Shown: positions 1-42,273 of the stretch, in pieces
How positions within the stretch are numbered: the first letter of the stretch is position 1
Layout: every line of letters begins with the position of its first letter
From: Clostridia bacterium
GTDB taxonomy: Bacteria; Bacillota; Clostridia; Oscillospirales; CAG-272
Direction of reading: 5' to 3'
DNA length: 42,273 nucleotides
NCBI GenBank assembly: GCA_017463125.1
Contig: JAFTPV010000009.1
Span: 1-42,273, forward strand
Made by a program: the position numbers and the translations under genes
Notes under the pieces: model-generated
What the model saw: only the letters and a program-made list of their open reading frames with translations
What the model was told of the DNA's origin: nothing
Database searches by the model: none

Positions 1-281
1 ATATCATTTTTTGTTGGGTGATGCACGAGCAGAGTATTATCAATTCCATACTTGAGAAGCTGGATACACAGAACTGTGCTGTGAAATGCGTCTCGCTTGT
101 AGCGGATGAAAAGACTCTGTGTGAAAGATTGGCAATGGATGTAGAAAGAGGTGTTCGCTCTGAAGATATAATTGAGCGAAGCATAGCAAGAATACCGATG
201 TATCAAGCACTCAATACCATTAAAATTGATACCAACGCCAAAAACGTGGCTATGATTGCAAATGAGATAAAGCAGTTGTAA
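1..281 (+). CDS. C-terminal part of a P-loop nucleotide kinase-like ATP-binding protein (5' end outside window)
   Basis: The reading frame is open from the first base, so the gene begins upstream and 92 residues are visible. The fragment starts with a hydrophobic strand (IFCWVMHEQ), then an amphipathic helix, a strand with VKCVSLVADEKTLCERL, an arginine-containing helix (RSEDIIERS) and a terminal strand of the type IKIDTNAKN followed by a last helix. This order resembles the lid and C-terminal strands of small shikimate/gluconate-kinase-like P-loop proteins, in which an arginine of the lid contacts ATP. The Walker A motif would lie upstream and is not visible, so the call rests on the fold pattern alone. 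The gene is AT-rich compared with the genes beyond 2.2 kb. The methyltransferase follows after 62 bases on the same strand and may be co-transcribed. Confidence 0.45.
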   Translation, partial: IIFCWVMHEQSIINSILEKLDTQNCAVKCVSLVADEKTLCERLAMDVERGVRSEDIIERSIARIPMYQALNTIKIDTNAKNVAMIANEIKQL

Positions 282-343
282 TACTGACAAATTCCAATAG
301 ATCGAACAGTTAGGAAAATAAGAATTTGACGGAGGCAGTTACT

Positions 344-937
344 ATGGATGTAATCGATCATTATGATCTGTTGATAGAAGAACAAAACGATCCCTACCGT
401 GATCCCCCCGTTTTACAAGAATATATGAGCAAATGGGATGGCGAACCGTTTTTGGAAGCGTTGGAGCTTTCCAAAGATAAGTCAGTTTTGGAAATCGGTA
501 TTGGCACAGGAAGAATCGCCGTTAAGGTTGCTCCGTGCTGCTTAAAGATGACAGGCATTGATATTTCTCCCAAAACCATTGAGCGAGCAAAAGATAATCT
601 AAATGAATACAGCAATATTTCCTTCATATGTGGCGATTTTAATGGTCACGAATTTAACGAAACATTCGATGTTATATATTCGTCCCTCACGATGATGCAC
701 TTCGAAAACAAGGAAGCTGTCATCAACAAGGTTGACAAATTGTTAAATGATAACGGCATCTTTTGCTTATCCATTGATAAAAACCAAAGTGAATATATTG
801 ATATGGGAACTCGCAAAATCAAGGTGTATCCCGATACTCTCGATAATATAACATTGATTATCGAAGAAACCGCAATGTCGGTTGTAAATGTAATTGAAAC
901 CGATAACGCATACATTATTGTAAGCAGAAAACAATAA
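344..937 (+). CDS. class I SAM-dependent methyltransferase, 197 aa
   Basis: This is a small Rossmann-fold methyltransferase that should transfer a methyl group from S-adenosylmethionine to an unidentified substrate in the cytoplasm. Motif I is clear as LEIGIGTGR at residues 49-57, followed by an acidic residue at the end of strand 2 (GIDISP, about residue 73), a GDF motif near residue 97 and a motif IV-like FDVIYSS. The length of about 200 residues is normal for the Methyltransf_11/25 type. The start is the ATG at 344, because GGAGG at 331-335 lies 8 bases upstream; an in-frame TTG at 326 has no such site. Base composition is AT-rich like the preceding gene, which suggests both belong to one accessory segment next to the tRNA island. 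The substrate cannot be told from sequence. Confidence 0.85.
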   Translation: MDVIDHYDLLIEEQNDPYRDPPVLQEYMSKWDGEPFLEALELSKDKSVLEIGIGTGRIAVKVAPCCLKMTGIDISPKTIERAKDNLNEYSNISFICGDFNGHEFNETFDVIYSSLTMMHFENKEAVINKVDKLLNDNGIFCLSIDKNQSEYIDMGTRKIKVYPDTLDNITLIIEETAMSVVNVIETDNAYIIVSRKQ

Positions 938-1116
938 AACAAATTCCAATTTGTATGGCAGGCTTGGAAGAGGGGTATTCGCCTCTGGCGAAGATTTTTC
1001 GCTCCGCCACTGGTGAGCAAGCTCCCCGATGGCTTACGCTCAAATGCGAACCCCATTCTGCGACTCAGAGAGTCGCAGAGGGGCGTTAGAATCCTCTCGT
1101 ACCGGAGCCAAAGAAA
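938..1116 (+). other. non-coding stretch resembling a decayed tRNA 3' end plus terminator module
   Basis: No convincing gene is present. A perfect hairpin arm pair (TGCGACTC/GAGTCGCA, about 1060-1078) is followed by GTTAGAATCCTC and ACCGGAGCCA, which read like a mutated T-arm and acceptor end of a tRNA, and then by an A-rich stretch leading into the terminator of the tRNA-Ser transcript. A similarly organised module lies in opposite orientation at 2045-2215. Open frames here are translations of this degenerate sequence. Confidence 0.35.
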
Positions 1117-1150
1117 TAAAAAAACAACCGAGCTTTTTGGGCTCGGTTGT
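1117..1150 (-). terminator. rho-independent terminator of the tRNA-Ser transcript
   Basis: A perfect 10-bp stem (ACAACCGAGC at 1124-1133 with GCTCGGTTGT at 1141-1150) encloses a 7-base loop. Read on the minus strand it is followed by seven T (A-run at 1117-1123). It lies 13 bases past the 3' end of tRNA-Ser. Confidence 0.85.
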
Positions 1151-1162
1151 CCTTTTATTTGG

Positions 1163-1247
1163 CGCAGGAAGAGGGATTCGAACCCCCGTGCCTTTTGGGC
1201 AAACGGTTTTCAAGACCGCCTCGTTGTGACCGCTTCGATATTCCTGC
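1163..1247 (-). tRNA. tRNA-Ser (anticodon UGA)
   Basis: The acceptor stem GCAGGAA/TTCCTGC pairs perfectly over 7 bp. The anticodon loop is CTTGAAA, giving UGA, which reads UCN serine codons. A variable arm with the stem TTGCC/GGCA and a T-arm with GGGGG, TTCGAAT, CCCTC complete the long-variable-arm serine type. CCA is not encoded after the discriminator G. The 5' half plus flank is repeated exactly at 1378-1420, and further degenerate pieces lie at 1506-1516 and 1601-1610. The nearest good promoter on this strand is at 1697-1725, upstream of all of these copies. Confidence 0.96.
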
Positions 1248-1696
1248 GTATTAAATTGTGATTTTGGAAAGTGTTAGATATTACGTTAGATATGCGAGTT
1301 TTTGCATTTTTCGGAGTCCCGAAATAGTCAGTGTTTTCAAGGGGTTTCGGGATTTTGTCTTCCGCTTGACCGACAAATTTTCAAGACCGCCTCGTTGTGA
1401 CCGCTTCGATATTCCTGCGTGTAAATTCATTTACACGTAGAGGATATCGACGTGGCTCCGAAATTTATTTCGGAATCCGCTTCGCAACATTCGCCAAAGG
1501 CGAAATATTCCTGCGTGCAAACGAAAAAGTTATTAAGTTTAATATTTTAGATATTGTTCTAGATGTGCGTGTTTTTGTGATTTTCGGACTCACGAAAAAA
1601 TCAAGACCGCTTCAAAACATGCAATATCCAATACATGTAATAAAATATGCATCTGTGGCATACAATATACATGTAGGTTCTTACAATCGCCCATAT
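1248..1696 (-). repeat. decaying tandem copies of the tRNA-Ser 5' half and its leader
   Basis: The 43 bases at 1207-1249 (tRNA-Ser from just past the anticodon to its 5' end plus 2 flanking bases) recur exactly at 1378-1420. An 11-base remnant of the 5' end (TATTCCTGCGT) is at 1506-1516 and the anticodon-side piece TCAAGACCGC at 1601-1610. The spacers are also related: TTAGATATT followed by TAGAT.TGCG.GTTTTTG and a TTTTCGGA.TC block occurs near 1275 and again near 1549. None of the copies can form an acceptor stem or T-arm. No gene is present in this stretch of about 450 bases. Confidence 0.85.
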
Positions 1697-1725
1697 ATGA
1701 TATCACATTTTTTGCTCAATGTCAA
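1697..1725 (-). promoter_or_regulatory. probable promoter of the tRNA-Ser transcript
   Basis: Read on the minus strand, TTGACA (1720-1725) and TATCAT (1697-1702) are separated by 17 bp. It is the only near-consensus promoter seen between the tRNA-Ser gene and the divergent tRNA-Leu promoter, so the primary transcript should begin about 440 bases before the mature tRNA and include the decayed copies. Confidence 0.65.
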
Positions 1726-1766
1726 TAAGATTTTAATAAATTTCTGAAAAAATATCCGCAAAGGTC

Positions 1767-1795
1767 TTGACAATTAGGCAAATCAGTGATATAAT
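1767..1795 (+). promoter_or_regulatory. promoter of the tRNA-Leu / initiator tRNA-Met operon
   Basis: TTGACA at 1767-1772 and TATAAT at 1790-1795 with a 17-bp spacer, a perfect housekeeping promoter. The start point would be about 30 bases before tRNA-Leu. Confidence 0.9.
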
Positions 1796-1830
1796 AGTTA
1801 AGCGATACGGAAACGTAGAGGTCGCAAAAT

Positions 1831-1919
1831 GCCGGAATGGCGGAATTGGCAGACGCCCGGGACTTAAAATCCCGTGAGATTAATTTCTCGTACCGGTTCG
1901 ACCCCGGCTTCCGGCACCA
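1831..1919 (+). tRNA. tRNA-Leu (anticodon UAA)
   Basis: The acceptor stem GCCGGAA/TTCCGGC pairs over 7 bp with discriminator A and an encoded CCA (1917-1919). The anticodon stem GGGA/TCCC holds the loop CTTAAAA, giving UAA. A long variable arm (GTGAGATTAATTTCTCGT) is typical for leucine tRNA. It is co-transcribed with the initiator tRNA seven bases downstream. Confidence 0.97.
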
Positions 1920-1926
1920 ATCATAT

Positions 1927-2084
<158 letters not shown>

Positions 2085-2218
2085 AGAGCTACGCTCTTTG
2101 AGCCGAGCACTCTAGCGTATGCGATAAGTGCGTCGGGTTCTATATCCGACATTGCAATGGTGGCATACTGCGAAGCAAATAACCCCTCCATTTCTTCAAA
2201 TCCTCCCCGCAAAAAGAC
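2085..2218 (-). other. non-coding remainder of the inverted tRNA-derived module
   Basis: Continues from the inverted tRNA 3' end. It contains a short hairpin (AGAGCTACGCTCTT) and the segment GCATACGCTAGAGTGC (minus strand), which loosely matches GCTTACGCTCAAATGC at 1032-1047 in the module left of the tRNA-Ser gene. An 84-residue open frame across it has no gene-like features. Confidence 0.3.
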
Positions 2219-2245
2219 GCCCGATGCTATATGAAAGCATCGGGC
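2219..2245 (-). terminator. terminator behind the NIF3-family gene
   Basis: A perfect 10-bp stem (GCCCGATGCT at 2219-2228 with AGCATCGGGC at 2236-2245), 7-base loop, with a T-tract on the minus strand just beyond (A-run at 2211-2215). It lies about 30 bases after the stop codon. Confidence 0.85.
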
Positions 2246-2275
2246 TATATTTTTATTTATTCTCATTTATATAAA

Positions 2276-3067
2276 TTAACTATTTTTATCTTCGGTATAG
2301 CTATAAACCTCACCGCATTCAAAGTACTTAAATTCCAGCTCGGGATGAGCCTCTGAAAGCCTTTTTGTCAGAAGGCGCATTCCGTCACGCTCGGAGCCTA
2401 TGTGACCCATCACGACAAGTGATTTGTTAATGCCAAGTTCTGCGGCGTCGCGAGCATATTCGGCTACCTGCCACTCGCAAGCCTCGCCAACTAGCACAGC
2501 GTCAACCCCGTCGTTACAAAGCAACTCAAAAACTCCCCCGGGCGTTCCGAAGCAGAGGGCGATATTCTTTGCTTTTTTTGACCTCTCCCCTGCTATTCTA
2601 ACGTGCTTTATTCCAAGCTCGGACTCCATCAGGTCGGCAAGCTCGAGAGCTGTTTTTGGCTCGTCAAGAGTCATAAGATACGACGCGAAATAGGGCGTTT
2701 TCTCTACCCTGCCGCGAAGGCCGAGATAATAAAGCTCGCCCTCGGCTATGCCGTCGGGCTCTCCTGCGTGCATGCGGTCGTGGTGACGGTATATGACCAT
2801 TCCGCTTTTTTCGACTAGCTCACGCTTTGCCTCCGTTACGGGCGTTACGTTGCCTGCCTCGAGATGATCGTAATAAGTAGGCTCGTGGACGAGGAGCATA
2901 TCGGCACCCCACGCGCTTATTTCCTTTATATTTTTCACCGTTGCAAACATAGACACTGCAACCTTTTTTATTTCCTTATCGGGATCTCCCGATTTCACCG
3001 TATCACAGGTGACGTCAGGGGCGCTGCCCACCTTTTCTAACTCATCAATTAAATCTCTTGCTTTCAT
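2276..3067 (-). CDS. NIF3-like dinuclear metal centre protein (DUF34 family), 263 aa
   Basis: NIF3/YqfO-family proteins bind two metal ions and are of poorly known function; the label GTP cyclohydrolase type 2 homologue is not proven. The visible hallmarks are LLVHEPTYYDH at about residues 59-69 (first metal-binding histidines), the RHHDRMHAG segment near residue 94, and the C-terminal VVMGHIGSERDGM and FECGEVY segments near residues 218-255 that carry the late His and Glu ligands. The length is close to the short NIF3 form without a PII-like insert. The start ATG is preceded by GAGGAG. The gene follows the AraC regulator after 23 bases on the same strand and is probably read from the same promoter. 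The link to the regulator may mean a metabolic rather than housekeeping role. Confidence 0.82.
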   Translation of the reverse strand: MKARDLIDELEKVGSAPDVTCDTVKSGDPDKEIKKVAVSMFATVKNIKEISAWGADMLLVHEPTYYDHLEAGNVTPVTEAKRELVEKSGMVIYRHHDRMHAGEPDGIAEGELYYLGLRGRVEKTPYFASYLMTLDEPKTALELADLMESELGIKHVRIAGERSKKAKNIALCFGTPGGVFELLCNDGVDAVLVGEACEWQVAEYARDAAELGINKSLVVMGHIGSERDGMRLLTKRLSEAHPELEFKYFECGEVYSYTEDKNS

Positions 3068-3090
3068 TATATTCTCCTCGATAAAACGAT

Positions 3091-3939
3091 TTATCTTTTT
3101 TGTCTGTACTCTGTAGGTGTGAGACCTATATTATCTCTAAACATCTTTGAGAAAAAGTACTGGTTCGGGTAACCGACCGATTTTCCAATAACGTTTATCG
3201 CAAGGTCGGTGGATGTAAGAAGCTCGCACGCCGTGTTTAAGCGGAGCTGCTTAATGTAGTTGCTGGGTGACATACCCGTAATCTGCCTAAAAAGAGTATT
3301 GTATCTTGAAAGACTTAAGTTTTCCATATCGGCAAGATCGGGTACGTAAATATCGGTATTATAATTTTCATTAATGAAGGAAATGGATTTGCTAAGCAGG
3401 CTTTTTGCCTTCTGAACGCTTACGCTTCTTTTTGCTAAGGAGAGAAGAAGTCTGTCAAAGAGTATGGACAGCTCGCGGTCACGGAATTTATCATTACGGA
3501 CAAACGTACTGAAAATATTATTATAGCGAGAGTTTATCGCGTTATCGTGATTTATGCTATTAATGTCCGGAAAGACCTTGAACTCATATTGCTTAATAGC
3601 CTTCTCTGCATCAGAGCCGGAATAATGAATCCAAAAGCACTCTATCACATCACCTGGCTTGTGATAATAGTAATACTTACAACCCGGAGGAAAGAAAATA
3701 AACGTTCCCGAAGTATATCCGTAATCCGTACCGTGACGCCTCACCCAAAGAGTTCCCGCCGTTACGTAAAGCAGATACCAGTCATCTCGGGACCTTTCAT
3801 TATGAGTTATATACTCCTCGTTTGTTGCCGTAATTCCGGCACAATTTATAACGAAAGGCATGTCCTGACTTATTCTGTTACATCTATTCAGATGATACAT
3901 TTCGTTGTCCGGATATGAAAAATAGCTTACTGAGAGCAT
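3091..3939 (-). CDS. AraC family transcriptional regulator with N-terminal cupin sensor, 282 aa
   Basis: The N-terminal half is a cupin-like sugar-sensing domain (LLYVTAGTLWVRRHGTDY and the following FIFFPPGCKYYYY at about residues 62-95). The C-terminal 100 residues carry the two helix-turn-helix units of AraC/XylS, with the diagnostic ends GMSPSNYIKQLRLNTACELL and VGYPNQYFFSKMFRDNIG, then LTPTEYRQKR. I start the gene at 3939 and not at the upstream ATG 3969 because a strong GGAGG (3945-3949 complement) precedes the inner ATG by 5 bases. It is transcribed divergently from the secreted-protein operon beginning at 4201, and the two -10 boxes overlap, so control of that operon is very likely (inference). 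The inducer should be a sugar or oligosaccharide. Confidence 0.93.
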   Translation of the reverse strand: MLSVSYFSYPDNEMYHLNRCNRISQDMPFVINCAGITATNEEYITHNERSRDDWYLLYVTAGTLWVRRHGTDYGYTSGTFIFFPPGCKYYYYHKPGDVIECFWIHYSGSDAEKAIKQYEFKVFPDINSINHDNAINSRYNNIFSTFVRNDKFRDRELSILFDRLLLSLAKRSVSVQKAKSLLSKSISFINENYNTDIYVPDLADMENLSLSRYNTLFRQITGMSPSNYIKQLRLNTACELLTSTDLAINVIGKSVGYPNQYFFSKMFRDNIGLTPTEYRQKR

Positions 3940-3988
3940 ATTTACCTCCAAAAGAGTTGAAAAATACAAAAGAAAGTAAGTTAATTAA

Positions 3989-4018
3989 TTGACGCTTTTG
4001 CACAAATTATTATATAAT
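3989..4018 (+). promoter_or_regulatory. promoter of the secreted-protein operon
   Basis: TTGACG (3989-3994) and TATAAT (4013-4018) with an 18-bp spacer. The transcript would have an AT-rich leader of about 175 bases before the first start codon at 4201; I see no recognised riboswitch in it. Confidence 0.8.
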
Positions 4019-4037
4019 GAACTTGCGGATTTGTCAA
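4009..4037 (-). promoter_or_regulatory. promoter of the AraC - NIF3 transcript
   Basis: On the minus strand TTGACA (4032-4037) and TATAAT (4009-4014) are 17 bp apart. The -10 box overlaps that of the divergent plus-strand promoter, so only one polymerase can occupy the site at a time. Confidence 0.85.
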
Positions 4038-4200
4038 TGTTTTTTGAAATAAAAGCTGAAAACAAAATTTTTTAAGAATATTATGCCCTATTAAACTATG
4101 AGTAAAAATAATTAAGAATTTTAATTTTTTAGGTGCGGTATTCAATTTTTATCCGTGATAATCAACACATTATTACTAAAAGGAAGGAGAACAAACGGTT

Positions 4201-4353
4201 ATGTTGGAAAGGAGAAAACAAAATTACGAAGCTGCGGATTTAGAAATTCTCGTGCTGAATAGCGCAGATATCTTAACAACCTCCGGCTTCGACAAGTACG
4301 TTGACACCAGCACTAGCTCCTGGGTAGATCCCAACGCCGACGACTGGCGGTAA
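4201..4353 (+). CDS. small acidic peptide of 50 aa, first gene of the secreted-protein operon, unrecognised
   Basis: An ATG with AAGGAG ten bases upstream opens a 50-codon frame ending in TAA, 33 bases before the next gene. The N-terminus is basic (MLERRKQNYEAADLEI), the middle is LVLNSADILTTSG, and the C-terminal 25 residues are polar and acidic with three tryptophan/tyrosine residues and no cysteine, ending WVDPNADDWR. There is no signal peptide. The ADILTTSG core looks like a type of short peptide I associate with gut Bacillota surface-protein operons, but I cannot verify a family and give no function. Placement directly behind the operon promoter, a good ribosome site and codon use like the neighbours support a real gene. 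It could be a leader peptide, a precursor peptide or a partner of the secreted proteins. Confidence 0.7.
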   Translation: MLERRKQNYEAADLEILVLNSADILTTSGFDKYVDTSTSSWVDPNADDWR

Positions 4354-4386
4354 AACCAAAACATTATTTTAGAAAGGAAAGAAATC

Positions 4387-5952
4387 ATGAAAACAAAAAG
4401 ATTTGTTAAGCTTATGCAGCTTTTACTCGCTGCTGTGCTTACCGTATGCCTTCTTTGTGCAGTAGGCATATCATCATCGGCAACAGCCGAAAATTCACTT
4501 GAGGTCGGCGGCTCTAACCTCGAATACAGCAAATACACGCACCTGATAGTAACTCTTGACGGCACCGTACAGGACGGATACACTAAAGGTATCGCAGTCT
4601 GGGCTCCCGACGTTACGGGCGAGTTGTCCGCTGATAACGCAAGTTTCACTAACTTCACAGCAGACTACGACTCTAAAGGCGTAGAATATTACGCAACGCA
4701 GGGCATCCCCGCCTCCGAGATGGGCAAGGAATATTCTATTGCTCCTGCTGTTAAGGACGCAGAGGGCAACGTTACCCTAGCTGGCGAGATAGTTAAGCGC
4801 AGCATCACGGGCTACGTTATGGAAAGACTCGGTGACGAAAACCTCCAGAGCTATCAGGTTGACCTTTACCGCAAGCTCATTGCTTACGGCACGGCGTCCG
4901 AGGCAGTTCTTGACGGCGGCGCGCAGACCACCGTCGTTGTCACAAAGGGCGGCTACGTTGGCGAGCAGAACTTCCCTCTCGCAATAGTTGAGGGCGAAAC
5001 CGCGCTTATCCGCGCAAGCGTTCAGAACGCAGAGGGTAAGTATTTCTCACACTGGGCAGACTCTAAGGGCAATCTCCTCACAGGCGAGAGAGTTGCAACC
5101 GTTGACGTTAAGAAGGGTATCAACACCTTCACCGCAGTTTACGGCGACAAGGCAGACTCGGCTTACGGCTACTTTGCTGATTTCCAGAGCTTCGAGACTG
5201 GTAAATATAATTTTGTTATAAACACTTCATCTCTCACCGATGCACAAAAAACAGCTGGCGTTGTCGGACGCTACTTACCGCTATTCAAAAGTTGCTCGTC
5301 AGGCGCCGATATAGGTATTAAGAGTACAATTAAATTTGATAATTCTGATACCACACTCGAAGCGCTTCCTATTACAGAAGAGGACACCCTGACTATCAAG
5401 GAAAACTTGGACGGTATAAAATATCTTAATTATAACCACAGCGTTGCCGTTGGTAGTGAAGATTATCAAACTCTTATCAATCATGAGGGAGATGCAACGC
5501 TCCAGTATACTTACGAGCGCTTTGAGATGGATTTCAACATTGCAAGCTCTAGCACAAACGCTGCAACAACAATTCAGCTCAAGTTCCATAGAGATGGTAA
5601 TGGCTACGCAGGATTCCAGTTTGCGCTTGGAAAATTCGTTGATGACAACGACAACGAGTTCTTACGCATACACTACTATCCGACAGATGTAGCTTACAGA
5701 ATCATCGACATTCCCGTTAATGAAGCTAAAAGAATATTCACTATAGGAGCTGATATAGATGAAAGCGGCAATGCCAATATCTATATTGACGGTGTAAAGC
5801 TCGAGCTTGAAGGTACTTACAAGACATACACGGGAACTCTGCAAGCAGGAACATGGCATCCGGCAATCGTTCAGATAGCAATTCCTACAAACGTTACCTT
5901 TGATTATAATATCTATTCCTACGGTCTTGTAGACACCGACTTAACTAAATAA
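4387..5952 (+). CDS. secreted multidomain protein with C-terminal lectin-like (LamG/concanavalin-type) domain, 521 aa
   Basis: A Sec signal peptide is clear (MKTKRF, hydrophobic core LLLAAVLTVCLLCAVGI, cleavage near ATA-EN at residue 34). Residues 35-170 form a beta-rich domain followed by a helical segment (YVMERLGDENLQSYQVDLYRKL) that is shared with the next gene. Residues 195-260 look like a bacterial surface repeat (FSHWADSKGNLLTG ... FTAVYGD). From about 360 to the end there is a jelly-roll pattern typical of laminin-G/DUF1080-like carbohydrate-binding folds (YERFEMDFNIASS, FTIGADIDESGNANIYIDG). No dockerin, sortase or S-layer anchor is present, so it is probably released or held by a partner. 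No catalytic motif is recognised; a glycan-binding role is inferred. Confidence 0.8.
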   Translation: MKTKRFVKLMQLLLAAVLTVCLLCAVGISSSATAENSLEVGGSNLEYSKYTHLIVTLDGTVQDGYTKGIAVWAPDVTGELSADNASFTNFTADYDSKGVEYYATQGIPASEMGKEYSIAPAVKDAEGNVTLAGEIVKRSITGYVMERLGDENLQSYQVDLYRKLIAYGTASEAVLDGGAQTTVVVTKGGYVGEQNFPLAIVEGETALIRASVQNAEGKYFSHWADSKGNLLTGERVATVDVKKGINTFTAVYGDKADSAYGYFADFQSFETGKYNFVINTSSLTDAQKTAGVVGRYLPLFKSCSSGADIGIKSTIKFDNSDTTLEALPITEEDTLTIKENLDGIKYLNYNHSVAVGSEDYQTLINHEGDATLQYTYERFEMDFNIASSSTNAATTIQLKFHRDGNGYAGFQFALGKFVDDNDNEFLRIHYYPTDVAYRIIDIPVNEAKRIFTIGADIDESGNANIYIDGVKLELEGTYKTYTGTLQAGTWHPAIVQIAIPTNVTFDYNIYSYGLVDTDLTK

Positions 5953-5978
5953 TAACGATAAAGAAAGGGCAAAGAAAA

Positions 5979-7751
5979 ATGAAAACAAAAAAGATTTTAG
6001 CTATCGTGATAACCTGCCTTCTCCTTATCGGAGCGGCGGTGGGAATCACCGTTTCGGCTGCCGGAGAGCCGACAGTCAGCATTCACACAGCGAATCTCTC
6101 CTACGAGGGCGCTGTAAGAATCCTCTATACACTTGACACATCTAACGTTGGCGGCGACCAGACTATCAAGGTTGTATTCTCTGATGACGCGGACGTTATC
6201 GCACCCGCAGTAAGCTCTGCTCTCAACGACGAAAGCTACGACTACGTAGGCGAGAAGGTCGGCGTAATGAACATAGGCGGTACGGAATATCCCGTTGTTT
6301 TGTCCGACGGCTTTGCTCCCGGTGAAATGGCAAATAAGGTTTACGCAATTCCCGTTGTTGTAAACGCAGATAACACCGTTGCGGCTGTTGGCGAGATGGT
6401 TGAGTTCTCAATCTACGACTACTGCATGGCACGCTTCGGCGGCGCTTGCACAGACGACCAGTATAACCTCTACACATCACTCCTTGACTTTGGCGCAGCC
6501 GTTCAGACTGCGGAGTGGAAATCAGGCGTAACAGGTGAGCCTACCGTTTGGGCTGACGCTTACTACGGTCTTAAGACTATGGCAGGCGACGGCACGGTTG
6601 AGGTCAAGACCTTCAGAGCGCCTACCGAGCACGATGTCGTAGCTCCCAAGGGTTACGAAGGCTTTGCATTTGAGGCATTTACCGACAAGGCAGGCACAGC
6701 TTACGAGGGCGCTGTCGGCAACAGACTTACAGTAAACGTCAATAAGCCCGGCTATACATACGTTAAATATGTTTACGGCGATACCGCGATCAGCATGGAA
6801 AGCATTACTGCTACCGAGAGCAACCCGGCTACCCTTGCTAACCCCGATACATCAGTTACCATTAGAAGCGGCTCCGAGTTCTACATCGAAGGTGACATAA
6901 CTCTTGCGGCAGGAACAAACGCAACCCTTGCATTTAATCCCGACGTTACAGCAATCAATCTTGCTGAGGCTGACGGTGTTGTTACAGTAAGCGATGGCGT
7001 ATCCAGCTTCACTATGGCAAACGGCTCATCACTCAAGGTTGAGTATACCGTTCTTTCGACAACCAATCTCACAGGCGTTATCTTCTACTATGTAAACGGT
7101 GAGTACGTTGCAAAGCGCGATGTAACATCTACCGCGAATTCCTCCTTTACGGGCGTGACAGCTTCTGTTACCGCAGGCGAAATCAAGCTTGACTACGTGA
7201 CAGTTGGCGCTACCTCGAGTATAATGACTGTTAACAACAATGTAAATTACACAACAGCTACATTTGAGTATAGCGAAGACGGCAAATATATGCTTTTCTC
7301 TAAGACTGCAGCAAACCAGAGTAATGTATCAGGCAAGATTAACTTTACTTACGATGGCACAAGAACCAATCACACAGTATTTGAAGCCAAAATGAAGCTA
7401 ACGAGCTATTACTATAATTCAAGCTGGAGAAATTACATTGACGTTACTCTTCAGGTGCTTCCCGGTCAATATAACATTGCCGCTCCGCGTTTTATAATAC
7501 AGCAGACTACAGTAAGTGTTGCAGGATCTGCAACCACTCTTGATACTCCCATAGCCGACGATGGCTGGTTCGATCTAAAGATTGAAGTCATTGCGGGTAC
7601 ATCATATATAGTGTACATAAACGGTCAGTCGGTTTATACCGGTACACTCTCCAACGCTAACCAGCTGGGTTATGTATCGTTTGAACCGGGTAAAGACGGA
7701 AGCGGTTCTATTTACATCAAGGACGCAAAGTTCTACACTGTTACAGAATAA
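5979..7751 (+). CDS. secreted multidomain protein, paralogue of the preceding gene, 590 aa
   Basis: It begins with a Sec signal peptide (MKTKKILAIVITCLLLIGAAV, cleavage near VSA-AG at residue 28). Residues 29-165 repeat the plan of the preceding protein's N-terminal domain, with the helical segment CMARFGGACTDDQYNLYTSL, followed by a surface-repeat-like region ending YVKYVYGD near residue 268. The rest holds two beta-rich modules; the last (residues 420-590) has the laminin-G-like signature DDGWFDLKIEV ... YIVYINGQSVYTG and ends IYIKDAKFY. The same closing signature recurs at the end of the large lipoprotein downstream. It lacks an anchor. It lies 26 bases behind its paralogue and probably arose by duplication followed by change of the C-terminal modules. 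A glycan-binding or substrate-capturing role is inferred. Confidence 0.8.
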   Translation: MKTKKILAIVITCLLLIGAAVGITVSAAGEPTVSIHTANLSYEGAVRILYTLDTSNVGGDQTIKVVFSDDADVIAPAVSSALNDESYDYVGEKVGVMNIGGTEYPVVLSDGFAPGEMANKVYAIPVVVNADNTVAAVGEMVEFSIYDYCMARFGGACTDDQYNLYTSLLDFGAAVQTAEWKSGVTGEPTVWADAYYGLKTMAGDGTVEVKTFRAPTEHDVVAPKGYEGFAFEAFTDKAGTAYEGAVGNRLTVNVNKPGYTYVKYVYGDTAISMESITATESNPATLANPDTSVTIRSGSEFYIEGDITLAAGTNATLAFNPDVTAINLAEADGVVTVSDGVSSFTMANGSSLKVEYTVLSTTNLTGVIFYYVNGEYVAKRDVTSTANSSFTGVTASVTAGEIKLDYVTVGATSSIMTVNNNVNYTTATFEYSEDGKYMLFSKTAANQSNVSGKINFTYDGTRTNHTVFEAKMKLTSYYYNSSWRNYIDVTLQVLPGQYNIAAPRFIIQQTTVSVAGSATTLDTPIADDGWFDLKIEVIAGTSYIVYINGQSVYTGTLSNANQLGYVSFEPGKDGSGSIYIKDAKFYTVTE

Positions 7752-7786
7752 TAAAAATTAAATAATGCTTCGACATTAAATCCTCT

Positions 7787-7816
7787 ACTGCTAACATCCC
7801 TCGGGGTGTTAGCAGT
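7787..7816 (+). promoter_or_regulatory. strong stem-loop between the secreted-protein genes and the lipoprotein gene
   Basis: ACTGCTAACATCCC (7787-7800) pairs with GGGGTGTTAGCAGT (7803-7816), including one T-G wobble. There is no T-run after it, so it looks more like a processing or mRNA-stabilising hairpin, or a partial attenuator, than a full terminator. It lies 43 bases before the ribosome site of the next gene. Confidence 0.6.
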
Positions 7817-7868
7817 TCTGGACAAAGCGGTTGTTTCTTTCACAAATCCTAGTCAAATAGGAGGTATT

Positions 7869-10800
7869 ATGGCAAAAATTTTTGAAAAATCAAGGATTAT
7901 TATTTTAACACTTATGCTGGCTTTGTCTGTTTCTGCGCTCTTCTCGTGTACTGTACCGGGAAGCAGTAGCGGAACAGGCGAAGGTGGCGGTAACACGGAA
8001 GTTGACGTACCGCTCGGAACTGCGGGACTCATCTACAACTCGCAGACCGAGATTAATCTCATCGCGGCTGATTCGAGCTTCCCCGAAACGAAAGCAAGCA
8101 GTATTGCCCAGGCGTTCAGAAGAACTCTCGGCAACAGGGCGCACATAAACTTCACAGACGATATAGAAGCCCTCGAGCACGAGATTATTCTCGGCGAGTC
8201 AAACCGTGACGTTTCAAGGACTGCGTACGCTTACCTTGATCAAATCATGGAGAGCTACCACGAAGAGCACGGCGGTTACGTTCTTTATTCAGACGGCTCA
8301 TCGTTGGCTCTTGCCTACACGGACGAGGTGACAAATCATCACCTCGAGGACATAATCGCGGATCTTTTAGCTATGGCAGAGCAGACGAGCCTTGTTTATG
8401 AAGAGGGTATAGTTTCTACAAAGATATACGACCTATACAAGATTTACGAGCAAGAGGATAAGGAGAGGCAGGATGCGGCATTTGCGCTTCTTGAAGAGCA
8501 GACAAACGCCGAGGTTGCCGCTGCTGTCAAGGAGCTCTACCAGCAGACGTTTGACGACGACATTATCTCATGGCTTGCAAACCTCTACGAGCCGAGAAGC
8601 TGCATTTGTGACAATTACGTTGACGGCGTGCAGGTTTGTCTGCACCCTACGGACTTGAACGGCAATTACATTTGCTCAAACGGCGGATTTTATTACTCTA
8701 ATTCCGCAAGAAATACATACGGTTATCTGCCAGACGTTGAGTCCACGTATCAGGCTCTTGTATTCCTTGAAATGACGGGAATGCTCGCGGAGCACGAGGA
8801 CAGCTTCGGCGTATTTCTTGACGGACAGTTTAAGAGCGATATTCTTGCATTCGTAAAGGGTCTGCAAATTGAGAACGGATATTTCTACCACCCGCAGTGG
8901 ACGGTTGAGGCAACTAACGAAAACTGGGACAGAGTATCCCGTGACCTTATGTGGTCTGTCGCAATTCTCCAAAAGACAGGCGAGCGTCCTTACTACACGA
9001 CGCCCACAGGCAGTCTTACCGGAACGGGAAAGCCGAAGGCAACGTCCTCTATGCTGACAGGCAGACTTGGTAGCAGTCAGGTTCTAGCTGTTTCCAAGGT
9101 GGTTGCAACGTCGGGAGCACTTCCCTCGCATCTGCAATCGGTTTCTGCCTTTGAGCAATATCTCGCTAAATTTAAGCTTGACGTTTTTGGCAGCGGATAC
9201 GCTGCTGCAAACGAGCTTGCGGCGCAGGTTGACCAGCTAGTTGCCGCAAACAAAAACCTGAACGGCGCCTTAAAGCCCGTTCTGTTTAAGTGGTTTGAGG
9301 AAAAGCACAATCCAAAAAACGGTCTATGGCGTGACGAAACCGACTTTGACGGTCTTAATACCGCGTTCAAGGCACTGATGGTATACAGCGCGTTTAATAT
9401 GCCGTTTACTTACGCGGATAAGGCGGCAGAGAGCGCAATTTACGTTCTCTCCTCCGGTGAGAAACCCGGCCACGTGTGCGGTGTTTATAACACGTGGTAC
9501 GATATTGCGGGACTTGTCGGCAATATCAGGGCACATCACCCCGACGTAGCAAACAGAGATCTTTACGCTGACCAAATTCTCGAAAAGGTAAGAGAGATTG
9601 CTCCCACCGCTATCAGAAATACTATCAAAAACACTCTGATCTTCCGCAAAAGTGACGCAGGAAATTCCGGCTCGTTCTCATACTTTGAGGACCATTGCTC
9701 CGAAACCTCACAGGGTATGCCCGTTGCGGTAAGGAAAAACGAGGGTGACGTAAACGCGTCCCTTATCTGCTCGGGCGGTCTTGTTGACCATATCAGCAAG
9801 GCTCTCGGCGTTGACCTTCCTCCGATCTTCGGAACAAGACAGCTTGCGGAGTTTATGGACATAATCAACGCAAATACCTATTCGCTCAAGGACGTTCTTC
9901 CCGACGACGATCCTGCCGACTTTGACGACGAGGAGCTTGGTGAAAAGACGGCTCTCGTAGGTACGGCTGTTTCCAGCGGCGGAAGTGCGCTGGTTGACGT
10001 GGACCCGAAGAACCCCAACAACCAGGTTCTCCACTTCCGGTCACTCGCGAAGTCGGGCGCATGGGACGCTGTAACGATTAAAAATAATTCCGTAAAGCGT
10101 GACAACAACTGCCTTGTCTTTGAGGGTAAGTTTATGTTCTGCAAGGAAGGCACGTACAACGGCTCTACCGTTCAGTTCTATATAGGAACTATGGGCAAGC
10201 CTTCGCCCTACTTTATCAACTTCCTGATACTCGGCGATTACGTAGAAGTCTGGGAGGCATCGTCGGATGACTCGGCAAATTCATTTGACAGACTTCTCGG
10301 CAAGTTCAAGCTTGACGAATGGTTCAAGCTCAGAATTGAATATTATATGGGATATGAGGACATCGAAAACGGACTTACACCTCACGATACCGTAAGAATC
10401 AAGGTTTACACAAACAACGATCTGGTTGCGGTAAGTGCAAACTATATGGACACCTCGATGAAGAAATTCCTTGAGGGTGTCGGTTCACCGGTTGATGAGG
10501 CGAGCACTGCCCTCTTCTTCCCCATGACTTATCTTGATTTCAACGGTTATTTTGACGATTTGTATCTCGGTTACAAAACTATTCCTTACCAGTCTGAAAA
10601 CGGTACCGAGGGACTTATCATCAACGAGGACTCGAACTGTGAGCGTAAGACCTATAACTTTGATGACAATGCAGCTCCCGAGGACTTTACGATTAAGAGC
10701 GCGTCGAGATTTAGCTTCTCGGACGGTGTGCTGAAGCTGCTTGCAGGCAACGGAACGGGTACGATTACAGTTCCTACTCTTCAAACGAAGCCGCTTTCTA

Positions 10801-12467
10801 ACGTATTTGCTCTGGGCTTCACCATCCAAGTTGATTCAGCAAAGACAGGCGACGTTCTTACTATTAATTTCAAGGATCCTCATAGGAACAAAACCGTATC
10901 CTCGTATACTATGAAGTGCGTACAAACAGACAGCGGACTTGCGCTTGTTCCTGTTTACAAGGGAACGACAATGCTTAATTCAGCGGCTATACCCGTTGGC
11001 GACGGAAAGGCGCATACGCTCGAATTCGCATTCTTCGTAGACGCAGCAACGACCCTTATTTACAAGGACGGCAAGATGATGGCCGCAACCGAGCAGGACG
11101 TAATAGCTAAGTGTTATCTTTACGAAGTGGGCAGCGCTGTCATCAGCTATTCCGGCTCTGTCACAGCATCTGTTGACAATCTCTTCTGCGAGAGAAGGGT
11201 TGGCGACTTTGATGAAGAGGTAAAGCCTAGTGTAGACAGAATAACCTACACCTTCAAGGACGGCGAGCTTAAAGATCTTACAACCAACGGCTCAGTCGCT
11301 GACGGCAAGTTAAGTCTTGCAGGCGGAAAGTCGCTCTCAATTCCTGCAAACAACCGTTCAGCTTACATTTCGGCATATCAGCTATACGCGGATATTGATG
11401 CATCAAGCTTCAAGGCAAACGACTCGACGCGCGTAGCATTCGTTGACGGTAACGGCACAACGATCGCCGCAATTGATATGGTAGCTTCTAATGGAAAGCT
11501 GCTATTCTACGAGGTAGTAAACGGAGGCAGATTAAGCTCTTACGTTGCAAGCTGCGAGTATGACGACTCCTTCTCACTGATGATTAATCTCTTCTCCGGA
11601 GAAAAGGCGGTTGAGATTTACGTTGACGGAGAGGTAGTACTCGTTACGAGTATATTCAGCACTACGGAATACGGCAACGTAGCCGGCGTTAAGATTACGT
11701 CAAGCTCCGCAGTACTTGACAATATGTACCTCGACGGTATTACTCTGACCTACACCGCTCCAAAGGTTGATAAGACTACTCAGGACGATAAGGACGACGT
11801 TATAACCTACGAGTACAGCAGCCTTGGAAACTACCCCGACAGAGTCACAGCACCCAACAACATAACGCAAAACAGCAATATTCAGTACGTAGAGCGTGAC
11901 GGTGCAAATACGAAGGTACTCGTATACAAGAAGGTGCTTGAGAATTATCCCAGCGGTGTCAGATTCAAGTTCAAAGACGGTAAAGAAGAAAGCAAATTCG
12001 CATTTGAAACTGATATGAAGCTTGCGGGAACATTAGCGGCAGGAACTTGGCGAAGCCAATACGATCTTTATTTCTCTAACTCAACCGGCGGCACTCATAT
12101 TTACATTATACAGTTCTACGTCGAGAGCGTCGAGGAGTCCGGCGTCAAGAAGAAACACCTTTATATGCGTATGAACAACGGTAATGAATTAGAAAAGCGC
12201 GACTGCGGTGAAATACCCGAGGACGGATGGTTTAACATTCGCGTTGAGCTCGACGTAGGTGATAAAACAACTAATGAGCAGACCGGTTCTACGTTAAAGT
12301 TCTACTATAATGACAACCTTATTTACAGCGGAAACGACTTTGTTGGAAGCGGAACAGAGGGAGCAAAGGCTTCTCTTGGATCCGTAACGCAGATAATGCT
12401 GATACCCAACACCTCATCGACGGGTACTATCTATTTTGACAATACCGTCATTGAACCCGCAAAATAA
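7869..12467 (+). CDS. giant surface lipoprotein: GH20b/alpha-glucuronidase-like N-domain, alpha-toroid-like core, four lectin-like modules, 1532 aa
   Basis: The start is ATG 7869 with AGGAGG four bases upstream. A lipobox LFSC puts the lipidated cysteine near residue 27, followed by a Gly/Ser linker. Residues 50-190 resemble the non-catalytic N-domain of GH20, alpha-glucuronidase and DUF4838 proteins (HEIILGESNRDVSRTAY; GGYVLYSDGSSLALAYTDE). Residues 220-670 are a helix-rich domain with repeated aromatic motifs (GGFYYSNSARN, YLPDVESTYQAL, GYFYHPQWTVE, CGVYNTWYDI, SETSQGMPV, GDVNASLI) that is homologous to the whole of the next gene; it may be an alpha/alpha toroid, a fold used by many glycan lyases and hydrolases, but I do not recognise the family. 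Four jelly-roll modules follow (about 687-907, 920-1110, 1122-1294, 1310-1532). The last closes with DGWFNIRVELDV like the secreted neighbour. I infer a cell-surface glycan-binding or -cleaving protein; no catalytic residues are assigned. Confidence 0.8.
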   Translation: MAKIFEKSRIIILTLMLALSVSALFSCTVPGSSSGTGEGGGNTEVDVPLGTAGLIYNSQTEINLIAADSSFPETKASSIAQAFRRTLGNRAHINFTDDIEALEHEIILGESNRDVSRTAYAYLDQIMESYHEEHGGYVLYSDGSSLALAYTDEVTNHHLEDIIADLLAMAEQTSLVYEEGIVSTKIYDLYKIYEQEDKERQDAAFALLEEQTNAEVAAAVKELYQQTFDDDIISWLANLYEPRSCICDNYVDGVQVCLHPTDLNGNYICSNGGFYYSNSARNTYGYLPDVESTYQALVFLEMTGMLAEHEDSFGVFLDGQFKSDILAFVKGLQIENGYFYHPQWTVEATNENWDRVSRDLMWSVAILQKTGERPYYTTPTGSLTGTGKPKATSSMLTGRLGSSQVLAVSKVVATSGALPSHLQSVSAFEQYLAKFKLDVFGSGYAAANELAAQVDQLVAANKNLNGALKPVLFKWFEEKHNPKNGLWRDETDFDGLNTAFKALMVYSAFNMPFTYADKAAESAIYVLSSGEKPGHVCGVYNTWYDIAGLVGNIRAHHPDVANRDLYADQILEKVREIAPTAIRNTIKNTLIFRKSDAGNSGSFSYFEDHCSETSQGMPVAVRKNEGDVNASLICSGGLVDHISKALGVDLPPIFGTRQLAEFMDIINANTYSLKDVLPDDDPADFDDEELGEKTALVGTAVSSGGSALVDVDPKNPNNQVLHFRSLAKSGAWDAVTIKNNSVKRDNNCLVFEGKFMFCKEGTYNGSTVQFYIGTMGKPSPYFINFLILGDYVEVWEASSDDSANSFDRLLGKFKLDEWFKLRIEYYMGYEDIENGLTPHDTVRIKVYTNNDLVAVSANYMDTSMKKFLEGVGSPVDEASTALFFPMTYLDFNGYFDDLYLGYKTIPYQSENGTEGLIINEDSNCERKTYNFDDNAAPEDFTIKSASRFSFSDGVLKLLAGNGTGTITVPTLQTKPLSNVFALGFTIQVDSAKTGDVLTINFKDPHRNKTVSSYTMKCVQTDSGLALVPVYKGTTMLNSAAIPVGDGKAHTLEFAFFVDAATTLIYKDGKMMAATEQDVIAKCYLYEVGSAVISYSGSVTASVDNLFCERRVGDFDEEVKPSVDRITYTFKDGELKDLTTNGSVADGKLSLAGGKSLSIPANNRSAYISAYQLYADIDASSFKANDSTRVAFVDGNGTTIAAIDMVASNGKLLFYEVVNGGRLSSYVASCEYDDSFSLMINLFSGEKAVEIYVDGEVVLVTSIFSTTEYGNVAGVKITSSSAVLDNMYLDGITLTYTAPKVDKTTQDDKDDVITYEYSSLGNYPDRVTAPNNITQNSNIQYVERDGANTKVLVYKKVLENYPSGVRFKFKDGKEESKFAFETDMKLAGTLAAGTWRSQYDLYFSNSTGGTHIYIIQFYVESVEESGVKKKHLYMRMNNGNELEKRDCGEIPEDGWFNIRVELDVGDKTTNEQTGSTLKFYYNDNLIYSGNDFVGSGTEGAKASLGSVTQIMLIPNTSSTGTIYFDNTVIEPAK

Positions 12468-12484
12468 GCGTTGATTTATAAAAA

Positions 12485-12517
12485 TGCACTGTGGCTTTCG
12501 CTGAAGGTCACAGTGCA
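12485..12517 (+). promoter_or_regulatory. stem-loop between lipoprotein and cytoplasmic paralogue
   Basis: TGCACTGTG (12485-12493) pairs perfectly with CACAGTGCA (12509-12517) around a 15-base loop. The sequence after it is AAGGCTAATAATTTTT, so a weak terminator or attenuator is possible. The next gene has its own strong ribosome site 74 bases further on. Confidence 0.5.
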
Positions 12518-12602
12518 AAGGCTAATAATTTTTAAGGAAATATGCGAATATGCAAATCTTCATTTACATTTCGCACGGCATTTGTCTTTCGGAGGACAAA
12601 AA

Positions 12603-13946
12603 ATGACAAGAGAAGAACAGTGGCAAAAGTTTGCCGATCAAATTGGTGGCGAGGATGGACAAAGACTCGCCGAAGCATACAGAGAGTTTTACGCAACCTT
12701 TGACGATTCGCTTATTGACTGGGTAGCTAACCTTTTCGACCCCACTATCGGCGGATACTATTACTCCAACGGAGCAAGGGACAACGAGGGCTTCTTACCC
12801 GACATTGAAAGCACGCACCAGGCGCTTGAAATGTTCCGTGACCTCGGTCTTGCAGATGACTTCGGGCGCAGCTATGCGAAGGCTCTGCCCGCGTGGATGG
12901 GCGAGAGAATCGTTAAGTTCGTAAAGGATATGCAGCGTCCTAACGGATATTTCTACCATCCGCAGTGGACTATTGAAAACACTGATTCAAAGCCCCACAG
13001 ACGCGGAAGAGATCTTATGTGGGCAAACAGTATTCTTCGGAACTACGGCGTTCTGCCTACGTACGACTGCCCCGACGGAGTTAAGGGTGAGCGTCCTATG
13101 GAAAGACCTGACGTACCTGCTTCCGAGAATGGAACCAACAGCCCGAAGTCGACTTACGCCCCTCATCTTCAAGACGGAAAGGTTTTCAAAGCCTATCTTG
13201 AGAAAATGGACTTCGCGAAGAACTCCTACGGTTGCGGAAACATGCTCGCGGCGCAGGCAAATCAGATTGCAAAAAGAAACGAGGAACTAGGCGGAGAGAT
13301 CTTCAAGGTGATGTTTGACTTCCTTGATTCTCACCAAAATACCGAGATGGGTCACTGGGATTTCAGAAAGCCCGGCACCGAGGAATTTATTCCGTATCAC
13401 GGTCAGAACGGTCTTTTCAAGATTTCATTCCTTTACAACATGGCGAAAAGACCCATTCCCAATATCGAAAAAAGCATTCAGGTTGCCCTTGACGGTATTT
13501 ATTCCGATGCTCCTGTCGGCATAGTTTGCGACGTTTATAATTCCTGGTACACCCTTTCCTCTCTTATGGGTAATATAAGAGCGACTAACTCCAAGGAGGA
13601 GGGTGAGAGAAAGATTGCGGAAATCAGAAGTATTCTTTATAAGGACGCGGTCAAGGTCATTCTTAAAACAAGGGATAAGATAAAGGATTTCAGAAAGCCG
13701 GACGGAGGCTTCTCATATCTTAAAAACAGGTCCTCGGAGCTATCGCAAAGCATGCCTGTTACTCTTCCGAATATGCCGGAGAGCGACGTGAACGCGACTA
13801 TCATTTCAGGTCCGCAGCTCATCAACTTCTCTATGGACGTTCTTGGAATTAAGGAGTACAGAGTTCCTATTTTCACAAGGAAGGAATACGAAAAGTATAT
13901 CGATATTCTTGAGAAAAACAAGGCAGCAGCCGAGTCTAAAATTTAA
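12603..13946 (+). CDS. cytoplasmic toroid-like protein, paralogue of the lipoprotein core domain, 447 aa
   Basis: The start is ATG 12603, seven bases after GGAGG (12591-12595); the frame stays open upstream but that part crosses a hairpin and has no ribosome site. There is no signal peptide. The entire protein aligns with residues 220-670 of the preceding lipoprotein, sharing GGYYYSNGARD, FLPDIESTHQAL, NGYFYHPQWTIE, RGRDLMWANSIL, CDVYNSWYTLSSLMGNIRA, SELSQSMPV and SDVNATII in the same order. The strictly shared Tyr, His, Trp, Glu, Asp and Asn residues look like a conserved binding or active site. I do not recognise a named family. Helix richness and repeated aromatic motifs suggest an alpha/alpha-toroid enzyme acting on oligosaccharides inside the cell (inference). 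It is the last gene of the operon. Confidence 0.75.
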   Translation: MTREEQWQKFADQIGGEDGQRLAEAYREFYATFDDSLIDWVANLFDPTIGGYYYSNGARDNEGFLPDIESTHQALEMFRDLGLADDFGRSYAKALPAWMGERIVKFVKDMQRPNGYFYHPQWTIENTDSKPHRRGRDLMWANSILRNYGVLPTYDCPDGVKGERPMERPDVPASENGTNSPKSTYAPHLQDGKVFKAYLEKMDFAKNSYGCGNMLAAQANQIAKRNEELGGEIFKVMFDFLDSHQNTEMGHWDFRKPGTEEFIPYHGQNGLFKISFLYNMAKRPIPNIEKSIQVALDGIYSDAPVGIVCDVYNSWYTLSSLMGNIRATNSKEEGERKIAEIRSILYKDAVKVILKTRDKIKDFRKPDGGFSYLKNRSSELSQSMPVTLPNMPESDVNATIISGPQLINFSMDVLGIKEYRVPIFTRKEYEKYIDILEKNKAAAESKI

Positions 13947-13958
13947 TAAAAAATGACT

Positions 13959-13993
13959 AATCTCCGCACTCTATGGGTGCGGAGATTTTTTTG
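13959..13993 (+). terminator. terminator of the secreted-protein operon
   Basis: An 11-bp perfect stem (AATCTCCGCAC 13959-13969, GTGCGGAGATT 13977-13987), 7-base loop, then a T-run. Confidence 0.93.
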
Positions 13994-14012
13994 TGATATA
14001 TTGGAAATCTTC

Positions 14013-14041
14013 TTGATATTGTCTTTGCTTTATGCTATAAT
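14013..14041 (+). promoter_or_regulatory. promoter of the creatininase-family operon
   Basis: TTGATA (14013-14018) and TATAAT (14036-14041) with a 17-bp spacer, preceding the start codon by 45 bases. Confidence 0.85.
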
Positions 14042-14085
14042 GTATAAAAATTACTTTTTGCTAACATCTTTACGGAGTGAATTTT

Positions 14086-14982
14086 ATGCTTTGGGAGAAT
14101 TTAAGAGAGGAAGAATTTGACAAGGCCATCGAGGTATCGGGCGGGCTTTGTATCATACCGCTTGGCTGTCTTGAAAAGCACGGTCAGCATTTGCCTGTGG
14201 GTACGGATTATTTTGAGGCTATGAGTATCGTTAAGCAGGCGGCAGAGCGCGAGGAGGCGGTTGTTTTCCCTATCGGCGCTTGGGTCGGTGAGGTGTCCTG
14301 TTTTCATTCGTTTAAGGACCCCGGTACCGCAAGGCTGCGCGGCTGTGTTGGTATAAAGCAGGAAATTCTGTTAAAAATCCTTGAGGAGATCTGCGACGAA
14401 ATTGCGCGAAACGGCTTCAGAAAGATACTTATCGTCAACGGTCACGGCGGTAACAGCGCCCTTCTTAAGCATTTCTTGCGTTGTCAGACCTATGAAAATA
14501 AGCCCTACGCAACGCTTGTAACGTCGGCATTCGCATATAGTGAAATCGACCCGAGGCGGCTATACGGTACCGTGAGCGCGAGAAAAGGGGAGTTTGACTA
14601 TCTAACAAACGAGGATATGGAAACGCTGAAGCGCTTTTCAAGGACGGGTACGGGCGGAGGTCACGCCGACATACGCGAAGCATCAATGGTAATGGCTTAC
14701 GACAAGTCGCTGGTTGCACAGGACAGATACGACGCGGAGTGCGGCGAGTCTAATCACAGGACGGACTATCTCTCCGAGATAGGCGTTGAGTCAGCAAACG
14801 CGTGGCTAGCGAATTACCCTTCGTCTTACTGTGCTTACGCTCCGCACGGTGCGTCGGAGACTATCGGCAGGGCTATGACGGAAATATGCGTCGAAAGGCT
14901 CGCGAAAATTCTCTCGCTCATAAAGTCCGACGAGGACTGCGTGAGAAGCGCGCAAATGCTCCCAAAGGAGAATCCTCTATGA
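14086..14982 (+). CDS. creatininase (creatinine amidohydrolase) family protein, 298 aa
   Basis: This metal-dependent amidohydrolase family opens lactam or amide bonds; members include creatininase, MftE-type peptidases and hydrolases of cyclic sugars. The metal site is visible as PLGCLEKHGQHLPVGTD (about residues 23-39), with Glu, His and Asp ligands in the family spacing, and NGHGGN near residue 122. A later GGHADIREASMVMAY supplies the conserved Glu region. The start is ATG 14086, because GGAG at 14074-14077 stands 8 bases before it; the GTG at 14077 overlaps that site. It overlaps the next gene by 4 bases and follows a promoter of its own. The substrate is unknown; the family sits near sugar-degradation genes in many bacteria, but nothing here fixes it. 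Confidence 0.88.
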   Translation: MLWENLREEEFDKAIEVSGGLCIIPLGCLEKHGQHLPVGTDYFEAMSIVKQAAEREEAVVFPIGAWVGEVSCFHSFKDPGTARLRGCVGIKQEILLKILEEICDEIARNGFRKILIVNGHGGNSALLKHFLRCQTYENKPYATLVTSAFAYSEIDPRRLYGTVSARKGEFDYLTNEDMETLKRFSRTGTGGGHADIREASMVMAYDKSLVAQDRYDAECGESNHRTDYLSEIGVESANAWLANYPSSYCAYAPHGASETIGRAMTEICVERLAKILSLIKSDEDCVRSAQMLPKENPL

Positions 14983-15461
14983 TAGCTCACCCCTTCCCTC
15001 CTCTTTATAATCAAGAGTCAAAAATTCTCATACTAGGCAGCTTTCCTTCGGTAAAATCGAGAGAAGAGATGTTCTTTTACGGGCATCCGCAAAACCGTTT
15101 TTGGAAGGTGTTGTCATCACTTCTTGGCACAGAGGTGCCGACTACCATAGAAGAAAAGCGAGTGTTTCTTTTATCAAACAATATAGCGCTTTGGGACGTT
15201 ATCGGCTCCTGTGACATAGTAGGAAGCTCAGACAGCTCTATAAGAAACGTTATACCAAACGATATATCAGAAATACTCGGCGTCGCGGATATTAAGGCTA
15301 TATTCGTCAACGGCAGGACGGCAGAAAAGTATTATAAAAAATACACGGAGGAGAAGGTCGGTATAAAAGCCATTTGCCTCCCCTCAACCTCTCCCGCAAA
15401 TGCAGCAAAATCAGCCGAGAAGCTTGTTGAGAGCTGGCGGGTAATTCTGCAATTTCTTTAA
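14979..15461 (+). CDS. uracil-DNA glycosylase superfamily protein, DNA-deoxyinosine glycosylase type, 160 aa
   Basis: The protein should remove deaminated bases such as hypoxanthine or uracil from DNA as the first step of base excision repair. The signature is ILILGSFPSVKSREEMFFYGHPQNRFW at about residues 16-42 (cited here as its parts ILILGSFPS and YGHPQNRFW), the active-site region of the Mug/family-6-like branch, and LPSTSPANA near residue 140, which matches the C-terminal DNA-intercalation motif. Length is normal for this short family. The start ATG overlaps the stop of the creatininase-family gene (ATGA), with AAGGAG eight bases upstream, so translation is coupled. The pairing of a repair enzyme with an amidohydrolase is likely just operon packing. 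Confidence 0.88.
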   Translation: MIAHPFPPLYNQESKILILGSFPSVKSREEMFFYGHPQNRFWKVLSSLLGTEVPTTIEEKRVFLLSNNIALWDVIGSCDIVGSSDSSIRNVIPNDISEILGVADIKAIFVNGRTAEKYYKKYTEEKVGIKAICLPSTSPANAAKSAEKLVESWRVILQFL

Positions 15462-15487
15462 TCAATATACTTTTTGGAGGATATATT

Positions 15488-16126
15488 ATGAAAAACGTAA
15501 TGATTTTCGGTGACAGCTATTCTACCTTTAAGGGCTACATACCCGATGGGTACGCTATATATTACGATGGCGTAAACGGAACGGATCTAAAAGACGTTTC
15601 GCAGACATGGTGGGATATTTTCGTCAAAGGATACGGACTCAACCTCGTGCTTAACAACAGCTGGTCAGGCTCGACAGTTTGCTACACCGGCAGACAAAAT
15701 CCCGAGTACGCAAGGCGCTCCTCCTTTGTCAACCGTATGGAAGAGCTGGCGAGAGATGATTTTTATAACAAAAACGAGATTGATACCTTCTTCATCTTTG
15801 GCGGTACTAACGACTCTTGGCTTGACGCAACTCTACCAGGAGAGATGAAATTTGAGGGTATTGATGATAGCGACCTTTACTTCACTCTTCCCGCTATATG
15901 CTATCTTATAGCTAGGCTCAAGGAAGAGCGCCCCAACGCTCGTATTATTTCAATAATAAATACCGAGCTTGACCCGAAGATTGCCGAGTGCTTCAAAGCG
16001 GCATCACTCCATTACGAAACCGAATTTGTCGAGTTGTGTGACATTGACAAGATGTCCGGTCACCCCACCGTAAAAGGTATGGCTCAAATAGCCGACCAGG
16101 TTTCAAATTATGTGAAAACCCATTAA
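15488..16126 (+). CDS. SGNH/GDSL-family hydrolase, cytoplasmic, 212 aa
   Basis: Block I is FGDSYSTFKG with the nucleophile Ser at residue 10, block III is FGGTNDSW near residue 109, and block V is HPTVKGM near residue 197, giving the Ser-His pair of SGNH esterases. There is no signal peptide, so it should act in the cytoplasm, as do enzymes that deacetylate imported oligosaccharides. GGAGG stands 7 bases before the ATG. It is the third gene behind the promoter at 14013, 26 bases after the glycosylase gene. Esterase or acetylxylan-type deacetylase activity is inferred; the substrate is unknown. Confidence 0.88.
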   Translation: MKNVMIFGDSYSTFKGYIPDGYAIYYDGVNGTDLKDVSQTWWDIFVKGYGLNLVLNNSWSGSTVCYTGRQNPEYARRSSFVNRMEELARDDFYNKNEIDTFFIFGGTNDSWLDATLPGEMKFEGIDDSDLYFTLPAICYLIARLKEERPNARIISIINTELDPKIAECFKAASLHYETEFVELCDIDKMSGHPTVKGMAQIADQVSNYVKTH

Positions 16127-16146
16127 TTTTGACAATTTTTATTTAC

Positions 16147-16182
16147 AAAAAACGGCTATTCTAATTGAACAGCCGTTTTTTG
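16147..16182. terminator. bidirectional terminator between convergent SGNH genes
   Basis: AAAAAACGGCT (16147-16157) pairs with AGCCGTTTTTT (16171-16181), so a T-run follows the stem in both directions. It serves the plus-strand operon ending at 16126 and the minus-strand gene ending at 16198. Confidence 0.88.
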
Positions 16183-16197
16183 TATTCTATCATCGAA

Positions 16198-19100
16198 TCA
16201 ATCGTCCGATTTGCTTTTTACAATTGTGCTTATAATCTTCTTACGAATGATGAACCAATAACAACAGAAGCCAGCGGCACCCGCTACCGCAACGCAAGCG
16301 ATTGTGATAGCTACGATAGCCCCATCGTTATTATCATTTTCGAGAGCAGGAAGCTTTCTTGTTTCAGTATAACCGCAGGAAGAGCATACTCTTCTCTCCT
16401 CCCCCTCCGTATCAACGTCGGGTTCCTTCGTTACAGCCCATTCTCCAAAGCTATGGCCTACCGCATTTACGGTATTTCCGCAAAGGTCACAAACGGTGTC
16501 CTCGCATCCGCCGGTAACGTGAGAAATCGGCGTTCTTTCATCTCCGCATTGATTACAAATTGTGTCATCACAGCTATCATACTCATGTTCATCGCAATCA
16601 AGGGTAACGTAGCGAAGCATCTGATCGACAATGTATTGATTACTTTCAGGGCTTACGTCAACGATGCTTCTGTCATTCAAGTAAAGAGTGAAGAAGGTAA
16701 GTAAATCTGCATCTATCTCACCAGCATCCACAGCAACCTTGTAATAAGACTCGGCGTCTATAATATGAACGAATGCAGAGTTGCTTGACATACTATACTG
16801 CACAAACGATCTTACGGAGGAAGTCAGCGCAACGACTTCAACCAGCTCGCCAACGTTTATCATAGCATCTCCAACCTCAAGATAAGTACCTTTCATTGGG
16901 TTGAAATGACCAAATATAATTATTTTTGTATCAGGATGATTTGAATTGATATATGAAATAAGAGCGTTGGATTTGAGCATATACTCCACGTAGCTGTAGA
17001 GATACGATTCCATTGCATAAACGATTCCGTCTGCAACAGGAATGTCTACGGAGAATATTGCCTTGTCGCCAAAAAGACTGTATAAAAGTGAGGTTTTCTT
17101 AAGAATTTTGGAAGCTACAGGGTTCGTATCAAAGGAATCTGCATTACGCGAAAGCCACTCGACTACATCTATGGAAACAGTATAGTTCGCAAATCCAATA
17201 GAGTTTATGACAAATTTTTCAATCTCGCTGCGAACAAGCTCTACCATAGGAAGCATATCTTCGTCAAGAAGCTTTGACCAATCAAGCTCAACCATAGTCT
17301 TACCTGCAAAGAGTTCATTATCAAGAACATCGTCAAGAGTAGAGTTGACTTTGTTTTTAGCAATATCCCTAAAGCCCAAAGCGGAGAGGTAAGGAATCCC
17401 ATCAATTACAGACGAAACATAACTTGTAAGAGCAGCTCTGACATCGGTAGAAACATAATTTTCAACATACGCCAATACCTGATCAACTGCAAAGCCGAGC
17501 ATTTCGTTCTCACTAAAGTCTATACTAACAAGATCTGCCTTGTCGATCTCACTGTAATCTATATTATCCCACGTGGTTTGACCAAGCTGATCCTTAGTAA
17601 GACCGATGGAATCAGCAAAAAGCTCTGCATATCCTGCGCTACCGCTACTTACCGCAACATAGTGAGAATTCTCGGTAGGCATATAATGAATACCTAACTG
17701 AATGTCTGTAATATCCTTGCCGGTCAATTTCTGGGTGTACGCTGTCCAAGTGGTATTGAATACCTCTCTGTGCCCCTCGTAGTTGGGATGAGAGAATGCA
17801 CTTTCTGCAAATTCAAGGAAAAGTGCAAAGGAAAACTTACTGCAAAGAGTACCCTCGGGAAGTCCGTTTTCCTGCTCGTAAGTGCTGAAAAATCCGTCAG
17901 GATACATCTCATTCAGAGAGAAAGAATAGCTCGAGTCAGTAAGCGACTCTTCCATAGCTTTACCAAGAACCTCTAAAAGAATGTCGGCTGCCTTGACACC
18001 TGAAAGTGCAGGATTCATAGTAACGGTAAGGTCAACCAAGCTCTGTTTTGCAGCCTCTCCGAAAACTTCCATAGCCACGTCATATGCAAGAGCGAGCATT
18101 CTTTCGTAGATTTCGTAAACAGCCCTTTGATTATCGGGAAGCTTACCGTTCTCGCCATTCTTAATGAAGTCCTTAAGATAAGTGCCATCGGCCAATGTAA
18201 TTGGAGTGAACTCCGTGTTATCGTAACGGTCGTAGTGGAAGCCGTTGTGGAAAGTCTTGACACCGTCGATAGTAGTCGCATCCTTCTGTACATCAGTTAT
18301 ATTAACAAAACCGCTTTCGCTCATTTGAGTTGCAAACATCTGCTGAACACGAGTCTTCAAAATCAACGATCCGTCAAGAACATCGAAGCAATCCTTCATA
18401 TTCAAAGGAATTGTAGAGGGATCGCCATTATAATTAGCCGCCTCATCTTTAAGGAACTCAACGTGTCCATCTTCACTTACGTTAGCAAAATAATATTTGT
18501 CCGCATAGGGAGAAAGAACAGCGGTGTAGAAGTTCGCTGCATCAACGATAATATCGAATATTTCACCAAATGGAATAACTCCATCGTATCCAGGCATAAC
18601 AATATTAAGACCATGCAGCATGCTCTGTGCGCTGATAAGAACAACCTCTGCATCGGGGTTGAGCTCAAAAATATGTTCCATAATAGAGTTAATGTTAAGG
18701 CAATAGCCAACAGCAGCGTACGAGAGGGTATCCGCAAAGTTACGAAGCATAGTCTCGGGTATACTATCGCCTACCACCTTCTTAATAACATCGATTGCAT
18801 AATCTCTTGCCGCATCGTAATATACACCAAGCTCAGGACTTATCTCGCCTAAGTCGTTAGAGAACCAGCCGCTAGCAATAAGATTAAACATATATGTACC
18901 AAAGTTGTTCATACCTGCATCGACGGTAATAAGATCCGCGTTTGCAACCGACTCCTTCGTAGCCTTACGCAGAGCGTCAAAGGCCTCTTTGGGAGTAGGT
19001 GTGTAGCTGGGGTCTGCGTTATAACCGGGAACACCTGCCTCGGCAAATCTCTGATACTCGTAAACACCGGGATAGTAGCTCCAGAAATAACTCACACCGT

Positions 19101-19533
19101 CACCGTTCATATCATAGAACCAGTTGTCCGTATATTTATCGCCGATATAGTCATCGTCAAGAAGCACGTGCACTTCCTCTGCACGCATGGAGCTTGCGGC
19201 AATTACCTCAAGATTTGTGTTATACATCTTGTTGAGCTCATCTCTGATAAGCACCGGATAGGAGTCTTCAGGGTGCATCTTGTAACCGTAGCGATTTCCT
19301 ATAGATTTTTCTGTGGGATATTCATAAATGTAGTCGTAATTATAACCATGAAGTCCGTAGCCCGCAGTGTTTGAAGCACCGAGCGCTACATAGTTAAAAC
19401 TTGTCTTTTGCGCTCCTTGCCGGCTTGAAGATAGTGTGGCAGCCATAGCGCTTACAGTCGAGCTTAAAGCACTAAAGCAAAGCGTAAAGACCGCAACAGT
19501 AGAAATAATTCTCGATAGTACTGTTTTTTTCAT
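16198..19533 (-). CDS. large membrane-anchored surface protein with tandem SGNH hydrolase-like domains, 1111 aa
   Basis: A signal peptide (MKKTVLSRIISTVAVFTLCFSAL, cleavage near residue 32) leads into an SGNH domain: block I YVALGASNTAGYG (about 48-60), block III VDAGMNNFG (about 210), block V HPNYEGH (about 583). A second copy begins with YVAVSSGSAGYAEL near residue 624 and has SIDFSENEML in place of block III, but at the expected block V only SPESNQYI, so the catalytic His appears lost. Residues 975-1060 hold two CxxC-type cysteine motifs (CNQCGDERTPISHV, CDLCGNTVNAVGH) and one more (CSSCGYTETRKLP), a repeat common on gut Bacillota surface proteins. A membrane helix (about 1070-1095) followed by RKKII ends the protein. 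It should sit on the cell surface and hydrolyse esters on a large substrate; lipid or glycan is undecided. Confidence 0.85.
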   Translation of the reverse strand: MKKTVLSRIISTVAVFTLCFSALSSTVSAMAATLSSSRQGAQKTSFNYVALGASNTAGYGLHGYNYDYIYEYPTEKSIGNRYGYKMHPEDSYPVLIRDELNKMYNTNLEVIAASSMRAEEVHVLLDDDYIGDKYTDNWFYDMNGDGVSYFWSYYPGVYEYQRFAEAGVPGYNADPSYTPTPKEAFDALRKATKESVANADLITVDAGMNNFGTYMFNLIASGWFSNDLGEISPELGVYYDAARDYAIDVIKKVVGDSIPETMLRNFADTLSYAAVGYCLNINSIMEHIFELNPDAEVVLISAQSMLHGLNIVMPGYDGVIPFGEIFDIIVDAANFYTAVLSPYADKYYFANVSEDGHVEFLKDEAANYNGDPSTIPLNMKDCFDVLDGSLILKTRVQQMFATQMSESGFVNITDVQKDATTIDGVKTFHNGFHYDRYDNTEFTPITLADGTYLKDFIKNGENGKLPDNQRAVYEIYERMLALAYDVAMEVFGEAAKQSLVDLTVTMNPALSGVKAADILLEVLGKAMEESLTDSSYSFSLNEMYPDGFFSTYEQENGLPEGTLCSKFSFALFLEFAESAFSHPNYEGHREVFNTTWTAYTQKLTGKDITDIQLGIHYMPTENSHYVAVSSGSAGYAELFADSIGLTKDQLGQTTWDNIDYSEIDKADLVSIDFSENEMLGFAVDQVLAYVENYVSTDVRAALTSYVSSVIDGIPYLSALGFRDIAKNKVNSTLDDVLDNELFAGKTMVELDWSKLLDEDMLPMVELVRSEIEKFVINSIGFANYTVSIDVVEWLSRNADSFDTNPVASKILKKTSLLYSLFGDKAIFSVDIPVADGIVYAMESYLYSYVEYMLKSNALISYINSNHPDTKIIIFGHFNPMKGTYLEVGDAMINVGELVEVVALTSSVRSFVQYSMSSNSAFVHIIDAESYYKVAVDAGEIDADLLTFFTLYLNDRSIVDVSPESNQYIVDQMLRYVTLDCDEHEYDSCDDTICNQCGDERTPISHVTGGCEDTVCDLCGNTVNAVGHSFGEWAVTKEPDVDTEGEERRVCSSCGYTETRKLPALENDNNDGAIVAITIACVAVAGAAGFCCYWFIIRKKIISTIVKSKSDD

Positions 19534-19585
19534 TGGTTAATCCTTTCAAATTTGTTTAATTCAATAACAAAAATAAATTTATTTT

Positions 19586-19614
19586 ATTATACACTTTTAT
19601 ATAGCTGATGTCAA
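19586..19614 (-). promoter_or_regulatory. promoter of the large SGNH surface protein gene
   Basis: On the minus strand TTGACA (19609-19614) and TATAAT (19586-19591) are 17 bp apart. Upstream of it the sequence is very AT-rich and includes the perfect palindrome GTCAAATTTGAC at 19683-19694. Confidence 0.9.
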
Positions 19615-19704
19615 TAACTTTTAATAATGTTATGGATTATTAATTATAAATAATTCCTATTTAATTACAAATATATAACATCGTCAAATTTGACAACTAA
19701 CATT

Positions 19705-19750
19705 TACGAAAAGCGCTCAAGCTGAGATGTTTAAGGCTTGAGCGCTTTTT
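19705..19750 (-). terminator. terminator behind the Ig-like lipoprotein gene
   Basis: A 14-bp perfect stem (AAAAGCGCTCAAGC 19709-19722, GCTTGAGCGCTTTT 19736-19749) with T-runs on both sides of the stem in either direction; it lies 11 bases after the stop codon at 19761. Confidence 0.88.
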
Positions 19751-19760
19751 AATGTTTGAA

Positions 19761-20630
19761 TTATGGATTGCACTTTTCACACGGAGTGTACTTGTTTTCT
19801 TCGAGCCATTCCTTTGTTTTTCCCTCTAGTATATGAGATGGATTCATCTGACTTGTATAGCTACAGCCCTCAACATGATATCTCATAGAGCTAGTGTTAG
19901 CGATATACGCGATCTCTCCGTCATCTGCATCCGTAGAGCTTGCGTGAATCTCGACGGTAATTTCATCACTTATCTTATCACCGGACTTTGAAGCAACGTA
20001 AAGCGTAACCTTGCCGGCTTCAAGAGCGGTTAGCTTGTAATGAAGATATGAATCCGTAGCGTCAACGTATTCAGACGATAGTAATCCCTCGCTCGAAATC
20101 ACGAGTTCAATTTCTTCAGACGTGTACATCTCACTTCCGACGATTTTGACGTATATATTCTTAATATCGCCAACATACGTATTGATATGAGTCATAATAC
20201 TATCGGTTATGACAGCGCTTGACGGGCCGGGCTTCACTACCTTAATTGATACGGTTTCGCTCGTTGCGTCAGTGTCAACGTGCTTTATCGTAAGAGTGGT
20301 GCTCCCAGAGTTAATCGCCGTTACCCGATAATAAAAATATTTTGCCGAAGAATCGTAGTATTCAACCTCAATAATGTCCTCATCGCCGATAAGAGCTATG
20401 AGATCATTTGACAAAACGGGATCGTCGCCCTCAACCTTGAAGCAAACCATACGAGATTCTCCCGCCTCAAACGTGAGAGTGGGGTTCAAACCGTAAGAAA
20501 TCGAAATAGTCGTCGGCTCGGGCGCGGTATAAGGCGGCTGGGTAAGAGTTCCGGAGTCCGATTCATCACAAGAAGCGAGAACGGTACAAAGAATAAACGC
20601 AGTAAGAATAATAAAAATTTTTCTGAACAT
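19761..20630 (-). CDS. surface lipoprotein with Ig-like domains and a C-terminal cysteine (Ada-like metal-binding) motif, 289 aa
   Basis: The start is ATG 20630 with AAAGGGAG upstream. The lipobox is LASC, lipidated Cys near residue 21, then a proline/threonine linker. Two bacterial Ig-like modules follow (about 38-130, ending SETVSIKVVKPG, and 140-235, ending SDEITVEIHAS); each contains a matching SGSTTLTIKHVD or AGKVTLYVASKSGD strand pair. The last 50 residues read YHVEGCSYTSQMNP, ILEGKTKEWLEENKYTPCEKCNP: a C plus CxxC arrangement preceded by a histidine, like the small zinc-type module at the end of some nucleases and ComEC-like proteins. I infer surface location; the function is unknown. 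It lies 109 bases behind tex and has no obvious own promoter, so it may be partly read through from tex. Confidence 0.82.
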   Translation of the reverse strand: MFRKIFIILTAFILCTVLASCDESDSGTLTQPPYTAPEPTTISISYGLNPTLTFEAGESRMVCFKVEGDDPVLSNDLIALIGDEDIIEVEYYDSSAKYFYYRVTAINSGSTTLTIKHVDTDATSETVSIKVVKPGPSSAVITDSIMTHINTYVGDIKNIYVKIVGSEMYTSEEIELVISSEGLLSSEYVDATDSYLHYKLTALEAGKVTLYVASKSGDKISDEITVEIHASSTDADDGEIAYIANTSSMRYHVEGCSYTSQMNPSHILEGKTKEWLEENKYTPCEKCNP

Positions 20631-20670
20631 GGTAAATCTCCCTTTCAAAATTCAATGTTTTGTTGCGGGG

Positions 20671-20691
20671 TTAATTTTTAGATGTGTTCAT
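20671..20691 (-). repeat. second copy of the tex 3' end
   Basis: The 21 bases encode MNTSKN and a stop codon, the same as the last six codons of tex (20739-20759), with 2 differences, both synonymous. The copy lies 48 bases beyond the tex stop and has no ribosome site of its own. Confidence 0.7.
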
Positions 20692-20738
20692 AGGTAAAAG
20701 CGCTCTGTTACGCGTAACGCGGCAAATGCTTTAATTAC

Positions 20739-22925
20739 TTAATTTTTAGACGTATTCATACCTTTTCTGGTAAGAGAAATTCTGCATTTCTTGGTGTCAA
20801 CGTCCTTGATTCTTACTTCAATAACGTCACCTGTTTTGAAGAGCTCGGAGGGGTGCTTGATATATCTGTCAGACATCTCGGAGATGTGAAGAAGGCCGTC
20901 GTGGTGAACGCCGATGTCAACGAAACAGCCGAAGTCAACAACGTTACGTACAGTACCCTTAAGCTGCATATCGGGCTTCAGGTCGTTGATGTCAAGAACG
21001 TCGGTTGAAAGAACGGGTGCGGGAGCGTCGTCACGGATATCGCGTCCGGGCTTCTCAAGCTCGGAGATAATGTCCTCAAGGGTAGGCTCGCCGCAGCCAA
21101 GCTCGCGAGCAAGCTTTGCGATACCGTACTGAGTTGCCTTAAATCTTAAGAGAGTAAGATTATTACGTTTAACGTCCTCGGTGGTAAAGCCAAATCTCTT
21201 AAGAAGATCCTCGGCGATAGCGTAAGACTCGGGGTGAACTCCCGTTGCGTCAAACGCCTCTTTACCGTCGTGGATACGAAGGAAGCCTGCACACTGTGTG
21301 AATGCCTTTTCGCCAAGCTTCGGAACCTTGAGAATCTGCGCGCGGCTCTTGAACTCGCCGTTCTCTTCTCTGTATTTAACGATATTCTTCGCAACGGTGG
21401 TATTAATACCCGAAACATAGGAAAGGAGCGAGTAGGACGCGGTATTTACGTCAACGCCAACGCCGTTTACACAGCCCTCAACAACGCCGCCCAGCGCCTC
21501 GGTAAGACGCGCCTGCTTCATATCGTGCTGATACTGACCTACGCCGATTGCCTTGGGCTCAATTTTAACCAGCTCGGCAAGGGGGTCCTGAATACGTCTT
21601 GCAATAGAGATTGCGGAGCGCTGCATAACGTCAAAGTCAGGGAACTCCTCGGTCGCAACCTTTGAAGCGGAGTAAACAGAGGCACCTGCCTCGGAAACGA
21701 TGGTGTACTTAACGGTTTTAGGACAAGCGGGGTCACGAAGAGTGTTCGCAATAAACTGCTCGGACTCACGGGACGCCGTTCCGTTACCGATAGCGATAAC
21801 GTCAACGTTATGCTTGTTTATAAGTTTAAGAACTATAGCCTTCGAGCCTTCGATATTTTCTCTGGGCTTTACGGGGTAGATAACCGCAGTGTCAAGCACC
21901 TTACCGGTCTTATCAACAACGGCGAGCTTACAACCGTGAGCGTATCCGGGGTCGTAGCCAAGAACGGTCTTGCCCTTCAAGGGTGCTGCAAGAAGAAGGT
22001 TACGAAGGTTCTCGGAGAACACCTTCAAAGCGCCCTCGCAAGCGTCGTCAAAGAGAGTCGTTCTCACTTCCCTCTCAATAGCGGGGAACAAAAGACGCTC
22101 GTACGCATCTGTAATAGTTGCCATAAGACGAGGAAGTGCGGGAGACTGCTTGTTAGTAATAACCTTTGAAACAATCTGTGCAATTCCATCCTCTGCGTTA
22201 AGGGTTACTGCCACCTTAAGGAAATCCTCCTTCTCGCCTCTGTTTATAGCAAGGACTCTGTGTCCTTTTAGCTTCTTTATAGGCTCGGAGAAGTCGTAAT
22301 AGGTTTCGTAAACGGAGGTTTCCTCAGTGGTGCCCTTTGCTGTCATGGAGCCGTTCTTCATAGTGAATTCACGAAGAAGCTTTCTTATCTCTGCATTGTT
22401 GGAGATATCCTCTGCGATAATATCGGAAGCGCCTGCAAGAGCCGCCTCTGCGTCGGGAACAGACTTGTCCTTCTCGTCGGAAATAACGATAAACTGCTCT
22501 GCGTACACTTCGATCGCGGGGTCGTATACATCTCTCTGCTCGAGAATGTAGTTTGCAAGAGGCTCAAGTCCCTTATCTCTCGCAACAGACGCGCGGGTCT
22601 TTCTCTTGGGTCTGAAGGGAAGGTATATATCCTCAAGCTCTACGAGCGTTTTCGCGTTATTAAGAGCGAAGGTAATTTCGGGTGTGAGCTTTTCCTGTGC
22701 CTCAATAAGCGAGGAAATTTCTGCTCTTCTCTCGTCCATCTTGCGAAGATAGTTAAGTCTGTCGTTAAGGTCACGGAGAGTTGCGTCATCAAGTCCGCCG
22801 GTTACTTCCTTCCTGTATCTTGAAATAAAGGGAATGGTGTTTCCCTCATCGATGAGAGCTACCGTTTCCTTTACCTGTTCTTCTTTAATTTTGAATTCTT
22901 CTGCTAGGGTCTTTAAGATATCCAT
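20739..22925 (-). CDS. tex: Tex-family transcription accessory / RNA-binding protein, 728 aa
   Basis: Tex is a conserved cytoplasmic nucleic-acid-binding protein related to eukaryotic Spt6. The N-terminal helical domain (MDILKTLAEEFKI, then the TIPFISRYRKEVTGGLD signature near residues 30-47) is typical. A YqgF/RuvX-like domain begins at VLGYDPGYAHGCKLAVVD near residue 320, helix-hairpin-helix units follow around 470-560 (GINTTVAKNIVKYREENG), and an S1 RNA-binding domain closes the protein (LKGTVRNVVDFGCFVDIGV ... HISEMSD, about 640-715). Length and domain order are complete. The ribosome site AAAGGAG precedes the start. It follows rsuA by 38 bases on the same strand and is presumably read from the promoter at 23727-23755. 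Confidence 0.97.
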   Translation of the reverse strand: MDILKTLAEEFKIKEEQVKETVALIDEGNTIPFISRYRKEVTGGLDDATLRDLNDRLNYLRKMDERRAEISSLIEAQEKLTPEITFALNNAKTLVELEDIYLPFRPKRKTRASVARDKGLEPLANYILEQRDVYDPAIEVYAEQFIVISDEKDKSVPDAEAALAGASDIIAEDISNNAEIRKLLREFTMKNGSMTAKGTTEETSVYETYYDFSEPIKKLKGHRVLAINRGEKEDFLKVAVTLNAEDGIAQIVSKVITNKQSPALPRLMATITDAYERLLFPAIEREVRTTLFDDACEGALKVFSENLRNLLLAAPLKGKTVLGYDPGYAHGCKLAVVDKTGKVLDTAVIYPVKPRENIEGSKAIVLKLINKHNVDVIAIGNGTASRESEQFIANTLRDPACPKTVKYTIVSEAGASVYSASKVATEEFPDFDVMQRSAISIARRIQDPLAELVKIEPKAIGVGQYQHDMKQARLTEALGGVVEGCVNGVGVDVNTASYSLLSYVSGINTTVAKNIVKYREENGEFKSRAQILKVPKLGEKAFTQCAGFLRIHDGKEAFDATGVHPESYAIAEDLLKRFGFTTEDVKRNNLTLLRFKATQYGIAKLARELGCGEPTLEDIISELEKPGRDIRDDAPAPVLSTDVLDINDLKPDMQLKGTVRNVVDFGCFVDIGVHHDGLLHISEMSDRYIKHPSELFKTGDVIEVRIKDVDTKKCRISLTRKGMNTSKN

Positions 22926-22963
22926 TTGTTTCTCCTTTTATCTAATGCCTATACGGCCAATGT

Positions 22964-23680
22964 TTACTTAATTTTATTCGCTCCCTCAAGAAGAGCGATC
23001 TCGTCCTTGGTAAGATAACGCCACTCACCTCTTGAAAGAGATGTGTCAAGCGGAATACCTGCAAAGCTTATGCGCTCAAGGCTGGTTACGCGGTTATGTG
23101 TCGAGGCTATCATACGCTTTATCTGATGATATTTACCCTCTGTCAATGTTATCTCGCCTGAAAGCCTGTCCGACGAAAGCTCAAGTATTGCGCTCTTGCA
23201 CTCATAGCCGTCGGCAAGAGTGACTCCGTTTTTAAAACGCTCCTCCGCTCCTGATTCAAGAGGCTCTGCGGCGGTGAAATAATACACCTTGGATACGTGC
23301 TTTTTTGGCGCGAGGAGCGCGTGGGCAAGCTGACCGTTGTTCGTCAGTATCATAAGCCCCGTCGTGTCCTTATCAAGCCTTCCGACAGGAAAAAGCTCCT
23401 GTCGCCGAAGCTCCTCGGGTAAAAGCTCTGTAACGTAAGGCAGACTCTTATCATCCGTTGCGCTGACGTAGCCCTCGGGCTTGTTGAGCATTACGTAAGT
23501 ATATTTGCGGTAAACGATTTCTCGTCCGAGGTATACAACCTTGGATTTTTCGGGATCAATATGCTTTGACACATCTCTTACCACAATGCCGTCAACGGTT
23601 ATTCCACCGGTTTTTGCGGCCTTTGCGCTGTCGCGGCGAGAAGCGATTCCCGCATCGGAAATAAACTTATCTATACGCAT
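22964..23680 (-). CDS. rsuA: 16S rRNA pseudouridine synthase of the RsuA/RluB/E/F family, 238 aa
   Basis: The protein converts a uridine of ribosomal RNA to pseudouridine. An N-terminal S4 RNA-binding domain (MRIDKFISDAGIASRRDSAK ... GITVDGIVV) is followed by the catalytic domain with LNKPEGYVSA near residue 65 and the catalytic Asp in PVGRLDKDTTGLMILTN near residue 101, and the EGKYHQIKRM segment near residue 193. The start ATG 23680 has AAAGGCGG upstream and begins exactly at the S4 domain; an in-frame ATG 12 codons earlier lacks a ribosome site. The exact target (16S or 23S position) is not certain, and the RluB/RluF branch is possible. First gene of the rsuA-tex transcript. Confidence 0.9.
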   Translation of the reverse strand: MRIDKFISDAGIASRRDSAKAAKTGGITVDGIVVRDVSKHIDPEKSKVVYLGREIVYRKYTYVMLNKPEGYVSATDDKSLPYVTELLPEELRRQELFPVGRLDKDTTGLMILTNNGQLAHALLAPKKHVSKVYYFTAAEPLESGAEERFKNGVTLADGYECKSAILELSSDRLSGEITLTEGKYHQIKRMIASTHNRVTSLERISFAGIPLDTSLSRGEWRYLTKDEIALLEGANKIK

Positions 23681-23726
23681 AAGAAAACCGCCTTTCACAA
23701 TTTCTGCCCGAAACACGCCATTTTAT

Positions 23727-23755
23727 ATTATAACACATTCTCCGTGCTTTGTAAA
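23727..23755 (-). promoter_or_regulatory. promoter of rsuA-tex
   Basis: On the minus strand TTTACA (23750-23755) and TATAAT (23727-23732) are 17 bp apart, with the start codon about 45 bases further. Confidence 0.88.
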
Positions 23756-23804
23756 GAGTGAAAATTCAACTTTTTTCAACTTTTAGCTGATTGAAAAACT
23801 TACT

Positions 23805-23905
23805 GCTATTCATTATTTTTAACCTCAAGTAAATATTCCGTTGCAAATCGAATTCCGGATGCAAACACATCTTCCTCGGAAATTTTATCACCTTTCGCGA
23901 TTTGC
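23805..23905 (-). pseudogene. possible remnant of a small gene (33 codons)
   Basis: On the minus strand a frame beginning with TTG and ending in TAG reads GDKISEEDVFASGIRFATEYLLEV near its end, which has the amphipathic look of a real protein C-terminus. There is no proper start codon, ribosome site or family match, and a stop codon lies just upstream in frame. Nothing else is seen in the roughly 300 bases between the rsuA start and 23982. Confidence 0.2.
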
Positions 23906-23909
23906 AAAT

Positions 23910-23957
23910 ATCATTTGATGTTTTCGTCAATACCATCAAATGATGTTGTGCTATAAT
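23910..23957 (+). promoter_or_regulatory. operator-like inverted repeat and -10 box upstream of a small ORF
   Basis: ATCATTTGATG (23910-23920) and CATCAAATGAT (23934-23944) are perfect inverted repeats 13 bases apart, followed by TATAAT at 23952-23957. There is no good -35 hexamer at 17 bp; the right arm occupies that place. This is the layout of a regulator site covering the -35 region. Confidence 0.55.
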
Positions 23958-23981
23958 ATAGAAATAAGGAGGTAAAATTAT

Positions 23982-24104
23982 ATGTTATATAAAAGAATTT
24001 TTGTAAATTATTTTCGGTTAAAACGGAGATTTTCGGCTCTAAAATTTGTCGATTTTTTACAGAGAAATGACAAAGTTTGCGCCCGAAGAGGTCTTTTTCC
24101 TTGA
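23982..24104 (+). CDS. possible small basic protein or leader peptide, 40 aa
   Basis: ATG at 23982 is preceded by AAGGAGG nine bases upstream, one of the best ribosome sites in the window, and by a -10 box and inverted repeat. The product is basic and aromatic (MLYKRIFVNYFRLKRRFSAL), with no signal peptide and one cysteine. Its stop codon lies inside the -35 box of the next promoter, so it belongs to a separate transcript or is a leader upstream of the flavoenzyme operon. I recognise no family. It may also be a chance frame. Confidence 0.4.
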   Translation: MLYKRIFVNYFRLKRRFSALKFVDFLQRNDKVCARRGLFP

Positions 24105-24129
24105 CACGTACGCGCCTATGTAGTATAAT
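24101..24129 (+). promoter_or_regulatory. promoter of the enoate reductase / aconitase X operon
   Basis: TTGACA (24101-24106) and TATAAT (24124-24129) separated by 17 bp, fully consensus. The start codon follows at 24169. Confidence 0.93.
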
Positions 24130-24168
24130 AATAAAGGTTTACATTTTTGAAAACAGAAAGGAAATCTT

Positions 24169-26238
24169 ATGGCTAATATGGATCAGAAATACGACGCCCT
24201 GTTTACCCCTTGGAAAATAGGAAACGTAGAAATTAAGAACCGTATAGTAATGTGCCCTATGGGAGGCACGTCGCTCTTTGGCTGGTTTGAGCTTGGAGGC
24301 TGCGGCTTTGACAAGGAGGCGGCAAAGCTCTTTATTGAAAGAGCGAAGAATAACGTCGGTCTTATCATTCCCGGAATAGCTCCCCTGCGCGATACCTTCT
24401 GGGGCAAGTGGCTCTGGCAGAACCCGAAAATGTTCGACGAGCTGAAGGTCTTTATGAACGAGATACATAAGACGGGAGCGAAGCTCTTTATTCAGCTTAC
24501 TGCCGGCATGGGACGCTCTTGGGCTATTACCGAGCTTGTCGGTCCTCTTCATAAAAACAAATTTACAAGAGCGCTGATAAAGCCTGTTATAGACACCTCT
24601 CACGAGCTTGCTTCCCCCTCCGCTCAGCCTGCGAGATGGGCGCCCGACATTACCTGCCCCGAGATGACAAAGGAGCAGATACACGAGATTATCGAGGCGT
24701 TTGCCAAGACGGCAAAGCTCTGCCGTGACGCAGGCGTTGACGGTGTTGAGGTACACGCGGTGCACGAGGGATATCTTCTTGACCAATTTGCGATAGAGTT
24801 CTTCAACAAGCGTACGGACGAGTACGGCGGAAGCTTTGAGAACCGCTATCGCTTTGCTGCCGAGGTTGTTAAGGCTATTAAGGAGGCATGCGGTGAGGAC
24901 TTCCCCGTATCGCTCCGTTACTCCGTAGAGTCAAAGATGAAGGGCTTTGCCGAGGGTGCCATACCCGGTGAAGAGTACGTTGAGGTCGGACGAAATATGG
25001 AAGAGTCCGAGAGAGCGGCAAAGTATCTTGAAGACGCGGGATATGATATGCTTAATGCGGATAACGGTACGTACGACTCTTGGTACTGGGCTCACCCGCC
25101 GATGTATATGCCCCAGAACTGCAACCTCGAGGACGTTTCGCATATTAAGAAATTCGTAAATATCCCCGTTGTTTGCGCGGGCAGAATGGAGCCCGACGTT
25201 GGCGCCAAGGCTATCGCAGAGGGCAAGATTGACGCTATGGGTATTGCCCGTCAGTTCCTCACAGACCCCGAGTGGATAACCAAGCTTATCGAGGATAGAC
25301 TCGAGGACATCAAGCCCTGTATCTGCTGTCATGCAGGCTGCTTCAATTTCTCTTCCTCGAAGGGACATTACAACACCCAGGACCTTACCGATACTATGGG
25401 ACTTGCGCGATGTGCTCTTAACCCCGAAACCATGCAGTCGAAGAAATACTATATCGCTCCTGCGAAGAAGGCAAAGAAGGTTGCCGTTGTCGGCGGCGGT
25501 ATTGGCGGTATGGAGGCAGCCATCTTACTTACAAAACGCGGTCACAAGGTTACCCTTTACGAAAAGAGCGAAAGGCTCGGCGGTGTATTTATAGCGGCGG
25601 CGGCTCCGAGTTTCAAGGAAAAGGACCGTGAGCTTATCGCATGGTATATCCGCGAGGTATCAAAGTTGCCTATCGAGGTCAAACTGAACACCGAGGTCAA
25701 GGACATAAAGAGCCTTGATGCTGATGAAATTATAGTTGCTACCGGTGCTACTCCCAAACGCGTTCCGATTCCCGGTGCGGAGGGAGCTGTTGAGGCATGC
25801 GAATATCTCCTTGGTAAAAAAGAGGTTGGCGAGCGAGTAGTTATCGTCGGCGGCGGTCTTACAGGCTGCGAGATAGCATACGACCTCTACCTTCAGGGCA
25901 AGAAGCCTACTGTGGTTGAGATGCAGGACGACCTTATTACGACGAAGGGCGTTTGCCTTGCAAACACGAGCTATCTTCGCGATTTCTTCAAGGCTAATAA
26001 GGTTCCTATTTATCTTGAAACCGGTGTTTCAGAGATTGGTAACGGCTTCGTTACGGTGAAGAGCAATGACGGTAAGGAAACCAAAATAGATGCTGACTCG
26101 GTTATCCTCTCGGTTGGATATAATCCTGCCCCGATAGCTAAAAAATCAGGCAAGGTGCATATAATCGGAGATGCTGCAAGCGTAGGAAACCTCAGGACTG
26201 TTATCTGGGGAGCTTGGGATGTAGCGATGAAGATATAA
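24169..26238 (+). CDS. old yellow enzyme / 2-enoate reductase-like iron-sulfur flavoprotein, 689 aa
   Basis: The N-terminal half is an FMN-binding TIM barrel of the old yellow enzyme type (LFTPWKIGNVEIKNRIVMCPMG at the start, cited by its ends LFTPWKIGN and NRIVMCPMG; VHAVHEGYLLDQF near 194, then the NKRTDEYGGSFENRYRF signature). A cysteine cluster CICCHAGCF near residue 383 with a further Cys in ARCALNP near 413 should hold a [4Fe-4S] cluster. The C-terminal half has two dinucleotide folds, VVGGGIGGMEAA (about 441) and IVGGGLTGCEIA (about 559). This is the plan of 2-enoate reductase, 2,4-dienoyl-CoA reductase FadH and the BaiCD/BaiH enzymes. It should reduce an activated C=C bond with NAD(P)H in the cytoplasm. 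The start has AAAGGA upstream. It is first in an operon with both aconitase X subunits; the joint pathway is discussed under findings. Confidence 0.9.
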   Translation: MANMDQKYDALFTPWKIGNVEIKNRIVMCPMGGTSLFGWFELGGCGFDKEAAKLFIERAKNNVGLIIPGIAPLRDTFWGKWLWQNPKMFDELKVFMNEIHKTGAKLFIQLTAGMGRSWAITELVGPLHKNKFTRALIKPVIDTSHELASPSAQPARWAPDITCPEMTKEQIHEIIEAFAKTAKLCRDAGVDGVEVHAVHEGYLLDQFAIEFFNKRTDEYGGSFENRYRFAAEVVKAIKEACGEDFPVSLRYSVESKMKGFAEGAIPGEEYVEVGRNMEESERAAKYLEDAGYDMLNADNGTYDSWYWAHPPMYMPQNCNLEDVSHIKKFVNIPVVCAGRMEPDVGAKAIAEGKIDAMGIARQFLTDPEWITKLIEDRLEDIKPCICCHAGCFNFSSSKGHYNTQDLTDTMGLARCALNPETMQSKKYYIAPAKKAKKVAVVGGGIGGMEAAILLTKRGHKVTLYEKSERLGGVFIAAAAPSFKEKDRELIAWYIREVSKLPIEVKLNTEVKDIKSLDADEIIVATGATPKRVPIPGAEGAVEACEYLLGKKEVGERVVIVGGGLTGCEIAYDLYLQGKKPTVVEMQDDLITTKGVCLANTSYLRDFFKANKVPIYLETGVSEIGNGFVTVKSNDGKETKIDADSVILSVGYNPAPIAKKSGKVHIIGDAASVGNLRTVIWGAWDVAMKI

Positions 26239-26256
26239 ACATAAAGGAGAAAAAAT

Positions 26257-27531
26257 ATGATATTAACTCAAGAGCAGCAAGCTATACTTGACGGCTCGAA
26301 GGGCGAAACTATGGCAAAGGTTATGAAAACCCTTGTGCTTTACGGTGACGCCTTTGAGGCAGAAAAGCTTGTGCCTATTACATCAAAATACAATCACCTC
26401 GTAACCTCTTTTGGACTTAAGGTGATGTCACCCGTTTACGACCTTATGCAAAAGATTCTTGACGCAGGAGTTGCGTCGGGACAGAAATTCTCGGTTGACC
26501 CCCGTCCTCTTGACAAGAACGTACCCGCGAATTTCCTGCAAAACCTGATTTTCAACAAATTTATGTATTCAAAGCAGGACTTTTACGAGGGACAGCTTAA
26601 GGAGCTTGGCCTTCTTGACGACAAGGCGTTTACCTGTGCCTGCTATATGGACGAGGTTGGAAACAAGCCACAACGCGGCGAGGTGCTCTCCTGGGCAGAA
26701 TCCTCTGCGGTCGTTTACGCAAACTCGGTGCTTGGCGCAAGATGTAACAGAAACTCGGGAATCATCGACATTATGGGCTCGATAGTCGGTTACGTTCCCT
26801 ACTTTGGTCTGCTTACCGACGAGGGCAGACGCGCAAGCTGGGTCGTCAGAATTGAAACGACGAAAAAGCCAGAGGCGCAACTTCTCGGCTCGGCTATCGG
26901 TATGAAGGTTATGGAGGACGTTCCCTACATAGTAGGACTTGACAAGTGGCTCGGCACGGAGCTTGACGACGCTGCCTGTACTTATCTTAAGGACTTTGGC
27001 GCGGCAACTGCCTCGAACGGCGCGGTTGGTCTTTACCATATCGAGAACCTCACCCCCGAGGCAAAGGATTTCGGCAAGGAGCTTATCACCGAGGGCGCAA
27101 GGGAGTACGTTATTGACGACGCAGAGCTTGAGCGCGTTAAGGCGTCCTACCCTGTAATATGGAAAAATCCCGATGCATCTCCAAAGCTCTGCTTTATGGG
27201 CTGTCCTCACATGTCACTCGAGCAGCTTAAGAGCTGGACGGACAAAGTTGAGACAGGACTTAAGGAGAGTGGCAACAAGAAGGTTGTCATTCCTACCGTT
27301 TTCACGGCGGCGCCGAAGGTTCTTGAGGCATTCAACAAGACGGAATATTCAGAGAGGCTTAAAAAATGCGGAGTTATTACCTCTTACATCTGTCCGCTTA
27401 TGTATATGAATAACCCGCTATGCAAGACTATGCCCGTAATCACCTCGTCAAACAAGCTCCGCACTTATACGAGTGCGAAATATATGACCGACGACGAGAT
27501 TCTTACGGCTATCACAAAAGGAGGTAAGTGA
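26257..27531 (+). CDS. aconitase X catalytic (large) subunit, DUF521, 424 aa
   Basis: Aconitase X enzymes are iron-sulfur dehydratases; characterised members dehydrate cis-3-hydroxy-L-proline (bacteria) or 5-phosphomevalonate (archaea). Family landmarks are TCACYMDEVGNKPQRG near residue 125, ESSAVVYANSVLGARCNR near 147-164, GYVPYFGLLTDEGRRA near 180 and CFMGCPHMSLEQL near 308-320; late cysteines (ITSYICPLMY, NPLCKTMPV) may be cluster ligands. The small swivel domain is a separate gene immediately downstream, as in archaeal and some bacterial systems. AAAGGAG precedes the start. The gap from the enoate reductase gene is 18 bases. Which hydroxy acid is dehydrated cannot be read from the sequence. 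Confidence 0.9.
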   Translation: MILTQEQQAILDGSKGETMAKVMKTLVLYGDAFEAEKLVPITSKYNHLVTSFGLKVMSPVYDLMQKILDAGVASGQKFSVDPRPLDKNVPANFLQNLIFNKFMYSKQDFYEGQLKELGLLDDKAFTCACYMDEVGNKPQRGEVLSWAESSAVVYANSVLGARCNRNSGIIDIMGSIVGYVPYFGLLTDEGRRASWVVRIETTKKPEAQLLGSAIGMKVMEDVPYIVGLDKWLGTELDDAACTYLKDFGAATASNGAVGLYHIENLTPEAKDFGKELITEGAREYVIDDAELERVKASYPVIWKNPDASPKLCFMGCPHMSLEQLKSWTDKVETGLKESGNKKVVIPTVFTAAPKVLEAFNKTEYSERLKKCGVITSYICPLMYMNNPLCKTMPVITSSNKLRTYTSAKYMTDDEILTAITKGGK

Positions 27532-27533
27532 AG

Positions 27534-27977
27534 ATGAAGCAGTTCAAAGGAAGAGTAATCACTCCCGGTAAGGTTACCGCAGAGGCGATAGTTACAACAC
27601 AGGGCTTCAACACGCTTGCGTCCTTGCAGATGGCGCTTCAGTTTGGCGACAAGGAGGTAAAGTGCGGCGACCAGAACAACGCGGAGCTTAACGGTAAGCC
27701 TCTTATAAACAAGGCACTCTGCCTTCCGCAGACGATAGGATCGACAACCGGCGGTCTTGTTCTCTACTGTGCCTGCGCTCTTGAAAAGAACCCTGCTTGT
27801 ATGCTTTTCGCAAACCATATTGACTCGCTTGCGGCGGCAGGAGCCGTGCTTGCTGACGTTTGGGTTGACAAGGTTAATATGCCTGTTATTGACTGCCTTG
27901 GTGACGAGTTTCTCGCTTACGTCAAGGACGGAATGAAAATAACCGTTGACGAGGACGGAACGGTTACTGTAGAATAA
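27534..27977 (+). CDS. aconitase X swivel (small) subunit, DUF126, 147 aa
   Basis: This is the swivelling beta-barrel half that completes the aconitase X active site. Visible landmarks are KGRVITPGKVTAEA at the N-terminus, CGDQNNAELNGK near residue 45, and LPQTIGSTTGGLVLY near residue 65, where the Ser of the GST motif is the conserved catalytic residue of the family. The start is ATG 27534 with AGGAGGT at 27519-27525, located inside the end of the large-subunit gene, so the two subunits are translationally linked. It is the last gene of the operon, and a terminator follows. Confidence 0.9.
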   Translation: MKQFKGRVITPGKVTAEAIVTTQGFNTLASLQMALQFGDKEVKCGDQNNAELNGKPLINKALCLPQTIGSTTGGLVLYCACALEKNPACMLFANHIDSLAAAGAVLADVWVDKVNMPVIDCLGDEFLAYVKDGMKITVDEDGTVTVE

Positions 27978-28002
27978 TCTCGAAAATATAATAAAACAAA
28001 GA

Positions 28003-28047
28003 AAAAGGCCGTCAAAATGCAAAAACGCAAGATTGACGGTCTTTTTT
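28003..28047. terminator. bidirectional terminator between aconitase X operon and tRNA-Gly
   Basis: GCCGTCAA (28008-28015) pairs with TTGACGGT (28033-28040, one G-T) within a longer imperfect stem, with A/T runs on both flanks (GAAAAAGG on the left, TCTTTTTT on the right). It can end both the plus-strand operon and the minus-strand tRNA-Gly transcript. Confidence 0.85.
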
Positions 28048-28120
28048 GGAGCAGGCAACGGGAATCGAACCCGCACAGTCAGCTTGGGAAGCTGAAATTC
28101 TACCACTAAACTATGCCTGC
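28047..28120 (-). tRNA. tRNA-Gly (anticodon CCC)
   Basis: The acceptor stem GCAGGCA/TGCCTGC is perfect with discriminator T and encoded CCA. The anticodon stem TCAGC/GCTGA encloses TTCCCAA, giving CCC, which reads GGG. The T-arm GCGGG, TTCGATT, CCCGT is canonical. A decayed copy of the 5' half lies upstream at 28285-28334. Confidence 0.96.
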
Positions 28121-28284
28121 TAATATTTAATTTGTTCTCTTCCCTAGCTTTTTTTGCTCCTATGAGCTCGGTCCACGAGCTCTGTCACAAAACAAGAACG
28201 GGAATTTGCCTTCGCGCTTAATTACGAGCAATTATTTCAAGCTCTGAATGCTCATATTTCTCGCTCATGCAATGCTTCGCCCCT
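28121..28284. other. spacer between the two tRNA-Gly copies
   Basis: No gene. A short inverted repeat (GAGCTCGGTCCACGAGCTC at about 28166-28184) and two GCTCAT/ATGAGC-like motifs are present. No promoter was recognised here, which points to transcription of tRNA-Gly from 28363-28391. Confidence 0.4.
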
Positions 28285-28334
28285 CGCACAGTCAGTCTTT
28301 CAAAGCTGAAATTCTACCACTAAACTATGCCTAC
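28285..28334 (-). pseudogene. decayed tRNA-Gly 5' half (second copy)
   Basis: Thirty bases at 28303-28332 are identical to 28089-28118 of the intact tRNA-Gly (5' part through the anticodon stem), and CGCACAGTCAG (28285-28295) is identical to 28072-28082. Between them the anticodon loop has changed and gained one base. T-arm and 3' acceptor strand are missing. The copy is nearer to the promoter than the intact gene. Confidence 0.88.
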
Positions 28335-28362
28335 TTATATTAGCTTCGATATTATATATTAC

Positions 28363-28391
28363 ATTATATTACTTTCACTATAAAAAATCAA
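28363..28391 (-). promoter_or_regulatory. promoter of the tRNA-Gly transcript
   Basis: On the minus strand TTGATT (28386-28391) and TATAAT (28363-28368) are 17 bp apart, directly upstream of the decayed 5' half. Confidence 0.75.
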
Positions 28392-28444
28392 TAGATTTTG
28401 AAAAAATATATTTTCGCAAAAATTTCAAATGGATTAATACCGCC

Positions 28445-28473
28445 TTGAAAAGATGACAATTTTATGATATAAT
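28445..28473 (+). promoter_or_regulatory. promoter of the MATE exporter gene
   Basis: TTGAAA (28445-28450) and TATAAT (28468-28473), 17-bp spacer. Confidence 0.88.
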
Positions 28474-28507
28474 GTAAATAAAAATCTAACTTTAGGTCTA
28501 TACGGTG

Positions 28508-29863
28508 ATGAATGAAGAAAAAAGCAAAGACGCAAAATATGTAAAAATGACCGAAACTCCGGTATCACGGCTGATAATATCGCTTGGAATACCAACGACT
28601 ATCAGCATGCTGATTACCAACATATATAATATGGCTGACTCATATTTCGTCAGTCAGGTGTCATTAAGCGCGGGCGGCGCTACGAGCATAGTTTTCGGAA
28701 TAATGTCTATACTCCAAGCCTTTGGCTTTATGTTCGGGCACGGCGCGGGCAGCAATATCAGCCGTATGCTCGGCAGCCGTCAGATTGACAGAGCGAGCAA
28801 GTACGCCTCAACAGGATTTTTCTCCGCGCTTATCTGCGGCTTCTTAATTATGAGCGTAGGACTGATATTTCTTGAGCCCTTGATGCGCCTGCTTGGCAGT
28901 ACAGAAACTATCCTGCCCTATGCTATAGATTACGGAATGTGGATACTGATAGCGGCTCCCGCTATGACGGCAAGTTGCGTTTTGAACAACATTCTTCGCT
29001 ACGAGGGTATGGCCACTCTTGCTATGATAGGCTTGACGACGGGCGGTATTCTGAATATGGCGCTTGACCCACTGTTCATTTTTACATTTGATATGGGTAT
29101 TGCCGGCGCGGGACTTGCAACCGCTCTGTCGCAATATATCTCCTTCTGTATCCTGCTATCTATGTTTTTGATGAAGAAAACACAGTCTAGGCTATCCGCG
29201 CGTCTTGCGGCAGGTGAGCCGCGAATTCTCGGTGATATTATTATCACAGGACTTCCGAGCTTTGCAAGACAGGGGCTCAACAGCGTTTCCACTATGGTGC
29301 TAAATGCACAGGCAAAGGTCTTTGGAGATGCGGCTATTGCCGCTATGGGCTACGTTGGAAGAACGTCCAGCCTTATCTTCAGCGTTGGTCTTGGCATAGG
29401 TCAGGGCTTCCAGCCTGTGTCAGGCTTCAACTACGGGGCAAAAAAGTATTCGAGAGTGAAAAAGGGAACTCTGTTTACTTTAGGCTTCGGCGCCGCATTT
29501 ATCGGAGTAATATCTGCCGTGTGCTTTATATTCGCGCCCGACATCATCTCCCTCTTCCGCACGGAAAAGGAGGTTATAGAAATAGGAAGCGAGGCTCTAC
29601 GCATCATGTGCGTATTCCTGCTGTTTCTTCCTATTTCCGTCGTGGGAACTATGCTGTTTCAGAGTATCGGAAAAAGCATTTCTGCCCTTATCCTCTCCTG
29701 CCTGCAAAGCGGAGCGGTGTTTATCCCCTTATGCCTTATATTACCTAGCTTTTTAGGAGTCCTGGGCATAGAGATGGCACAGCCCGTTGCTTATTTTGTA
29801 TCAGCACTGGTTTCGCTTCCGATGACGCTCCGCTTCTTAAAGAGCTTACCTAAAGACGAATAA
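28508..29863 (+). CDS. MATE family multidrug/Na+ antiporter, 451 aa
   Basis: A polytopic membrane protein of the length and 12-helix pattern of MATE exporters, which expel cationic compounds using Na+ or H+. The N-terminal half opens with the family segment TPVSRLIISLGIPTTISML and NIYNMADSYFVSQVS, and the second half restarts with GLPSFARQGLNSVSTMVLN near residue 245, followed by GIGQGFQPVSGFNYGAKK, showing the two-fold repeat. ATG 28508 is preferred over GTG 28505; both have only a weak ribosome site (ACGG), which suggests modest expression. It stands alone between a promoter and a terminator. The substrate is not predictable. Confidence 0.92.
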   Translation: MNEEKSKDAKYVKMTETPVSRLIISLGIPTTISMLITNIYNMADSYFVSQVSLSAGGATSIVFGIMSILQAFGFMFGHGAGSNISRMLGSRQIDRASKYASTGFFSALICGFLIMSVGLIFLEPLMRLLGSTETILPYAIDYGMWILIAAPAMTASCVLNNILRYEGMATLAMIGLTTGGILNMALDPLFIFTFDMGIAGAGLATALSQYISFCILLSMFLMKKTQSRLSARLAAGEPRILGDIIITGLPSFARQGLNSVSTMVLNAQAKVFGDAAIAAMGYVGRTSSLIFSVGLGIGQGFQPVSGFNYGAKKYSRVKKGTLFTLGFGAAFIGVISAVCFIFAPDIISLFRTEKEVIEIGSEALRIMCVFLLFLPISVVGTMLFQSIGKSISALILSCLQSGAVFIPLCLILPSFLGVLGIEMAQPVAYFVSALVSLPMTLRFLKSLPKDE

Positions 29864-29872
29864 AAGTATAAA

Positions 29873-29907
29873 GCGACTCGTTTTTTTTGCGAGTCGCAAA
29901 TCTTTTT
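29873..29907 (+). terminator. terminator of the MATE gene
   Basis: GCGACTCG (29873-29880) pairs with CGAGTCGC (29890-29897) around a mostly T loop, followed by a run of T. The remaining 200 bases before the next gene hold only its promoter. Confidence 0.9.
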
Positions 29908-30038
29908 TATTATGCAACTCGGAATACGTGCATCGGTACAAAAAGCTCCCGAATATCAAACGTAGGATTTGTAAAAATCAATATTTTTATACTTTTCATT
30001 TTTCATATATACTTTTCCGTCTTTTTGAACAAAACCCT

Positions 30039-30067
30039 TTGACTTTTCCATATTTTTATGCTATCAT
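30039..30067 (+). promoter_or_regulatory. promoter of the heparinase-like gene
   Basis: TTGACT (30039-30044) and TATCAT (30062-30067), 17-bp spacer. Confidence 0.75.
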
Positions 30068-30113
30068 AAAACAAAATTACACAAAGCGGTAAATTTTCCC
30101 GCAGGAGTACGTT

Positions 30114-31811
30114 ATGAAAAACTATTACGGAATTGATATTAAAAAGCAAAGAGAAAAACTGCTTAAAAGCCGTGCGGCAAAGCCGATACTGGATAAAGTT
30201 ATACAAAAGGCCGATTTGGCAATAACAAAAGGCTACCTTGCCCTAAAATTCAGCGATTATATGATTTTTGCCCAAACGGGCGACCGCAAGACCTTTGAAA
30301 AACAGTATTTCGAGCGAAAAAACGACTGCTCTTACTTAGCTGTTGCCTATTGGCTGACAGATGACGAAAAATACAGAGCTCCGCTTATTGATTTAATTTT
30401 CCATATTTGCGATGAGTTTACTTGGTGCCTCCCTGCCCACTCATTGATATACGAGGGTATTACCGCTGCCGAAATCATAGGACAGGTTGATCTCTTTCAG
30501 GCGGAAACGGCAAGCCTCTTAACAGACGTTTTAGCAATTTTGGGAGAAAAGTTACCTACATTAGTTCACGAAAGAGTAGAATATGAAATAAGACGCAGAA
30601 TTATCGAGCCAATATGCGAAAGAGAGTTTCATTGGCAAAAGGAAAGCTGCAAGACGAACTGGGCAGCCGTTTGCGCTGGAGGAGTCGCGGTAGCGCTTCT
30701 CGAACTTGGAACAGACGAGGAAATTAAAAAAGCCCTTCCTACACTTTTAACGTCTATTGAGCATTTCCTCGAGGGCTTCAACGACGACGGCTGCTGTATG
30801 GAGGGGTTCAGCTATTGGAGCTACGGCTTTGCCTACTTTGCGATATTTGCAAGGCTGATGCTTGAGTACACGGGCAGCAAAGTCAACTACTTCGAGAGAG
30901 AAAAGGTAAAAAACATTGCCTGCTTCTTTAACAAGGCAAGGCTTGGAAAAACGAAAATAGCCTCCTTCTCCGACAGCGGTACGGATTTTACCTTCAGCCC
31001 GGGGCTTATAAGCTACTTAAAGGAGCTTTACGGCGACGATTTTGTAAGACCATCGCTTGAATTTGCCACGAGGAACGGAAATGTCTACGTTATCAGAGAT
31101 CTTTTGTGGCTTGATGCCGACTACGAAGAGGACGAGTTTAAGAACCAAACGGCATATCTTGGTGATGCCGAATGGTTTATTAAAAGATGCGAAAATTACA
31201 GCTTTGCGGCGAAGGCGGGACACAACGATGAGCACCATAATCACAACGACGTTGGCAGCTTTATTTTAGCAACACCTGACGAGCAAATGCCTCTTGCCGA
31301 CTTTGGCGTCGGATTATACGACAGCAAAACCTTCGATCCGGCTTACCGCTACAAGATGGTGCAAAACGCATCCTTCGGTCACAGCGTGCCTATAATTAAT
31401 GGCAAATACCAAAACGAAGGAAGAGAATTTGCCGCGTCGGACGTTAAGGCTGGCGAAAACGAATTCGCCTTTGATATAAGCGGAGCATACGAAAAAGGGC
31501 TTATAAAGAGCCTGCGCCGAAGCTTTGAACTAAAGGAAGACGAAATAATACTTACAGACAAGGCGGAATATTCCGCTATGACCGAGCACATCACCGAGCG
31601 AATGGTCTCCTGGATAAAGCCGGTTATTAGTGAAGATTCTGTAAAGCTCGGTACGGTCACGATATTATTTGACAAAAATAAATTCACCGCAAGCGTCACC
31701 GAGGACAGCATCAAAAGTCATACTGATGCCAAGCCGATAAAAATCTACCTTATCGACTTTGAGGCAAAGGTCAAGGGCGAAGAGGTATTCAAATTTGAAA
31801 TAAAGGTATAA
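30114..31811 (+). CDS. heparinase II/III family protein, cytoplasmic, 565 aa
   Basis: The family consists of polysaccharide lyases (heparin, alginate oligomers) and relatives with an alpha/alpha toroid followed by a beta-sandwich. The N-terminal 330 residues are helix-rich with the CKTNWAAVCAGG segment near residue 181, a typical Asn-containing toroid motif, and EGFSYWSYGF near 236. The beta-sandwich half opens with AGHNDEHHNHNDVGSF near residue 368, the diagnostic His/Asn stretch of heparinase II/III-like domains, then NASFGHSVPIINGKYQ. There is no signal peptide, so it should act on imported oligosaccharides. AGGAG stands 6 bases before the ATG. It is a single-gene unit. The substrate is unknown; oligouronide or other uronic-acid-containing oligomers are the usual ones. 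Confidence 0.85.
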   Translation: MKNYYGIDIKKQREKLLKSRAAKPILDKVIQKADLAITKGYLALKFSDYMIFAQTGDRKTFEKQYFERKNDCSYLAVAYWLTDDEKYRAPLIDLIFHICDEFTWCLPAHSLIYEGITAAEIIGQVDLFQAETASLLTDVLAILGEKLPTLVHERVEYEIRRRIIEPICEREFHWQKESCKTNWAAVCAGGVAVALLELGTDEEIKKALPTLLTSIEHFLEGFNDDGCCMEGFSYWSYGFAYFAIFARLMLEYTGSKVNYFEREKVKNIACFFNKARLGKTKIASFSDSGTDFTFSPGLISYLKELYGDDFVRPSLEFATRNGNVYVIRDLLWLDADYEEDEFKNQTAYLGDAEWFIKRCENYSFAAKAGHNDEHHNHNDVGSFILATPDEQMPLADFGVGLYDSKTFDPAYRYKMVQNASFGHSVPIINGKYQNEGREFAASDVKAGENEFAFDISGAYEKGLIKSLRRSFELKEDEIILTDKAEYSAMTEHITERMVSWIKPVISEDSVKLGTVTILFDKNKFTASVTEDSIKSHTDAKPIKIYLIDFEAKVKGEEVFKFEIKV

Positions 31812-31823
31812 TAAAAATACAGG

Positions 31824-31860
31824 AGAGCCAAGCACTTTGTGAAGCGCTTGGCTCTAAAAA
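31824..31860. terminator. hairpin between convergent heparinase-like and pyk genes
   Basis: AGAGCCAAGC (31824-31833) pairs with GCTTGGCTCT (31846-31855). The stem is strong but the T-runs on both sides are short, so it is a moderate terminator for either strand. Confidence 0.6.
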
Positions 31861-31864
31861 CAGA

Positions 31865-33277
31865 TTAAATATCCTCGATTTTTATAAGGTTCGTCGTTCC
31901 CGATTTGCCTGTTGTGTCACCGCCGGTGATGATTATCTTGTCGCCCTTTTTTAGTCCGAGGGTGTTTTTTGCAATCTTCTTTGCCGTATAGAAGAGTACG
32001 TCGGTCGAGGTAAACTCCTCGCACATTGCGGGAATAACGCCCCATGAAAGTGCGAGCTTTCGCCACGTATTTTCGTTCGTTGTTAGGCCGATGATGTCAA
32101 CGGGTGCGCGGAAGCGCGAAACCATTCTTGCAGTCATACCGGATAGCGAGCAGGCAACGACTGCCGAAGCGTCAATATCAATTGCCATACCGCAGGTGGA
32201 GTGAGAAATCGCGTCCACCATATTTCTTATCTGAAACTCGGCATTATGGAAGCGCTTTTTGTAATTGATTCCGCTCTCTGTCGTTTCTGCAATCTTTGCC
32301 ATTGTGGCAACCGCCTGTATCGGATATTTACCCGCCGCAGTCTCACCCGAAAGCATTATAGCGCTGGTGCCGTCGTAAACCGCGTTTGCAATATCGGAAA
32401 TTTCAGCTCTCGTGGGTCGGGGATTGGTTATCATCGACTCAAGCATCTCCGTCGCGGTAATGACACGCTTGCCAAGCAGACGGCACTTAGTTATCAGTTT
32501 TTTCTGAATTGTGGGCAGACGCTCGAAGGGTATCTCAACGCCCATATCGCCTCTTGCAACCATTATACCGTCACACGCCGTGCATATCTCATCTATATTA
32601 TCAACACCCGACTGGTTCTCTATCTTTGCGATAAGCTCGATATTGTCGGCGCCTAGCTCGCCAAGATATGCGTGAACGTCGAGTAAGTCCTGCTTTGATG
32701 AAACAAAGGAGCAGGCTATATAGTCAATGCCGTTATCAACTCCGAACTTTATGTCTGACTTATCCTGCTCGGAAAGATATTTTTGCTTCATGACCTTACC
32801 GGGAAAGCTCATACTCTTTCTGTCTGAAAGCTCGCCGCCGCACACTACTCGGCAAATTATGTCATTTCCCGATATTTCCTCAACCAAAAACGAAAGAAGC
32901 CCGTTATTCAAAAGAATAGTATCCCCTGCCGAAAGCTCGGAGGTAAGTCCGGAGTAGCTTACGGAAACGCGGCTCTCGTTACCTACGACGTCATCGGTTG
33001 TGAAGGTGAATGGGTCACCGTCATTCAGGGTTATCTTTCCGCCCTCGAAGGTGCGGATACGGTACTCGGGTCCCTTGGTATCAAGCATTATAGCGATAGG
33101 AAGTCCGAGGCTCTCGCGTACTCGCTTTATCGTATCAATTCTCTTCTGGTGCTCTGGATGAGTGCTGTGTGAGAAATTAAGCCTTGCAACATTCATGCCC
33201 GCCTTGCAGAGTCCTATGAGCACCTCTTCAGATTCACTTGCCGGTCCTATCGTACATACTATTTTGGTCTTGCGCAT
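31865..33277 (-). CDS. pyk: pyruvate kinase, 470 aa
   Basis: It converts phosphoenolpyruvate and ADP to pyruvate and ATP, the last step of glycolysis. Landmarks: KIVCTIGPAS at the N-terminus, GMNVARLNFSHS near residue 28, MLDTKGPE near 64, the catalytic lysine region LIAKIENQSG near 215, and ITATEMLESMITNPRPTRAE near 270. Length equals the standard form without the extra PEP-utiliser domain found in many Bacillota. A short perfect hairpin CTGCCACTGGCAG (33290-33302, plus strand) directly precedes the AAAGGA ribosome site. Own promoter at 33334-33362. Confidence 0.97.
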   Translation of the reverse strand: MRKTKIVCTIGPASESEEVLIGLCKAGMNVARLNFSHSTHPEHQKRIDTIKRVRESLGLPIAIMLDTKGPEYRIRTFEGGKITLNDGDPFTFTTDDVVGNESRVSVSYSGLTSELSAGDTILLNNGLLSFLVEEISGNDIICRVVCGGELSDRKSMSFPGKVMKQKYLSEQDKSDIKFGVDNGIDYIACSFVSSKQDLLDVHAYLGELGADNIELIAKIENQSGVDNIDEICTACDGIMVARGDMGVEIPFERLPTIQKKLITKCRLLGKRVITATEMLESMITNPRPTRAEISDIANAVYDGTSAIMLSGETAAGKYPIQAVATMAKIAETTESGINYKKRFHNAEFQIRNMVDAISHSTCGMAIDIDASAVVACSLSGMTARMVSRFRAPVDIIGLTTNENTWRKLALSWGVIPAMCEEFTSTDVLFYTAKKIAKNTLGLKKGDKIIITGGDTTGKSGTTNLIKIEDI

Positions 33278-33333
33278 TTGTTATCCTTTCTGCCACTGGC
33301 AGTATATTATATATCTTTATTTTTGCCAGGGAT

Positions 33334-33362
33334 ATTATACTACAAACAGAGTGCGTTGTCAA
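33334..33362 (-). promoter_or_regulatory. promoter of pyk
   Basis: On the minus strand TTGACA (33357-33362) and TATAAT (33334-33339), 17-bp spacer, fully consensus, fitting a highly expressed glycolytic gene. Confidence 0.93.
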
Positions 33363-33398
33363 TCGGTTTTTCGGTTTTATCTTTGTTGTATATCGCTA

Positions 33399-33427
33399 TT
33401 TACAAAATAAAAATAATATGATATAAT
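33399..33427 (+). promoter_or_regulatory. promoter of the beta-helix protein - trmO unit
   Basis: TTTACA (33399-33404) and TATAAT (33422-33427), 17-bp spacer. Confidence 0.8.
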
Positions 33428-33468
33428 ATTTTAGATAACTTTATTAGTTAAGCAAAGATGAGATTTAT

Positions 33469-35727
33469 ATGAGTAATAATATCAAAAAAATCAAAATATT
33501 TTTTATTCTTTTTGCTGTTATGACAGCGGCGCTGATTACTATACTGGTATTATGCTTTCAAAAGCAGCTTTTCTCCGCATTTCACGAGGGGGTGGTAGCG
33601 CCTATTTATGATAATTACACAGCACCATCTCCCAATATATCAAGCGAATGGAGTCAGAGCGCAGATCCCGAGCCTGTCGGTGATATTTACGTTTCTACTG
33701 ACGGAGATGATAACGGCGACGGAACGGCTCTTGACCCGTTTTTGACGATAGAGAGAGCGATAGACGCTGTTGAAAGCATGGATAAAAGCGGAAAAACAGG
33801 TGTTACCGTATGCATAAAGGCGGGAGAATATAACGTATCATCTCTCGTGTTTGAAAGAGATTTCACAGGCTGCCCCATAACGTACTGTGCCGTAGGGGGT
33901 GAGGTCATTATAAACGGAGGTGTAACGCTTTCTCCGCGCGATTTTTCACCGGTTACAGATTACCCCGAAATTTCAGAAAGGCTGTCTGACGAAGCAAAAA
34001 GCAACGTCATTGTAATTGATTTGAAACAAGAGCCGTATTCTCTTACACCGGAATGCTTTGGTAATATGTATCCGATAGGCACATACAACACGGCGCAAAG
34101 ATACGGTGACGATACTCCGAAATATATGCACAGCGAGCTTTTCATTAACGGTAAAAGGCAGGAGCTTGCACGCTATCCCGATGCAAATTATATCTACACA
34201 GACAGGGTTATCGTATCGGGAAAAGACAACCCCACGACAGATGAAAACGGCGACCCATCACCTGACGTCTATAAGGTTTCGGAAGAGCTTGCGAAAAGAA
34301 TAGATAAATGGGAAAATCTTAATGATGTTTGGGTCTATGGCTTCTGGATGTACGATTGGGCTGACGGCTCATCGCCTCTAAAAAGCTTTGATTCATCAGC
34401 AAATCTATTATCAATAAAGTATCAGAGCTTCTTTGGCGCAAGGGCTGGCGCTCCGTATTATTTCTATAACTGCCTTGAAGAGCTGAGCTGTGAGGGAGAA
34501 TGGTACCTTGACAGAGAAACAGGGCTTCTATGCATATATGCTCCCGAGAATATGGAGAATGCGGATATAACTCTTTCGCTTTCTACTTCTCCTATAATTC
34601 AAATAAATGCGGATAACATAACTCTCGACGGATTTACAGTCAAGGGTGCGCGGAGCGACGGCATAGTTATATCCGGCAACAATAACTGTGTCAGAAGATG
34701 TACCGTTACAGATTTAGCCGGTGAAGGAATCCGTGTAAGCGGCTCACAAAATAAAATACTGCAAAACGAGATTTTCGGCACGGGCAGAGGCGGAATTTCC
34801 GTCACGGGCGGTGATAAGATAACACTCACTAAAGCAAACAACGTTATAGATAATAACCTTATACACGATTGGTCAGAGATATTCAAGACCTATCAAGCAG
34901 GTATAAACGTCGGCGGTGTCGGAAACATCTGCTCGCATAACGAGTTATATAATGCACCGCACCTGGCGATTACTTACGACGGAAATAACCACATTTTTGA
35001 GTATAATCTGATACACGACGTATGTCTTCAGGTCAGTGATGCCGGAGCTATTTACGCCGGAAGAAGCTGGACCTCGTACGGCAATCACATCAGGTATAAC
35101 TGTATATACAATATCGGAACGGAGGGATATGCTTCCGACGGTATTTATATGGATGATGCCATTTCGGGACAAAGCATTTACGGTAATTTACTAATCAACA
35201 TTCCGAAGTACGCTATCTTCATCGGTGGCGGCAGAGATATGAAGGTTTTTGACAACGTAATAATCAATGCGGGCGGGTGTGCAATTCGTTACGACATAAG
35301 GGCGCGCGAGGGTGTTCTAAAGAAAACTTGGTTCTCAGAGCACGTAGAGGAAGGCAAAGGAGATCTTTGGCTTGGTCTTTACAACTCACCTTGGAAAAGC
35401 GAGATATGGCAAGAGGCGTTCCCGGAGTACAAAAGCATGACGGACGATTTTAGCTATATAAATGACAAGAGCTTCATTCCCAATCCGGCAAACAGTACAG
35501 TTATATCAAACGTCATTTTCGACAAACGCGATTCTATTGGAATAATAGATAAAGCTGTAACCGAGTTTAGCACGGTGGAAGCCAATGCGGTGTTTTCCCT
35601 TAGCGGTATGTCTGACTGCTTTGCCAACGTTGAAAAGGGTGATTACAATATTAAAGACGGCTGCGACATTTACTCTCTGCTCCCCGACTTTGAACCTATA
35701 CCGCTAGAAAAGATAGGAAGGAAATAA
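33469..35727 (+). CDS. membrane-anchored right-handed parallel beta-helix protein, probable glycan-active enzyme, 752 aa
   Basis: A single N-terminal helix (about residues 8-29, IFFILFAVMTAALITILVL) without a signal-peptidase site should anchor the protein, with the bulk outside. Residues 70-110 (IYVSTDGDDNGDGTALDP, then FLTIERAIDAV) are the classic start of pectate-lyase-like beta-helices. The coils run from about 390 to 640 with repeated xGNNN-V turns (ISGNNNCVRRCTV, GNICSHNELYN, GNHIRYNCIYN, IYGNLLINIPKYAIFIGGG). Members act as polysaccharide lyases or glycoside hydrolases; candidate acidic residues lie in DAGAIYAGR and DGIYMDD but I do not assign a catalytic set. The ribosome site before the ATG is weak (GATGAG). 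It stands 13 bases before trmO. Confidence 0.85.
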   Translation: MSNNIKKIKIFFILFAVMTAALITILVLCFQKQLFSAFHEGVVAPIYDNYTAPSPNISSEWSQSADPEPVGDIYVSTDGDDNGDGTALDPFLTIERAIDAVESMDKSGKTGVTVCIKAGEYNVSSLVFERDFTGCPITYCAVGGEVIINGGVTLSPRDFSPVTDYPEISERLSDEAKSNVIVIDLKQEPYSLTPECFGNMYPIGTYNTAQRYGDDTPKYMHSELFINGKRQELARYPDANYIYTDRVIVSGKDNPTTDENGDPSPDVYKVSEELAKRIDKWENLNDVWVYGFWMYDWADGSSPLKSFDSSANLLSIKYQSFFGARAGAPYYFYNCLEELSCEGEWYLDRETGLLCIYAPENMENADITLSLSTSPIIQINADNITLDGFTVKGARSDGIVISGNNNCVRRCTVTDLAGEGIRVSGSQNKILQNEIFGTGRGGISVTGGDKITLTKANNVIDNNLIHDWSEIFKTYQAGINVGGVGNICSHNELYNAPHLAITYDGNNHIFEYNLIHDVCLQVSDAGAIYAGRSWTSYGNHIRYNCIYNIGTEGYASDGIYMDDAISGQSIYGNLLINIPKYAIFIGGGRDMKVFDNVIINAGGCAIRYDIRAREGVLKKTWFSEHVEEGKGDLWLGLYNSPWKSEIWQEAFPEYKSMTDDFSYINDKSFIPNPANSTVISNVIFDKRDSIGIIDKAVTEFSTVEANAVFSLSGMSDCFANVEKGDYNIKDGCDIYSLLPDFEPIPLEKIGRK

Positions 35728-35740
35728 CTCGGAAAATATA

Positions 35741-36421
35741 ATGAAGATTATAGCTAGAATACATACCGATTTTAAGGAAAAATTCGGAATACCGAGGCAG
35801 AGCGGAATTGCCGACGAAATAGTGGGGCGAATAGTCTTTGAGCCGGAATATAGAGTAAAAGAGGCGCTGCGCGGCATTGAGGGCTACTCGCACCTTTGGC
35901 TTATCTGGCAATTTTCCGAGGCGGTGCGCGAGGATTGGAGTCCTACGGTAAGACCGCCGCGCCTTGGGGGCAACAAGAGAGTCGGCGTTTTTGCAACGCG
36001 CTCGCCGTACAGACCCAATCCGATAGGACTTTCTTCGGTAAGGCTTGTCGGAATAGAGGATACAAACGATTTTGGAAGAACGCTTCTTGTAGCGGGAGCG
36101 GATCTTCTTGACGGTACTCCTATCTATGACATCAAGCCCTATCTTGCATATACTGACAGTCACCCCGATGCTACGGGCGGCTTCTCCGACCCCGTGCGTG
36201 AATACGGGCTAAAGGTGAATATTTGTAAAGAATTATTGTCAAAAATCGAGTTTTCTAAACAAAATTCTCTGATAAAGATACTCGAGCACGACCCGCGTCC
36301 CTCGTATCAGGACGACCCCGAACGAGAATACGGATTTAAGTTCTCGGACTATGAAATTTTCTTCAAGGTGTCGGGGGATACACTCACGGTAACGGGAGTT
36401 GAGCTTGGCGTAAACGAGTAA
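35741..36421 (+). CDS. trmO: tRNA (t6A37) N6-methyltransferase TrmO, 226 aa
   Basis: TrmO (YaeB/TsaA/VirR family) methylates the N6 of threonylcarbamoyladenosine-37 in tRNA-Thr using SAM. The conserved core is complete: IVFEPEYRVKEALRGIEGYSHLWLIW (about residues 31-56, quoted for its ends), then GVFATRSPYRPNPIGLSSV near 85-103 and the DLLDGTPIYDIKPYLAYTD stretch near 123-141. The C-terminal extension with DPRPSY and YGFKFSDYEIFFKV is also normal. Housekeeping gene placed behind the beta-helix gene without its own recognisable promoter. Confidence 0.96.
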   Translation: MKIIARIHTDFKEKFGIPRQSGIADEIVGRIVFEPEYRVKEALRGIEGYSHLWLIWQFSEAVREDWSPTVRPPRLGGNKRVGVFATRSPYRPNPIGLSSVRLVGIEDTNDFGRTLLVAGADLLDGTPIYDIKPYLAYTDSHPDATGGFSDPVREYGLKVNICKELLSKIEFSKQNSLIKILEHDPRPSYQDDPEREYGFKFSDYEIFFKVSGDTLTVTGVELGVNE

Positions 36422-36456
36422 GCATTTATCATTTTGAAATGAGTTTCTAATAAAAA

Positions 36457-36555
36457 TCACGGCACCCAAATGGGTGCCGCTTTAATTGTTCCGCGACAAA
36501 ACGAGCTTGCGTTTATGTAAGAATTATTTGGCGGCGCTCTTTTTCTTGTTTTCAT
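36457..36555 (-). CDS. possible 32-residue small protein
   Basis: ATG at 36555 is preceded by GAAAGGAG six bases upstream and by a TATAAT (minus strand, about 36577-36582), so the start signals look real. The product begins MKTRKRAPPNNSYINASS and its last codons and TGA lie in the hairpin at 36460-36479. The frame also stays open upstream (to 36732) but that part overlaps an inverted repeat and a terminator-like stem. No family is recognised; this may be only a chance frame. Confidence 0.3.
   Translation of the reverse strand: MKTRKRAPPNNSYINASSFCRGTIKAAPIWVP
36460..36480. terminator. terminator behind trmO
   Basis: CGGCACCCA (36460-36468) and TGGGTGCCG (36471-36479) form a perfect stem. 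T-runs are short: CTTTAATTG on the plus strand and TGATTTTTA on the minus strand. Confidence 0.75.
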
Positions 36556-36603
36556 GCGTTTCTCCTTTCTGATTAAATTATACAACGAATTAATACTCGC
36601 AAA

Positions 36604-36640
36604 AATAAAAGGTGCGACAACCGAAGTCATCGCACCGAAA
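36604..36640 (-). terminator. terminator-like hairpin on the minus strand
   Basis: GGTGCGA (36611-36617) pairs with TCGCACC (36630-36636); on the minus strand TTTTATTTTTG follows. No known gene ends here, so it may close a short transcript from the inverted-repeat region upstream (36661-36821). Confidence 0.55.
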
Positions 36641-36660
36641 AACGCAAACTCCGATTTGTC

Positions 36661-36821
36661 GCTCAACAAATTGGATATAGGTATTTTCGCTCTTGCTATA
36701 CTCATATCAGGTAGAATTTGCGTTTTTACCAAAGTTCTCTTAATATGAGTATAGCGAAAAAAGGGTATAATTATCCCTGTACGAAAAAATACCTTAAAAT
36801 AAAATATTCAATTTGTTGAGC
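36661..36821. repeat. nested imperfect inverted repeat, 161 bp
   Basis: Outer arms GCTCAACAAATTG (36661-36673) and CAATTTGTTGAGC (36809-36821) are perfect complements, middle arms AGGTATTTTCG (36679-36689) and CGAAAAAATACCT (36782-36794) match except for two bases, and inner arms GCTATACTCATAT (36695-36707) and ATATGAGTATAGC (36743-36755) are perfect over 13 bp with a 35-base loop. The right side carries about 26 extra bases between inner and middle arms. It could be a small palindromic mobile element remnant or a structured RNA. The region lies between convergent genes, and otherwise nothing is seen from 36556 to 36915. Confidence 0.75.
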
Positions 36822-36863
36822 AGATTAATTATATCATATAAACCTCGCTTTTGCAATAGTTTT

Positions 36864-36896
36864 TATAAAAAAAGCAACCGCATAAAACGGTTGCTT
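36864..36896 (-). terminator. terminator of asnS
   Basis: AAGCAACCG (36872-36880) pairs with CGGTTGCTT (36888-36896); on the minus strand a T-run follows. Confidence 0.92.
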
Positions 36897-36915
36897 TCTA
36901 TTACGTTTAGCCGTA

Positions 36916-38310
36916 TTAATACTCAGCGTTTCCGACTGTACGGGGATAAGGCAGGACGTCACGAATATTCGACACGCCCGTGAGGTACATAATGATTCTC
37001 TCAAAGCCGAGACCGTAGCCCGCGTGCTTTGTTCCGCCGTACTTACGGAGGTTGAGATACCACCAATAGTCCTCCTCGGAAAGCTCAAGCTCTGCCATAC
37101 GCGCTCTGAGAACGTCGAGTCTTTCCTCACGCTGTGAGCCGCCTATAATCTCGCCAACGCCGGGAACGAGAAGGTCCATTGCCGCAACGGTCTTGCCGTC
37201 GTCGTTCTGACGCATATAGAACGCCTTTATTTCCTTCGGGTAATCGGTAAGGAATATGGGCTTCTTATAAACCTGCTCGGTGAGGTATCTCTCATGCTCG
37301 GTCTGGAGGTCAACGCCCCAATAAACAGGGAACTTGAACTCTGCGCCCGACTTAAGAAGCACGTCTATTGCCTCGGTATAAGTTACCTTTGCGTAATCCG
37401 CGTTACGAAGAGCGGTAAGGCGCTCAAGGAGTCCCTTATCAACAAACTGGTTGAAGAAATTAAGCTCTGCCTCGCAGTTGTCCATTACGTGATTGATAAT
37501 ATACTTTATCATATCCCAAGCGAGCTGCATATTGTCATCAAGGTCGGCAAATGCAATCTCCGGCTCAATCATCCAGAACTCCGCAGCGTGACGGGCGGTG
37601 TTAGAGTTCTCTGCTCTGAATGTAGGACCGAAGGTGTAGATGTTACCGAATGCCATAGCGTAGGTTTCGCCCTCGAGCTGACCGGAAACGGTAAGGTTTG
37701 CGCTCTTGCCGAAGAAGTCCTTGGTGTAATCAACGCTGCCGTCCTCATTCCTCGGAGGATTTTCCATATCAAGCGTGGTCACTCTGAACATCTCACCTGC
37801 GCCCTCACAGTCGGAGGCGGTGATTATCGGAGTATGAACGTAAACAAAGCCGCGACTATGGAAGAAGGAGTGAATAGCGTATGCAACCTCACTACGAACT
37901 CTGAATACCGCAGAGAAGAGGTTGGTTCTGGGGCGGAGATATGCCTGTTCACGAAGGAACTCAACCGTATGGCGCTTGGGCTGTAAGGGATAATCGGGTG
38001 TTGACGTACCCTCTACCGCGATTTCGGTAGCCTTAAGCTCGAAGGGCTGCTTCGCACCCGGGGTGAGAGTTAAAACGCCCGTAACGATAAGAGCAGCGCC
38101 AACGTTCTGACCTGCTATCTCGTCGTAATTATCTATCTTCTCCCTCTCAAAAACGACCTGCATGCTCTTAAAGTAAGAGCCGTCGTTAAGGTCGATAAAG
38201 CCAAATGCCTTTGAGTCTCTGAGGTTTCTGACCCAACCGCCGAGAGTGACGGTCTTACCGCCGAAGGACTCGGGAGATTCGTAAATGTTTCTTACAAGTT
38301 CTCTTTTCAT
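36916..38310 (-). CDS. asnS: asparaginyl-tRNA synthetase, 464 aa
   Basis: A class II synthetase that charges tRNA-Asn. The N-terminal OB-fold anticodon-binding domain ([20 protein letters not shown]) is followed by class II motif 2 ([19 protein letters not shown], about residue 225-243) and motif 3 ([18 protein letters not shown], about 430). The ending [11 protein letters not shown] and the overall length identify AsnRS rather than AspRS, which has an additional domain. Start at ATG 38310, with GGAG seven bases upstream; the ATG at 38316 is too near that site. Own promoter. No T-box leader can fit in the short upstream region. Confidence 0.97.
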
Positions 38311-38352
38311 TATCATTCTCCAAGGAGTTATAAATTACTTATATAATTTAGT

Positions 38353-38381
38353 ATTATACCACACATAATCAAAGAATTCAA
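38353..38381 (-). promoter_or_regulatory. promoter of asnS
   Basis: On the minus strand TTGAAT (38376-38381) and TATAAT (38353-38358), 17-bp spacer. No clear terminator of the preceding GH3 gene is seen between it and 38426. Confidence 0.85.
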
Positions 38382-38425
38382 GCCCTTTGGTGATTTTTAA
38401 GACCTAAAATACAGTTTTTGATAAA

Positions 38426-40375
38426 TCAGATCTCAATTTTCCCTGTCAGTCGCACGTCCTCACAGCTTGCGCCGACGATGATTTCATAGTCGCCCTGCTC
38501 TATTTCCCACTTATCTGTGGCTGTGGAATAATATGCAAGGTATTCTTTAGGAACAGTTACAGTGTAATGCTCGGTTTTGTCTGCACCGACAAGCTTCTTT
38601 TCAAATCCGCAAAGCTCCTTGTAGGGACGGAATACTGCCGAGGTAGGCACTCTGTAATAAACCTGCGCGCACTCGGCGCCGTCACGCTCGGAGGTGTTCG
38701 TTACGTCAAACTCTACGCTAATATTTTCACCGTTATCAGTTATAGCAAGTTCAGAATATTCAAAGGTGGAATACGAAAGACCGTAGCCGAAGGGATAGAG
38801 AACCTTCGCTTCGCTTTCCTTGCCCATATACTTTGCGGTATCGTACCAGCGATAGCCAACGAGAAGCCCGTCGGAATAAACGCTGTGGCAGAATGTGCGG
38901 TGGCAGCGATTTGCAAGGCAGTCGTCTGCGGTCATAGGATACGTTTCTGTGGTCTTGCCCGAGGGGTTTACCTTACCCGAGAGGATTTTCGCAAGAGCTG
39001 CATTACCTTTCTCGCCCGGGTAACCGACAGAAACTATTGCCGCGACCTTATCTTCCCATGCTGTCATATCAATAACAGAGCCGTGATAAAGAACAACTAT
39101 TGTGTTAGGATTAAGTCTTGCGGTTTCGATAATGCACTCTTCAAGGCGCGCGGAGAGTCTGATGCTATCGCGGTCAGTGCCCTCTGTATCTATTTGGTCA
39201 ACGCAAACGATAGCCGCGTCCTTTCCGTAAGCATTAGTAATGCATCTCGATATCTTTCCGCCGTAGAACTCAACGTGAGAAATCGCGGAAGCGGGAAGGT
39301 GCGCCTTCAGTTCCTCGGGAAGTGTAGGTACGTTGTGGTCAAGCTCAACTCGTGAAGAGCCGCCGCCCGAAATATTCTTTGTCGCCCCATCGCCGATAAC
39401 AGAAACGCTCGCACCGTCAGCAAGAGGAAGGATGCCGTTATTTTTAAGAAGGACTATTCCCTCCTCGGCAACACGCTGTGCTGCTTCCCTGCGCTCTTCT
39501 ACCGTAGATTCAACCTTCTGGAGCTTTTTCTCGCTCTCGCACCTCTCGCAAAGCTCGAGAACCTTAATGCATCTTGCGTCAAGCTCCTCTTCAGTAACCT
39601 CTCCGCTCTTTACAGCAGCGAGAAGAGTCTCGTAATTTTCCTTCTTATAAGGCATCTCAAGGTCAAGTCCACTCTTAACAGATGCTACGTGGTCGTCAAC
39701 TGCTCCCCAGTCGGACATAATTAGTCCATCGAAGCCTAAGTCCTCTCTGAGCATATCGTTAAGCTTCTTATGCTGTGAAACCTTAACACCGTTTACCGCA
39801 TTGTAAGAGGACATGACAGTCCAAGGCTTTGCTTCAAGTGCAATCTTGAAGTTGTAGGTATATATTTCTCTGAGAGTTCTTTCGTCAAGCTCACTCGACT
39901 GAGAAAGGCGGGAGTTTTCCTGGTTGTTTACACAGTAGTGCTTTAATGAAGTACCGATATGGTGATCCTGAACGCCCTTTATGTATTCTCTGCCGAAAAT
40001 GCCCGAAAGATAGGGGTCCTCGGAAACATACTCGAAGTTTCTGCCGCACTGCGGAAGGCGCTTAACGTTAATACCGGGGGCTAAAAGCAGGTCTACGTCC
40101 CTCTCAATACACTCGTCGGCAAGCATTTCACCCGTGCGGTAAGCAAGCGAGGGGCTCCATGTCTGCGAAAGCACCTGAGTTGAAGGAAAGGAAACAGCAG
40201 GGATAGATTTACCTCCCCACTCACCTGAAAAGTTAGGGGTTCTAAGTCCGACAGGGCCGTCGGATACCTTAACCTTATAAACCTTGCCGTCAAGGTCCTC
40301 CGTATGCCACACGTCCTTACCAGCAAGAAGACGCACCTTTTCATCTAAAGTAAAGTTTTTAATATCGTATTTCAT
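38426..40375 (-). CDS. glycoside hydrolase family 3 beta-glucosidase-type enzyme, cytoplasmic, 649 aa
   Basis: The N-terminal TIM-barrel half has DGPVGLR near residue 40, RNFEYVSEDPYLSG near 115 and the nucleophile Asp in GLIMSDWGAVDDH near residue 220. The second alpha/beta domain (GVSVIGDGATKNISGGGSS-like segment near 335; quoted part VIGDGATKNISGGGSS) and a C-terminal fibronectin III-like domain (SVEFDVTNTSERDGAECAQVYY) complete the common three-domain GH3 plan. No signal peptide, so imported cello- or other beta-gluco-oligosaccharides are likely substrates. Start at ATG 40375, five bases after GGAGG; a longer frame lacks a ribosome site. Transcribed divergently from an AraC regulator with abutting promoters. 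The organism's broad glycan set agrees with this role; exact sugar specificity is not determined. Confidence 0.94.
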   Translation of the reverse strand: MKYDIKNFTLDEKVRLLAGKDVWHTEDLDGKVYKVKVSDGPVGLRTPNFSGEWGGKSIPAVSFPSTQVLSQTWSPSLAYRTGEMLADECIERDVDLLLAPGINVKRLPQCGRNFEYVSEDPYLSGIFGREYIKGVQDHHIGTSLKHYCVNNQENSRLSQSSELDERTLREIYTYNFKIALEAKPWTVMSSYNAVNGVKVSQHKKLNDMLREDLGFDGLIMSDWGAVDDHVASVKSGLDLEMPYKKENYETLLAAVKSGEVTEEELDARCIKVLELCERCESEKKLQKVESTVEERREAAQRVAEEGIVLLKNNGILPLADGASVSVIGDGATKNISGGGSSRVELDHNVPTLPEELKAHLPASAISHVEFYGGKISRCITNAYGKDAAIVCVDQIDTEGTDRDSIRLSARLEECIIETARLNPNTIVVLYHGSVIDMTAWEDKVAAIVSVGYPGEKGNAALAKILSGKVNPSGKTTETYPMTADDCLANRCHRTFCHSVYSDGLLVGYRWYDTAKYMGKESEAKVLYPFGYGLSYSTFEYSELAITDNGENISVEFDVTNTSERDGAECAQVYYRVPTSAVFRPYKELCGFEKKLVGADKTEHYTVTVPKEYLAYYSTATDKWEIEQGDYEIIVGASCEDVRLTGKIEI

Positions 40376-40406
40376 AAAAACCTCCGATTTTTTGTTTTTC
40401 ATCTAC

Positions 40407-40435
40407 ATTATACAGGACATTCTCTTGACAAACAA
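40407..40435 (-). promoter_or_regulatory. promoter of the GH3 gene
   Basis: On the minus strand TTGTTT (40430-40435) and TATAAT (40407-40412), 17-bp spacer. Its -35 box shares one base with that of the divergent AraC promoter. Confidence 0.8.
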
Positions 40436-40453
40436 TGGCAAAAGTAGTATAAT
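40425..40453 (+). promoter_or_regulatory. promoter of the second AraC gene
   Basis: TTGACA (40425-40430) and TATAAT (40448-40453), 17-bp spacer, back to back with the GH3 promoter. Confidence 0.88.
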
Positions 40454-40486
40454 TACAGACATAATTTGTCTTATTTGAGGATTATT

Positions 40487-41257
40487 ATGTTTTTTGAGAG
40501 TCATCATTCAACCGAACAAAATTTTTTCAAAATAACGATAGCTAAAAGCAACCCCGGATTCCGACTACATATACACAAGGCCTATGAGTGCTACGCTGTA
40601 CGCGAAGGAGTTGCCGAGGTTACAGTTGACGGTGAAAAATACACGGTTGGTACGGGTGAGGCGATATTGGTCTTTCCATACCAGAGCCATGAATACAAAA
40701 CGCTGCCAAATACGCACACTTGGGTTTGTATTTTTTCTCCAGACCTTGTTGGAAGCTATAATAAGGGAATCGGCAAGGCTGTTCCGAAAAACAACAAATT
40801 CAACTTTGTGACAGACAACATTCCCACCCCTGACACCACCCTTTTACAAAAGGCTCTATGCTACAATATTTGCGGCAGCTTCGATAAATCGGCAGAATAC
40901 GTTATATCCAACCGACAAAAAGAGGAGCTGATTTCAAAAATCCTAGTCTTTATCTCAGAAAACTATAAAGGTAGCTGCACTCTGCGCGACGCTGCAGCTC
41001 ACGCAGGCTATGATTACAGCTATATTTCAAAGATATTTAAGAAAAGTACCGGTCTTACGTTTAACACCTACGTCAACAATCTGCGTATAAGTGAAGCCTG
41101 CAGACTTTTAACTCACGGAGGCGAAACGGTACAAGATATAGCCGAGCAATGCGGTTACACCTGCACGAGAACATTTCACCGCGAGTTTTTGCGCGTTATG
41201 GGCTTAACTCCGAGAGAATACGCCGCAAATGCCTTGCAAAATCCCCACAAAACCTAA
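40487..41257 (+). CDS. AraC family transcriptional regulator with cupin domain, 256 aa
   Basis: The N-terminal cupin half is visible as GFRLHIHKAYECYAVREG near residues 23-40 (metal- or ligand-binding His residues) and GEAILVFPYQSHEYKTL near 58. The C-terminal DNA-binding half has two helix-turn-helix units: LRDAAAHAGYDYSYISKIFKK and the VQDIAEQCGYTCTRTFHREF with the closing GLTPREYA. Start ATG 40487 with GAGG six bases upstream. The back-to-back promoters with the GH3 gene make it the likely regulator of that beta-glucosidase, and it may also control itself (inference). It is a different subtype from the regulator at 3091. Confidence 0.93.
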   Translation: MFFESHHSTEQNFFKITIAKSNPGFRLHIHKAYECYAVREGVAEVTVDGEKYTVGTGEAILVFPYQSHEYKTLPNTHTWVCIFSPDLVGSYNKGIGKAVPKNNKFNFVTDNIPTPDTTLLQKALCYNICGSFDKSAEYVISNRQKEELISKILVFISENYKGSCTLRDAAAHAGYDYSYISKIFKKSTGLTFNTYVNNLRISEACRLLTHGGETVQDIAEQCGYTCTRTFHREFLRVMGLTPREYAANALQNPHKT

Positions 41258-41296
41258 TTTTCGGCAATAATAATTAATAAATCTTCTAAATAGGTC

Positions 41297-41325
41297 TTGA
41301 TTTTTCTTACGAAAGAGTGTACAAT
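41297..41325 (+). promoter_or_regulatory. promoter of the aldolase gene
   Basis: TTGATT (41297-41302) and TACAAT (41320-41325), 17-bp spacer. The start codon follows at 41362. Confidence 0.8.
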
Positions 41326-41361
41326 ATATATGTTAGAAATTTAACAGCAAGGAGATAAAAA

Positions 41362-42273
41362 ATGGCACTTGTAACAACCAAAGAAATGTTCAAGAAGGCT
41401 TACGAGGGCGGTTACGCTATCGGCGCCTTCAACATTAACAATATGGAGATCATTCAGGCGATCACCGAGGCAGCGGCAGAGGAAAAATCCCCCGTTATCC
41501 TTCAGGTTTCCGCAGGAGCAAGAAAGTACGCAAAGCACGCATACCTTATGGCTCTCGCGAGAGCTGCTGTCGAGGACAGCGGAATTGATCTCGCACTTCA
41601 CCTTGATCACGGCGCAGATTTCGATATCTGTAAGTCGTGCATTGACGGTGGCTTCACCTCCGTTATGATCGACGGCTCTCACCATTCCTTCGAGGACAAT
41701 ATCGCTCTTACGAAGAAGGTAGTTGAGTATGCACACGCTCACGGCGTTGTTGTTGAGGGTGAGCTTGGTGTTCTTGCAGGCGTTGAGGATGACGTTGTTG
41801 CAGAGCATTCCTCTTACACAAGACCCGAGGAGGTTGAGGAGTTCGTATCCCGTACGGGTGTTGACTCTCTCGCTATCTCTATCGGTACATCTCACGGCGC
41901 ATACAAGTTCACCGCTAAGCAGTGCACAAGAGACGAGCGCGGCGTTCTCGTTCCTCCGCCTCTCCGCTTTGACATTCTCGAAGAGGTTGGCAAGCGCCTT
42001 CCCGGCTTCCCCATCGTTCTTCACGGTGCATCTTCCGTTGCTCCCGATTGCGTTTCTGAAATCAACGCTCTCGGCGGTAAGCTTCCCGATGCAGTTGGTA
42101 TTCCCGAAGAGCAGCTCAGACGTGCTGCAAAGATGGCTGTATGTAAGATCAACATCGACTCCGATATCCGTCTTGCTATGACCGCAGGTATCCGCCGCGT
42201 ATTCTCCGATAAGCCCGAGGCATTTGACCCCAGAGAATACCTCAAGGTTGCAAGAGAAGAGGTTAAGAAGATG
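41362..42273 (+). CDS. fba: class II fructose-1,6-bisphosphate aldolase (3' end outside window)
   Basis: The frame runs from ATG 41362 (AAGGAG 7 bases upstream) to the last base, 304 codons without a stop, nearly the full length of about 310. It cleaves fructose 1,6-bisphosphate into dihydroxyacetone phosphate and glyceraldehyde 3-phosphate with a zinc ion. Metal and substrate motifs are complete: LALHLDHGADFD near residue 76, DGSHHSFEDN near 104, VVEGELGVLAGVEDD near 130, ISIGTSHGAYK near 173 and IVLHGASSV near 215. Codon use is strongly biased as expected for an abundant glycolytic enzyme. A tagatose- or related sugar-bisphosphate activity in the same family cannot be excluded by sequence. 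Confidence 0.95.
   Translation, partial: MALVTTKEMFKKAYEGGYAIGAFNINNMEIIQAITEAAAEEKSPVILQVSAGARKYAKHAYLMALARAAVEDSGIDLALHLDHGADFDICKSCIDGGFTSVMIDGSHHSFEDNIALTKKVVEYAHAHGVVVEGELGVLAGVEDDVVAEHSSYTRPEEVEEFVSRTGVDSLAISIGTSHGAYKFTAKQCTRDERGVLVPPPLRFDILEEVGKRLPGFPIVLHGASSVAPDCVSEINALGGKLPDAVGIPEEQLRRAAKMAVCKINIDSDIRLAMTAGIRRVFSDKPEAFDPREYLKVAREEVKKM

Follow-up and report, generated by a model that had tools for sequence, protein, structure and literature searches.

The operon analyzed here lies in a window of 42,273 nucleotides (contig JAFTPV010000009.1 of assembly GCA_017463125.1, Clostridia bacterium, Oscillospirales, CAG-272) and raises the question of which process employs the same protein domain both in a large surface lipoprotein and, apparently, in the cytoplasm, next to an AraC-family regulator. 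The original prediction was a glycan-capture system that combines a surface platform with an intracellular enzyme for one substrate.

Gene content and control regions

The ORF analysis delineates a forward-strand operon for a 50-aa peptide, two secreted proteins, a lipoprotein and a cytoplasmic core protein, with an AraC-family gene on the opposite strand (3091..3939). The regulator scores above the Pfam cut-offs of HTH_18 (72.8 bits, cut-off 33.6), HTH_AraC and AraC_binding (39.5 bits, cut-off 21.1), so that the label "divergent" fits its orientation but not its sequence. The promoter-like site of the AraC gene (TTGACA-17-TATAAT, reverse strand, 4009..4037) matches 12 of the 12 consensus bases, and that of the operon (TTGACG-18-TATAAT, forward strand, 3989..4018) matches 11 of 12. 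Because these sites span 4037-4009 and 3989-4018, respectively, the -10 boxes have 2 nt in common, the predicted overlap; the 601 bases scanned contain seven promoter-like sites, compared to 2.1 in shuffled sequences (sd 1.3). A 13-bp RNA hairpin without a T run is located between the second secreted gene and the lipoprotein gene (7787..7816, forward strand), in a region (7752-7871) with a folding z-score of -6.57 that none of the 200 shuffles equaled; as a marker exclusive to the gaps between secreted and core genes, this hairpin was rejected given that the pattern is not clean. The operon is followed by a terminator-like hairpin of 13 pairs with a T run (13959..13987, forward strand), which is distinguished by its length and place only, the scan having yielded 8 such sites compared to 7.8 in shuffles. 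Family searches detected no GH, PL, SusC/D or transporter families among the proteins of the operon, as had been stated for SusC/D, ABC transporters and classified GH/PL genes. On the evidence of its ORFs, promoters and domains, the operon exists largely as described earlier.

The peptide (4201..4353, forward strand; E = 9e-13 to the peptide-family profile) belongs to a family characterized by the conserved segment Y...D[IV][IV]T[TA]S, a tail rich in Gly, Asp and Ser and, usually, a Trp near the end. Among the 51 distinct members, 49 are encoded immediately upstream of a gene of the secreted family. The peptide was nevertheless rejected as a cassette-specific factor because its kin occur also in genomes that lack the core, ahead of other exported proteins.

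Domain architecture of the exported proteins

The two secreted proteins (521 aa, 4387..5952, with a signal-like N-terminus, and 590 aa, 5979..7751, both on the forward strand) are related, as predicted (phmmer, 9e-12). The "lectin-like ends" attributed to both are found in one of the two because the module profile matches the second protein, in a C-terminal ConA-like module (residues 396-589, E = 2e-19) and a weaker one preceding it (250-413, E = 4e-6), and finds no such module in the first.

The lipoprotein (7872..12467, forward strand) consists of an N-terminal domain, the core and a row of ConA-like modules, in agreement with the proposed domain plan; its length is 1531 aa from the ATG, not 1532. 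The lipobox cysteine (position 26) is invariant across the 16 long forms, that is, proteins of the lipoprotein type, of the same genome. The N-terminal domain (7956..8477, forward strand) resembles GH20b in a single hhalign comparison (probability 70.6, E = 3.9e-5, with 28 of the 30 fetched loci used as sequences) and has no significant match in Pfam or PDB sequence searches, so that the proposed GH20b likeness holds weakly. The GH20 catalytic domain (PF00728) of the GH20 beta-hexosaminidases is absent from this lipoprotein and from the families listed at E 0.01 for the 16 long forms. The core domain (8478..9866, forward strand; E = 8.6e-146 to profile A2, which includes this domain) is followed on the same strand by exactly the predicted four ConA-like modules, at 9906..10592 (1e-38), 10629..11195 (5e-12), 11205..11756 (4e-19) and 11778..12455 (4e-30).

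By the same profile, which was built from an alignment of modules, ConA-like modules are present in 82 of the 87 long forms and 48 of the 61 secreted proteins, with 0 to 7 repeat modules per long form. Laminin_G_3 is detected in three of the 16 long forms of this genome (best value, 0.0011). When compared to PDB, the secreted-family profile shows a weak match to the CBM66/ConA-like levanase modules 4azz (the best), 4b1l and 4b1m (E = 0.0012 to 0.0022), a distant likeness; unlike those, the modules of the cassettes occur in up to seven copies per protein, and some are fused to AraC proteins.

The core family and its distant relatives

The cytoplasmic core protein (12603..13946, forward strand; 447 aa from the ATG) has no visible signal sequence and is 35% identical to the lipoprotein core in alignment A2, which bears out its description as a version of that core. 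The core was called unrecognized, and indeed, sequence searches found no significant match in Pfam, NCBIfam or PDB, and no description of the family surfaced in literature searches. Both the 86 long cores and the 71 short ones conserve the same polar residues (D67, E69, H119, R133, R136, D137, K273 and N313 in the short-form numbering), at 0.89 to 1.00. Judging from sequence features, the long forms carry a lipobox or signal and the short forms do not.

The core matches no known glycan enzyme, and its only recognizable distant kin appear to be squalene-cyclase-like alpha-toroids, a group that is not known to act on glycans. In profile comparisons, for which 23 of the 30 SQHop loci fetched and 12 of the 20 for GH88 were used, the first part of the core matches 19 squalene-cyclase-like proteins with a probability of 81.8 and E = 1.1e-5 over 97 columns; the match to four true cyclases is weak (10.6, E = 0.0029), three controls score a probability of 0.1, which is the value for GH88, representing the six-hairpin toroids of GH88/GH105. 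Several Prenyltrans matches and a single LANC_like match in Pfam are all below threshold, and one of six distant core homologs passes the SQHop cut-off. In our reading, the core also contains QW-like repeats, as do the squalene-cyclase and prenyltransferase toroids (PF13243, PF00432). It differs from these in remaining below the Pfam cut-offs, in occurring also as a secreted lipoprotein with lectin-like modules and in lacking the DxDD acid motif, the mark of class II cyclases, in place of which it carries LPDIEST. A match of the core to a non-glycan family had been named as grounds for abandoning the glycan interpretation, and this kinship partly goes against it.

Copy number, pairing and genomic context

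The operon is one of many such cassettes, a scale that the original prediction underestimated. The 1.9-Mb genome contains 31 core matches (16 long and 15 short forms), which amount to about 5% of it, and one relative has 44; given this share of a small gut genome and the number in the relative, the family is probably under strong selection. The core is found in 20 of the 69 genomes of the genus, in numbers from none to dozens, and is rare outside it. Thirteen adjacent short/long pairs are present in the genome, so that the proposed arrangement of a surface form with an intracellular partner under AraC control recurs and is well supported. Across non-edge loci, a same-strand long form lies within two genes of 51 of the 62 short forms (11 lack one), and the reverse holds for 51 of the 71 long forms (20 lack one); a secreted-family gene is likewise close to 43 of the 71 long forms. 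The distances of paired short and long forms correlate, that is, the paired copies co-diverge. Combined with the position of the peptide genes, these numbers demonstrate that the genes travel together; the neighborhood survey, a contrary result of which had been named as grounds for refutation, thus favors the original prediction. A single substrate for the whole genome is doubtful because there are many diverged pairs, which suggest several substrates or variants.

Genes for GH20, GH39, GH2, GH43 and DUF4838 proteins adjoin a minority of the cassettes in this genome, and a GDSL_3/GxDLY esterase gene adjoins one cassette of a relative. Three of the seven GH20 matches in the genome are located beside cassettes, a further link to the GH20 beta-hexosaminidases. 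The 52 near neighbors listed include many housekeeping genes, and GH20, GH39 and GH2 account for at least 6 by raw count; among these neighbors, most cassettes have no adjoining GH gene. Near the cores, 36 distinct AraC genes are found. In a rough scan by hydropathy, which extended to six genes from the cores of this genome, six multi-membrane proteins were detected, in six different loci, and none in C9; none of the 10 PF00528 permease matches of the genome is beside a cassette. In relatives, a cluster of ABC-ATPase genes (6 members near a core) and a cluster of ABC-permease genes (3 members) are represented at a minority of loci, with no member of either near a core in this genome. No transporter, therefore, belongs to the cassette.

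As defined in PMC5320581, gram-positive polysaccharide utilization loci (gpPUL) comprise at least one polysaccharide-degrading enzyme, a carbohydrate transport system and a transcriptional regulator. Measured against that definition, the cassettes are similar in having an AraC-type regulator (in the window operon, one above the Pfam cut-offs), surface and intracellular parts and GH genes beside some copies; they differ in that neither the window operon nor the other cassettes of the genome include a transport system, the operon itself encodes no classified degrading enzyme of a GH or PL family, and one paralogous protein would act both outside and inside, in about 13 paired repeats. The difference from the PULs of Bacteroidetes is the absence of the SusC/SusD pair from the proteins of the operon.

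Functional interpretation

The explanation that we favor, and consider about as probable as all others combined, is that these are gpPUL-like cassettes built on an undescribed, toroid enzyme family. Under this scenario, the secreted proteins and the ConA-like modules of the lipoprotein would bind a complex glycan and keep it at the surface of the cell, where the lipoprotein core, probably an enzyme with an alpha-toroid fold, would cut it; fragments would enter through an importer encoded elsewhere and be trimmed further by the cytoplasmic core; and the AraC protein would sense a product and turn on the operon against the overlapping promoter of its own gene. The approximately 13 cassettes would have arisen by paired duplication, and each is probably adapted to a linkage or decoration of its own. 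We infer catalysis, the glycan substrate, import and the inducer; the glycan role rests on context, namely the GH and esterase neighbors in a minority of loci, the ConA-like modules and the AraC control, rather than on the core.

If the core is instead a toroid that binds without catalysis, the lipoprotein would serve capture only, its cytoplasmic counterpart would act as a sensor or carrier, and the cutting would fall to GH enzymes encoded elsewhere. The replacement of DxDD and the GH genes adjoining some cassettes are compatible with this reading, which we regard as unlikely: the alignment of 157 cores shows some ten polar residues that hardly vary in either form, seemingly more than mere binding usually demands, and most cassettes have no GH gene next to them in the part seen. 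Less probable still is a toroid enzyme acting on terpenoids or steroids, for instance saponins of plants or compounds derived from bile, the sugar part of which would be held by the lectin-like modules. The profile similarity to squalene-cyclase-like proteins and, weakly, to true cyclases, the alignment of LPDIEST on the DxDD motif and the herbivore hosts in several records speak for such an activity; however, the motif itself is missing, the recognizable neighbors are sugar enzymes and no terpenoid gene is among the recurring neighbors listed.

The variation in repeat modules and in copy number across the genus would also be expected of surface adhesins that vary by recombination or copy-number change and have no catabolic role, but adhesins explain neither the cytoplasmic copies accompanying 51 of the 71 scorable long forms nor the numerous AraC genes, which makes this possibility very improbable. 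We give the least credence to a peptide-modifying system, in which the 50-aa peptide would be a precursor modified by the cytoplasmic core, with its fold akin to prenyltransferases and LanC. Such a role would accommodate the conserved first part and variable Gly/Asp/Ser/Trp tail of the peptides that recur in the cassettes and the sub-threshold Pfam matches of the core; yet, similar peptides precede other exported proteins in core-less genomes, it is the secreted gene, not the core, with which the peptide is associated, and a secreted core would never meet an intracellular precursor.

The about 30 copies, mostly a surface form and a matching internal form with their own control gene, look like a new toolkit for the capture and digestion of complex sugars. 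More specifically, and with somewhat less confidence than in the gpPUL-like cassette as such, we suggest that a new class of glycan-active enzymes on a squalene-cyclase-like toroid replaces the usual CAZyme families in one uncultured gut genus, with about 13 duplicated outer/inner pairs in a 1.9-Mb genome, some of them switched by AraC proteins that would sense through the same lectin-like module by which the substrate would be held on the outside. Should the core prove to act enzymatically on glycans, glycan degradation would gain a fold class, and a niche of uncultured Clostridia in herbivore guts would have an explanation. Through the pairing of outer and inner forms, dozens of natural pairs are available in which sequence could be related to substrate. 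Finally, the ConA-like module is fused to four distinct AraC proteins, and these fusions could directly report the inducer.

The operon and its surroundings

Simple ORF calls, with crude assignment of signal sequences and membrane segments, recover the operon of the original prediction at its place (3989-13993), with the parts found much as described. The AraC gene (3091-3939, minus strand) is divergent from the operon, and the -10 boxes of the two promoter-like sites, said to overlap, indeed have two bases in common. The promoters are followed, in order, by genes for the peptide (50 aa), the two secreted proteins, the lipoprotein and the cytoplasmic core protein, and by a terminator-like hairpin. 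The lipoprotein consists of a lipobox, an N-domain, the core domain and four lectin-like (ConA-like) modules. Lectin-like ends had been attributed to both secreted proteins; the module profile detects such a module in the second one but not in the first. Downstream of the operon, there is a further promoter-like site (14013-14041), and the next genes encode a creatininase-family protein (14086-14979) and a GDSL-like hydrolase (15488-16126); on the opposite strand, positions 16198-19533 encode a 1111-aa protein with sub-threshold GDSL matches only.

Co-occurrence and joint evolution of the cassette genes

The neighbourhood survey covered 161 distinct core proteins, namely, 87 long forms (>600 aa) and 74 short forms, with those at locus ends excluded from the counts. 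The cassette genes travel together, as had been proposed: 51 of the 62 non-edge short forms have a long form at most two genes away and in the same orientation, and 51 of the 71 non-edge long forms have a short form so placed; a secreted-family gene is that close to 43 of the 71 long forms. The genes most often met near the cores are, by a wide margin, those of the secreted family (61 distinct ones, no more than three genes away) and of AraC regulators (36), and the next most common clusters have 6 members. Clusters of ABC ATPases (6 near cores) and ABC permeases (3), both named by sequence reading, are small and absent near the cores of the genome from which the window comes (hereafter, the source genome); thus, transporters occur at a minority of the relatives' loci, outside the recurring cassette.

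The tree distances between paired short and long cores are correlated, with r of 0.68 for all 49 pairs and 0.62 for the 13 pairs of the source genome alone (none of 2000 permutations as high in either case), 0.43 for the 16 pairs of a first relative (17 of 2000) and 0.35 for the 12 pairs of a second one (59 of 2000). The two forms do not separate into clean clades (best split 69%), and the nearest long form is the actual partner for 11 of the 49 short forms. Taken together, these observations suggest that short/long pairs seem to duplicate jointly and that one form may at times have derived from the other.

The peptide family has 51 distinct members in the loci studied, 49 of which are encoded directly upstream of a secreted-family gene (median gap 38 nt), and 11 of the 12 copies in the source genome lie inside cassettes. 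The window peptide (4201-4353) is part of a wider class, with examples at loci L242, L245, L248, L250, L252 and L260; in genomes of the genus and the order, including some that lack the core, comparable small ORFs lie upstream of genes for other exported proteins and, in one case, for a GH29-like enzyme (by sequence reading). Of 20 such loci examined, 3 have a secreted-family gene downstream of the small ORF, and several have no ORF within reach.

Abundance and spread of the core

The source genome (1.9 Mb) contains 31 core matches, 16 long and 15 short forms, totaling 31,727 aa or about 95 kb, that is, ~5% of the genome; these lengths are slight overestimates because each ORF was counted from the first start codon. 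The lipobox cysteine is invariant in these 16 long forms, and a crude lipobox pattern is present in 69 of the 87 long forms from all loci; among the other 18, several start straight at the core and look cytoplasmic. Another 44 matches were found in the genome of one relative, with split genes counted separately. With at most 25 candidates per genome scored, the family is represented in at least 20 of 69 genomes of the genus (at least 8 of the 22 of good quality). Counting the source genome, 8 of 394 genomes of the order match the core, five of these by part of the domain only, and so do 3 of 398 genomes of the phylum. A scan of genome contigs yielded 122 core-related stretches, of which 65 loci were retained. 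Their records are MAGs of Clostridia and Oscillospiraceae, and many of the titles name the hindgut of deer or goats; MAGs are the main source of the relatives' loci overall.

At one locus, four core genes form a tandem array (L227:9915-18829); in each, a ConA-like module follows the core, and a signal sequence appears to be absent. The array adjoins four similar esterase-like genes (L227:2799-7531), and one of these has matches to GDSL_3 and GxDLY. Outside the genus, single genes for distant core homologs are present at L219:584-1489:-, L220:8688-9779:- and L218:5703-6866:-; next to the L220 gene is one whose product is exported and contains a ConA-like module.

Nature of the core

The core family is absent from the libraries searched: sequence and profile searches of Pfam, NCBIfam and PDB returned no significant match, and no description surfaced in a literature search. 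The sub-threshold Pfam matches lean towards alpha-toroids: 8 of the 67 members match PF00432, with E 0.011 at best, and there are single weak matches to SQHop, TED and LANC amid many unrelated single ones. Of six distant homologs scanned against Pfam, one passes the SQHop_cyclase_C cut-off, one falls below it and four have no toroid match; the passing one (from L124) matches the core profile with E 2.7e-5 over about 110 positions. In profile comparisons, with E-values per single comparison, the first part of the core aligned with 19 squalene-cyclase-like proteins over 97 columns (probability 81.8, E 1.1e-5); the probability was 10.6 for four true cyclases (E 0.0029) and 0.1 for the GH88, GH20b and ConA-like controls. 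The core motif LPDIEST aligns on the DxDD acid motif of the cyclases, but the core differs from them in lacking DxDD itself. Near-invariant polar residues are common to 86 long and 71 short cores, and we read the core as a putative enzyme on a predicted alpha-toroid.

Proposed glycan connection and mode of action

ConA-like modules are found in 82 of the 87 long forms and 48 of the 61 secreted proteins. The secreted family weakly matches levanase modules in PDB (E 0.0012), and the N-domain resembles GH20b by profile comparison (62 of 87 N-domains used). Among the matches listed, three GH20, two GH39, one GH2 and one DUF4838 gene adjoin cassettes of the source genome, a GH43 gene lies third from one, and a GDSL_3/GxDLY esterase gene adjoins a relative's cassette; 3 of the 7 GH20 matches of the source genome border cassettes. 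The 52 near neighbors scanned also include many housekeeping genes, and the families listed are 25 of 82, as raw counts.

Four distinct AraC proteins (7 of the 69 HTH-bearing entries when duplicates are counted) carry an N-terminal ConA-like module, detected with the same profile as the modules of the surface proteins: L024:3597-5099:-, a 486-aa gene product of L106, L235:2778-4262:- and L236:12682-14211:+. One of the four, from the source genome, is encoded at a cassette, and GH20C, GH2 and GH43 genes come next. Such fusions are possible cytoplasmic lectin-type sensors.

Beyond gene content and localization signals, we infer a scheme in which the secreted proteins and the modules of the lipoprotein would collect a glycan at the cell surface and the anchored core would cleave it. 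The fragments would enter via an importer encoded elsewhere (none of the 10 ABC-permease matches in the source genome is by a cassette) and would be trimmed further by the cytoplasmic core, with a product activating AraC. This putative mode of working is like that of gram-positive polysaccharide utilization loci, but the definition of these, as given in PMC5320581, includes transport, which the cassette does not encode. The cassette further differs from SusC/D systems in that the SusC/D pair is absent, and from GH20 in that it includes no GH20 catalytic domain.

Hairpins between genes

A strong 13-bp hairpin without a T run (7787-7816; z -6.57) occupies part of the gap that separates the second secreted gene from the lipoprotein gene. 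At least one 45-nt window with a folding energy of <= -14 kcal/mol is present in 22 of 25 secreted-to-core gaps, compared with 4 of 26 short-to-long gaps; the other kinds are intermediate (long-to-short 14 of 24, short-to-secreted 9 of 17, long-to-secreted 7 of 13) and gap lengths are unequal, so the hairpin is a tendency of secreted-to-core gaps and was rejected as their mark. At these gaps, it could serve staged expression within the operon.
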